Shown here piece by piece: positions 1 to 64,000 of a DNA stretch of 64,000 nucleotides. A program made the translations under genes and the position numbers. Position 1 is the stretch's first letter, and each line of letters opens with the position of its first letter. The notes under the pieces are model-generated. The model was not told where the DNA came from, did no database searches, and was given only the letters and a program-made list of their open reading frames with translations. The stretch comes from Beroe forskalii (Eukaryota > Ctenophora > Nuda > Beroida > Beroidae), in the NCBI GenBank assembly GCA_011033025.1, contig WFMF01000436.1, positions 1 to 64,000 of the forward strand, in the 5' to 3' direction.

Positions 1-1560
1 TGGATTCATTGTGATTGGGTTTTAACTTTTAAGGATAGAAAGTTGTTTTTGACGGACATGAATTTCATGAAGCAAAAATAGAATTATTCAAAAGTACTAT
101 ACTGAAGAATCGTTGCAAAAACGTATAAGAAAATATTGATTTTATATGTCATCGTAAACACTAGAAAAATATGGAAAATTTTCTTCACGTAAAAATATCA
201 TTCCAATATCTGTGCTACGAAAAAAAGCATTGAAAATTGTGTCACATTGATTTTTAGGTGTTTTGTTTTTAGCCCTTTCCTAAAACTTATAACAGTCAAA
301 AACGAATTGCAAGGCATCAAAATAGAACTCTGCAAAAGCAATTGTCGCCAACATTTATGGTTTGGCTGCAGGTGCCATATGACTTACTACTATACATGTG
401 TTTCTCAACACAACCCAAATTCTTCTAGCCGAACTCTTAGTTTTAATCAGATCTAGATGAGATAGATTAGATGAAATTAAAAGGATATCAAAAGTCTGAG
501 CTAACAACATGTTGCAGCTGTTTCATTCTCAATTCTCAATCATTTTTAGACTCTTGTGATATTAGAACTCTTAGAATGTATCCCAAGTCCTCTTATAGTA
601 GGAAGGAATTCTGGTTACCATCATACAATGTACCTATGCTTTCGAAAATCAGTCAATTATCAAGATTTTTACATTTGGCCAACACATTGCAAATTTGGTA
701 CCTCGAAATGAGAAAATGAGTGGTTAAACAAGTTGGCCGAAAACCAAAACGTGCAACCAGTTTCGGATGAGAAAAGAGACTCTTGAATGTCTCAGTGCCC
801 CCAAATGCATCTTCAAGAAGTTGAGGACACGCGAACGTCATTTTTAACAGTTCAGCCTATCTGTCATCTGTCTGCGCGCTAAACTTCTCACTTCGCAGTT
901 CGCTTAGAATAATCATCAATAAGAGTTCTAGAACACAGAATCAATTATAAGCTGATAAACATACACTAACCGCGGAAGTTAAGCCGATATATGATACGAA
1001 AGTTTATAATGACAGCAGGGGGAAATTCAAGGAAATGCTGCCTGAATACCTAGATATATACATAATCAATGTGTACAACTGTACACATACTCACATACAC
1101 CGGATGTAGGAGAGCTCATTTCGGGGAAATTACTCGGCACAAGCCTGTGTAGATGCCATTCGCTATACCCGGACCTTATTAGAGCGGGGTGGGTAATGGG
1201 TACTGGGCAGATATATGTCATACAAATTACTCTGCAAGGACGACAGGTGCTCGCCAACTCTGGAGGGAGAGAAGGGTTGGGGTGAGGGGCTTTCGATGCT
1301 GAGAAACGTACAACAGGGGTGAGGGGCTATCGAGTCAATAGCCCCTCGTGCAAATAGATATATTTTTCTGCAGAGAAAAACACGCAACTGCAGAACCCAT
1401 GATACATGGTTTACTAAGTTTACTCACTGCAATCATGTTGTGTGGGTCTTACGAAAGACCTGCAATGTAATGAGTAGCTTAAACTCTTAAATAATCACTC
1501 ACGTGACGCTTAAGAGAAATTACTGTACTTCAATGGTTTAGATTCCAACTTCCACCCTCG
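1..1560. other. AT-rich stretch with no recognised gene
   Basis: I see no coding exon here that matches a family I know. Short open frames exist but look random in composition. The only local structure is a repeated G-rich phrase (GGGGTGAGGGGC) near 1279 and 1317, the second copy followed by a small hairpin whose arms are AGGGGCTAT and ATAGCCCCT. Earlier CPSF2 exons should lie upstream of 1995, but I could not find them here, so they are probably outside the window. Confidence 0.5.
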
Positions 1561-2040
1561 CAGCTGTCGTTCTAAAGCTCATGTTTTCCCACTATCTTAG
1601 CTGGCGTCCCAAAACTCATGGCTTCAGCCTCTGTCCTGAGATGCTGTCCTAATTTTCTAAAACTCACCACTTCAGCTCTGCCGTCCTAAATCCCACTTTT
1701 TCAGCTGCTGTCCCAATACCCACTTTTTCAGCCGCCGTCCTGAAGCCGAGGCAGATGGTGATTGTACACGGGACGCCCTTAGCTCGCAGCTGTCGTTCTA
1801 AAACTCATGTCTTCCCACTATCTTAGCGTTAGGTGGCGTCCCAAAAATCATGACTTCAGCCTCTGCCGTGAGATGCTGTCCTTTCTAAAACCCAGCACTT
1901 CACCTCTGCCGTCCAAAAACCTACTATTTCAGCTGCTATTCTATTTTCCTAAAACCCTCTATTTCAACTGCCGTCCTAATACCCTCTATTTTAGCCGCCG
2001 TCCTGAAGCCGAGGCAGATGGTGATTGTGCACGGGACGCC
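1561..2040 (+). repeat. Tandem duplication of a CPSF2 intron end and exon start
   Basis: Copy A (1561-1777) and copy B (1787-2040) share the same order of phrases. Both begin CAGCTGTCGTTCTAAA, carry several short CTGCCGTCC-like sub-repeats, and end with the first codons of the CPSF2 exon, up to GGGACGCC. Copy A stops after about 23 coding bases past the ATG-like codon and runs into the start of copy B. Copy A has a good-looking 3' splice site (TTTTTCAG), but its frame soon reaches a stop, so it would act as a decoy acceptor, not a working exon. The copies differ by many substitutions and small indels, so the duplication is not recent. Confidence 0.8.
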
Positions 2041-5000
2041 GGACGCGTCCCGTCACCTGGCAGAGTTCTGCCGGGACAGCCAGGACATGGGCGTGTCTCA
2101 GATATTCGTACCCGGGATTGGGGAGACTGTGGACGCTACCAGCGAGAGACACATCTATCAGGTGAATTTACCGGGACGTTGATTTGCGTATTTTTACTCA
2201 AATTGTTAGTCGGATATCCCAGAAGGAATAATTCGGCCCTTATTTGCATTTGAATTTCCTTTTTGACGAAAGAAAAACCCAGCATTCATCACCAAACACT
2301 GCAGGTGAAACTGAAGGATGCCTTGGTCACAGCAGCACAGTTCTCTAAAGCCAAAGACGCAGAGTTGGCGTGGATAGACGCTATCATAGACATTCAAACA
2401 AACGCTGACAAGGAACAGGTAAAATAATCAAAATGTGATACCCAAAACATTGCAACATTATCAAATATAAAGGTTGCCTAAACCAGCCAAACAAAAGATA
2501 AACTTCTTTTGTTCCTTCTTCATAGTCCACTTCCCAAACAACAAACTTCAAATAAAGGGTTAATTGTACTGAAAGCACGAGAGTTACTAAATGGTAGAGG
2601 AACTGATTAAGTTACAATTGTGATCGATAATAATTATGCTTAATAGAGCTTCCATCCTGTTACCATGTTTGTAAATCGTGATAAACTGCCCTGCACGAGA
2701 CTCTACTTATAATAAAGTAATAATGTTTACTGCTTATATTTGGTATCATGAATATCTTCCAAAGCAAAGCTATTTGAAAAGTATAAACAACGATCAAGAG
2801 AAGCACATTAATTATAATATGGAGAGGTTAAATGCGTGTGTAGTGTTGTAGGAGATTATGGGAATTGTTTGATTGTGACTTTTTCAATGTTGCCCACCAA
2901 GAACTGGTCAGAAACAAAGGTTTGATGATAATTGATGTAATTATTGAGTTATCCAGCTATACAACGGTCGATAATCTAGAGTGTTCATCAATACAATATG
3001 TAATGACCCTGTAGCCATAATATGCCCAAGTCTGAATGAATTGACAGTCTCCGAATTTGTGATGTCAATGTGACGTTACTACCTTTTTTGTCTATGCTGA
3101 TGAGAGTAGTGGTCGTCATCAGCCTCGTCGAAGACACTAAAAGATTATCGAAACTGAGTGATAGATTTGTGACTTATTTACTACAACTTGATGATGTCAA
3201 AACAGACAAATTCAGGTATTTCTGACATCCAGATTCATCTGAACTACATGTCTAGCGTATATAAGAGACGAATTAGGAAAAAATTTAAAGCCTGAAAAAA
3301 TACGATTCATTGCGGTGCCCTCAAGACATTACACGATCTCTCAAGATTCGGAACGTTGGAATCGAAAGCTTTCGAGTAATCAATAATCTTGTGATAAGAG
3401 CGTCCTGCCAGCTGATTGTTTCCACTTGGCCAATAAAACGTGTCCTCGATTTATTGTACCCCTCTATTTAAGGATCGTTCACAGATCAGTTAAAGAATCA
3501 GGATTTCAGCGGGTTTTTAGATACACTGTTTTATAGACAGTTCAACACCCTTTCCTGAAAAAAGGAGGTTGAAACTCGCTCAATAACCTGAGATGGGATG
3601 TGGAAACGGCGACATGACTTCAAATTACTGGCTAGAGGTGGTTGCAGCTTCGTAGCCTGAAAGTTGCATGGTGCAACTTTCAGGCTACCAAGCTGCAACG
3701 AAAGTTCTCAAGTAGTGACTAAAATGAGGCCACCTTGCTAGAAAATCCATGCATTTCGAAATAATAAAAGCTACTGCCGAATGCAGCAGGATGACGGCTG
3801 CACACATAATATATTCGGTGTAAGAGAAGTGTAAACTGCCGTGCAAAAGTGAGATCATGATAATGAGCCATTACGAGATCAAGGAACCATTATATAGCAT
3901 GACTCATCTTCTTCCCCGTACGGAAATCGATTATACAATTCCGCATTGATGTACACACCATGAGTTTGTACACCTGTATAGCATTTTAATTAGAAGGGTG
4001 TTTAGAGCGCTGTATTATCGCCTGATGTAACGACCAAAGTAACACACGAAGTTAGACACCAAAAAATATATACGAGATGATAATAAGATGCGCCTCTCAG
4101 ACCCCTGTTATCATAATATATGCCCCCTCCATATTCTGAAAATTAAAATGAAGTCGTGTTGATGAAGGAAAAGCAGCTGCTTCATCTCGTATATAATATT
4201 ATTATCAGCCGTGTTCTCGTTGTTCTACGCATTTCTTCATCCGTCTTGGAGGACTTACGTGACCTTTGGAATTAATGAAATACCTCCAGGCATAATATAT
4301 GACACAAGCCATGTAATAATATGTGAAATGATTTGAATTAAACTGAAGACCTTTGTGTCTCGTGGGAAAGGAGCCCCAAACTTAAAAACAACATGATTTT
4401 ATATCAAATCTAATTACTGCTGACTGCTGAGATGGTCTGTTTGACAAATAATGGCAAATGACTGTTCGTCAACCCATTATTGCCCACAGACAAGCAATAC
4501 ATCAAATCGCCATTGCCCTCAAAAATCAATAATCCGAAATAAAAGGAATTATTCTGGACTTCATAGCCCACTAAAGCTTCATTTGTCCCTGTTTCCCCGC
4601 AGGTTGCGATGTTGGAGCCCATGGTGAACAAACCTCCCCACATACCGGTATTTATCAACGAACCCCGTCTATCTGATCTCAGACAGGTCCTCAATAAGAG
4701 TGGCATCCAGGCCGAATTCAATGGTGAGTCAAATACTTTTATTTTCGATTTTTAACTTGCCATAGTTTTCAGATTGCTGAAATACTGTCCTGTCGCGGGT
4801 GCAGTGCCTGGAACGGGTGTACGACATTTCATCTCACGACATTTCATCTCAGGACACTTCATCTCCCTGTCTTGACCCTTACCGTAACCTAACCGTAACC
4901 GGAACACTAACTCTAACCCATACCCAAACCCTAACCCAGACCCAGACCTTTGCATAGAGTTGAAATATTTCGAGATAAAGTGTCGTGAGATGAAGTGTCG

Positions 5001-5540
5001 TGCGATGAAATGTCTGTTCCCCCCTGGAACCTTTCTAATTTAAGTGCACGCGGCCCCAGAGTTTTAAGCCGCGCACGAGTGGCGTTCGTCATCTGATTCA
5101 GAAAGATCGTATTTTCGCGCGGCGTAGGTAATAGTCACACTAAAATAAGCTTGGCGCATGAACGTGCGCGTCCTGGCCAGTCATGTCATGAGACATGACT
5201 AATGTAGGATTTATATCGGAATTAAAATTCCAATTTCGAACCCCTCAGTTGTCTCTGCGGGCAGCCAGGCTATCTCGGAATTTCTTTTCTTCTTCCCCCA
5301 AATTTTCTCTCGTATTAAGTTTTCAATTTCTCGCGCGCGAGGGTAATATTACAACTGCATCCTACGGTATCCTTGAATCCTTCTGACTCCTCCCGTTCTC
5401 CGTCAGGCGGGGTGCTGGTCTGTAACAACAAAGTGGCCATCCGACGTAACGCCAGCGGCACTGTCCAAGTGGACGGTACAGTTTGTGACGACTACTACAA
5501 GGTCCGGAACCTTCTCTACAGCATGTACGCTATTATCTGA
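1995..5540 (+). CDS. CPSF2: CPSF2 (CPSF100), C-terminal part, four exons
   Basis: This is the C-terminal part of cleavage and polyadenylation specificity factor subunit 2, the inactive metallo-beta-lactamase/beta-CASP partner of CPSF3 in nuclear pre-mRNA 3'-end processing. Exons read 1995-2161, 2305-2418, 4603-4723 and 5407-5540, all with GT-AG borders and compatible phases (0, 0, 1). Recognisable conserved blocks are [47 protein letters not shown] and [14 protein letters not shown], ending in the family's typical short tail YSMYAII. The first visible exon starts with two bases that complete a codon from an upstream exon not seen here. The acidic linker that vertebrates carry between the second and third blocks is absent or lies in an unrecognised exon in the 2.2 kb intron 2419-4602. 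The metallo-lactamase and beta-CASP domains are outside the window. Confidence 0.93.
3641..3699. repeat. 28 bp-arm hairpin in a CPSF2 intron
   Basis: Arms at 3641-3668 and 3672-3699 are complementary over 28 bases with one mismatch (C opposite C) and a 3-base loop. The inner arm is GTAGCCTGAAAGTTGCA. Nothing else around it suggests a gene. It could be a fossil of a tiny foldback element or a source of a hairpin RNA, since it lies in a transcribed intron. Confidence 0.85.
4815..5024. mobile_element. MITE copy 1 with telomere-like core, TSD TGGAAC
   Basis: The ends are inverted. On the left, blocks of GACATTTCATCTCACGACA type are repeated three times; on the right the same blocks appear in reverse complement. 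The middle (about 4875-4945, + strand) is a degenerate C-rich array of CCTAACC and CTAACCC words. The hexamer TGGAAC stands directly on both sides (4809-4814 and 5025-5030), as expected for a target-site duplication. It has no coding capacity, so it would be a non-autonomous element. A second copy is at about 22528-22718. It sits in the CPSF2 intron between the third and fourth visible exons. Confidence 0.8.
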
Positions 5541-5607
5541 GGTATGCAATATCTGAACATTTTAATACACAGGACTTGAGTTATTTACTATAGGTTTTTA
5601 ATACTTT

Positions 5608-5613
5608 AATAAA
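5608..5613 (+). terminator. Candidate CPSF2 polyadenylation signal AATAAA
   Basis: AATAAA lies 68 bases after the CPSF2 stop codon, a plausible place for a short 3' UTR. A second AATAAA-like word was not seen closer to the stop. Confidence 0.5.
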
Positions 5614-5716
5614 CTTACTGTTGATATGGGCAGATATTGAATCGTGTGGATTATCCCTGATCCTAACCAGAGAAGATGACAGACTCGTTTTCTAATAACT
5701 ACTACCGTCTTACCGT

Positions 5717-5812
5717 GGCAGTTGGAACTGCAGTTTTGTGTGCGCGGCGTACAGTTAATATGTCATTTATGTCCTTGTACGCCGCGCATACAAAACTGCA
5801 GTTCAAACTGCC
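5717..5812. repeat. 37 bp inverted repeat with 22 bp loop
   Basis: Arms 5717-5753 and 5776-5812 are near-perfect reverse complements and include a CpG-rich inner part (GCGCGGCGTACA). It looks like a small foldback or MITE remnant. No clear target-site duplication was found. Confidence 0.8.
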
Positions 5813-6365
5813 AATACCGATACTATCTGTGGACCCGCAGAACTGTTTGTATTGACAATAATAATCTACTACCGTCCTACTGTAATTTCTACTGCCAATG
5901 ATAAAATAGAAAGGATATAGTATCCGGACTAAGAACTTCATTCGGACTTACAGTATACAGATCGTGTCTTTTACTCTTGTAGTTGTTCGTGGTTTGCAGG
6001 ACTGGAGCGTTTGATATCTTACTCTCGTATTGGTATACGCATATCTCCATCCTCCTGCGAAACTTGATTGTTCGTGCGATTATTTCTATCTGGATTATTC
6101 CTATCTGGATTTAAACGTTATTTTGGCAGTGCTTTCGAAGAATCCTATTATCTTAGTCAGCCCTGTGATATTCTCCCAGTGTACCAATAAAATTTTTGAT
6201 AAAAATACAATCATATTATTTCATTTTTCTGTTTCAAGAGATTTATGATTTACCTTTTAGTCGAACATTTTTGATCATAGTCACTAACTTTGACTAACTA
6301 AATAATGATAAAACTTGAGCAAGGATTATTTTCTTGCTCACATTTAACATCGGTGGAGTGGTTGA

Positions 6366-6653
6366 TATAGTTTCGGTCAGTTTTACTATCGAACAGATTT
6401 GAAAGATGCCATCAGTGGGTATCAGTGTGCTGCTTTAATATACTTTGAAGCTCGCTTTGGAGTGTGCGCCACAGATAAATCAGACCGTTGTGAAAGAACT
6501 GCTGTTTTTCAGTATCCGTATCATATACATCAGCTTTATGCCCAAAAGGTCGCCACATTGAATTTCATTAAATCTGGAGGAACTGCTCCGTTTATTGATC
6601 CATCCCCAGCTGAATCATTATTTGCAGAGTTGTATCACAGATATTTTGATTGA
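6366..6653 (+). CDS. Unrecognised open frame, 95 codons
   Basis: The frame is open from just after a TGA at 6363 to a TGA at 6651 and has no ATG near its beginning. The translation has a balanced, protein-like composition with five cysteines in the first half and ends SLFAELYHRYFD. An AG at 6395-6396 could act as a 3' splice site. I recognise no domain. It could be a terminal exon, a fragment of an old mobile element, or chance. The flanking AT-rich DNA shows no partner exon. Confidence 0.25.
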   Translation, partial: YSFGQFYYRTDLKDAISGYQCAALIYFEARFGVCATDKSDRCERTAVFQYPYHIHQLYAQKVATLNFIKSGGTAPFIDPSPAESLFAELYHRYFD

Positions 6654-6659
6654 AAAATT

Positions 6660-8340
6660 ACCAATTACCTTGACATTATTAATAACTGTTGATGCAACAC
6701 AGTTGTTTTAATATAATAAATTATTTGATGAATATAACATTGCTGTTAATTTTGACATAAAGTATTTATTCGCAGTTTTCTAATCTCATCGTCTTCATGT
6801 GAGACAAATCCCTCTTAATAAAAAAAACTGGCTAATCGAAGATAATTTCATCTTCCCAATCGCATGAAAAAGTCAATGATATGTAACACAGTGAAAACGC
6901 CACCAATAAATCTTTGGAAATATTTAAGATATAAATCCCAGCAAAAATTTAGAAATGTTCTGGAAAAATTCATCTTTTATATTAAGTTACATCGGTGCCA
7001 TTTTGGTGTTTAAATTTTAACTCACATGAGTAAAAATTCGGCTGACTAAAGAATATAAGGACAGATGTAATTAATTGCCGGTTACAACGGCTATATTACC
7101 AGAAATTAACATTTTTATGAAAAAAGCAGGTATTATAGCGGTTATAAGCCGTCTATTATAGTGCATTGCAATTGGATATCTAGACTGAGAAGTGAGAACA
7201 TACTTGACCCTTCTTAAGACAATTTATCATTCATCACATTTCATTGATCCCACACTTTTTCACCTTTCAACAACAGGAATATGCGTGCCATTGACGAACT
7301 CAATAGTTCATGATTTCCTGCTATCCACGTTGATTTAGCCATTCATGCTTCCTCGAATCACATACAGCGATATTCATATTCATTCACTCTTTTCGCATCA
7401 GGATGAAAGCTTTTCGATTCTTTCTATTTTACGAATCTTGCATTACGTAAGGATTTCCATTAACTTTGAGGCAATATATTTCTTTGACAATCCTGTTTCC
7501 TGAGAGAATGTCGATACCACTACCAGGCAGAAAAAATACTAAATACTCTGCAATAATATTGATCGAATGTCATAACTTTCCTCGACAGAGAACCATCCCT
7601 ATATACCACCACAGTCATTTACGAGAAACTTTCAATATTCTATGACGCTCCTTAAACGATTTCCAGTTCCATGCGAAACTTGCGTAAAAGGCAGAGTTCT
7701 TCTACTTCTAATAAACGCCAGACGAGGAATATTATATTATTTCAATCTAAATTGTCCTAGTTAGTGCTATCTCTCTCTCTCTGAGAAATTGAGTGAGAGA
7801 GAGAGAGATTTCATAAGGGTTTTAATACCATTCTGAGTATAATATGCTATAAGCTCTCCGGGTAAAACGTATAACCAGGCGTTTATAAATTCTTTCTCGA
7901 GAGCAAGCGAAGAATTTGATTTTCGAACACGTTAATAAACGATTTATACACATAATATATAATCCGAATAAGATGTGTTAGTATAACATGTTATTATTAT
8001 CGTGTCCCCCTAACAACTTATAACAATATAATATTATAACCGGCAACATTCGTAAAATATTATATTCTTTATGATACAATTTATATCGTATCCAAGAGGT
8101 CACCTTGACAACACACCATGAAGTTGACAACACACACCTTGACGTTGACAACAAACCTTGAAGTTGACAACACACCTCATGGTTCATCAGTATATGAGGT
8201 TCGCGGTGTCAGTGACATATTATTAAAAACAACCGTGACACCCAAGATAGAAGAACGAATCATCATGTCACTTGGAGGAGTGCCAATTCTATTACCGCAG
8301 AAAATCACAGAATATAATAGGAGAGTCATGATATGGGTGT
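6660..8340. other. AT-rich intergenic DNA with simple repeats
   Basis: No gene was recognised. A CT/GA tract at about 7770-7811 reads CTCTCTCTCTCTGAGA then GAGAGAGAGAGA and can fold on itself. From about 8098 to 8178 a 20-odd base phrase built on GTTGACAACACACCTTGA is repeated roughly four times. Confidence 0.6.
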
Positions 8341-8342
8341 GA

Positions 8343-9620
8343 TCATTTGGCGTCGAGTAAGGTTACGAATTCCTCGAAATTGACCATTCCGTCCCCGTCG
8401 ACGTCCACTGCTTTGATCATGCTGTCGATGTCCCGGTCTGATAACTCCTCGCCCAGGTTCCTCATCATGGCTTTTAGTTCGTCCCGTGAAATGACACCGT
8501 CACCGTTCGTATCAAACACCTGAGGGGAGGAGGATGTGAGAAGAAAAATAGTCAGATCTGACACCATTTTCTGCTGACTCAGAATGAGACACCAGTTTAC
8601 TCTGACAGCAGCTAAATTCTGACTGCAGTTCATTTCTGACACCAGTTTTTTGTGACACTATTTAACTCTGACTCCAGTTTATATCGGGCACTAGTAATTA
8701 CGCTGACACCAGTATAACTAAACTCTGACACCAGTTTACTCAAGCCACAATTAACTCTGACATCAGTAAAGGCTGGCTTCAATCTGACACCAGTTTACTC
8801 TCTTCTGACTCCAGTTTACTCTACTACCAGTATACTCTGACACCAGACGAATTTGGCCCAAGTTGTCTCTGACACCAGTTTTACTTCTGACACCAGCGCA
8901 GTTTGATTTTGACACCAATGAAATCTAAAAGTTTGCGTCATGGTTACCTCGAAGGCCTGTCGAAGATCACACAAAATGTCGTTTTTGCTGTCTTTCCTGT
9001 GTTTGGTCATCATGAGAATGAATTCCTCGAAGTCGATTACTCCGTTGTTGTCTGTATCAATCTGATAGGATTTGGAGTGTCAATTTGACATTTGTGGGAT
9101 TCGAAAATAAAATGAGCATTGAGCAACATCAAAAAAAACTTTGACAAAACTCTGTCGACAGACAACTTCATTGAACCACACACACATATTCACATGTGGA
9201 GATATTAACATATTTATGAATCGCACACTAGATTTTCTCCTACCTCGTGGATCATATCCCTCACTTCTGCATCGGAAGGACAGGGTCCGATGGTCTTCAT
9301 CACGGCCTTTAGCTCCTCCTGATCTATGTAACCGCTCTTGTCCTGCGGGTGGCATTGAAATGTTAGTAACCCTGACCGAAAGACTGACTTGGCATGAGAC
9401 GGAAAAGATTTAATGCCACAATCGAAGGATAAATTTTTTGAGAATGATCCAAAATAACGGGAAAATTGCTGCAACATCTGCATACTTCTGAAATTAATTA
9501 AGCCCTGCCCTGAAAACTGTCCTTATCGAAGAGATTGAAGGCCTCCTTAAGTTCTGCCACGTCCTCTGTTGTAAGACCCAGTTTCTTGGACATCCTCACG
9601 ATTTCTAAGGGTGTTTTCAT
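8343..9620 (-). CDS. Calmodulin/troponin C-like four-EF-hand protein
   Basis: Exons on the - strand are 9522-9620, 9244-9342, 8948-9061 and 8343-8519, giving about 162 residues if the ATG at 9620 is used. Four EF-hand loops are visible: DKDKSGYIDQEE, DTDNNGVIDFEE, DTNGDGVISRDE and DVDGDGMVNFEE, each with acidic residues at loop positions 1, 3, 9 and 12, so all four should bind calcium. The linker between the two lobes (TKHRKDSKNDI) is slightly longer than in calmodulin. The last two exons carry their own GT and AG borders. The first intron is odd: the donor dinucleotide is GA, not GT (see findings). The reading frame also stays open upstream of the ATG across a possible AG acceptor at 9612, so the true N-terminus may lie further upstream. 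Family assignment is firm; calmodulin-like versus troponin C is not decided. Confidence 0.85.
8557..8925. repeat. Degenerate tandem CTGACACCAGTTTA repeat in EF-hand intron
   Basis: The last intron of the EF-hand gene is filled with the phrase CTGACACCAGTTTACT at irregular spacing of about 14-35 bases, more than ten times. A few related words (TTTGACACCAGTCCAACT) recur near 18688-18745, so the phrase is not unique to this intron. Confidence 0.75.
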
Positions 9621-9960
9621 TGGTTACTCAAAAATTTGAACTATTAAAGTCTAATTAGATTGAATTCGTTATATGTCGGGTCGCCACTCAATCATCACAT
9701 TCACTATACGCCTATTCTACAATCAAATGACCTTCCCTCCCCGACTGTCCACTGAGATATCTTCAGAGAAACACAAACAATATAGAAACTGTAAAACTTC
9801 CTAAACATATAATACCCTGGCTGCAAATATTGGAAACTGACAAGTATTCCTGGCTGTCTACAATCACAAAACAGCATCTGTTTTATGAGACATAAAGACG
9901 GGCTCAATCCGATCTACCATTTCCTCTGAAACTCTTCACGAGAAATATGAGCATTTCAAA

Positions 9961-10000
9961 GTGACCGTATTATCATAGTTCACGATGGTAAATTTATGAC
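9961..10000 (+). repeat. 44 bp dispersed motif, copy a (diverged)
   Basis: This copy reads GTGACCGTATTATCATAG, then about ten less conserved bases, then ATGGTAAATTTATGAC. It is the most diverged of the seven copies. Confidence 0.6.
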
Positions 10001-10487
10001 ACTGATATATCGGCCGATAATGCATCGTCCAGAAAGTGGCGTCAAGTCTTCGGCTATCGCGGTCCTGTCATCAACGGTCGAGTAGGCTGTTGGCAATATG
10101 TAAGCTGCCGTATATACGTTTAGCAAGTCTCATTTCATATGGCAAGTTTCCGTCTTCCGGAGATATTGATTTAAAATATACCTAATATGCTGAACTGTTA
10201 TAAATATAGTAGAAATATTTTGATTAGGAATCCTGATATAGAATATATTCAAATACAATATTTTTCGATTTTCCTGCATAAATCGGGAGTTTAAACGAAT
10301 CGAATGAAATACATCCTCCGCAAGAAATCGAGCATTGATTGAAATATTGTCTGGTTTACACTGATATAGACATGATGTACAACATTTACAACAACCATAT
10401 TCAAATCTTGCAAATACACAGCGCCCATTCTACGCCCGGAAAATACATCGGATCTATATCCGCCCTGGTCGACAAATAGCCAGGAGA

Positions 10488-10530
10488 GTGACGTCATTAT
10501 CATAGATTAGAATGTTAAATTGATGGCGTT
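10488..10530 (+). repeat. 44 bp dispersed motif, copy b
   Basis: It begins GTGACGTCATTATCATAG and ends AAATTGATGGCGTT, with the same internal spacing as the copy at 15118. Confidence 0.7.
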
Positions 10531-12247
10531 AACCAGGTTATTTTGTATGAACGACATATAAATAGTTAATCCTATTTGCTAAGTAAATAAACTCCAAATT
10601 GATCAATTATCACCTTGTTAGCACACTGCCTGCACTCATTATCATTATCAACCATCATGAAGGCTGATTAATTATGTTTTGTGCTGTTTGTAGTAGATTA
10701 TAATCGCTAGTCAGATCATAGGGCGGGTACTTTACAATTTTGGGAATTTTTTTAATAATCATAGCGGTACAAACTTGAATCAACTTTCTAGTTTCTTTTT
10801 GAAATTTAATGGTTTTCCATCAACATTTGTTTTTGAATTTTAACAATCTTGCATTTGATATTTGCCTAAATTTTGGATTTGGCTTACGCAGTTCTGAATT
10901 TCAAATGCAATTGAAAATCCAAAGATCCTTTATGATTAAGACGTTCAACGTTATAACACAAAAGAACAAATAATTTTGCAAATCATAAAATTATTGTACC
11001 CATGCCAAGGAAGACAAAACAGGAACAGATCATGTAGCAGCTTTTGCAGCGAAATTTAATATGCCTCTTATCATGCGACTTATCTCCGAATGTATAAATA
11101 TATAGCCGATTGAAAATGAGCTTATTTAAATCTTACCCACATATATTATTATATTGTGTTGAAAATATCATCCTTGGTCCCGAGACCGAGTCAAAAAGGA
11201 ATCAGGGCTTTTTGAGAAAATTAAAATTGGAATTGCTGGGACGGCTGGGACGAAGTTTTGGTCATATAAAGTCCCATCAAAATCTGAGGAAATTCGATAG
11301 TACTAAGTTCAACCCAATTTCCGATTTTACATGGAGGAATATGAGATCTCGTTATATCGCTGGGTTTGGAATGAATGGTTCTCATTGGTTTTGCCTGATT
11401 GGTTTAACTAAAGATGCTGTTCTGAGAGCAATTATTCCTTATTAAGCAGTCATCTATAAACATTGGGATTCCCACTTCTTACGTGAACCACTTAAAGGTT
11501 TAACTTCACCCCATAACGTTAATGATAGTTCAACTTCGGGCTTCCTAGCTTGCTAAAACGTACTGAAACTTTCAATGAGTGAAACAAGTTGCTGAACTAA
11601 CACAAAATCTACAAAACTGAATTACCAAAATGAAACAATTTTAAACACTTCTTCCAATCAGAGATCGAGACCTAAGATTTATTGCTTTTTCCTATCAATC
11701 TTGCATCTAAAATAAAAGGGGCCACCCAAAGACCTTGACAAAAGGTTGAAAAACTTTAGTACGGATTACACCGGATAGATAGAAGTAATATCTGAATATC
11801 AGGATTGGGTGTCGTAACTACAATAGCTGAACACGGGATGAAATATCAGGTATTATGGTTGAGCTGGAAGGCTAAATATGTTCATTGCTCAAATTACCAC
11901 AACTAAATCATCATGACTGGGTCATTACATGGAAATGTAGTTCACCTCATCGAGATTCCAAACATTTACCCACATCCAAATATATCAGATATCAGAGTTC
12001 ATAGCTTGGTAAATGGTAATTGAGGTAAACGTTTTAGCCTGCCCCTAACCTACTCCAAAGCGATCAAAATATCGAACGAAAACAAGAGAGAAAATCAAAT
12101 ATATATCACGAAACACAGCAAAACTTTTAACTCTATTATTAGACTCTACCTTAAAGTTGAAATATAAAATTATCTAACGTAGACACTCCAGACCTCATGG
12201 ACACCTGGCCCTACATAGACTGCTGATGAGAATGTTTGTAGACACTC

Positions 12248-12291
12248 TGACGTCAGCCATTGACCATGTTGAATCATGACTATGACGTCAC
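12248..12291 (-). repeat. 44 bp dispersed motif, copy c, inverted
   Basis: On the - strand it begins GTGACGTCATAGTCATG and ends at a second TGACGTCA-like word (GCTGACGTCA on the other side), so here both ends carry a CRE-like palindrome. Confidence 0.6.
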
Positions 12292-15117
12292 TTCTCATCT
12301 ATTTCCTCCCAGAGTCTCTATAAAGTTGAAAGGTTACACATACGCAGTGAGACTATTTCGAGTTTCATTGTTCTAGAGGGAGGGATATTGTCTGGTGTGG
12401 TTATGTAATGTTCAGTGGTATGTTCATTGATGCTTATTATGATCTTCGGTGTTCATTATTCTTGGTGCTTATTATGATTCAGTTTTCATCATTCTGTTCA
12501 TTATATTTTCAGTGTTCTGTTTTTTTGTGTTTATTATGATGTTCATGTTCAGTGCTCATTATTCTGTTTTTGGATGTTCATTACATTGTTAAGTGTTTAT
12601 TATTCTGTTAAGTGATGTTTATCATGATTTTCAGTGTTCATTGCTCCAGTTATTGATGCTTTTGATTGTGATCAGTGTTCATTACTCCGTTTATTAAAGT
12701 TTATTATGATGTTAACTATTGAGCTTGCCTATTATTATTGTGCTGATTTATTGTTCTGATTTTCTGTGATAATTATTGTTACTATCAAAATATATCATAT
12801 TTTTGTATTTTTCAGGTTTTCGCCATGAGATGTTGACTTGGTTAATGGTTATATTCACACCGAAATTGTTAGAACTATCATGGCAAAAGTAGGATCGGCG
12901 ATCCGTCGATCGTCAGTCTCTATCACTTCTTTTAGCTGCATAGCAAGAAAAAATACAATGAAAAGAATATCTTCGAATGACAGACACTCGGCCAGAGAAT
13001 GTCAGATGAAAATTACACCACTCGAAAAAGTGGAGGAAGTATATACATACAGCTCTAGCTGTGAACACATATAATCGAGAAGTGAACATGCCGACAAATG
13101 TGATGAAAGTTTACTTAGGAATACTGTAAAGCCACATATTTTCGCAGGTGCTATTTTTCACGTTTCTTTAAAATCAGACTAATTTCACGGTTTTAATTTT
13201 AACGCATTTCAATATCCCTTGAAGATAAACCAGTGCTTGTACGTGGTCATTTAACGTTTTCGCTAATTGCTGTAAACCTTGATAGCCGGTGATTGTACAA
13301 AGGCAAAAGTAATGAGGTGTCTTGTTCGTCTATGTTTACTTAAGTGTGTCTGTCAGACATTACAGCATGTCATTTGTAAACGATACTGAGATCTTAGTTG
13401 AGGGCTTAATGTTTCTAATGAGACACTTCAGTTGAAAAAATAATGCCTCGATGGCAAACCAATCTATCGAATACTTAAGAGGGAATAACGGCAAATGAAT
13501 TGGACTCGAAAAACGCAGATATATAAATTTATCTCCAAAATTGAAAATTAACTTCACGTCTGATATTTTCGCGGATTTTCTTTTCCAAATAAATTCGCGA
13601 AAATTAATGCCTCGCGATAATTAATGGCTTTACTTAGGAATAAGTAAACCAGAAATACAATAAATATTTGTTAGCCATATATAAATATACAGAACAAAAT
13701 ATATACGGTAATATATAATGGCTGGTAAAAGTATGTATGAATGTACGTTAAAATTAACTCAAGCAATTAACTATAACTATCTTTTACTTCTACTGTTTGC
13801 CATCAAAAGCTTGGCTTTATGAACACTTTATATACACCATACAATAACATACCAGTTTAACATCCCCTAGTAGAGCTTTCTAGCTATTCTATTATTTCGG
13901 TCTGACATTACTGTGGTTTTCATTTAACAAGACTGTAAACTTCTAGTTCTAATTCTAATTACAATTCTTGAGAATCTATTGAGCTATTGGAGATCTCTGA
14001 ATGAATAAAGTATTGGGGGGCTCCAGCCCCTCCCCTAAACCCTGCTAAAACGGCCCCGAAATAATCTAACACAAATGACGGTGAAAATATGAAAATCTTA
14101 CTCATCGCATAAAAATAAAACGTGGCTTTCTGTATTGAACCTTGTCTGAGAAATATTTTCCCTCGTCAAGTTAATGTAATCAAATGATTATGTATTATTA
14201 TTTAATGACTAGAATATTTATAGGATATTAGGTCATACCGCTCAAATATTGACTTGTCCAAAGAGCAATAGACTAGATTTATTTGGGAAATTATCCCACA
14301 AATTGAAGGCCTCAAAATTCTAAATTCCTCGCATCATTTAACTTTTTCAACGGATCATCAGAATATCATCTGCTCGAAATAAGTGGAAGGTGCGATGACA
14401 AAAGTAAAACCTCGTTACAGGTAAAATATCATCGCTCAGAGCCCATGCACTGCGATTTGCATCTCATATCCATAAGTAATAATTTAGTCCAGTAGCCCCT
14501 ATACAAATCCTTTAGAAGTGACTCAATACGTGGGATGCCCTTGTAAAAGAGTACAAAGCGTAACAATCCCCTCCACTGTAACAAATTTCAATATATTCAT
14601 AAACCTTGCATTGTACAGCATATATTATTGAGCGCTAGACTATACGTGTATGATATCATAATACTGGGTACAATATATATGAGTTTTTGTAGGTGCAGTT
14701 ACCATAAAACTCCAAATCTCAGCCTTTTTGGTGGATATACATGAGGGGTTATTCATGAAAAAGGTGATAATGATAGAGCCTAGAAGTCATTATCCTTTGG
14801 AAGACAAAGGACATTCATGGAATGGGCAGACTGATAAAGCGTTAAGATGGCCAGGGGTCGCATCCTTTTTACCCATTTTACCTGGAAAATTGCCAGAAGG
14901 GACAGTGACACAGGGATCAAAAGTCGCGTTCTAGAAATGCCATATTGTGAGCCAAAACTAAAAGTCACAACAATAAGATCTTATAGTAAGATCTTAGCTC
15001 GAGTGATATGTGGTGTTTTCATCACGTAACAGCACTTCAGGAAAATACTCTGCAATACCCACAATATAATATGATCTCGGAGTAAACACAGAACTTGCAG
15101 GAGACATATGGGTTAAG

Positions 15118-15160
15118 ATGACGTCATTATCATAGCTCAAAGTGGTGAATTGATGACGTT
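15118..15160 (+). repeat. 44 bp dispersed motif, reference copy d
   Basis: It starts ATGACGTCATTATCATAG and ends AGTGGTGAATTGATGACGTT. The left end holds the cyclic-AMP response element palindrome TGACGTCA. Six other copies in both orientations share the end blocks and the distance between them, while the middle ten bases vary. They are scattered over about 28.6 kb, mostly in introns or intergenic DNA, so they behave like a dispersed short element or a recurring regulatory module. Confidence 0.75.
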
Positions 15161-16287
15161 GGACTGAAGGTTATATGTCTGCAGGGGGTATAAGTAATAT
15201 CTACTTTATGTGAAAAGTATGAGTGATACTGTCAGATGTTCCTAGGTGTGTTATCATTGCTAGTAGGGGGTAGAACTAAGTGGTTTGTCGTTAACCCTTG
15301 ATTGTTATTACTATTTTTGTTTGCAGTCATGCTATTTTTATTTTCTGTTTTATGATATTTACTGTTTTATGTCTTTTATTGTTGTGCTGTAAGATACGAT
15401 TGATGTGTATGTTAGTTGAAGTCAAAATTCACCTTCAGATTGTCAATAAATAAGGGAAGAACAAAAATAGAAAAGTATTAGAAATTAAAAAGATAAAACT
15501 CAGATTCTCAATAAATTAGGGAATAAAAAAGAAATAAATCAACAATAGAAGAAAAAACTAACCAATTAAGCAACTGCAAGTAGAAGAACCCAAGCAGAAT
15601 GTACGACACAACACCGACTACTGTATACTAGGTGTCAATATATTTAACTAAACCAGCAGGTCTGTAGGGTATATAATAAGGGCTCGCTGCACGCACACCC
15701 GCCGTGTGTTGTTTAACAGCAAGGAAGTGCTTTACCACCCCCTCCCAAGACAACAATAGACCAGAATGTGTGCTCACAGGTCCATGCTTTGGACCGGCAA
15801 ATTGATGACGTTTATTTAGTCGGCGTATATAATATGGTTTGCATTCGCACTGCCTGCAAACTATAAGGTCCAGGCTGTGTAGTATGCTGCCATGGGTGCG
15901 TGGGCTCCCAACACTCTCTTTCTCCCTCTCCTCTCTATTCTCTCCTCTCTTTTCTCTTCAGCGAGTGCCCTACATTTTGTACGGCTTCGTCAGCCTCACG
16001 GCAGTATAATTATAAGAATATATATTGATAATAGTATGAAATATTGTACCCTACTAAGGTACTGTCTGCAGCAGCAGGCTCAGTGGAATGTATAATTTAC
16101 TGCAGCTCTGAGACCAACTTGGACTTCAGGGTTGGTCGTATTGAAAGTTTGGGACTATTGTTTGGTTCAAGGTTGTTGTTGGCTGAAGGTTCAAATAACA
16201 TGTGAAAATGCCTAAGTGTCTGCAAAAGCCTAAGCGTCTTCTTCTTTCTAGTCCTACACACCCTCATTTTCATCGTCCTTCCTCTCC

Positions 16288-16380
16288 CTCACGGCTCTCT
16301 TTTTCTTCTTTTTTCTTCTCTTTCTTTTTTTTCTTTTTTTTCTCTTTTCTTCTTTTTTCTTCTTCTTTTATTTTCTCATC
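16288..16380. repeat. Pyrimidine (T/C) tract
   Basis: About 90 bases consist almost only of T and C on the + strand. The predicted Phe/Ser-rich peptide across it is a by-product of the tract. Confidence 0.85.
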
Positions 16381-17854
16381 CTCACCTCAACTCCTTCATC
16401 ATGCACCCATAGTTTTTCTACACATCGGTCATTCGCCGTACTGACTTTTGATTTGTCCAAAAATAAATGATGCAATTTCTTGACAGTCAACAATTCTAAA
16501 CAGAAAAAACGAATAAATCTACAAAAAAAGAATGATTTATTAGTTCAAAAAACGGAACAAAATAATTTGACACCAAAGCCTATTGCGTGTCAAATGTCTT
16601 TTCATAATAATGAAAATTAATAAAATCTTAAATCATATTTTCCAAAATTTGCAATAAACAAACAATTTCACTGCAAAGGAGGTAAGTATATGCAGTTGTA
16701 AATAAACCAACTTATCAAACAGAAATATGAAATATCTTCGTCCAAAAAAGTTAAAGAAACGAAATAAAATCAACATGGGCGGAAATGCTGCATAGATGCA
16801 TGATTTCAAATGTATAATTTTAGAATTTTGCGTCAGTTGATGGAAATTTTCCCCGTAGTAGGAGATGATCAGCTGGGTTCACAGAACGCTCCTCATTCCT
16901 CTTAAAAAGGAAGAGGAAGTTGTCATGCGATCCTTATGACGAATAAAATTAAGAAATTAGTACAACCGTACGCAGTGACTTATATCATTTGAGAGATAAT
17001 ATATAACTCATTCGGTTCAAAATATCTTGAAGCACATAATTATACGCATAGGATGTACTGTAGTTTATATATCAGCCAAATAATAATAAAATTCTGATCC
17101 AACGTATGACATGTAGATTTAGTGGACTAAAATGAATGCACTGTAAAGGCGCTACGTGCTAGGGATTGCTTCAGGCTTTTGAGTTTGACTTGTGTCGCAA
17201 TTGTCTTGACCAAATTCTGCACAATTGTTGACGTTCCACTGCCCATTCGTCCGGGTGGACCTTTATGTTATTCAACCGGGCAGGTCTTATTTTAGTATTT
17301 TCCGGGTTACAACAAATTCTGCCCAATGCGCAGAGTATATTATATATGATATATCCGTATTATAACCCAGCAGGTAGATAATTAATGCTAATTAGTATTT
17401 CAATGTATAATTTATAAGAGGGATTCACCAAAATACATTAATGAATTTATTTACACCAGTCTACTATTATGGGAGATGCTGCGAACGTCCACGACATTGT
17501 GCTGTGTATCACTGTTATAAGACCAAATTTGAATAATGTAGCTAACCATAATATGCTCATTGCTCAGCATATGCGACCGGAGATAATTATATTTCGGAGA
17601 TAATTATTTATAAGTAGCCCCTAATTGATGATTACTCAAAACGCATACTTTCCTTGATATTTAACAAACCGTCGCGTCAATTGCCGTGTAGGTACCAACT
17701 TGAGTCAGACGAAAACTTATAAAATTTGATACGCCGAGTGACAAATTATAATTTGATTAATTTTTAATTACTGTTATAAAATTAGATGACACTCTAGAGA
17801 CTAGACATAAGTCAAAGTGTCGGAACATCAGGCAATTAATAATTTAATATGTCT

Positions 17855-18140
17855 ACACGTATCTATACGCATCTGCAGTCTACACGTATCAAACTCAATA
17901 AATTTCTATAACGTATCTAACTACACGGTACGTATCTCCCGCGATTAATATCTGCACGTGTCTAACCTAACGTACCTAACCCAATGAATATCTCTACGTA
18001 TCTAACTCAATAAATATCTGCACGTTGACGTATCTAACCCTAGATATATGAACATGTAATCTAACTCAATAAACTCATCTGCACGTATCTAACTCAAGGA
18101 AATCTGCACGTATCGACACCTATCTAGCACACAATAAACA
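17855..18140. repeat. Degenerate tandem repeat, about 25-28 bp period
   Basis: Words such as CGTATCTAACTCAATAAA and TATCTGCACGTATCTA recur about ten times with indels, giving a ragged tandem array without coding capacity. Confidence 0.7.
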
Positions 18141-18450
18141 TATCCACACGGAAACAGTAACAATTTATATTATTTATCAAGTTTAGCACTACTTGCCTTA
18201 GGACGGGCGAGCTATTTATATAATAATCTAAAATATATAGGAATACTTAACATTCTCAGCTATTATAATATACGGTACGTTGATATATAAAAACCTGGAC
18301 GAGAATATAATAATTGTTAATACTTTTTGTTAAGAAAATTTGACAAAATTCTTGAAAAAAAAATAATTCTATATTGGGCAAGCAGTAAAAGAGTTGGGGA
18401 GGTACGGGCTACTGGCCATTAATAAATGGCACGTGCAAATAATTTCGATA

Positions 18451-18493
18451 GTGACGTCATTATCAGAGTTTAGAGAAGTGAAGTGATGACGAC
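18451..18493 (+). repeat. 44 bp dispersed motif, copy e
   Basis: It begins GTGACGTCATTATCAGAG and ends GAAGTGATGACGACG. Confidence 0.65.
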
Positions 18494-18937
18494 GTAGCGT
18501 CTATTTCTCTTCCAAGGGTCACAATAACATGCAGCCAGGCTGCTGCTATGCAGGGTTTCAGGCGCTAATTACATTTGTACTTCCTGTGCAAACTATATTG
18601 CTGGAGAGTTTTGACTCTATAGTTATGTGTAATAAGTTCCATTAATTAATTGGTGGACGAGGCTAATATATTTCCTTTTTTGACATTACTCTTCTTTGAC
18701 ACCAGTCCAACTTGACAGTCCAATTTCTGACACCAGTACACCACTCTACCGTCATTTCACTTGACATTTGACACAAGTTTAAACCTTTACCTAACAATTT
18801 TATTTGGCAACGATCACCCTCAGGTTCAATCGAAAGAGAATTACAAATGGTAAAATAATATCCATCCGCAATACATCACAATATTATCATGGTAAATGTA
18901 GAAAATGATTGAAGGTTCTCAGAGGAAATAGTTTTAC

Positions 18938-19109
18938 CTGGAGTTATGTCGTAGAGAGGCATTATTCTTCGTGGGGCAACTACTTCCTTAACAACTAGAT
19001 TTATCTGGTGTGTGGTGTGAAGGAGGGTTAGATCTGGCTTGGTGTGTTCCTCCTCTGGATTAGCTGTCTTTGTGGGATGTATTCCTCTTGTTGGATGTAT
19101 TCCTCTTGT
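18938..19109 (-). CDS. Putative upstream coding exon, possibly of the EF-hand gene
   Basis: On the - strand this 172-base stretch is open, ends at a good donor (CTCCAG|GTAAAA) and follows an AG. It contains a duplicated hexapeptide-like unit (RGIHPT RGIHPT) and the protein-like phrase INLVVKEVVAPRRIMPLYD. It ends one base into a codon. Joined to an AG acceptor at 9613-9612 it would continue in frame as an N-terminal extension of the EF-hand protein (reading E-I-V-R-M-S-K-K). The acceptor upstream of this exon has a weak pyrimidine tract and no start codon is visible. It could instead belong to another gene or be chance. Confidence 0.35.
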
Positions 19110-22100
19110 CTATTTTATCAGCAGCTGGTCAAAAATATAGATTAAAAGAGTTAAACAAATCTAAAAAGATAAATGTGCAAGTGATATATGTTCCGAGTCT
19201 TAAATTTTGTACATGCAAGCGTTAAAATCAAATAGAAAGAATTCGCACCTCAGTGTATTTCATAATTTCATGTGAGTGTGAAGTAGGTTGCCGTAGAGTT
19301 TCAAGATTTACTTACGAATCTATTTAATTTTCATAACATTCCCAATGGTTTTTGGAAAATATTGATTAGTTAGAACTAAATAGAGAAACAACAAAAGCAG
19401 AAAGGCCATTAGGCCAACTTGTAAACAAATAGCTCATTGAAACAAATAGCTCATTTATACAATCGATATATCATTGACAGAAGAAAATTGGTTTAAGATA
19501 TCCTAGCGATAATTTGATTCAGTAAATTATTTAATCTAACAAGATTCAATAATAGCAAGATTTATCAGACTCGTTAAATCTAACTTAAGATTTTCTAATG
19601 TTGATAATGATAAAATATATCGATGATGAAAAGGTAGATAAATTTCGTGGAATTGCATTAAATTCCAAAATTGGGATCGTATGGGATTTTCCTTCATTGA
19701 CATGAACACCTATCGAAATGTTACTCAAATACGTAAGCAAATTGCATTAGACCAAAAACAGATCCATTTCCACTGCCGAAACAAACAATATTTTATGGGT
19801 GCGTACTATGGAATGACTTGAAGTTGAATAATCCAAATATAGGAAATCCATATAGGAAATCCATGAGCATTTAGGAAATCAAATAATATATTCTATATTT
19901 TAATGTCCATGGTGGCAATAGAACTAGACATGGTACCTACAAGTTAAATTGATTCCTGACTCATAAACTGTTTAACAATCTAGCTCTGCATCCAACTGAC
20001 AGCTTCATAATTTGTTTCAGAGTTTTGACCTTATTTTATTGGATCATGAGCAGATCAAGGTTCATGTTGAACTGCACGTATAATATCTAGTTTTCATTAA
20101 TATCTATTGAAAGTTCGTGATTGTCTAGTTTTGATCATTTTATTTTGTTGGTAAATTAACAAATTAATCTCGCACCATCGGCACTCGATTTTGTCACTAT
20201 ACCATTGAATATTGTTATGAAATACTCAGAGAAGAGTTGAGGGAAGAACAGTGATCGCTTGTTCTGGAGAGGTTGACATAAACATTTCTCATAAATCGAA
20301 CTTGTCTGCAGAGATCATTGCATTTAGGAATTGACATAAACCTAACCTAGACCCTAACATGAAATCCTGACTCAAACCTTAACCCCTTCTCTAATCCTAA
20401 GCTCCACTGTAACCATAAACCTTACCTTATTTATGCCCTTATTCTAACCCCCACATTTACCCTTACCTTTAGAGTTTTGCAGTTACCGGAAATGCCTGGA
20501 AATGATTCCAATTCAGTACCTACCGAATACTGGATTTATCATAAAAGTGTACGGCCCCGAACCATATATAAGATGATAAATTTAACATTTATGTAGGCAA
20601 GCAATGAATATGAATTGTGTCGTAGCTATAGTTATCACAGGACACAGGTGACAACAAGCTGTAATCTTGCTCTAGTGATGTATTTGCCAAACGAAAAACA
20701 GCGAAACATTATCAAGGGGAATGCATAAATACCGACATCAATAATGGTCGATATAATTATCTTCTGTGGAACTATATAATAAGTCTCGATAATTTCATTA
20801 TAAGATTGACGTTAAATGCACTGTGGGGTACGGGTGGTTTCATTAATTTGGTAGAATTTGACCGTCTATTTCAATTAAGGCAGCGTGATATTTTTGATAG
20901 ACCTTTAATCTAATCATATTAGCGTCAAGAACCCTCGAAGATACCTACAAGCAGTTTGGTAATGCAATTCATGATTTTTTTTGCATATCGTTATGAAACA
21001 AACTTGCCTTTAGATCATGATGGACGTTTTGGCAATGTTTTTTGCAATGGAATACTCTCCTTGTTACCTCCTTTCCCAGTTTTTACTTGTCAGACGTTGT
21101 CTGACCCCCTTGCCTTCGGTGGAAATAATGGTCAGACAAATAATGGTCAGACAACGTCAGACAAGAATATAAATCCAAGATCTGGTTGTAAGATTTCTTT
21201 TCGATTCCGAACATATTGGATTTATAGCATCAGCACTCCCAGTATTTACGCATGATTTGATACTAAAACTAAGTTAAAGAAAAAAGAAGACTAAGAAGCA
21301 ATCGTCTGTGCGTAAATTGAAACTACAAGTCAAAGAAAAAGTAAAAAGTGGCTTAGTAAAAGGCTGATTCACATAACATCGCTCTCCATGATGGTTAAGC
21401 GATGAAACCCACGAAGCCCTCACATCTACGAATGTGAAGAATAAAAACCGGAACGAGATGCATGATAAAGGCAATCAGCTATAAAGTAGGCATATGGTTA
21501 CCGAGTAAGAGGGCTTATGGTTACCTTGTTGTAAAACGCTGGCTTCCACGGTACCCGTAAAACACATAATCTCGGTTTTAATGTGTGTGTGTGACAGTGT
21601 GAGAGATGTTGAGAAGGTTTCGAAGTAGAAGAATATGATGAATTTATTGTGCTGCGCTACTTTTTACAACCACGCAGCGATGGTGACAATATTTTACACT
21701 AAACACAATATACTCATACTAATGGAGCAATGGGGGTAGGATTTTATTTTCTTGAAGAACTTTCATATATATAACTTTAAAGAGGTATTTAGCGTCGATC
21801 ACATCTGATATATGTCACTGGAACTAAGTCAGCGGAGCGGTGGTTTTATAATATAAGTGTACAGTGTATCGTTTAGTATCGTATGATGTCGTTTAGCAGT
21901 ACTGGAATATAGGCTCATTATCTGCCAGCAGATCACTTAGTATCTATATCAAAGATGGACCATTTACCTTAAACAGATGTGTCGCGACATATGGGAATCA
22001 TTCTATGATGTCTAGGGCTCTGAGGGGGCATGCAGAACACGCTATTAGGCTGACAGCTGATATACACAGTCCTGATTCTGATTTCTGAATAATTTCCACG

Positions 22101-22337
22101 AAAGCACCGTATGTGCGTACGTGATATTGATTCAACAGTATAATCACGTACGTACAGTAACACGATGTTGCACGAAATTTGAGATTGGATGATGTTCTCA
22201 TCCTGCCTGGGTCTATCAAGTATCAAACCCTGTAGATCAGAATGTACGCAAAATCACAGTTCATGATTCCCATGTATGCATAAAGTAAGTTTGGCAACGG
22301 CATAGAAGAGTGACTATAAAATTGGTGGCAGCTGTCA

Positions 22338-22373
22338 GGGGTAAACTGTCCTGCCGGCAGGACAGTTTACCCC
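22338..22373. repeat. Perfect 36 bp palindrome
   Basis: Two 18-base halves (GGGGTAAACTGTCCTGCC and its reverse complement) meet with no spacer. Such spacerless perfect palindromes are usually unstable, so its survival in the assembly is notable. Confidence 0.9.
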
Positions 22374-22527
22374 GCGACAATCCAAGACTTTAAATCAGTG
22401 GCAAATGTAGACTATTCACCGCTTGCAGGTGATGCACTACTACTGAGACACTGTAGCTGAGTAAATTCAAGTGACATAGTCAAACTGAGAGGTGCAACTG
22501 TGAACTGAAGATCACATGTGAGGAACC

Positions 22528-22718
22528 GGTCATTTCATCTCACGACATTTCATCTCACAACACTCAACCTCGTTATATAGTAACTCCGATCAAAGATTAG
22601 AGTCTCAGTCATGGTTAGCTTTAGAGTGAGAGTTTGGGTTAATCGGTTAGGGTTAAGGTTAGAGTCAGGAGTCAGGAAAAGGAGATGAAGTGTCCTGAGA
22701 TGAAATGTCGTACACCCC
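22528..22718. mobile_element. MITE copy 2 with telomere-like core
   Basis: It has the same arrangement as the copy at 4815. The left end has CATTTCATCTCACGACATTT and the right end has GATGAAATGTCGTACACCCC, with a G-rich TTAGGGTTAAGG-like core between. The core is shorter than in copy 1 and inverted relative to it (G-rich here on the + strand, C-rich there). Flanking direct repeats are not clear. Confidence 0.75.
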
Positions 22719-24039
22719 ACTGGTGAAACCTCAAATGCCATGAAACATTACAAAGTTACAAAGCAGACTAAATACCGTGTGGTAACAGGGGGATCGTTTC
22801 CCCCGCAAAGTATTAAAGGGTTATGTGAGAGTAGTGCGTACCGGTAAAGGAGACTGCAGGAGTAAAGGGGAAATAGGAGAGCAATTATCACCGGATGAAA
22901 TTACAACTTCAAAATATTGGAGTAAATCCATAAAGTGGGGCACTCTCTGTTTCTCTGTTATCGCTTCAGAAGTTCCGATATATATTTATTTTTAGCCTTG
23001 GCTTGGTGCCAGGCAACTAATTGAATCAAATACTTCATGCTGAGATCACCGATGAGATTTAATGAAATTTTCCAATTCATTCGAAGGTAGTCACTGGAGC
23101 TTCTGATTTCAAGCCTTCGAGTAATTACGAAACATTTTTGGGAACAAACGCAGGGAGAATGAATTAATGCCACGACGCGAGGAAAAATGTCGTACGCCGG
23201 TTTGTGCAGATGTTTTTCAGGTGATTTGTCACCCTTCATCCCAGTCTCATTTCAATAAATTAACATTAAGGTAGTCCAAATCAGCCTATGTACTAAATCT
23301 GATTTCATTAAATTCTGAGATTATATGATAAAAGTAAAACAAGATTTCTCGAATTAATTGCAATATAGAAACTAAGATTAACAAATTTTAACTACAAAAT
23401 TCTTCCCCGTAAGTTACAAAATCAACTCGTTCAACAAAGGGGATTCTTTATAAGTCATCGTCATTCACAATTGAAAATACTACAACATTTTCATTTGCGT
23501 TTCCTTTCAATGTTAAACTTGAATCATCATCACTTTCAAGAAATAAAAGAAATGGTTTAAGACACATGCAAAATGTCAACTCTTTGAAAAATGGCATGTT
23601 CCGTTAGAACGAATATTTTTCAGATTTTCAACTTCGGCCTTTTTCAATAACAAGACTAGTATACCTGAAATACTGAAAGGTTTTCTCAGGATTAATAGCA
23701 CAATTGGAAATTTGCATAATTAATCAGTCAAACAATCGTGGCATTCAGGGCACGATCGATGATAATAATAAATCATTCAACATGACACTCTCATACCATA
23801 AATAGAAATATTAACAATGTTATTAATAAAACAAACACCACATCATATTCTTCGACAAATGAGGAAATGTTCAATGTTTCACCATATCGATTATTGTGCC
23901 AACTTAACGTCTCTCATCTGTATTCATCGACAAACCATATGGCAACACGGTTCGTTCCAAAAGTTAAAAAGGAATAAAATATAAAATTTTCAAATTCCGT
24001 ATCAAAATGGCGTCCAATAGTTGTCAAATGATGGTTATA

Positions 24040-24045
24040 TTTAAT
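24040..24045 (-). terminator. Candidate polyadenylation signal ATTAAA of the PDZ-LIM gene
   Basis: On the - strand ATTAAA lies about 55 bases after the stop codon of the last LIM exon. Confidence 0.35.
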
Positions 24046-24099
24046 TCCAATCACTTAAAATCTTGATTCGTGTTCTTGCAAAAGAATCCTAGTCATGTC

Positions 24100-27000
24100 C
24101 TAGGATTTGTTGACAGCGGCTGCATTCGCATGGAGTTGACATAAAGCTTTACCAGAATCATGGAAGAATGTCTTCCCAGCCAAAGGTGCTCTGCATACGT
24201 GGCAGGTAAAGGTTTGTCAAAATCATTGGAATTAAGTGACTTTTTTATGGCTAAATGTGACACCGAACGCGCAGAATTTGCCAAATGTCACACTGCTCGC
24301 GCACACATGGTCAAATTCTGTGGATTATTATGTGCGCGGCTCGCGCGCGGAAGAAATTTCATTTACGACACCAGTTTTTTATTTTAAATTTGGTTCAGCG
24401 CGTTCCGCAAACCAATCCTTCGCAGAATCAATGCAGTACGACATAAATCGAAAGTGTACCAAGAATACTGCCGAAAGTAAGGTGTTTTGGTACAACAATT
24501 TTGCGAAAACTACTAGTCAGATTTTAAAGAAACTTTTCAGTTAAGTTAAAGCTTGACCCAAAGAATATAGAAACGTCAAAAAATTGGTAGGTCTATGTGC
24601 TAACTTTCGAGATATAATCCAACACATGGAAATGTTATTTTAGCGATTTTTACGGTATTTTGGTACATCGATTACTCGAAAACTGGTCGTCACATTTTTA
24701 TGAGAAATTCCAATTAGGTCGACTATGGCCCAACTATCATAAAAACGTCAAAAATTGGGTGGTTTATGAGCTAACTTCCGAGCTATAACAAAACAAAGAA
24801 AAATGGTATTTCCTTGTGTTCGGGGATATCTCGAAATTTAGCATATAGACCCCTATTTTTGACAGTTTTATGTTCTTCTAGTCATGCTCGACCTAACTGG
24901 AAAGTTTTATTAAAATGTGACGACCAGTTTTCAAGCAATCGTTGTACCAAAATACTGAGAAAATCGCTAAAATTAAATTTTCTTGTGTTTGAATATAGCT
25001 CGTAAGTTAGCATATAGACCCCCTAATTTTTTGACGGTTTTATGTTCTTTGGGTCATGCTTGAGCTAACTGGAAAGTTTCATCAAAATGTGACGACTAAT
25101 TTTCGGGTTACATACACTTGTACCAAATCCCATAATTTGGTACACTTGGTACACTTAGGTCCCTCTCAATCAATGATTTGTGAAGGCATCCAAGATAACA
25201 CGCCTTGTACAGTATAAATGGAGGGAAAGACAGCCCTCTAGCTGATGTAATCTGTCACACTCATTACCCCAATTATTCCCTGTACCAGGTCCAGCCTGTC
25301 ACATGACTAAAACTTACATACAAATTATTCTTATACGTGTACTACACCCTTTTGATCAATGGCACTCGAAATTACAGAAAAATTATTACACTTTCCCTAT
25401 CTACACTTTCTGCCTCCCCCAATCCTGGCACTTACGTGGCAGGTAAAGCAGCCGTTGTGCCAGTCCTTGTCCAGGGCACTGATCCATTTGGCAGCCCCCT
25501 CTATCTTCTCACCACATCCAGCGCAATCAGGTAGGAAGTTTGTGTGACACTTGTTACAGTACGGCTTCCCTGTGAAAGAGGGATCAGGGGGTTCAGGGTG
25601 CCATAAGTTAAAGTTCATGGCACAGTAGGTTTACGTTTGTGGGAATATGAAGCTTAAATTGTGCCATTTAAGACAGTTGATTGACTTTGAAGAAAGTTCA
25701 TTACTTTAGCAATTTAATTGATACCACTGGGAGAACGATACAATTGAGAGTTTCTATTCAGAAGTTTTGAGCTTTTGATTATCATACGCGATTCAAGTGA
25801 TTATTTATTGATTGTAAGATTAAAGAAATTGCCATATTCTTCCATAACAAATCGTCGTTCAACCCACTGATAAAAACATACCATTGTCCACGTTGAATCC
25901 GTCAGTCAGTACTTTGTTACATTGGGCACATGTGAAGTGTTCAGGATGGTAGTTGTTTCCCAGAGCTTGAATAACGGGCTGAAACAATGGCAAAAATTAG
26001 CCACAATAACTAAATAATAACAATCTATGAGTTATGACGCCATTTTCATGATTGAAAGTCGGTAGTTGATGGGGTAACTTTCATCGACTCCATGTATCCA
26101 ATGAATTGGTGTATCATAATTAATGAATTGACTCCTTTTATACCATTCCTTTATACAATGGTACATGGCTCCGTGTATACTTGTATATTGCCACAATGAT
26201 ATACCTATACATACTTGTATACATAGCAAATTCTATATTGACTCTTTATTAAGTCCCGACCTATTTGCCGAATTGACGAATAAGAACGAAGAAAATGCAT
26301 GTCAAAATAAGATATATAAATGTCCCATTATTTCTAAGAAATTTCTTGGTACGTTCCAACCTTTTTATTTTGCAAAGTGGTGCATGACATTAATCTATTA
26401 ATATAGGAATGGATCAGTGAATTGGAGATTCATTTCCAAGTTTCAATTTTCTGTTATCGTCCGAACATGACCTCAAACTCAAGAGCTCAAATATATGCTG
26501 ACATTAATGCCTCCCATAGTCAAAGCTTCTTCTTAATACCTTAATCCTCTTGCCATTGCTCAGGCAAACTGTTAAGTATGTAACCATGAAAAGCAAGTGG
26601 TTACAATACACAAGAATTAAAGTAGGTTGTACCACACACACCGCCGTGTTACAACTTACACTACACTCGTTTAAAAGTTTAAAATTGCGGTAATTTACAG
26701 TAATGGTGCACGTTTTATGGCATATTTTGTCTTTGCTTCTGTAAAAACAAAGAAATTTAAATTTTGTTCTTAAACTGAGTAAGTATATTTGAGGAGGATT
26801 ATGACTTCATGAAAGTAAATGAATATAGGAATGAATACGAATGAATTAATTAATGATAGATGGTTGTGTTGAATTTATTTTTATCGGCATTCGACTGACA
26901 TTTAACCACGCCCACGAATATAAATTATGTCAAAACTCAATACCATATAAGTCCATCTTGTGTACGGCATATATTGGTTTGGTGACCTAATCTCATGATC

Positions 27001-30000
27001 ACACTGACTGATTAATGATCATTTTCACTGCCTTGAAGAGTTGATGAATTGGAATTTGACCTGCTAAATATACCATGGTGATGTCATAATTACATCATCA
27101 ACTCGTGGAGATCATCATACAGAACCAAAATAAATAGCTGTTCGAGGAAATGTATAAATCAACATTTTAAGCCATGTCAATGATTTCACTTCCAGCCAAC
27201 AGTATTTTTAATTTTTCATGCGAGAAGCAAAACCTATGATAATCGAGGCGTTATCATTGGCACATGGTCATTTCAAATTACTCGTCATATATACAAATTA
27301 AGAAAGGTGTATCCGAATTACATATTATGCTCAAATATATGTGCATAATTCAAACATATGATAGTGTTCAGGAGTTTTAAGGTTTCAGTCTTAATTCCAC
27401 GTTTACACGGTATGTCATTAATTACCATTGGAGTGTATCGGGGAATCATTACGGAGAGTGATGAGGTATACCTTGTCATTGCACCAAAATACGCTGGAAA
27501 TTAGAGCATATTTTGAATATCTTATTTTCTACGACGAATGACTTCAAAATTCCACCATTTTGATACCCATCAGAAATCAATTTATCTCTGTGCTTGAATC
27601 AGTCGGCATTAATAAAGAAGAGCAATGATACCGATTGTCACTGCACGTTTGATAAAGGAGCACTACTCAAGTCAGGGAGTCGTTGGTGAGCTACACAAGT
27701 TGTATACCACCCATCATATATCAGATTAAAGTTTGTATTAATGTGCATAATAATGATATCATTAAGACTTTATGAACTTCACACCCGTACAGTTTTATTA
27801 TCATAGGACCATACACGAATACACTCAGGCTTCAATGACCCCACCAATCCAACATAATGCAGTTTAGTTCAGAATACACTCACATTTTGATCAAGATTTG
27901 TTCTATCGCAAAAACGCCCAGAAACCAATAAGTATTAAGTAATCAATTATCTATGGCACCGTTAAGTAAAATTAGAAAACTTCGTAAAAATGGAATTAAA
28001 AGTTGGATGCATCACAAACACTAGTGATAGGATGAGAATTGTTCTCTTACCCCTGCGACGGCTTGTCCACAGTTGACACACTTCTCTCCGAACTTGTCAA
28101 AGTAACACGGTCCACAGAACAGCTCCTCCTCCACCTCCTTGAACCCCTGCAAATTAAGGTTGGTAAATATTCTACATTCGTTGTCAGCTTGATTTCAAGT
28201 GTTTATCGCTCGCTAAATCTTCAACATTCGGTTCCGGTCATTTCGGGCTGCGCGCCTTCGACAATAATTTAGCGATTAACCACCTCAATCAATAATGAAA
28301 TTTAGAAATATGCGATAGCATAGGGCTTGGTGAATGACAATGCTGTCCGGATGTATTCAACCGAATATTTGAAAGACAATATTATATTGGTACCAACTCA
28401 ATGCACATAATTACAAATTACAACTTTGTGACATCTATGTGACAAGTCATGAATTCTATACATCTCAGTGCCTTTCAAGAAAACCACAGTACATTTTTGT
28501 TGCATGACAATTGACAATTGGCAGGTGGTCACCCAATGTGACATAAAAATAGATAACCAGTGCCACTGAGATGAATAATTACATGCCATATTATGCTCTG
28601 GGAATTTCAAGGAAATTTTCTTATTGGATCTTTGAATAACAACTTGATTTTGGTTTAATGTGAAATTATTTGGAAGCTCCGAACCTATCAGCTTTTCCCG
28701 GACTTTCTAATATTCATCATGTTTACAATCAAAGAATCAAGCGATGCAGCATGGGAAATTATGAGAAAGTAATCTGAAATTAAGCATCTGAGAGCAATTG
28801 GGAGAAAGTAATCTAACATTCAGTATCTGATGAAAACAGTGTAGCAGTTGGTACGTAGCAGTTGGTACATCTTTGAAAATAAAAGTAAAATTCATAATTT
28901 ATATTCTAAATGATCATTTGAGATAAGGAATTATCTATTTTACACCTTTTTCTACACTGTATACCCTTTCAATGCTCGATCAATGCTTTGAACATGACTA
29001 CATTATCATCAACGATATTGTGTCATCTGCAATAAATAAAACGTTTTTTTCCTGAGCACCCCAGAACCGCAGCAATGAGAGCGTTATTGAGAATATTAAC
29101 CGCGGCTATGAGTGACGAGAATGTTATTTAGAAGTATTTGTGATTATTGAATATTGATTCCTGTGATTCTTCACCGAAAGGAACGCAAAAGGTAATCTGT
29201 TTTGACAGGAGGCCGCGAAATTGGAAAAATCGCCCGTTTTCAAATGCCCAAAAAGATGATGGTTAGTAAAATTATTACACAGCCTGAATCGTGTGAATAG
29301 TTTTTGAAAATAATAAAATTAACTTTTATACTACTTTTATAATAGGCATTGTCTGCAAGGTTGTTACTTGAGTGGAGATGGTGCATAATTTCATCCAACA
29401 AGATTCAACAGAGATTTAACAGAAATTCATTTAAGATCATTGCTATTCTTAGATTATGTAAGCCCCTAAGCCCCGAAGTCGCATAATATGCTATAATTAA
29501 CATAGACGACTAAAACCTGTGAAATTTTACTAAATTATGCATATTTTAATCATGATTTGATACTTAATGAGCATGAGAAAAATGTTCCATCAAAGATCCG
29601 TGGAATTCATGCTTCAACCGGTGGCCCCGTAATTCGATGAAAATGAGAATTAAAGTTGGAATTCATAGTATGACTGAAATTTTAATGCATTAACATAACA
29701 TATTTTGTTCAATATGGTGAAGCGCAATGATGGATATTTTAGCAGAAATAGAGAAGTTGGTCGGCACAAGAATGAAATGTCAGGTATGGTAACTACTGCT
29801 GAAATTACACAAGGTACCTTGTGTACAAGGTACCTACCCTGTGTACAAGGTACCTATCTTGTGAACAAGGTACCTCCCTTGTGTACAAGGTACCTATCTT
29901 GTGTACAAGGTACCTATCTTGTGTACAAGGTACCTACCTTGTGTACCTTTATCATTTATACCAACACATGGGAAGTGACATGGTGTCGGGGATTTATTTG

Positions 30001-30444
30001 TGCGAATTAATAATTCTCGGATACTATGACATGAAATGTGGGTCTTGGGTGTGACGGTCGGCAATAATTATTTGAATTTCAAATAGTGCCGCCGATAATG
30101 ACCAAATACATTCAAAGAAAATATTATATGTAACCAGTAACCAGATAGGTCACAGATCAAACAAGTTTCACGGTGCATAAAACACAAACTTTGAAGGTTA
30201 AAGATTCCAAGGCAACACACAGGCATCCCATACCAACAAACAAAAGTATCGACAAACACACAAACACAAACAGAGAAATAAATCAAACAAACACTCAGAC
30301 AACAGACACAGTTCGAACAAACAAACACACATAAAGTTGGTAAACAAACAGTTGGTACCAACCTGTGAGAGATCCCCGCTACAACTACAACACTTGAAGT
30401 GTTCAGAGTGCCACGCCCTCCCTTGTGCTCCAACGTACGCTCCT
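24100..30444 (-). CDS. PDZ-LIM (ALP/Enigma family) gene, LIM-domain exons
   Basis: Exons from 5' to 3': 30363-30444, 28051-28146, 25882-25978, 25436-25569 and 24100-24198; the first LIM zinc pair (CKAC) is at the end of exon 31703-32141. Together they encode three LIM zinc fingers. LIM1 has CKAC, WHSEH, CCSC and CGPC; LIM2 has CVNC, YHPEH, CAQC and CNKC; LIM3 has CAGC, WHNGC, the CHVC pair and CQLH. All eight zinc ligands of each are present. The order and spacing match the Enigma subfamily (PDLIM5, PDLIM7, LDB3/Zasp), which binds alpha-actinin and signalling proteins at actin structures and Z-discs. The protein ends ANAAAVNKS. Splice phases agree along the series except the last junction, where LIM3 is interrupted by an insertion-like sequence with no AG acceptor (see 24196-25448). 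Confidence 0.9.
24196..25448. mobile_element. Foldback insertion splitting LIM3, 16 bp direct repeats
   Basis: The 16-mer TACGTGGCAGGTAAAG stands at 24196-24211 and again at 25433-25448. Both copies are LIM3 coding sequence read on the - strand (F-T-C-H-V). Removing one copy and the 1221 bases between them restores an uninterrupted LIM3 domain. The inserted part contains a long inverted repeat: roughly 24486-24815 against 24816-25136, each arm made of two related units with words such as GTACCAAAATAC, TGTGACGACCAG and TTAGCATATAGACC. No open frame resembling a transposase is present. The layout suggests a target-site duplication around a foldback element. As an alternative it is a spliced intron with an unusual GT-AC border. 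Confidence 0.7.
29811..29948. repeat. Seven-unit 20 bp array of KpnI-site palindromes
   Basis: The unit AAGGTACCTATCTTGTGTAC recurs seven times, with the first copy shortened. Each unit contains the palindrome GGTACC, and the junction CTTGTGTACAAG is nearly palindromic, so single strands can fold repeatedly. It lies in an intron of the PDZ-LIM gene. Confidence 0.9.
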
Positions 30445-31514
30445 CTGAAAATGGGTTAATGAGTTTCAAGGGCTTTCAAGGGGTTTGGATGTTCCTCCCC
30501 TTTTCCCCCTTTTTTGCTGTTTTTACAACTATTGATATGACACTGGATCATCGAGGAACTCGTCATAATTATAGATCCAGGTTTCTGGACGTTTAGACAA
30601 TATCCCTTGTTATTTAAAATAAATTCGAGTAGGCACTACAGATTCGCGAAAGATGGGAACATCAATACCACATTCCAAAAGGATGCATGACAGAAGGAAT
30701 GTACCTAAATGTAAGCAAGAACACTACATTCTCAGTTTCTGATGTATTGCAAAGAATTTGAATATTTTATAAGAGGAAACAAAGTACCTAAATTAGATTG
30801 CCTGCAGGCTTTTCTGATTCCAAAGCGTGCAAACGATTTGGTGGTTTGTAATGTGGGACAGACCGGAAACGGGAAAACTCAAAACTTTACTGTTTCCAAC
30901 AAGGAACAAAGCTACCTTTTTTTTTATAAGAAACTTAGAAATCCTAGCTACAAGTTTCTGTTTTTCGATTTTGAGCCTAAAAGTTTCTTAATCGATTTCT
31001 TAATTCTACCGACATACGTACGAAAAATGTCTGAAATTTCCAACATAGGAACCTACTGTGTAGACTGTAGTTGAGGATTAGAATCGAACCTTCTGATATT
31101 TTCAGTTAAATTATACACTTTTAAGCATGTACCTATCTTAAAAGATTTGAGCAGCTGTATACAATAATGTTCAGGGATCTTCATCAAATGTTCTTCCAAA
31201 AAGTTTGAAATTTTGAAATTTAGATAATATCTAAATCCTATAATGCTTGGAACTTTTGAAATAGATATGGAACTGTAGTGTCCTGTCGCAACAACAATTT
31301 CTAAATGTTTTGTGGTATCGGACATGTTAAAACCGAAAAAATCATGAAAGATTCATTTTCTAAATTTCTATTCTATATTATGATCAATTATCACATATCC
31401 AGTATACAATTGTTCAATAAGTAAGATTAGAAATGTTCAGAAAAATGGGGGTCAACACCCCCAAGAAACAGAAAAAGCCCAGTTGCAATAGGATTTTATA
31501 CACAAATTTCAAAA

Positions 31515-31635
31515 TTCTAGGCTAGAAGTTTCTTAATTGTAAATCAGTGAAGTTTCTTTCCGAAATTCTAGGCTAAGTTTCTTAAATTTTCGGAAATCCT
31601 AGGCTAAGTTTCTTATAGACAGTTTCTTATAAAAA
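31515..31635. repeat. Short tandem repeat TTCTAGGCTAAGTTTCTTA
   Basis: Three to four imperfect copies of a phrase of about 35 bases built on CTAGGCTAAGTTTCTTA lie just 3' (+ strand) of related words at 30930-31000, where AAATCCTAGCTACAAGTTTC occurs. Confidence 0.6.
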
Positions 31636-31702
31636 AAACTGAGTGTATACTGATGAGAATAAATAAGAACAACGCCAACATCTAAGAATAAAGCCCACTG
31701 AC

Positions 31703-34700
31703 CTTATCTCCTGCTTGCATGCCTTACAGATAGGCAGCAGGATAGGCTTGGTTGGGAAGAGTGGTTTGCCCCTCCCACTGCCCCATTGGTCGCTGCACTC
31801 CTGGGTGGTGATTGGTCCTTGGTCACACTCCCCTGGCTGGCTGGTCCTGGGACCCTCGGCTGACTGGTAGTGCTAGGTGCCATTCCCTTAGGGGGTGTAG
31901 CAGCTGCCGGCGTGATATTAGAGTTGGCAGGCGTGATATTAGAGCTGGCAGGCGTGATATTGGAGCTGGCAGGTGTGGTGTTGGGAGAGGGTGTCTTCTG
32001 GTAGCTGTTCTTAGGAGAGGCAGGTTTGACGTAAGAGCGGTCAGGACTGTTGAAGGTGGGGGTGGAGGGGTTGTTCAGCATGTTGGCAACACGAGGCGGG
32101 GGGCTGGCTTCAGACTGTGGGGTGCTGTCAACAAGGGGCACCTGGGCGAAATAAAGGGTGTAATATTGATTTAAATCATATTAAATAATATCATAGACAA
32201 CAGCCATTTCTATTCGATAGTTAATAACATTAGTCAAGAACAATGGATAGCATTTGCAATCAAAGAAATCATGCGACTAATGATTGACAATTTACGCATG
32301 CAAGAATCAATTAAACAATGAACATGCAAATTAGATTTTTTTGAAAAAAGTAATGAACATTTCTACCATTTTGGGCTTTACAGGTGCATGCAGGGGCTTT
32401 ACTCCTACTTTTTTATGGCCGTTGAAGGTTGGTGTGTTGCCGTTAGAGGGCAGAGGTGAAGCACAGGTTGAGTTGTAGTAAACCGGAGTTTTGGGAGCCT
32501 GGGATGTGATAAGTGAGGCTATCAAGTCATTCAATCCATGTACTTGTATTTTGTGATGGATAAATTGTGCTTCAATTGATCAGAATTAATTCATTTGCGA
32601 AAGTCGACAAAGTGCTCAAGTAAACTGCTCTGGCTACACATCAAACGAGGAACAGATATCATCACAGTAAAGTCATACACTGCTCGGGCATTATCACCAC
32701 AGCATTCAAAGCGAGATGGTTGTATTCTGTCATATTTGACCTTGAACTAGCAACACTTTTCAGCGACTTACTGAAGGAGCAGGAGCAGGAGCCACATACT
32801 CAGCTTCCTCAGGGGGAGGTGTGATGGGTCGGACTGGGGGCCTCACTGGGGCCTGTCTCAAGACACTACCCGGGGATACCACTAGTGGATACACACACAA
32901 GGGAGAAGGGTCATGCATAAATCATTAGAGTCATGCAAATAAGATGCATGTGTAATTATTAGTGTCATGCATTATAAATAGTGCTACAAATGCTAAGATT
33001 GCTTCAAAATACTGTATTGTTTTTGTTTCATGCATTGAAAGATTTGAAAGAATCAAAATATTTGACAATCACTAAAAAGGGATTATCAATGCTTCACATG
33101 CATCCCATGCTTTAAGTCTGCATACAATACTTCACAGATACGATATCACCTAGTGGATCAGGAGTGGTTTTATCCTTGAAGGATGCAGCCGGTGACACTG
33201 AAGACTTTACTCCAGAAGTGACAGGTGACACAGAAGACTTTGGCCCAGAAGTAGTCGGTGACACTGCGGGTTTCACCCAAGGCTGGACGGGTACTGGGGC
33301 GGGTTTGGAAGGGGTTGTGTCGGGGGTTGGTGGGGATGTGGAGGAAGGGTTGGGGGAGTCAGGTGAGGCAGGGAACCGGTTGTAGAAGGAACCTTTGTTC
33401 TTGAACTTGTTTTCGTTGAGATCTACAGAGTCAAATTTCTTCTTGATATCTGGAATAAGGGTTGTTTTAAAATCTTGTGTTAGCCGTGAATTTCACATGA
33501 ATTTGGATAATTTGAATTCATTATGTGTACTGTAACTGCAATCTGCATTTTCATCCAGAATAGCTAGAAGTTTATTGTGTTGTAATTAAAGGCATTATAC
33601 TGGCTTTTACAGAGAATAATTACTTCAAAGATTTGAACACCGATATCCTGACCTTAAAAGATCGCCGACTCGGTATTTAATAAAAGAGCGTTTACTGCAA
33701 CTAACGACTACCTCCTGTATTTAGTAAATGGCTGCATGTTATTAAAGTTCAAAGTTCTTCCTCCCACTTTAATACCAACCATTAATGGTTTTACAACCTA
33801 GTAGCATATAACTAGTAGCGTCTTACTCAGATTGATCACCAGCTAAATTCTTTGAGCTGGGTAGTAAAATGTACAATATACGGTTATTAGGATTGGTGGC
33901 TAATTATTGCAAAATCTTCTAATCTCAGAGCTGATCATGGACCAAGATTACACAATCATATAAATTCGAATCACACTTTTCTCTTTTCCTGCAAATATAA
34001 TACTGATGAAAACAGCGATAACACGGCTTTGGGATCAGAGATAAGCACACCACTTTGTTTTACACACAATCCCTTTTCACGGTTCAGTATATGTAATACC
34101 ATGTACCAAACTTGGTGGTATTATGTTGTGTTTATACCACCTGGCACACCTGTGTGAAATATGGTACAATGCCATTGTGTGTTTCCTACAATCTAAATAC
34201 GCCTGGTAAATGAATATACCTAGGGTGGAAAATCTTTGTTTACTTGGTAGACTTCTAGGAAATGCTTCAATATCATACCATGGTTCCTAGTGCATTTTCC
34301 TGGTAACTGAACATAATATTTGGGCATAAAAACGTTTGTTTTGCAGTATTAATACTTTTGTTCAAAGCCAATGGTTGCACAAAAACAACGTATTATATGA
34401 TTCGAAATCAATCTTTAAATCCTCGAGGCTCGAATGGCAAATATGGAAATATCTAATAGGTATTATGTCGTCAATGCCCTTTGTCCGATAAAATATTACC
34501 AAGGACCAATCCTGTGGTGTGTATTATGTTTTGTTTTTGTTATAGAGCACATATTCCATTCCAAAGAATTGTCCAAGATGGAGAGGAAATATTATGCAGT
34601 GGATACCTACATACTGCAGTGTTGGATAGAAAACTCCACACCAAAGATGTATAATGACATAATGTAGTTTTGCGTACAATAATGAATAATTTGGCCCACT

Positions 34701-37700
34701 TAACTATAGATTTCCCTACAAAACGCATGCAATATCCGAATATTATTGTCTATCCACAACATCCACCTTCTCTGAAAGCTTTTCATTTCCCGGTACACTC
34801 ATTAAACAACAGTCTATACTTGAGTGTATCAAGATGAACATTAAACAATAAGCCTCCAGATTCCAAGAACCCTAAGTTCGTTGCTGAATCCAGAGTCCAG
34901 GTCTCTCCAGGACTTTGGAGAGTCCAGGGCTCTTTAATGTGCACAAACAAAGATAGTTTGTGTATCTACATTCTACATGTCATGTCCTGCACAGGAGAAT
35001 AGGTGGTTCAGCATCATCAACTCACCATTGTAAAGCCTGGTAATGACGTCACTATCTGAATCTATTTCTCACTCACGATGCAGAGATTCCGTGTATCTTC
35101 ATAAGATTACAACTTATATCGTTCATTAGTTTATTAAGTAGTCATACAGGGCAATAACAGACTCTAATCGATGCTGTATATACCCAACGTTTTGGAAATG
35201 GTAAAACTTCAAAACACAGATCTAATGGATTATGCTGACTGTGGAAGTGTCATGAGTCATACTGCAGTCCACAGACCATTTCGGCGTGAGAAATGAGTTG
35301 TATATAGCTTGAGACAAATCCTCGATATCATGATGGGTAAACGTCCAAGACATCAATTGTCATATTTTCCTATCTCAACTAAAAGGCTTTTTAACCAGAA
35401 AGGATAGGAGTATCGAGTTTTGGCATAATACTCCTCCTCTTCCTGATGAAGTTTACCAAAAAATAACCATTTTCCCACTGAAGAGTTTTAATACTCCCAC
35501 TCACCTTGACTGTTGGCAGTGAGACTGCTGGGAGCCACCAGTCTGCGTGGGGTCGGGGACCGAGGCATCTGTGGACCTGGGAAAGGGTTAGAGGCGTAAG
35601 GTAACATTGAACTGTAACTCACTCATGAGGTTTTGAATTATAATGTGAAGGTAAGAGGGTTACATCTTTACATGAATTGCATGAGACATTCACAAGGGAA
35701 TGAATTTATGCAAGGGGTGCCGAAAAGAAAGAAGCGCGTGCGATTACCATTTATCGCTCAATAGATATAATAGTTTTTTTTTCTAAAATAATGCTATAAA
35801 TCTTAGACCTCATGATGATGATTCTCTGATAAAAGTCTCTGAGAAACCGACCAATCCGTATCAAAATCAAGTTATTACTTTATTATTCACGTCATGATAA
35901 ACAACTTCTATTTCATATCTTATCTTTTAATAAACATTAAACTACTCTGTTCATTGATCAGATCGCGGTTTATTGTTGTAATGCATCGCAACTTTAGAAG
36001 TCAATTGTTCATTACCACATTTAGAAAGTTTTATCATGGTACATCAAGTTTATCTTATAATCGGCCGAAATAAGCGAAAAGCAAGTGTGGGAAAAGCAAG
36101 AGAAAGCTTCTTGAAATGGAGAGTTAATTTTCTGCATCTTCAGAACAAGCACTGCTTTTCTTTGTTAATTCAGTCATTTGGAGAACACGAGTACGTAAAT
36201 ATGGATGAAAATAACAAATTGTGACACCTACAATGGTCAACAAACACAATACTAACTTTTAGCTGGCGGAGTGCCAGGATTGTATGCCATGCTCGCTAAA
36301 CTGAACCCCGCAACCACCCCTCCATTCTCTCCGGGGGGTTTGAGGGAGTTGTTAACTTCCACTACGGGTTTGCGGGTACTCTCTGCAGCGGGTTTGTGGG
36401 GAGTGTCTTGGTCTGCTGCGGGTTGGGAAGAAGACATCTTGTTGGTGGAGGGTTTGGGGTTGTCTGCACTTGGGTCACCGGCTGCTGCAATGGAGTAGAG
36501 GAATGAGAGGTGTTAGTGAGCTGATTGGGTGGAAATGAGGGTCGATTGTCTTGTGGAAATAGACAATTGGTAATAAAGTTCTAATGATAAGGCTTTTTAA
36601 TTTCACGTTTTTATATGGAAATACCCTAATTTTGATATCAATTTCATTCGGTCATGCACTGTTTCCTACCAATAATCTTGTTTCAAGCGCAGTGTTCGCA
36701 AAGCACAATGTTTCGTATCAGTGCGTTTAAAAAGCGAAACATGATCATGACCTTGTAGCCGTGACATATACATTAAGTCATCCTTGTATGCTTATTGATT
36801 GAATATGTAGCATTATGTGCATACTCATGATGTTATGACAGAGTTATGATCATATTACTCATACAAAGGTGGGGTCAGCAGTGGTCAGGAGTCATTCACT
36901 CCTATATATGGAATTGTGTTTAATAAACCTGATGATATCATATTTAACCCTTGTTATATCATCATAGAGCATGTAAGATGATAAGCATTAACAAACTTTG
37001 CAGGTGGCAGCCAATAGCAATATTACTAGCGTTTTTGTTATAAAAACGAAGCTTTTGGGTTTCGTTCGTGATTTGGAGATTTAAACAAAACCAAAAAGCT
37101 CCACTTATGACAAGGTGCGGGTGCCAAAATAAGGAACTCAAAGATTAACAATTTTTGCGTCCTGTTGAGCAAAAACCCACAAACATAGAATATGAAATGG
37201 CGTGCAAACGATTTCAAATTTCAATATAAGTTACCCATAACATTCACGAAATCCATGCACGAATGAACTTAGTATAATTAATTTTTTAAATAAAGGTTTG
37301 AGTAAAAATAACACGAATAAGGTCCTTGAAATTTACAATTGTCTTGTTTATCATTTCATCCATGGGTCTAGCCACTTCATAACCAAATTTAAACAAATAT
37401 GTTGGCTGGCTGGCGTATTGCGTAAGACCGATTATAATTCAATTTGCATACTTCCATAAATTTATTCTTATATTTCATCATTCATTCTTATATCACAAAT
37501 CAAATTCATGTCTTTGCGTGTAAGCATTATGTGGTTTCGTAATAGCTTAAAAGCACGTAACTTAGGCCGAAAGAGTTACTCACAGAACATTTCACAACAT
37601 AAACTATATCATATATACGAAATGTTATTATATATCATATATTTTGATTATGCATGCAAAGATTTAAACTTAAACGATACGTTGTGGGAACAATTGGTAA

Positions 37701-38700
37701 ACAAAGCAAGCAAATCAGTAAATTGAAAAGTATTTGCTTACTTACACTCCACACTTGGATTGATGGAGGGAGACACTTGGAGTCCGTTCAAAAATCAAAA
37801 TGTTGAAGGGTCGTATTTTCAGACGTGTTTATAGCAGAAAAATAACCGAAGTGTTTACAAAAACGATAGAAAGATATGAATAGTATTTTCCATGCAATGC
37901 CAATCGAAAAGTGATAGCTTTGTAAGCTAGCGGTAGCTGTAATCCAATCATGGGGAGATAATTCAATAATCAATACTTCAGTAATAAAATTTGTTGAAAT
38001 ATTGAGAGAAAAACATATTTTATTCCGTTTTGTTAGTAAAAATGTTAACAAGATCATTTGATTTGGGTGTTTGGTCATCTTTTGTCACTCATGGAAGAAT
38101 GAAATATGCTTATAATTCTCAAATGATTACCATTGAAAAATATTCAATGAGCTAATTTAATAACTTCTGATGAAGTCTAAGTATTCGCAAATGAATAAGC
38201 AATTATAATATTGTGAACGAATACGGTAGTATGCCTGTTCATACGCCCATTCCGGAGACAAATTTTAAAAATAATGGGTTGTATGGCGTATTTAAGAATT
38301 GTCATGATAATTAAGTATCTAATTATTAATTAAGATAACGTTTCAATTAAATTATTGGGTTGCGAGGTTCATGCACAAAACTGACCCAGTTTCGCTAGCC
38401 AGGTCTCCAAAGTTTCTCTTTTTGGCTCAAACAGTACGCTGCAAAAGTTAATTAAAATTACACTACTGGCATGTTATATGCTTAAATCAGGCCGCGCACC
38501 AAAAGTAAGCGGTTGACATCATCAATTTCTCACTTTAAAGTATGATAATGACGTCACTCTCGACCGCTTAATCTTCGAGTGCGGCCTGTCAAAAGGGTGT
38601 CAGAGTGACAACCTTATTACCTTTCATCTCGTCAAGCTGGGATTGCAAGAGTTTGAAAAATTTCCCAGATCTCGGAACTGCCGTCATACTGGAGTAGTCC
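31703..38700 (-). CDS. PDZ-LIM gene, linker exons between PDZ and LIM domains
   Basis: Exons from 5' to 3': 38621-38700, 36257-36484, 35506-35568, 33150-33449, 32772-32881, 32367-32498 and 31703-32141. They encode a Pro/Ser/Thr-rich, presumably disordered linker. The first contains SGKFFKLLQSQL, like the conserved SxSFxxLQ segment of ALP/Enigma proteins. The fourth has DLNENKFKNKGSFYNRF. The last has FNSPDRSYVKPASPKNSY and three tandem copies of NITPASS before the LIM1 cysteines CKAC. Phases join correctly if exon 35506-35568 uses the second of two nearby AGs; using the first AG (exon to 35576) would shift the frame. Within exon 31703-32141 the linker frame and the LIM1 frame do not match: a 53-base mini-intron or a one-base indel is needed (see findings). 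The link to the PDZ exons is inferred from strand, order and family. Confidence 0.8.
35011..35052 (-). repeat. 44 bp dispersed motif, copy f, inverted
   Basis: On the - strand it begins GTGACGTCATTACCAGG and ends GGTGAGTTGATGATGC. It lies in a PDZ-LIM intron. Confidence 0.65.
38513..38557 (-). repeat. 44 bp dispersed motif, copy g, inverted
   Basis: On the - strand it begins GTGACGTCATTATCATAC and ends AAATTGATGATGTCAA. It lies just beside linker exon 38621-38700. Confidence 0.7.
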
Positions 38701-38709
38701 CTAATTGGG

Positions 38710-38870
38710 GTTTTGGATTGGTTTAGTGGGGTTTAAAAGGGGTTTTGTGGGGTTTTGGATTGGTTTTAGTGAGGTTTTATAGGTAATTCTAGTGGGGTTT
38801 CAATGGGTTAAGAGGGGGTTTAAATGGTTTAAGGAGGGGTTTAGTTAGGGTATAACCTAAGTTGTGGGAA
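38710..38870. repeat. G/T-rich short repeat (GGGGTTTTGG type)
   Basis: Words such as GGGGTTTTGGATTGGTTTAG recur about six times with spacing changes. Several GGGG runs on the + strand could form a G-quadruplex. It directly precedes the 3' splice site of exon 38621-38700 on the - strand. Confidence 0.65.
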
Positions 38871-40229
38871 ACTATTAAGGTCAAGAAAGGGTTAGCCAAG
38901 AACGCCAGAAGGGGTCAAATGGTAAATGAGGGTTAAATGTTCACCTACACTGCCTCAAATTAAGCTTAATTGGTCAAGGTCATTGCAACTTTTCATTTTT
39001 CAAAGTTCCATCTAATCTTATCAGAAGACATTATTCATTCTACACTGTCACAATCCACTTCAAGTCAAGACAATGTTAGCTGCAACAATTCTCACTCTCC
39101 CAGCTTCTAGCCTAGGCATCACAATTATTTACTAGAAGCAACACAAAACTCGTACAATCTAAACGAATAGAACCATCATACTACCAAAACTTCGCAGCTT
39201 GAACTAATAAAGAACCACTGCCTTAATACGTAGCATGGTGAGCAAATTTTAAACAGGACTGCATCAGAAACACCCTCTTTTGTGAAATTAATGAGCTGTA
39301 CGAATTTCTGCTTGAAGAATGGAAGCTACACTAGACGTATATATCACAATATTCTTAATTAAAAGTTTAACAGCACACATGGTTGTTGATGTGACGTGCT
39401 TGTTACTAGAAAGATATGCTCAGTAAGTCGTTAAATCACTTGAATTGTCGGTATTTTCATTATCAAACCATCATAAATCATACTTGATGGCAACTCGGTT
39501 AACAAAGAATGGGCCAGATGGAATGATTATTTTAAACATTCAATCACATCGCAATGAACAGTGAAAACAGGCCAATGGAAAAAGGCGTGATCAATGAAGT
39601 CACAAACAATAAACCAGTGAATGAGTTGAACTTTTGGATTAAAAATAGACACGAAGTTTGGTAGATAGACTTGCAATGCAGATAAGGATCTCTTTCAGGG
39701 GTCAAATATTTCGGCTTTCTTTCTTTCACAAGGATAAAAATTTATGAACTATCAAAAGGCGTGATTCAGAGCAGAAATAGAATGAGTATACTACTATGAG
39801 ACGCGTCTCAAAAGAGAGTACCCGCCGGTGATATGAATAGTAATGAGTTCCTGAAGTTATACATGATTTTCTGTGCATAATATTTGCTTGGAATACATCC
39901 TTTCACAGCTATACAAACAGCTTCAAATGAGAAAAGCTGACGCTTAGGCCTTCACATGAGATCGCAAATTGTGTATTTTGTAATGGGTTCCAAGGCCATC
40001 GGTGTGCTTTACTTTCGAAATTAAACTGGATTGAACTTATGTCTTGTAAGTATGAATCTAAATTTCTTTTATGCCCATGTCAAATGTTTTACTGCGATCC
40101 GTTGATTTTACAAAGTAATGGAACTTTCCATCTAGGTTCAAGAAACATGAATCATGATCGCTTTCCCAAAATCTAATAAATCAAACTTCACCAAACGAGG
40201 GAAAACTATCCTGAATAGACTCCCCTATA

Positions 40230-40600
40230 TAAACGAACCAATCAGGAACATTCTGGAGACCTGGTATAGTACCACATGACCTTTTAACAGAGTTTGCATA
40301 GAGCAAAATTTCTCAGCCAATCAACAAATGGTCGGTCTATTGGATCCACCAATCAGACATCGCGATTGAATGCCTACTCGCCAGCATCCCAGCATTGAGC
40401 GATAGTTCCTTCACCATCTCGTCGACCAATGGGATTCATTAACGCTATGTCAACCCCGTAATAATTTACAGAGTACTCAACCGCCATTAAGCGCACGTGC
40501 AGTGGCGGACTATGTTATTTGTTTGAACAATAAACACGTGGTTGCCAAGCAATAGGCACGTGTCGTGTGCTGATAATGGACGTCACTCAAAAACACTCTC
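40230..40600 (+). promoter_or_regulatory. CCAAT- and E-box-rich promoter of the nested gene
   Basis: Within 200 bases there are CCAAT boxes at 40238, 40317, 40349 and 40426 and one in reverse (ATTGG) at 40339. Closer to the gene come three perfect CACGTG E-boxes at 40494, 40535 and 40557 and a CRE-like GGACGTCAC near 40579. The first ATG of the nested gene is at 40720. CCAAT boxes are bound by NF-Y, and CACGTG by bHLH-zip factors of the USF/Myc/MITF type. The clustering is too dense for chance in AT-rich DNA. No TATA box was identified at a fixed distance. Confidence 0.65.
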
Positions 40601-40719
40601 TTCCATCAAGTAACGAAGTACCCCGATGGTTTTAAAGCTGACGCATTTTATTCGTTGCTCAATCCCACTACCATTCGTTCGGATTATTGTTCAGCAAATA
40701 TTGTGTCGTGGGTTATAAG

Positions 40720-42054
40720 ATGATTTCTGGGGACATCGTATCGACTTCTTCCAGACCTGATCACTTGCTGAGTTCGTGTGGCAAAGTTAAGAAGACCAAG
40801 CAGCAATGTCCGTTTTGCACCCGGTGGTTCAAGTACGAGAAGTGTCACCGAAGGTATGCTACATTTTGCAAAGTTCTTGCATTTTTCTTTGAAGTAAATC
40901 GCAATATATAAGGTGTGTTTACTTTGTGAAGGCTGAATTTTCAATTAAAATGTAAAAAAACTTTCTCCGATATTTTCTTTGTATAAACTCCTGAAAGTTA
41001 CTTATCAAAATGTCCTTGATAACGAGGTAGTATAAAAATCCTAAATCCTGCAAGTAGAAGCTTGCTCATTGCTCAACATTCCTCAAAGAATCTGTTATCT
41101 TTCAGATTCTGTGACAAGAATCCAGCACTTCTATTCTCTGCTACCGAGGATGATGGTATCGACTACTTGAAGATAACTCGGCCTCCGTCCCCCAAAGCCT
41201 CGCAATCCTCCTCTCACATCACGAGGCAACAGACCGAGGAATCACGAGGGAATATTGCTGGAAGAGTGGAGAGTGGAGGGGTGCTAGGGTCTCACATCGT
41301 TCTAGAACGAGCTCCTCATCCTGTGCTGTTTGCTGATATCCTGGATGAGTTGGTGCTCCTCGCTGACAACAAGCAGCAGGTAGAAGATTCGAGAAATTTA
41401 TCTAACAGTCGTTTTTAATGGTTGTTGGGTGCGTCGAAATGAATTGGGTTTTCACTTTGCAGTGATCGCCGAATAATTTTTGCTTTTATGAGTGCATAAC
41501 TCAATCTTCCTTTTCAGACTCCTCCTCCCAGAAGTTGCAGCACTTTCCCGCCACTCTGGACACCCCAAGTTGCAGATCAACACCCGATCTGTGACTCTAC
41601 CACACCCACTTTCTCCCTGAGCCGCTCCCTCATCGCTCCACCCAACCACTCCAACTTCACCTCATCTCAGTGTGATTCTACCACACCAGACCAGCTCCCC
41701 TCCTCCACCCACCTCTCACCTTCCCTGCTGTCTCCTAACCATCCCCTCGCTAACTTCACAACAATTCCTCAATCTCACATTCCACATCATCACCTTGGAA
41801 CTCCTCATCTCACCTCTCCTCATCTCACCTCTCCTCACATTACTTCTCCTCACCTTTCTTCCCCCCACATAAGCCCCTCAATCCAACATCCAGAGAAACT
41901 CGTAGCTCCAGCCACCTCAACTCGATCTTGGATGGATTGCAGCACCCACACTGGTCTATCTGAGTTCTCTGAACAGCAGCAGTGGGACTCCGCCACATTT
42001 CAGAGCAGTTACTTGGAGGACTTGCTTCAGAACGATCTGGTGTCAGCTTTTTGA
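40720..42054 (+). CDS. Unrecognised nested three-exon gene, about 314 residues
   Basis: Exons 40720-40853, 41106-41379 and 41518-42054 join in frame with good GT-AG borders. The start is the first ATG (MISGDIVSTSSRP); the frame stays open slightly upstream, but no other ATG lies there. Exons 1 and 2 together form a small cysteine cluster, CPFC followed by KCHRRFC, which looks like a zinc-binding module with basic residues (KVKKTK) in front. The middle holds acidic and leucine-rich segments (FADILDELVLLADN). The third exon is Pro/Ser/His-rich with repeated HLTSP units, and the protein ends SYLEDLLQNDLVSAF, resembling an acidic activation-type tail. I do not recognise the family. The layout (basic zinc module, disordered middle, acidic leucine-rich end) would fit a nuclear regulator, but that is inference. 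It lies on the opposite strand inside a PDZ-LIM intron. Confidence 0.75.
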
Positions 42055-43210
42055 GAGGAGTCTGGTTTGAAGTGAGATACAGAATCAGAAGATGCCTCCT
42101 TACAGTACACAATCTATCCCAATTCCCATAGACAGTAAGCGTGAATTTGTTCCATTTGTGCTTTTGTGAGCTGATATAATTATTGTTGTCAGAATTAGTA
42201 ATGCTTTTTCTGGGGTATCGAACAATCGAACATCAAATTTTGTGTTGTAGTGTTATTGTCTAAAAAATGGTTAGGTTACCACTGCCGAAATTGAATCAGC
42301 AGAAAAGAAAGAAAAGTTAATTCATTGGAGACCTTCTAGAAATTTACATTTTGGCAATCAAACTGTAAATTACTAAATAATCAAATTATTTATACCCGGA
42401 TTCTTTGCTTGCTGCGATTTCAGTAACTTCACTTCCAAACTTAGAGAGGTTTGACTTGGGGAGATCAATCAAATCTGAAATAGAAAATTGGGATCAAAAT
42501 TCAAACCTTTGATTTTATATCAAGATCTAGAATTGACGTATCAGATTGATAATTTATGTCGCTGTGTTTATTTTATATAGTACTGTTTTTAATAATATAT
42601 TAACTTATTAATGATTAAATATATTTCAAATTTGTATAAATTCAGATCAAATGTTCAAATGCTGCTGCCAGAAAATTTGTTTGATTGAGCTCACAATACT
42701 CAGTACAGTATCTTTACATTCTGAAAATCTGTAGTCCAAATATATGTTTTGCGCGAAATTCTTGTTGGTAGGAGCCATCTTGATAGCATAATAACATGTC
42801 AATTATATATCGACTGACAAGAGAGACATGTAGACATGATATAGTAGTGAATACAAAATACATCAACCACAAAGCCATAAAGGTATCTCTGTAATCTCTG
42901 TAAATAATCTGGAGATCCGACCGTTTTATTGATATATGCAAATGTTATAGCATTGTCACACAATGCCACACTTCATACGAGAGTACAAGATTTATATAAA
43001 AGTTACATTGTCCATTATAAAAGCCTGGCAGGGCACTACAAATAATAATAAAATTTCATGATAATGACAACAGAGCTCTCACTGACAATTCTAGGCTCTA
43101 AACTTAAATTTCGCCATGTCTTTCAATCCACAGAATTATGACATAATATTAAAAACGGACCAAAATAGACAATAGATATTTTATCAGAAGATCCACGTAA
43201 TAAAAACATA
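42055..43210. other. Non-coding DNA with a possible - strand poly(A) signal
   Basis: No exon was recognised. On the - strand AATAAA occurs at 42930-42925, about 280 bases past the stop that would end a PDZ-only isoform at 43211. On the + strand ATTAAA at 42614-42619 could serve the nested gene, although it is some 560 bases from its stop. Confidence 0.4.
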
Positions 43211-46038
43211 TCAAATCTGCTCGATGGTTGATGGGGGGCGTGGCTGGTGGGGTGGGCGGGCCCCCGTGAGGGGGTGACACCCGGGACACCGAGACTTTGC
43301 GGGCGGGTTTACTTGGCGGCGTGCCAGCAGAGGAGGGCGTGGTGGAGGGTGGGGTGGGAGGGGCAGGAGGCGGGGGTGGGGGCGTGACGTCAGGTGGGGG
43401 TGGGGAGGCAGGTCACCCTGAGGAGGGGAGAGAAGGTTTCAATGGGATATCTGCAGGATTTTGTGGTTCACAGCCATTACCATCTAGTGCTTCGAATTAC
43501 TCAAATTTTCAAAACAATGTGCCAAGGATAGCATAGGGCCATCATAGGGAACACGATTAATTGATATACTGCAAAGTTGCTAAGCAGTAATCATCTTATA
43601 GGATCACACGATCAAAACACACAGACTTACGAAGTTATCCTCCATGGGGGGAGGGGGTGGCAGATCGTATTGTGAGGGGGGAGGGGGCGGCAGCCCCGAA
43701 ACACTGTCCACTCGAGCAGGGGGCGGCAACCCCGACAAACTGTCCAATCGAGCAGGGGGCGGCAACCCCGACAGACTGTCCACTCGAAGTATCCCATCTT
43801 GTGCCTCACTGTACTCCTTCATGGCTTGGAGGCCCCCCTCATGGGTCATGGTGCCTCTGGAAAAGGAGTTTAGTGATTGGTTGTTAGTGGCGCCATGAGG
43901 ATACGGTCTGACGTTGCATTATTTCTGTAATCTGACTGTAATGTACTATTTCTATTTCTACGGTTTACTCAGTGACTGTATTCGCTAAACTGGACCCTCT
44001 GAACCGTATTCAGTATACAAGTATAAATTAAGAGTGCGTGATATTTTGGGGCTAATAATTCATGGTAAGTCCTTTGTTTAAATTTTTACGAAATTTCAGA
44101 ATTCACTTTTGTAGGAATGAGGATGCTATTTGGTTATTGAACTTGATGGCGGAAATTTGGACAACTGTCCGGTAAAATCGGGCCAATCATAAAAAGAGGG
44201 AATCGAATCAGCATCAAACTGCAACTTTTTCTACTCAAAGCAAAATTACGGACGCACAATGTAATGCAATATTTCCAGTAAAGTCATGACTCCGGTTGGG
44301 TAGATTGGAAGGAATAATTGCGGTGTAAGGTTTCCCTGTGTGATACACCACGTGTCTGGTGATTTCACACGGTTTTCATTGCCCGCTGCCACAAATATAC
44401 GACAAGGGTCGTGTGGTAAAGTGTCAAAACAGTGAACTGCTGAACTGATATTTCATTTCTGAGTTCCTACAGCTTCAGAGAATAAAACCGATGAGTAGGT
44501 ACCTGATCACCGTCAATTGGCAGATTATTTGCAATTGATAGGTACTAGATAACCAGATTTATTTCCATGGCCGAATCTTTGATTGCTGAATTTAATTCAA
44601 CAAATTAAAATTGGAGATGTTGCGAGAAAATTCGATAAATACGCAGAGTATGATGCATTACAAGCTCCATGATAAATATAGTAACATTACAGATTATTTA
44701 TTCATCAAACATGAGGCATATGATTTAAATCACGCATTTAATTGTCTCACAAAAACAGCCCATTTTCTCAAGCTCTCAAAGCCTCATCTTCTCAATTGGA
44801 TTTTGATTCCAGTTGAAGTCAATCAAACCCAACTCTTAATACTTTCATAAGTTCATATGTTACCCATATCTGTGAACCCTATGGATCAATGAAATAAGGG
44901 ATTGAAAATTAAGAAATGCAATTTTGCTGTTTTCACACGTTAGGTATTAATATGTTCACATGTTTCTCCGATGTTTGACTAACCTTGTAAGTACAAGGTG
45001 GAGTCCCTCTCTGGCTGACTTGATATGCTTCATAGCTGTAGTATGATCAAGATTGTGAGTCAGTGTTGAGTTAATCTCCATAAGTACATCGCCTGTTTTT
45101 AATCCCTGCAAGTGAGCTTTTCCTCCTGATGATACCTGATGAAATTGAGAAATAAGAATGTGAGCGAGGAAGCTGAAAATATCTGTAGAAATGTAACAAT
45201 CTAAAACTTAGCTGGGTAAAACAGAGTACAAGTATATATATTCCAAATGATGAATATGAAAGGCCCATCATAACTGCTCCCTGTACTGCAGCAAGGGTTG
45301 GAAAAAAGCAATAAAATTGCTCATTTTGCATCAAAACTTTGAACCAATATAAATAGACAATGATTCTAGCCAATCTGGGCTTGTTTTGAGCATAACAATT
45401 TGTATAAAACAACATTTGACACAATAGTTCAGTCTAAATGAAGCCTCTCAGCTTCAGTTCCTTGTTTAAGATGCTGTTCAGCAACAATCAACATATAACT
45501 GCTCCACTTGAAGAGTATATAAATTGGGCATATTTCTGAACTGCTTTGATTTTTATGAAGAAGGTTGTTTAGAATGCTATACAACTCTACTAAAGTACTA
45601 AGATCATGGGTGACTATTTTAAGTTCCTGTTGTAATGCAAATGTATGCAGATAGCCCAATTGATGGATGGCATGATAAAGACATGCAATATTACTGTCCT
45701 TTCAACAGAATTTATATCCAAATTTTATGTACAAACTGTTTAATTGTGTGACTCTATCAAACCCTCCATTGATCCAGTGATATGAACAAATTACAAGTTA
45801 TAATCCCAAGAAAGAAAGATCTGCTTTCAAATTTCAATCAGTAAAAAAGTTAAAACACAGCGGAATGTGCTGATAAATTGATAAAAGCTAAGGCAGAAAG
45901 AGTACATGTTGTAATAAGCTTCAATATTGTAATAAGCTTCAATATCAAGAACTTCTACATGAAATATGACTTACAGATAAAATGGTGAGTGGGGCTCTAT
46001 ACTCTCTTCCTCCTTGCATCTTGAACCCAAAAGGAATA
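43211..46038 (-). CDS. PDZ-LIM gene, PDZ domain and proline-rich exons
   Basis: Exons from 5' to 3': 45975-46038, 44984-45135, 43631-43856 and 43211-43417 (or shorter). The first two encode most of a PDZ domain: the ligand-binding loop reads IPFGFKMQGG, followed by YRAPLTILSV, GGKAHLQGLKTGD and the helix HTTAMKHIKSA. This matches ALP/Enigma PDZ domains, which bind alpha-actinin-type C-termini. The N-terminal exon with the start codon lies further upstream and was not found. Exon 43631-43856 holds two near-identical copies of DSLSGLPPPAR, a third partly matching one, and a run ending PPPPPMEDNF. The next exon is very proline-rich; the frame entered from 43631 stays open to a TGA at 43211, which would give a PDZ-only isoform. 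It can also be spliced out at donors near 43296 or 43281 to meet exon 38621-38700 in phase. Confidence 0.8.
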
Positions 46039-46733
46039 CTGCCAGGAAGAAAAATTGATATGTTTTGACTGGAAGGTATCATAGCTCAAATCATTGAAGG
46101 CAAATAAGTTCCATCTATGAGATAATATTATACATTGGGTTCAAAGAAGCAAAGAATTACCAAGAATGCCACTTTGATTGTTCTTTTGAACACATTGGGG
46201 ACATTTCTCATTATATTTGTGAACTTGTAGAAACAGAGCTTCAGAATAAAATGTCAATTCATATCTGATGATCACAATAATGACTGATCAATAAAACAAT
46301 TGATGCTCTTTTATAATCCAAGAAACACAGCAATGATATTAATTTGTCTACATGTTTCGGTCCATCTCCGTCTTCAGGACAATTAACATCTCATATATCA
46401 TTAATAATTTGTTGTTCATTGATTATTCTAGATGTATTCACTTTATCCGTTTGTCATGTAAATACGTTCTCTTGGCGTGAGCTGCCCGCCATGCTCTGGC
46501 GCGAGAAGCAGCAGCACTATGTGATCCGGTGATAAGGTGGGCTTATGGCCGTATGGCCCCCGCCAGGCTGTAGTGTGATGGTGGGAGAATCTGTTTAGAT
46601 TCATGTCATCTACCGCCCGCCTTAAGTGTGGCAGCCCCACACCAGTAAGGTGATGTCCGGTCCTCTCCCTTTACATACCTTGAGTCGGTGTGTATAGGAG
46701 GTCACTTCTGACAAGGGAGTTGTAATAACATGA
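46039..46733. other. Flank of the Penelope-like element
   Basis: From about 46475 to 46700 base composition turns GC-richer than the surroundings, with phrases such as CCCGCCATGCTCTGGCGC and CTACCGCCCGCC, and no open frame. It may be the untranslated leader of the retroelement. The hammerhead-like motif at 46335-46390 lies just before it on the other strand. Confidence 0.4.
46335..46390 (-). ncRNA. Hammerhead ribozyme-like motif (type I, minimal stem III)
   Basis: Read on the - strand there is, in order, GATGTTAATTGTC, the core CTGAAGA, a short stem II region, the core GAAAC, a two-base loop, GTA, and then GACAAATTAATATC. The first and last blocks pair over about 12 positions with one bulged A, forming stem I. 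CUGANGA and GAAA are the two invariant hammerhead core strings, and GUA is an allowed GUH cleavage triplet. Stem III is only two base pairs, as known for hammerheads in Penelope-like elements. Stem II is weak (a C-C mismatch at its base), so this may be a relic. It is antisense to the adjacent retroelement frames. Confidence 0.5.
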
Positions 46734-47369
46734 CTTAAACGTAGCAACAAGTATTATCATAAAAATCTTGCGAAGTGGTTAGGCATCAATAACGTAACTT
46801 CTTCCCATTTCTTAGCTTGTAATAGTAAGGGATGTCTAACCTGCAAGTCTTTTGTCACTAGTAAAACCTTTCATAGTAGTACGTTTAATAATAAGTTTAT
46901 ATTCTGTCATGATAGTCTTAATATTTCCTGCAAAAATAGCAATGTTATCTATCTTATTACCTGTTCCACTTGTCAAAAACAGTACGTTGGTGAGACCAGT
47001 CAGCCACTTCACAAGCGTATGAATGGTCACAGATCAGGTGTGAAGAATAATGCCTCCACATTTATCTATGAGCATTTTAACCTTCCCGGTCATTGCTTCT
47101 GTGAAGCAACTATCCAGATCATTGATTACGTCGATAAGGAAATTTCAACCGACGTGAAGAATGACCTGTGTAGTTTGGAGGACTACTGGATTGACAAGTT
47201 GGGTACAGCATATCCCTTAGGCCTTAATGATAAAAAGAAGGGATATGGCAGTATATCGCAAGGTATTACTGTCAACTATTTTAATGGTTTCATAAAACGT
47301 TATAAACGTGGCAGAGGCAGTAAGAGAGCCTCTTGTAAGAGTAGGAGTAAAAGAAGAGGTTGCAGATAA
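46734..47369 (+). pseudogene. GIY-YIG endonuclease part of the Penelope-like element
   Basis: The frame opens after a TGA at 46731 and stops at 47367. A cysteine pair (CLTC) is followed by FHSSTF, then VIYLITCSTCQKQYVGET, which supplies the GIY and YIG strands with an embedded CxxC. Further on come HKRMNGHRS (catalytic arginine region) and LEDYWIDKLG (catalytic glutamate region). The tail is rich in Lys and Arg. There is no ATG near the beginning of the open frame, and the frame is lost in the basic tail, so a functional product is unlikely. Confidence 0.8.
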
Positions 47370-49516
47370 TCTCGTTCTTTTCAAAGAGTCTATTACTAAT
47401 TTTGATCATTCCTTATTTAAAACTCTGAGATCATATTCCTTAACAGATTTAGACACCTTATTTAATTTGGCTAGTATTAATTCTGGAATTTTGTACAATA
47501 TGTGTAATTCATTTTGTAGGACATTCTCACCGAAATTCAAAGTGAATGAGGCTGAGAAGATAAAGGAACGTGAACATCTAGTTATTTCATTCAATAGTAA
47601 ATTTATGGATAATTTAAAATTTCAATCCATTTTCTCAGATAAATCTGTCGTCCAGCTCCTTCCTCCTTCTCTACAAGAGAAGTCTCCTCTCACAGCGTTT
47701 ACTATCGATATAGTAAACCTCTTAGTTTATCCGTTTGTAATTACAGCAAATTTCTTAAAAATCTTACCATTCCTGATGTTCGAGCAATTCTAAATTCTCA
47801 ATGTAACTGTAATTTATCATCTTATAATTATGAGCCACTAGGGCATATTGTTACTGGTGACTTGAGTATTGCCGATGATCCAGATTTAAGAAATATTTTA
47901 TCTTTCGGTAGTAAATTTAGAATTCCTTGTCATCAGTCTGTATCAGAGATTAAAGCTAGTATTGACGATGATTTGACAAGCTTTATCAAGAGCAAAAGTA
48001 AGAAGTACCACTTGAAGAACGCTGCTTTTGATTCTTGGTATAGCAGAGTGTCGGATATCGTTAATAATAGACTTAAATTTCATGAAGACAACCATCCACA
48101 TGTCTTTGAACAAACTGAAGACAATGTCCTTGAGAGAGAATGTGTCAAGGAATAACTGAAACGTCTTCAGAAGTTTTATATCATTTGTAGTATTGATAAA
48201 GCATCTAACAACTTCGCTTTTATCTGCAAGAAGTTCTATGTAATAACTCTTCTCAAAGAGCTTGGTTTTGACACTGATACACTAGAATGTACGGGTAACA
48301 AAACCTACTCTCCTCTCCCAAACGACCCTGACTTCTATGTCGAACAAATCGCCTCGACACTACGAGACAAGTACTCCACCACCATCGACGACCAAAACAT
48401 GTGTCTACCACGGCTGTTCTGGAATCCTAAACTCCACAAGAACCCATACAAAGCACGCTTCATAGCTGGGGCGAGAAGCTGTGCTACTAAACAGCTGAAC
48501 ATCCTTGTTAATTGTAGTCTTAAACTCCTGCGAGAATACTTCAAGAAGTATTGTCAGACAATATACAATAACAGTGGTGTCAATGTGTTCTGGAGCATAG
48601 ATTCTTCTGCACAGTTTCTTGAGTCACTGCAGGGCAGTGAAGTATTTAATCTCCAAATATATGACTTTACTACTTTATATACCAATTTAGACCTTAAAGA
48701 AGTTGATGATATGATTGGAGAAGTTATAGATCTTATCTTTTCGGAAAGAAACAAGTATATCAATATTTGTAAATACGATACAAATAAGTGTTTCTTCGCA
48801 AAGAAGATCTATGACGGCTACCATAGCTTTGATAGAGATCAGCTCAAAGAAGCAGTACACTTTATCATCTATCACACCTATATAGTTTTCGCAGGTAAAG
48901 TTTTTATCCAAGTCTTAGGAATCCCCATGGGTGGAAATTCCAGTTCCCCCATCGCGGATCTCACTCTCGCTAAACGAGAGTTTAACTTCATGCTTAATCT
49001 TTTAAAATCTAAAAAGTTCTCCCTAGCTAAGATTCTTTCCAAAACACGACGCTACGTCGATGATCTCATTACCACTAATTATCTCAACTTTGAAGCTCTC
49101 ATCAAACAAATCTATCATCCTTCTCTTGAAATGGAGAGGTCAGGTAATGACAACAAGAACGTGAATTACCTGGACCTCAACATTTCTATCCAACCAGGCA
49201 AAGTGATCGTGTCTGTATATAACAAAACCGATGACTTTAATTTCTCTGTAGTTTCCTTAACATTTCCACAGAGTAATATCCCTCTAGAAGTAGGCCATAA
49301 CGTATTCTACAGTCAAATCCTTAGGTATGCTAACATTTGTACTGAATTTGAAACTTTCCTTTTCAATCTTAAAAAAGTTTTCCAAAACTGATTGAAAGAG
49401 GATATAATAACTCCAATCTTGTAGACATTATTAAACGTTGCCTTAATAAGAATAGCTTAGTTTTCAAAAAATATGCAATTTTAGATAACAGTACAATTTT
49501 AGATCAATTTGTTTAG
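47370..49516 (+). pseudogene. Reverse transcriptase part of the Penelope-like element
   Basis: The N-terminal part runs in one frame to about 47760, then in another through a block containing GPLGH-like EPLGHIVTGDLSI, up to a stop at 48153. The same frame continues with the reverse transcriptase core: FWNPKLHKNPYKARF, motif A YDFTTLYTNL, motif B GIPMGGNSSSPI, motif C YVDD within RRYVDDLITT, and YLDLNIS. The end of the protein continues in another frame after 49388. The polymerase aspartates (DFTT and YVDD) are intact, but the frame breaks make this copy non-autonomous. Confidence 0.85.
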
Positions 49517-51045
49517 GTATTGGCACGCGAGGTTCTTCACATTCTGTACTGGTTAGTTATGCAGCTTGTTGCTGACCTCAAATAACTTGCTGTATGATTA
49601 GCCTAGGACTGAATGTGGGGCTGGACAGGCAGATGCCTGCAACCTCCCTTTATTTCAACGTTCAAATTCAGGTTTTAATAGCTTTATATTAAGATATTCC
49701 ACACGATTATAGCAATCATTGATCTTTCACCTCTACTGAACTCTTTCTTTTTTCTACCCCTTCCCTCTAAACTGTGTTGCTCAGGAATCCGGAGTCCTGG
49801 GTGGCCCAGCCTTGCAGTTGTAAGCTGTGAGGGTACGTGGGCCGAAACCCCTCCGTTTCCCTTTGTCACCTGCTGATGGTACACCTACATCGCAGATGGC
49901 AGGGAGACCTTACAACTGTAGGGTAACCGCTGATGATTCACAGTTTAGTCTCTTCCGCCTCTCATGTCAATCCTTGAATTAGAAAATCGATATGCAGTAT
50001 TTTGTTATGTTTGTAGTTTACCCATACACCTCTATAGATAAGACATTGGATTCCTACCTCAAATTTGAATGTAATTAGTAGTGTTGTTAAGTTTAAAACT
50101 CACAATATTGCAAATTAAAAACATTAAATTCAATATATTAAAAGTGTCATAAACAACCAATTTATTTGAACCATAAAGAAATCTTTCTTCAAGACATCAA
50201 TCTGCAAGAACAACCAATGTTGGGAGCTATGGTCTATGTTGTCAGATGTTGTCTTTGTCATTATTTTAAGGAGGTCAAAAACATCTGACAAGGTCTATGG
50301 TTAAGTATAGTTGCAAATGTGATGAATTCCTGATGGCAGGATTCCTTTTACTTAAAGATGAAAACATGAATTTGTTTCAAACTGAAATGAAACAACCCAA
50401 ACAATTGCGTATGATTGTCTGATGCCCACTTTCACATATGTGTGCAGACCACTCAATTGAAAAAGGCATCGATAAAGATGCATGAAATTTTGTGCTTTTG
50501 ACGGAATTACATGGAAAGTTGAAGTGCACAGACTTTATCGAGGCCTCTGTCAATCAAGGGATCTGCACACATATGCGTTTCAGTTTCCAAATACAGATAG
50601 GACCTGCTGTCATGTTAAGTGGACTGGATAGACTGATTGAGTGATTGAGACTTGACTTAATAGCTTAGGATGTTTTTATGAATTTTTATGAACTAATTTT
50701 TATGAACTAAATTTAATCTAATCAACCTAGAATTAACAAACTAAGATCACATTACATAAACATACATAATGCATGAGAGTTTAGACAATATTACCAAATA
50801 ATTCATCTCACAGATGCAGAGCAGAGCTGCAGTAAAATAAAATGAACTGGTGAAAGCTTGATTTACTGAATCTGAATTAAGATAAACTATTTATTAAATC
50901 ATCAAAAGATTCTGCGACATATACGAAAAATTGAAAAAAAAATCTTCAGTAAGGTTTTCTTTAGCATTCATGCCTAGCCTTTTTTCAAAAATTTCCGAGG
51001 AGCAGAGATTTAAATTTACTAGCTTTGCTGAACACATATCCCTGT
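49517..51045. other. 3' flank of the retroelement and AT-rich DNA
   Basis: I see no gene. The first 430 bases are more GC-balanced and may be the 3' untranslated part of the retroelement. The rest is AT-rich and featureless to my eye. Confidence 0.4.
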
Positions 51046-51190
51046 CTGCATTGCGCGGCACGCTTCCTCAGAACAGGGAAGCTTCCTAAGCCCGCAAAGG
51101 TGTGTGTATGCGCGCGGCGCTTCCCTACGGGAGGAAGCGCGCCGCGTGCAACGCAAACAGGGATGCAATGTACGTGTTTAGCAATGCAAC
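51046..51190. repeat. CpG-rich module with hairpin
   Basis: A GC-rich island in AT-rich DNA contains GCGCGGCGCTTCCC facing GGGAGGAAGCGCGCCGC, an imperfect inverted repeat around CTAC. Similar words (CTTCCTAAGC, GCGCTTCCCTA, AGGGATA) recur at 61890-61960, so this is a dispersed sequence family and not a promoter island of an identified gene. Confidence 0.6.
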
Positions 51191-51419
51191 AGGGACACTA
51201 GGCCAGTTTTGCGCGGGGCGGCACTAGGGATATTTTACGATGCGCGTCAATTTGAAAAGTGCCCTCTCTTTAGTGACATCTTAGGCAAACTTAATATTGT
51301 TTGGGATACTTGAAGTGCGGTTATTCTAGTTCAGCAATGTCTGCAGATTGTCACAATGTGAGCCATTTTCCAAAACACCAAAATTTTGTATGGTTTCTGG
51401 GTCACCAAACTAGGACAAC

Positions 51420-51774
51420 TTGCCGTGTCTGTAACTTTTTCCCCCACCTATCAGACTTTCACTCCCTTCCCTTTTAGACACTTGCCAACAACATCCAATT
51501 GATCATACAGTGCGGAAAAGCGCGGAACATCGTCAAATCGGCCGTCAAAGATTGGCGGTCGTAAATAAAACGACGCGATTTTCGACGTGTTTCACGCGTG
51601 CAAGTCACGTCGGTTTCCGATAAACCACAAATCTTTGACGGCCGATTTGAACAAATTCCGCGCTTTTCCGCAGAATAAACTTGATTTGGTACTGTTGGCA
51701 AGAGTCTTAAAGGGAAGAAGGTGAAGGTCTGATAGGTGGGGGATTTTGGGGGGAAAAGTTACAGACACGGCAAA
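51420..51774. repeat. 355 bp foldback element, no coding capacity
   Basis: The left arm (about 51420-51565) and right arm (about 51625-51774) are inverted copies with indels. Shared landmarks are TTGCCGTGTCTGTAACTTTT at the outside, CACCTATCAGAC, CTTGCCAACA, GCGGAAAAGCGCGGAA and CAAATCGGCCGTCAAAGATT at the inside. It is probably a MITE; a target-site duplication is not obvious. Confidence 0.8.
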
Positions 51775-52509
51775 TCTCAAAATATAAGCTCAAATTTTCG
51801 TCATAACGCAGCTAAGATTAACACGAAGAAAGAGAATATATGTACATAATCATATTTCAAGGCACAAAGGATAATTGGAAACCATAAACCGAACAAAAAC
51901 TTTAAATTACTGCATTCTTAAGTAATGAGCTGCAAAATATGGGTATTTACTCTGAATAATACTCTAAAATCATTCTACTGAAGTACTGAAAATTGAAAGG
52001 AGCATTCAGCATACTAAAGTACTCAAAATTTGCTCAAAAAGTATCCCGAAAAGCTGTATAAATAGGAAGCTGGAATGATCACATTCATTAGCTTCATTCT
52101 TCAAGTTCAAACTCAAAACAATAATTCATTGTGACTATTTCTATCTGTACCTATTTGATAGTGATACCCTTTCGAAGAGATGCTTTCGTTTCACACTGAT
52201 CACTGCATGAGTACTGCACCTGGTTCATCATCACAGTCCTGAGGCACGAGTAGGGTTCCATGAAGAAGATCTCAGTAGTCATGGGTTAATTTGAGAAGTT
52301 CAAGGAACCAATTTATCCCCATCTCCCTACCTGAGATAAACGTTTTTAAGATCAATCGAGGAATCCGAAACAGTACAATACGCGCGCCGAGAAATGCGGC
52401 GCGCGAAGAGTTTATAATTGCTCGCGAAAAATGCTTTTCTTGATTGAAAGCTCATTTGGGAAGACCCTTTTGAAAATATATTGCCAAATTGTGACAAAGA
52501 TGCCACAAA

Positions 52510-52564
52510 AGTGATTGGAAAGTGATTGGAATGTGATTGGAAAGTGATTGGAAAGTGATTGGAA
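52510..52564. repeat. Five-copy 11 bp repeat (AAAGTGATTGG)
   Basis: The phrase AAGTGATTGGA recurs five times in tandem with single-base changes. Confidence 0.9.
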
Positions 52565-52810
52565 TATAATTTGGATAGCAATTGATGGGTTTTAGTTGTG
52601 CGCTATTTGTTCAGCGCCTTTAAAACTTGAAATTCAAAGCGAATGCGATGGAACAATACTAGCTAAGGGGTGAAGGGGAGAAGTGTAGGTTGTAAGGAGT
52701 GATAACATTAACCTCAAAAGACACTCACATGATCATTAGCAATTCCATTTATAGGAGTGGAAGAGGTTTTAGCCAACAGCCGTTCTTGGATGAATCGCTG
52801 CCGTTACTAA

Positions 52811-53698
52811 CACAGTGCATTCTGATAAGATTGGGAATTAGACGATACAAACACATGGTGCATTCTGATAAGATTGGGAATTATACAATACAAACACAGT
52901 GCATTCTGATAAGAGGGGGAATTATACAATACAAACACAGTGCATTCTGATAAGAGGGGAATTAGACGATACAAACACAGTGCATTCTGATGAGAGGGGG
53001 GAATAGACGATACAAACACAGTGCATTCTGATGTGAGGGGGAATAAGACGATACAAACACTGTGCATTCTGATATGAGGGGGAATTAGACGATACAAACA
53101 CAATACATTCTGATGAGAGGGGGAATTAGACAATACAAACACAGTGCATTCTGATGAGAGGGGGAATTAGACGATACAAACACAGTGCATTCTGATGTGT
53201 CATGAGAGGGGGAATTAGACAATACAAACACTGTGCATTCTGATATGAGGGGGAATTAGACGATACAAACACAATACATTCTGATGAGAGGGGGAATTAG
53301 ACAATACAAACACAGTACATTCTGATGAGAGGGGGAATTAGACGATACAAACACAGTGCATTCGGATGTGTCATGAGAGGGGGAATTAGACGATACAAAC
53401 ACAGTGCATTCTGATGTGTCATGAGAGGGGGAATTAGACGATACAAACACAGTACCTTCTGATGAGAGGGGGAATTAGACGATCAACACAGTGCATTCTG
53501 ATGGGAGGGGGAATTAGACGATACAAACACAGTACATTCTGATGAGAGGGGGAATTAGACGATGCAAACACAGTACATTCTGATGAGAGGGGGAATTAGA
53601 CGATACAAACACAGTACATTCTGATGTGTCATGAGAGGGGGAATTAGACGATACTGACACAGTACATTCTGATATGAGGGGGAATTAGACGATACAAG
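52811..53698. repeat. Minisatellite, 41-42 bp unit, about 21 copies
   Basis: Each unit contains CACAGTGCATTCTGATGAGA then GGGGGAATTAGACGATACAA. Some units carry an extra TGTCATGAG insert, giving 47-48 bp variants. The apparent - strand peptides (CLYRLIPPSHQN repeats) follow from the repeat and are not a gene. The array is interrupted at 53699 by the element listed next, and a single matching unit start (CCTTCTGATGAGAGGG) reappears on its far side at 58390. Confidence 0.92.
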
Positions 53699-53704
53699 TA
53701 GGTA

Positions 53705-53827
53705 GGGGGGGAGGTAAGGCAAACTTTGGCAAACTATGGCAAACTTTGGCAAACACTTTATTTGGCAAACTCCAAAAAAAGTGGAAGCATTTGCCAAAGT
53801 TTGCCAAAGTTTGCCAAAAATGAAACA
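53705..53827. repeat. Left end module, TTGGCAAAC quasi-palindrome
   Basis: The module has direct copies of TTTGGCAAAC on its left half and inverted copies (GTTTGCCAAA) on its right half, separated by CTCCAAAAAAAGTGGAAG. It can fold into a stem by itself. Confidence 0.85.
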
Positions 53828-54185
53828 CATTTTAGAGCACTTTGGCAACACTTTAGGTACCCATAATATGCTTTTCAAGGATGCTGAATCGATTCCCAAG
53901 GTCTGTTTCACATTTTGACGTCACCCAGAAGCTGTAGCAGAGACTACATCCACATTGGATAGAGTAGGAGGCTACAGTAACAAATACGATATTTCATTAC
54001 TTCTTACTTTAAGTTTTTTGCATTTAAGTAGTTCGATCAACGGATCAAACCAAACCAAAGCATCCACTCTACATAAGTCTGTTCCAGCAGCCTAAAATCA
54101 ATGGTAAGGCCCCGCCGGCCACTGTGACCACTGACCAGTTTCCATGGATTCCTGCAATATAACCCGACATAACGGTGTTGAGAAT

Positions 54186-57100
54186 GCTAATTGCCTAGTG
54201 AAGGCTGAGAGGAGCCTAGTGGAGGCTGTGTGACGCCTAGTGGAGGCTATTGGTGCCTAGTGGAGGCTGAATGGAGCCTAGTGGAGGCTGAGTGGAGACT
54301 AGTCGAGGCTGAGTGGTGCCTAGTGGAGACTGTGTGACGCCTAGTGGAGGCTATTGGTGCCAAGTGGAGGCTGAATGGAGCCAAGTAGAGGCTGAGTGGA
54401 AACTAGTCGAGGCTGTGTGACGCCTAGTGGAGGCTGAATGGAGCCTAGTGGAGGCTGAGTGGAGACTAGTCGAGGCTGAGTGGTGCCTAGTGGAGGCTAT
54501 TGGTGCCTAGTGGAGGCTGAATGGAGCCAAGTAGAGGCTGAGTGGAAACTAGTCGAGGCTGTGTGACGCCTAGTGGAGGCTGAATGGAGCCTAGTGGAGG
54601 CTGAGTGGAGACTAGTCGAGGCTGAGTGGTGCCTAGTGGAGGTTGTGTGACGCCTAGTGGAGGCTATTGGTGCCTAGTGGAGGCAGAATGGAGCCTAGTG
54701 GGGGCTGAGTGGAGACTAGTCGAGGCTGAGTGGTGCCTAGTCGAGGCTGAGTGGTGTCTAGTGAAGGCCGAATGGAGCCTAGTGGAGGCTGAGTGAAGCC
54801 TAATGGAGGCTGTGGAGCCTAATGGAGGCTGTGGAGCCTAATGGAGGCTGTGGAGCCTAATGGAGGCTGAGTGGAGCCTAGTGGTCAGTGGAGACTGAGT
54901 GGAGTCTAATGAATGCTGTGTGGAGCCTAGTGGAGCCTTAGTGGAGCCTATTGGTCACTGGTCAGTGGAGACTGAGTGGAGTCTAATGAATGTTGTGTGG
55001 AGCCTAGTAGAGGCTGAGAGAAGCCTAGTGGAGGCTGAGTGGTGCCTAGTGGTCCACTAGGCACAACCCAGCCTCCGTTAGGCTCCGCTCAGCCTCCACT
55101 AGGCCCCATACACCCTCCACTAGTAGTGGAGGGTGTAATGTGTATGGAGCCTGGTGGAGGCTGAGTGGAGGCTGAATGGAGCTTAGTGGGGGCTGGGTGG
55201 AGCCTAGTGAAAGCTGATTAGAGACTAATGGAGGCTGTGTGGAGCCTAGTGGAGGCTACTTGGAGCCCAGTGGAGGCTACTTGGAGCCTAGTGGATGCTA
55301 AATGGAGCCCGGTGGAGGCTGGGTGGAGCCTAATGGAGGCTAAGTGGAGCCTAGTGGAGACTGAGTGGAGCCTAATGGAGGCTGAATGGAGCCTAGTGCA
55401 GGTTGAATGGAGACTAGTGGAGGCTAAGTAGAGGTTGAGTGGAGCCTAGTGGATGTTGAGTGGAGCCTAGTGGAGGCTGAGTAGTGAGTGGAGGCTGAAT
55501 GGAGCTTAGTGGAGGCTAAATGGAGCCTAGTGGGGGCTGGGTGGAGCCTAGTGGAGGCTGAGTGGAGACTAATGGAGGCTGTGTGGAGCCTAGTGGAGGC
55601 TGAGTGGAGACTAATGGAGGCTGTGTGGAGCCTAGTGGAGGCTGAGTGGAGGCTGAATGGAGCTTAGTGGAGGCTTAATGGAGCCTAGTGGGGCTGGGTG
55701 GAGCCTAGTGGAGGCTGAGTGGAGACTAGTCGAGGCTGAGTGGTGCCTAGTGGAGGTTGTGTGACGCCTAGTGGAGGCTATTGGTGCCTAGTGGAGGCTA
55801 TTGGTGCCTAGTGGAGGCAGAATGGAGCCTAGTGGGGGCTGAGTGTAGACTAGTCGAGGCTGAGTGGTGCCTAGTCGAGGCTGAGTGGTGCTAGTGAAGG
55901 CCGAGTGGAGCCTAGTGGAGGCTGAGTGGAGCCTAATGGAGGCTGTGGAGCCTAAGATAGGCTGAGTTGAGCCTAGTGGTCAGTGGAGACTGAGTGGAGT
56001 CTAATGAATGCTGTGTGGAGCCTAGTGGAGGCTGAGTGGAGCCTAGTAGAGGCTGAGTGGAGTCTATTGGTCAGTGGAGACTGAGTGGAGTCTAATGAAT
56101 GTTGTGTGGAGCCTAGTAGAGGCTGAGAGAAGCCTAGTGGAGGCTGAGTGGAGGCTGAATGGAGCCTAGTGGAGGCTAAGTGGAGCCTAGTGGAGACTGA
56201 GTGGAGCCTAATGGAGGCTGAATGGAGCCTAGTGGAGGTTGAATGGAGACTAGTGGAGGCTAAGTAGAGGTTGAGTGGAGCCTAGTGGATGCTAAATGGA
56301 GCCCGGTGGAGGCTGGGTGGAGCCTAATGGAGGCTGAGTGGAGCCTAGTAGAGGCTGAGTGGAGCCTATTGGTCAGTGGAGACTGAGTGGAGTCTAATGA
56401 ATGTTGTGTGGAGCCTAGTAGAGGCTGAGAGAAGCCTAGTGGAGGCTGAGTGGAGGCTGAATGGAGCCTAGTGGAGGCTAAGTGGAGCCTAGTGGAGACT
56501 GAGTGGAGCCTAATGGAGGCTGAATGGAGCCTAGTGGAGGTTGAATGGAGACTAGTGGAGGCTGAGTAGAGGTTGAGTGGAGCCTAGTGGATGTTGAGTG
56601 GAGCCTAGTGGAGGCTGAGTAGTGAGTGGAGGCTGAATGGAGCTTAGTGGAGGCTAAATGGAGCCTAGTGGGGGCTGGGTGGAGCCTAGTGGAGGCTGAG
56701 TGGAGACTAATGGAGGCTGTGTGGAGCCTAGTGGGGGCTGAGTGGAGACTAGTCGAGGCTGAGTGGTGCCTAGTCGAGGCTGAGTGGTGTCTAGTGAAGG
56801 CCGAATGGAGCCTAGTGGAGGCTGAGTGAAGCCTAATGGAGGCTGTGGAGCCTAATGGAGGCTGTGGAGCCTAATGGAGGCTGTGGAGCCTAATAGAGGC
56901 TGAGTGGAGCCTAGTGGTCAGTGGAGACTGAGTGGAGTCTAATGAATGCTGTGTGGAGCCTAGTGGAGGCTTAGTGGAGGCTGAATGGAGCCTAGTAGAG
57001 GCTGAGTGGAGCCTATTGGTCAGTGGAGACTGAGTGGAGTCTAATGAATGTTGTGTGGAGCCTAGTAGAGGCTGAGAGAAGCCTAGTGGAGGCTGAGTGG

Positions 57101-57855
57101 TGCCTAGTGGTCCACTAGGCACAACCAGCCTCCGTTAAACTCAGCCTCCACTACTACACCCTCCACTAGTAGTGGAGGGTGTAATGTGTATGGAGCCTGG
57201 TGGAGGCTGAGTGGAGGCTGAATGGAGTTTAGTGGAGGCTTAATGGAGCCTACTGGGGGCTGGGTGGAGCCTAGTGAAAGCTGAGTAGAGACTAATGGAG
57301 GCTGTGTGGAGCCTAGTGGAGGCTACTTGGAGCCCAGTGGAGGCTGGGTGGAGCTTAATGGAGGCTAAGTGGAGCCTAGTGGAGACTGAGTGGAGCCTAA
57401 TGGAGGCTAAATGGAGCCTAGTGGAGGTTGAATGGAGACTAGTGGAGGCTGAGTAGAGGTTGAGTGGAGCCTAGTGGATGTTGAGTGGAGCCTAGTGGAG
57501 GCTGTGTGGAGCCTAGCACAGGCTGAGTGGAGGCTGAATGGAGCTTAGTGGAGGCTAAATGGAGCCTAGTGGGGGCTGGGTGGAGCCTAGTGGAGGCTGA
57601 GTGGAGACTAATGGAGGCTGTGTGGAGCCTAGTGGAGGCTACTTGGAGCCTAGTGGATGCTGAATGGAGCCCAGTGGAGGCTGGGTGGAGCCTAATGGAG
57701 GCTACGTGGAGCCTAGTGGAGACTGAATGGAGCCTAATGGAGGCTGAGTGGGGCCTAGTGGAGGTTGAATGGAGACTAGTGGAGGCTGTGTGGAGCCTAG
57801 TGGAGGCTGGGTGGAGCCTGAGTGGTGCCTAGTGGAGGCTAGTTGGAGCTGTCTG
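54186..57855. repeat. 21 bp satellite (CCTAGTGGAGGCTGAGTGGAG), about 170 units
   Basis: The unit is the 21-mer CCTAGTGGAGGCTGAGTGGAG with frequent changes at a few positions (for example GTG to AATG, CTGAG to CTGTG). Because 21 is a multiple of three, long frames appear with the heptad EAEWSLV; they have no start or stop logic and are satellite shadows. A higher-order repeat of about 2058 bp is visible: inverted blocks begin at 55042 and 57100 with GTGCCTAGTGG facing CCACTAGGCAC and continue to a second palindrome, ACACCCTCCACTA facing TAGTGGAGGGTGT. Within these blocks the satellite runs in the opposite orientation. Confidence 0.92.
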
Positions 57856-58261
57856 AAAGTTTGAATCTATAAATTGTTTTTTAGTGCACATTTAACAGGT
57901 TTCAGCAATAAATTTTGTATCATGAAGGCTAATTGATTCAGGCTCCACTCAGCCTCCATATAGCCTCCACTAGCCTCCATATTACAGCTTTAGCCTCCAT
58001 GCCTGGAAATTATAAAAATCTCTTTTCTTGAACCCGAAGGTTCTCGAAATTTTCGTACCCTGGTCCTTTAGGATAACTTTTTGTAAACAATGGGGTGCTA
58101 GTAGAGGGAAGGTCTAGGCGTGGACACCAGTATAGCCTCGAAAGGGAAGGTATGAATGAAAATTAAGCATCGGAAATCGATTCAGCTCCCTCAATAACGA
58201 TTATGTAAACGTCCTGCATGCACAGTGGACAAGAAATCAGAGAGAACAAAATTTTCGGGGT

Positions 58262-58379
58262 ATTTTTGGCAAACTTTGGCAAATTTTGGCAAACTTTGGC
58301 AAACTATGGCAAACACTTTTTTTGGCAAACTCCAAAAAAAGTGGAAGCGTTTGCCAAAGTTTGCCTTACCCCCCCCCCC
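58262..58379. repeat. Right end module, TTGGCAAAC quasi-palindrome
   Basis: It shares its core with the left module in the same orientation (ACACTTTTTTTGGCAAACTC against ACACTTTATTTGGCAAACTC), while its outermost 25 bases match the left end as an inverted repeat. The C run at its end is about 10 bases long. Confidence 0.85.
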
Positions 58380-58869
58380 TAGGTACTAACCTTCTGATGA
58401 GAGGGTGAGCATTGGAGTCGGGAGAAAGCCACTGAACTCAAGGGTGAAAGTTCCAAATTTGATATATGTTCAGGGAGACGTTGATTGTCTTTTAGCAGAA
58501 GTGTGGAGTTTAATATGAATGGACTAGGTAGAATCAGATTACAGAGCGGACTAGCAACCTGAAGATGAGTTTTCAAGTTAGTTAAGAAGATAAGGAGAGC
58601 TGGTGAACTCTATTGCTTTGTGATTTAGTAAAAATTGTTCCTATGTGATTCCTATCTAGATGTGATTCTTCTAAGCTTCTATAGACATAAACAGTACCTT
58701 TGTTCAGCGAAGTAGCTCCGTGAATAGAGGAGTATAGGTATCCCAGGCCCAGGGTCCTGCACACTTTCCAAGCATCAAGGAGTCAGTCACAGAGTGCACC
58801 CGGGGATGAAGGAGTACATCCCAGGATAGACATGAGTGTATCCCATGATCGAGGAATCTCTTGCAGGAA

Positions 58870-61275
58870 AATAGAGTCTTCCCTAAGACCAAGGAAACTC
58901 TCTCAGCATCAAGGAAACTCTCCCAAGATCAAGGAGACTCTCTCAGGATCAAAGAGACTCTCAGGATCAAGGAGACTCTCTCAGGATCAGAGTCTTCCCA
59001 AGGATCATTGAGTCTTCCCTAGGATCAGGGAGTCTCTCTCAGGATCAAGGAGACTCTCTCAGGATCAAGGAGACTCTCTCAGGATCAAGGAGACTCTCTC
59101 AGGATCAAGTTAGCCCTCCCAGGATCAAGAAGTCTCTCTCAGGATCAAGGAGACTCTTTCTGGATCATAGAGACTCTGTCAGGATCAAGGAGACTCTCTC
59201 AGGCCAGGATCATTGAGTCTTCTCTAGGAGATCAGTGAGACTCTCTCAGGATCATTGAGTCTTCCCTCTTTCAAGGAGACTCTCTCAGGATCAGGGAGAC
59301 TATCCCAAGATCAGGGAGGCTCTCCCAAGGTCAAGGGGACTCTCTCAGGATCTTTGGGTCTTCTCTAGGAGTAGGATCAGGGAGACTCTCTCAGGATCCG
59401 AGAAAGGAGACTCTCCCAAGGTGAAGGAAACTCTCTCAGGATCAAAGAGACTCTCAGGATCAAGGAGACTCTCTCAGGATCAGAGTCTTCCCAAGGATCA
59501 TTGAGTCTTCCCTAGGATCAGGGAGTCTCTCTCAGGATCAAGGAGACTCTCTCAGGATCAAGGAGACTCTCTCAGGATCAAGGAGACTCTCCCAAGGTGA
59601 AGGAGACTCTCTCAGGATCAAGGAGACTCTCTCAGGATCATTGAGTCTTCCCTAAGATCAGGGAGACTCTCTCAGGATCAGAGTCTTCCCAAGGATCAGG
59701 GTCCTGAGAGAGTCTCCTTGGATCAAGGAGAGTCTCTTTTTGATTCTGAGGTCTTTTTGTCTGAGAGAATACTTCAGGACCTTGGGAGAGTCTCCCTGAA
59801 TCAGGGGGACTCTCCCAAGGTGAAGGAGACTCTCTCAGGATCAAAAAGACTCTCTCAGGATCAAAGAGACTCTCAGGATCAAGGAGACTCTCTCAGGATC
59901 AAGGAGACTCTCTCAGGATCAAGGAGACTCTCTCAGGATCAGGGAGACTATCCCAAGATCAGGGAGACTCTCCCAATAACAAGGGGACTCTCTCAGGATC
60001 AAGGAAGCAAGGAGACCCTCTCAGAATCAAGGACATGTTTTGCAGGATCAAGGATCTTTTCCTAAGATCTTGTCCTAGGATCAAGGAATGTACCCTGTGA
60101 TGAAGGAGAGCAGCCTGGATGAAGAGTCTGTCCCAAGACAGAGCCTTTACCAGGTTCAAGGATTCTTTTCCAGTATCAAGAAGTGCATCTCATAAATGAG
60201 AGTATCCCAATATCAAGGAGACTATCCAAGGCTAGGATCAAGGAGACTCTTCTAGGATGAAGAATACAATTCAGGAACAAGGAATCAGTCCTAGGGTGAA
60301 AGAGTCTTTCAGGTAAAGGAGTCTTTCAGATGAAGGAGTCTTTCCCAGGATCAAGGAGTCTTTCCCAGGATCAAGGAGTCTTTCCCAGGATCAAGGAGTC
60401 TTTCCCAGGATCAAGGAGTCTTTCCCAGGATCATGGAGTCTTTCCCAGGATCAAGGAGTCTTTCCCAGGATCAAGGAGTCTTTCCCAGGATCAAGGAGTC
60501 TTTCCCAGGATCAAGGAGTCTTTCCCAGGATCAAGGAGTCTTTCCCAGGATCAAGGAGTCTTTCCCAGGATCATGGAGTCTTTCCCAGGATCAAGGAGTC
60601 TTTCCCAGGATCATGGAGTCTTTCCCAGGATCAAGGAGACTCTCTCAGGATCAAGGAGTCTCTCTCAGGATCATGGAGTCTTTCCCAGGATCAAGGAGTC
60701 TCTCCCAGGATCATGGAGTCTTTCCCAGGATCAAGGAGACTCTCTCAGGATCATGGAGTCTTTCCCAGGATCAAGGAGTCTTTCCCAGGATCATGGAGTC
60801 TTTCCCAGGATCAAGGAGACTGTCTCAGGATCATGGAGTCTTTCCCAGGATCAAGGAGTCTTTCCCAGGATCAAGGAGTCTTTCCCAGGATCAAGGAGTC
60901 TTTCCCAGGATTAAGGAGTCTTTCTCAGGATCAAGGAGTCTTTCCCAGGAACAAGGAGTCTTTCCCAGGATCAAGGAGTCTTTCCCAGGATCAAGGAGTC
61001 TTTCCCAGGATCAAGGAGTCTTTCCCAGGATCAAGGAGTCTTTCCCAGGATCAAGGAGTCTTTCCAGGATCACGGAGTCTTTCCCAGGATCAAGGAGTCT
61101 TTCCCAGGACCAAGGAGTCTTTCCCAGGATCAAGGAGTCTTTCCCAGGATCATGGAGTCTTTCCCGTGTCAAGGAGTCTTTCCCAGGATCAAGGAGTCTT
61201 TCCCAGGATCAAGGAGTCTTTCCCAGGATCATAGAGTCTATCCCAGGATCAAGGAAACTCTCCCATCATCAATAA
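58870..61275. repeat. 20 bp satellite (AGGATCAAGGAGTCTTTCCC), about 110 units
   Basis: Two subtypes exist: AGGATCAAGGAGACTCTCTC dominates to about 60050 with many variants, and AGGATCAAGGAGTCTTTCCC is nearly perfect from 60330 to 61250. A short inverted stretch lies at about 59701-59800. Because 20 is not a multiple of three, every frame cycles through the same 20-residue peptide (SFPGSRSLSQDQGVFPRIKE) and stays open; this explains the long overlapping open frames. I regard them as satellite shadows, not genes. The 3' half is far more homogeneous than the 5' half, which suggests recent expansion there. Confidence 0.92.
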
Positions 61276-61619
61276 AATGAGTGTATCCCAAGGACTATCC
61301 TAAGTCAAGGTATGTTGGTAAGTTAGAGCACAACACAACAATTAAGAAATAACCAAACACATGCAGACAGCAGAATATTCTAACTGACCAAACTTGAATA
61401 ATCTTTGGCAGATCAGCAAATAAACTTGGAAATTCATTGTGTATATACACCAATTTGCAATATTAATATTTGCAGAAAAATAGCAGTCTTTAAAATTAAA
61501 ACAAAATCGCCAAAAATATAATGGCATAGTAACTATTTGAACCATAGAGAACATAAGAACTTATTCTACATATTGTGAAAAATTTAAATATTTTGAAAAT
61601 TTTTACAATTTTCGCTGCA
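61276..61619. other. AT-rich spacer
   Basis: No gene or repeat was recognised between the satellite and the CpG-rich block. Confidence 0.5.
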
Positions 61620-62060
61620 TATTGCAATGATGGACGTGAGAGTGCGCGGCGCGGCGCTATTGGAATTTGAATCACGAATGTCGCGTCAAATTCTCACTTG
61701 TACGGCGCGCGCGACCGCCGAATTTGCGCGCACCCAGTGCCGGGGTGCCTATAGTGAGGGAAGCGCACGGCGCGTAGGCACTTCTTTTAACCAGTGGCGA
61801 AACCAGGCGCTAGTTAGGACAATTCAACGTAGACATGCACTTATGCGGGCTTAGGAACTACTGGCTAGTCAAACATTTGCATTAGAATTCCCCTTCCTAA
61901 GCGCCGCGCGCGCTTCCCTAGGGAAACGCGCACGCGCGCGAGCTAAAGAGGGATATACGTAATTAGCAAGAATTCCCCTGACCAGGGGCGCCGCGCACTC
62001 CATCCGCAAAACCGGCAGTGTCCTGGGCAACAAAACGCGTATTCCGCGCCGCGCACTCCG
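61620..62060. repeat. CpG-rich block related to 51046-51190
   Basis: The block contains several CG-dense words (GCGCGGCGCGGCGC, GGCGCGCGCGACCG, CCGCGCCGCGCAC) separated by AT-rich bases. An open frame at 61627-61854 has an Arg/Ala-rich composition dictated by the CpGs. It could be the unmethylated promoter island of ARMH3, since it lies 1.3-1.7 kb before that gene's first recognised exon, but its similarity to the 51 kb block favours a repeat. Confidence 0.5.
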
Positions 62061-63358
62061 AGCGGGTAACCAGGTTCTTGGTAATGAAGTTAGAAAATAA
62101 AAAAAATAAAATATCGTATGTTGAAGAACCTCTTCTTAAATCTTAGATAGAAATGATCTTATTTTAAAATTATCCAATTGCTGTTCTTTCTTTTGAATTT
62201 CAAATATATTTTCTTTTGTTTTAACAATATATTTATTTGCAGTTAAAAGGTTGTAAACAGTCCAATATTTTTTAAGTCTTGAGAGTTCCAAACCAACCAA
62301 TTATATGTCAGGTTGATTAATGATTATCAAACCAAGTGCAATAATTGGCCAACAACACAAAATTATTAAAATCTTAGGCTTACCTGGGGCAGTATTAAAA
62401 GCACCTATTTCATACTCGTAACTTATTATCAAACATTTTTCACTGAGTTGATTTTACATATTCAGTTTATTTATTAATGCTTTCATTGAGTAACAGGCAC
62501 CTGAGTTAGATGGTGTGTTTTAGTGTTATCTATTTTTCTTGATTATTGTCTATGTGAAAAGTGATGGTTAAATACCATTATCCTTATTATCCTTATTATA
62601 TGTTATGTTATGTTATGTTATTTACAAAATAACATAAACTTGACACTTTCAGTTCAGGGGACATAATGATTCCTAAGCCCACACATGTCTGTGTATCGAT
62701 GATAAACCCTTCCAAGTGGTGTGCTATAACTCCACTTATGGGGCTCAAAAATATTTCAACAACTGTGTCAAAATGCCTGATTATTCCTTGAAATATTCTG
62801 AATTTTTCAATAATTTTGCTATCAAAGCCTTGAAATAATTCGCACACTTTTTGTTACTTACTCCAAACCTAACCCAAGTCACAGAGGTTTAATTTTGTAT
62901 AACAGAGGGTATAAATGCAACTTTACGTCGTAGTACTAATGGGTGTCTCAGTGCCCAACCATGGTGAACTCAGTGTAGATCCTTGCTGTGCTGGCATGTT
63001 TAACAAGGAATTGAAGCTGAGGGGCTCTGTACAGGACATAGCTATTAAGTATATATGTGATTATACAGATAAGATTTAGTTTAAATCTGGTATAATTGAG
63101 TGAACTGCAAGTCATTCAAAAAATCTCACCCAATAGATTTGATGATTGATGTCAATGCAAAGACCACCATTCAAGTCTAAATTCAGCATCATATATGAGT
63201 CTATATTAAAGGTAAATTCATGTTCTGATCACTGTTATTCATACTTCAGTATTTTTGATTGCTATTATTACTACTACTGTAGTTGATTTCGATTGCTATA
63301 ATCAATCATTATTTGTCAGTATAGAATGACAACTTTGGGGTTTCATAAATTATTTCAG
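62061..63358. other. AT-rich DNA upstream of ARMH3 exons
   Basis: The first coding exon of ARMH3 should be in this direction, but I could not find it. A (TTATG)n simple repeat lies at about 62598-62622. Confidence 0.4.
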
Positions 63359-63747
63359 GGGAAGAGCAAGATGATGCAGTCTGGGAAGAGCTTTTTCTCA
63401 TAAAAGTTAATGTAAAAGTTTTGGAGGATCTTTTCAGTGAACTGTCTTCAAATGATCTAATACATCTCAAAGTAAGCTGTTGAAAACTTTCAGTCAGAGA
63501 AAAAAAAAATATTATATTTTCTTTCAAAGGTGCCAGTTTTTCTTAAATTAAACACAAAAATCAACCTTAACCAGTTTCAATAGTAGCCTCAATATGATGA
63601 TAGTATCATTTGACTAATCTTATGTTAGTTTTGTGTGATTGAATCTACCATATAACCCCCTTTCAGGGATCCATCAATACTCTTTTTAGAAAATGTGTGG
63701 AAAGCCTGAAAGAAGAGCACAGCATCAAATCCCTCAATATTCTGATG
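63359..63747 (+). CDS. ARMH3: ARMH3 (C10orf76) homolog, two N-terminal exons
   Basis: Exons 63359-63471 and 63667-63747 have GT-AG borders and join in phase 0. They encode WEELFLIKVNVKVLE then NDLIHLKGSINTLF and SLKEEHSIKSLNILM, which line up closely with the conserved start of armadillo-like helical domain-containing protein 3 (vertebrate WEELFLMKVN, then GEEHPIRVVNALQ). ARMH3 is a Golgi-associated protein that binds GBF1 and PI4KB in vertebrates. The 5' exon and most of the protein are outside the window; the first visible exon starts with two bases that complete an upstream codon. Confidence 0.88.
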
Positions 63748-64000
63748 GTTAGTTTAGAGTATCCACTGTTTTAAATTAACTAGCAGAACCCATGGCCTCC
63801 GGCCATCGTTCACAATTTTTTCGCTTCAACAATTGGTACAGTATAATGCAGTACTGTAGTTCTTATCAGTGATGAGGTCATATTTTAATCGGGTGTGCCT
63901 ACTCCTCTATGTGATGTCTATATGTCAGGTGGTGTCAAACGTCACTGGTACGCCCGTAGAAATAGAAATAGAAATAGAAATATCAAATACAGTCTTATTA
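63748..64000. other. ARMH3 intron, truncated by the window
   Basis: It starts with the donor GTTAGT. No further exon is visible. An (AAATAG)n simple repeat lies near 63957-63983. Confidence 0.6.

Follow-up and report, generated by a model that had tools for sequence, protein, structure and literature searches.

A 21-bp satellite array in a probable nested two-layer DNA transposon copy of the ctenophore Beroe forskalii

Introduction

The way in which satellite DNA spreads through genomes is not settled. A 64,000-nucleotide stretch of Beroe forskalii DNA (the window; contig WFMF01000436.1, positions 1 to 64,000) raises it in concrete form: what kind of element holds a whole 21-bp satellite array between inverted ends, and where did the array come from? 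One satellite is traceable here through two families of transposons that differ in their ends and in duplication length, and a single genome holds the vehicle, the likely source of its enzyme and near-identical copies of unequal array length.

Structure of the insertion

The TAGGTA words on both sides, the G- and C-run caps, the inverted TAAGGCAAAC ends and the 21-bp array that the first-pass annotation described at 53699-58385 are exact to the base (Table 1). In the window copy, TAAGGCAAACTTTGGC begins at 53715, directly after the G-run cap, and its complement ends at 58368. The end modules are, as that annotation had read them, quasi-palindromes, with cores (ACTTT..TTGGCAAACTCCAAAAAAAGTGGAAGC) in direct orientation to each other.

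The same reading had placed the element inside a minisatellite. When the flanks are joined with one TAGGTA, the alignment to the 41-bp minisatellite continues 23 bases past the junction and includes a 17-bp unit block with one mismatch (score 29, against a best of 24 in 500 shuffles). The flanks do rejoin; because the alignment extends only 23 bases, the insertion lies at the last unit of the array and not in its middle. No convincing inverted pair that would bound a larger element enclosing the neighbouring arrays was found within 50001-64000, and no RNA family was found in the window.

Table 1. Features of the window copy and its insertion site
Feature	Coordinates	Strand	Basis or remark
41-bp minisatellite; its last unit is the insertion site	52805..53697	+	array detection and junction alignment
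Left target-site duplication TAGGTA (6 bp)	53699..53704	.	read directly; 6 bp is also the most frequent length in the family (15/41 copies)
Left G-run cap GGGGGGGAGG	53705..53714	+	read directly and compared across 41 copies
Left end module: TAAGGCAAAC(TTTGGCAAAC)n, asymmetric core, inverted (GTTTGCCAAA)n	53715..53819	+	common to the C407 coding copy
Left unique region	53823..54192	+	matches, at least in part, 38 of the other 40 copies
21-bp satellite array (GCCTAGTGGAGGCTGAGTGGA), including short inverted stretches	54193..57848	+	length as assembled
Remnant inner sequence of the GGCAAAATGG foldback family, adjoining the array	57831..58000	-	sequence comparison
Right unique region of the carrier element	58001..58264	+	matched across copies
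Right end module, inverted outer end GCCAAAGTTTGCCTTA	58265..58368	-	read directly
Right C-run cap	58369..58379	-	read directly and compared across 41 copies
Right target-site duplication TAGGTA	58380..58385	.	read directly

A multicopy non-autonomous family

In the 216-Mb genome the 16-base end has 175 forward and 174 reverse matches; the reversed control has 0 and 0. Among the first 100 end sites of the matches listed, adjacent pairs at most 12 kb apart comprise 34 convergent, 1 divergent and 0 same-strand pairs, where chance would give about 1.9 adjacent pairs in all orientations together; 32 of these 100 ends have no exact partner inside 12 kb. Forty-one paired copies were picked by exact 16-base ends, a choice that under-samples decayed copies.

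Flanking repeats of at least 5 bp accompany 36 of the 41 copies (44 of 1522 mismatched-flank control pairs), and repeats of at least 6 bp accompany 34 (9 of 1522). The commonest length is 6 bp; longer matches may reflect chance extension. The duplication was not recognised in five copies (L023, L028, L032, L034 and L041). Target words vary between copies. The joined flanks lie inside a tandem repeat in 5 of the 36, and at two loci (L022, L046) keeping one duplication copy restores a 40-bp unit. The left cap is G-rich in 39/41 copies (missing in L028 and L034, imperfect in L032) and the right cap C-rich in 40/41 (missing in L032). Copies measure 2.4-7.3 kb, above usual MITEs, with end modules of about 100-140 bp.

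Multiple copies, inverted ends and a target-site duplication of fixed length place the family among the Class II terminal-inverted-repeat (TIR) DNA transposons. None of the frames of at least 130 residues in the 41 paired copies resembled a transposase; apart from those in L019, L031 and L041, they were taken, on inspection by eye, for read-through of array or flank. The 311-residue frame of L041 was tried as a transposase and set aside: it has no Pfam transposase match, and its best match, just at the cut-off (21.0 bits), was taken as chance. The earlier proposal of a non-autonomous mobile element carrying the satellite is borne out by copy number, paired ends, duplications and the array itself, as is its expectation of inverted outer pairs with direct repeats of the 6-bp type. 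A multicopy non-autonomous element with a 21-bp satellite inside it therefore offers a route for satellite spread.

A coding relative and candidate transposase

One complete coding partner has the same ends. This C407 copy, named for its contig, is 10.2 kb long (C407:677-10842 between exact ends), is flanked by the duplication TATATA and has caps and end modules as in the window-type family; its outer 183 bp (85-88%) and 124-137 bp (93%) are common to the three satellite-type copies tested. Besides it, one truncated relative was seen. The C407 gene has a 944-aa reading frame spanning one GT-AG intron. Its product is a candidate DDE transposase, with putative catalytic motifs (D, D-xx-H, E) read by eye only.

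The candidate gave no significant match in Pfam (best E 0.0048, short of the curated cut-off; joined protein 0.015), and its 528-residue exon gave no match in PDB up to E 1. The C407 frames scanned matched no integrase family, and the three longest matched neither the DNA polymerase B nor the integrase genes of Polinton/Maverick. No relatives of the protein were confirmed in viral contigs and none were found in phages; the 20-base end pattern of the element was not found in viral contigs.

A second transposon family and nesting

The 21-bp satellite also lies in the centre of foldbacks that form a second family and have GGCAAAATGG ends. Their 8-bp duplication is exact in 11 of 12 cases, and the twelfth pair matches at 7 of 8 bases (control 0/132). 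As expected of a foldback, the inverted arms are long and take up most of the element: two of the three complete copies show a long single arm alignment (L052, arms 731-1488 / 1909-2647, 76% identity; L054, arms 490-1338 / 1816-2664, 79%), and the third, L053, shows short pieces only. An 8-bp duplication together with a matching transposase would mark a hAT or P element; the comparison of this family with them covers the duplication length.

The foldback right end is found internally in 34 of the 41 window-type copies, the window copy having lost it; the left end, sought with the same tolerance, is found in 0/41. At 5/5 loci the foldback inner sequence resembles the window remnant beside the array (scores 119-181 against shuffle maxima of 25-30), and the similarity is satellite-like in part, the remainder not. 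The similarity of the left unique region to the foldback family is not above shuffled controls. Two families, each with its own duplications, are present, one nested in the other. Sequence comparison indicates that a truncated foldback copy inside the window-type element brought the satellite in.

The first 100 of 1562 exact satellite matches form 20 clusters, in a tally made from listed coordinates. Window-type elements account for 7 of them and a foldback end accompanies 12; the last, L057, is a foldback body without recognised ends, 92% identical to L052 across 1922 bp. These figures bear on a different account with two independent acquisitions, in which a free-standing genomic array went straight into the carrier and the satellite reached the foldback family by a separate event. 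The available text of the miDNA4 report proposes that a MITE took up a tandem repeat that already existed (PMC12628747), which serves as precedent. Direct capture is nevertheless improbable here: foldback terminal sequence lies inside most carrier copies, the partly non-satellite sequence adjoining the array is common to the foldback at every locus compared, and none of the 20 clusters is a free-standing array.

Proposed history

From the window-type ends, the array, the nested foldback end and the C407 copy, we conclude with high confidence that the segment is a nested two-layer copy of a satellite-carrying DNA transposon, probably moved by a C407-type element. The segment would be one copy of a non-autonomous TIR family with 6-bp duplications, moved in trans, by presumed cross-mobilisation, by the transposase of the element of roughly 10 kb that shares its end modules. 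In what we infer to be the order of events, the family ancestor would have received an insertion of the second, unrelated transposon (the foldback with 8-bp duplications and central satellite), the outer left part of the insert would have been lost, and the composite would then have been copied to about two hundred places, its array growing or shrinking locally, lineage by lineage. A relay of this kind, in which one family picks up the satellite of another, is testable.

Comparison with known systems

The first-pass annotation had called the window element foldback-type. Classical FB or Galileo elements have long repeat-rich arms, and the window-type element, which ends in modules of about 100-140 bp, is therefore not one of them; the true foldback is the GGCAAAATGG family, which that annotation had not seen. 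Tetris of Drosophila virilis, as far as the available text of its report goes, is a foldback, seemingly a non-autonomous TIR element, whose internal tandem repeats are connected with satellite arrays; its ends are common to another element, both being thought to use the same autonomous element, and three structurally complete copies are reported (PMC4079207). The window-type family resembles it as a non-autonomous TIR element with tandem repeats inside and ends shared with another element. Tetris, however, has repeats of about 220 bp in its arms and 8-10 bp duplications, whereas the window-type copies have a central 21-bp array and 6 bp. Long TIRs with tandem repeats, as in FB, Galileo and Tetris, were not found in them. 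A classical foldback with rearranged repeat-rich ends would fit the inverted, internally repetitive ends and the repeat-rich body, yet it is scarcely likely, given the short end modules, the difference in duplication length and an array that is central, mainly in one orientation and outside the arms.

The non-coding window-type copies also resemble the Xenopus MITEs miDNA4 and Xstir, which carry a satellite within the MITE, with variable monomer number in miDNA4 (PMC12628747, PMC9659126); array copy number likewise varies here. Unlike this family, miDNA4 is a Tc1/mariner MITE (PMC12628747), and the available descriptions of the two include no transposon end with satellite nested in a second transposon family, as found here. 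The arrangement had been put forward as new. The claim narrows because satellites inside MITEs and foldbacks are already in print, in the parts of those reports at hand (PMC4079207, PMC12628747, PMC9659126). What is new is the nested two-family relay, together with a transposase without family placement. TTTGGCAAACTTTGGCAAAC was not found in the literature searched.

Kolobok elements target TTAA. KolobokP, in the available text, shares with the window-type family directly repeated end modules, each with its own short inverted ends, but its terminal direct repeats measure about 450 or 660 bp, against about 100-140 bp here (PMC9587614). Target-site duplications of 6 bp, as here, are given for IS3EU / GingerRoot and Polinton, and the IS3EU termini are TA..TA (PMC10045372, available portion). 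In the window-type family TA..TA lies just inside the caps; the duplications lie outside them, and the termini are therefore G-run..C-run, which sets IS3EU aside. Dada, described in the accessible part of its report as lacking TIRs and inserting in small RNA genes (PMC3706591), was likewise rejected: TIRs are present, target words vary between copies and the window contains no RNA family.

More tentatively, and with doubt prevailing, the C407 element might found an undescribed superfamily, marked by 6-bp duplications, homopolymer G/C termini, quasi-palindromic direct-orientation end modules and an unplaced transposase. Its non-autonomous derivatives might then be a general relay, picking up satellite-bearing elements from other families and dispersing the arrays, so that much of the 20-21-bp satellite DNA in this genome would be transposon-borne.

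Inheritance and length change of the array

The 21-bp array is present in 39 of the 41 window-type copies, in majority forward orientation in 39/39. These are the window copy and the 38 of the other 40 whose left and right unique regions match it at least in part. Two copies (L024, L033) hold other arrays, in line with the early suggestion that some would carry other cargo. The array is inherited with the element; it forms the body of most copies and is no fresh capture. That the apparent insertion was created by tandem-repeat misassembly has a negligible probability: 1-4 kb arrays are difficult to assemble, but a collapsed array could alter length and would not create the locus-specific duplications with which the boundaries recur at 36/41 loci.

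Array length changes between near-identical copies, possibly by slippage or unequal exchange, and the rate of change per transposition is directly measurable here. Four copies at four different target sites have ends 98-99% identical, with 2280 (L010), 1063 (L011), 1571 (L012) and 1157 (L018) array-like bases; their array 30-mers are shared most among these four.

Structure and insertion site of the window copy

The inserted element described in the first-pass annotation is confirmed and matches that description exactly, with TAGGTA on both sides, G-run and C-run caps and inverted outer ends TAAGGCAAACTTTGGC. Direct reading also bears out that the end modules are quasi-palindromes whose cores are directly oriented. 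Removal of the element rejoins the minisatellite, as had been proposed: the flanks, joined with one TAGGTA, align to the 41-bp minisatellite, and the alignment continues 23 bases beyond the junction, including a 17-bp block (score 29 against 24 for the best of 500 shuffles). The insertion point is the last unit of this minisatellite.

Features of the window and of related loci
Feature	Position	Observation
Window copy	window 53699-58385	Inserted element
21-bp array	window 54193-57848	Inside the window copy
GIY-YIG frame	window 46734-47369	PF01541, E 3.5e-07
Reverse transcriptase-like frame	window 48156-49391	Resemblance by eye, no Pfam match; downstream of the GIY-YIG frame
20-bp array	window 58841-61265	TCCCAGGATCAAGGAGTCTC; near the element, open in several frames
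20-bp unit	window 29815-29946	TACCTTGTGTACAAGGTACC; nearly self-complementary, 6.6 copies
L024, window-type copy		TAAGGC ends, array AGGAGTGTGATAGGCTTACTT
L033, window-type copy		TAAGGC ends, array TCATAACCCACCCCTTTCCAC
L024-type array	C163:439457-442699	Dense run, among the matches listed
Extra insert in L014, window-type copy	element positions about 643-4120	TTGGTTTTTTTGG-type inverted ends, 28-bp array

The window-type family

Exact matches to the 16-base end of the element number 175 forward and 174 reverse across the 216-Mb genome, where its reversed control has none. Among the first 100 end matches listed, adjacent pairs within 12 kb comprise 34 convergent, one divergent and no same-strand pairs, against a chance expectation of about 1.9, and the convergent pairs span 2.4-7.3 kb. 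The genome search suggested earlier thus returns many inverted pairs, and 36 of the 41 copies read (40 convergent pairs plus the window copy, all selected for exact ends) carry flanking direct repeats. These are matching words of at least 5 bp adjoining the caps (5 bp, n=2; 6 bp, n=15; 7 bp, n=13; 8 bp, n=4; 9 bp, n=2); mismatched flank pairs, used as a control, reach 5 bp in 44/1522. Words longer than 6 bp may have been extended by chance or reflect an ambiguous boundary next to the G/C runs, and the basic duplication length is taken as 6 bp. Among the 41 copies, L023 and L041 have no matching word, and none was scored in L028 and L034 (without left cap) or L032 (without right cap). The target is a tandem repeat in 5 of the 36 joined flanks, and in L022 and L046 a single duplication copy restores a 40-bp unit. 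The right junction of L013 has a C-run of 34; unbroken runs measure 0-13 in other copies, some broken by one other base. Because run lengths vary between copies, the terminal homopolymers may slip.

The 21-bp satellite is the body of most window-type copies. The left and right unique regions of the window copy recur in 38 of the 40 other copies (72-96% identity over matched parts, some partial), and all 38 contain the array, as does the window copy. Its majority orientation is forward in 39/39, with L035, L036 and L037 the most mixed (68-74% forward). Other cargo between identical ends, also anticipated, occurs in L024 and L033, which hold different arrays of about 20 bp; that of L024 is common elsewhere in the genome (599 + 385 exact 24-mers). 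Four close copies (L010, L011, L012 and L018) have ends 98-99% identical and four different target words, with 2280, 1063, 1571 and 1157 array-like bases, respectively. In such close groups, array 30-mers find their best match in a fellow member; distant copies such as L013 and L014 have just 1-6% in common with any other copy. Since close groups share array 30-mers and differ in length, the arrays move together with the element, and their length changes rapidly.

A second family and the probable origin of the satellite

Exact 24-base satellite matches number 851 + 711 in the genome, and some clusters lie away from window-type elements. Five such loci (L052-L056) belong to a second, foldback family of about 2 kb, with ends GGCAAAATGGTACCACAGGAA and the array oppositely oriented in its two halves. 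Among the three copies with both ends, the inverted arms form one long alignment (76-79%) in L052 and L054, and short pieces only in L053; L055 and L056 have one end in the stretch read. Its 8-bp duplication is exact in 11 of 12 copies checked and matches at 7/8 bases in the twelfth (control 0/132). Of 20 satellite clusters among the first 100 satellite matches listed, 7 lie in window-type elements, 12 are accompanied by a foldback end, and the remaining one, L057, is the body of a foldback lacking recognised ends (92% identity to L052 across 1922 bp).

The 21-base end of this family has 132 + 161 exact matches, some inside window-type elements. Its right end is found inside 34/41 window-type copies, at 408-470 bp from the right end of the carrier, with L022 (589) and L043 (1512) as the exceptions; at equal tolerance, its left end is found in 0/41. 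The right end is absent from the window copy, L028, L038, L039 and L048, and also from L024 and L033. The second-family inner sequence resembles window 57831-58000 at 5/5 loci (scores 119-181 against shuffle maxima of 25-30); in the same comparison the left unique region of the window copy shows no similarity. One transposon's terminal sequence inside another implies that the first inserted into the second, and the uniform position and orientation suggest a single ancestral event. An ancestor of the window-type family would have received a second-family insertion once, and the left part of the insert would then have been lost. The earlier reading of a mobile element spreading a satellite stands; its foldback label does not, nor does its view of the array's origin, the array having probably come via the second-family insert.

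The extra insert in L014 is possibly a third satellite-bearing family.

A coding copy as candidate mover

A copy on contig C407 has an exact end pair 10.2 kb apart, with matching caps and TATATA as its duplication. Its end modules can be aligned with the modules of other copies. Against the three satellite-type copies tested, its outermost sequence matches over 183 bp at the left end (85-88%) and over 124-137 bp at the right end (93%). Scanned for tandem repeats, C407:600-10500 shows no 21-bp array. On the minus strand, frames of 528 and 439 residues are joined by a 436-bp GT-AG intron into an uninterrupted frame that, counted from its first Met, is 944 residues long; by eye, an upstream exon of 191 residues may be part of the gene. 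Motifs recognised by eye are a Cys/His finger near the start, SIDETAV, GDGTT, QDMLHVVKKLRNN (a D-xx-H motif) and NEQAHAFVR. The D-xx-H motif is a feature of the P/hAT/Kolobok/Dada group. No Pfam family passes its cut-off in the protein frames, and a PDB search with the longer exon gives nothing up to E 1. The candidate protein probably moves the satellite-bearing copies; on the boldest reading, it may represent a new transposase superfamily. Next to this copy lies a second, truncated relative that has a right end (pieces of 99%, 75% and 80% identity); the 99% piece may instead be a repeat of its own.

Comparison with known systems

In the foldback Tetris, repeats of the arms were the source of a satellite (PMC4079207), and miDNA4 and Xstir are MITEs with internal satellites (two reviews, PMC12628747 and PMC9659126), as far as the available parts of these sources describe them; satellite dispersal inside a TIR element is therefore a known kind of mechanism. 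The accessible portions of the literature on satellite-bearing transposons yielded no case in which nesting lets one satellite be traced through two families while a coding partner is also available. By the parts of the descriptions available, IS3EU (PMC10045372) shares 6-bp duplications but has TA..TA at its termini, whereas window-type elements have it only inside the caps, and this identity was rejected. Dada (PMC3706591), as partially described, lacks TIRs and targets RNA genes; it does not fit and was likewise rejected.

Other features of the window

A search for inverted pairs around the 20-bp array near the element gave no convincing one. The GIY-YIG and reverse transcriptase-like frames probably form a Penelope-like element (window 46734-49391), endonuclease first.
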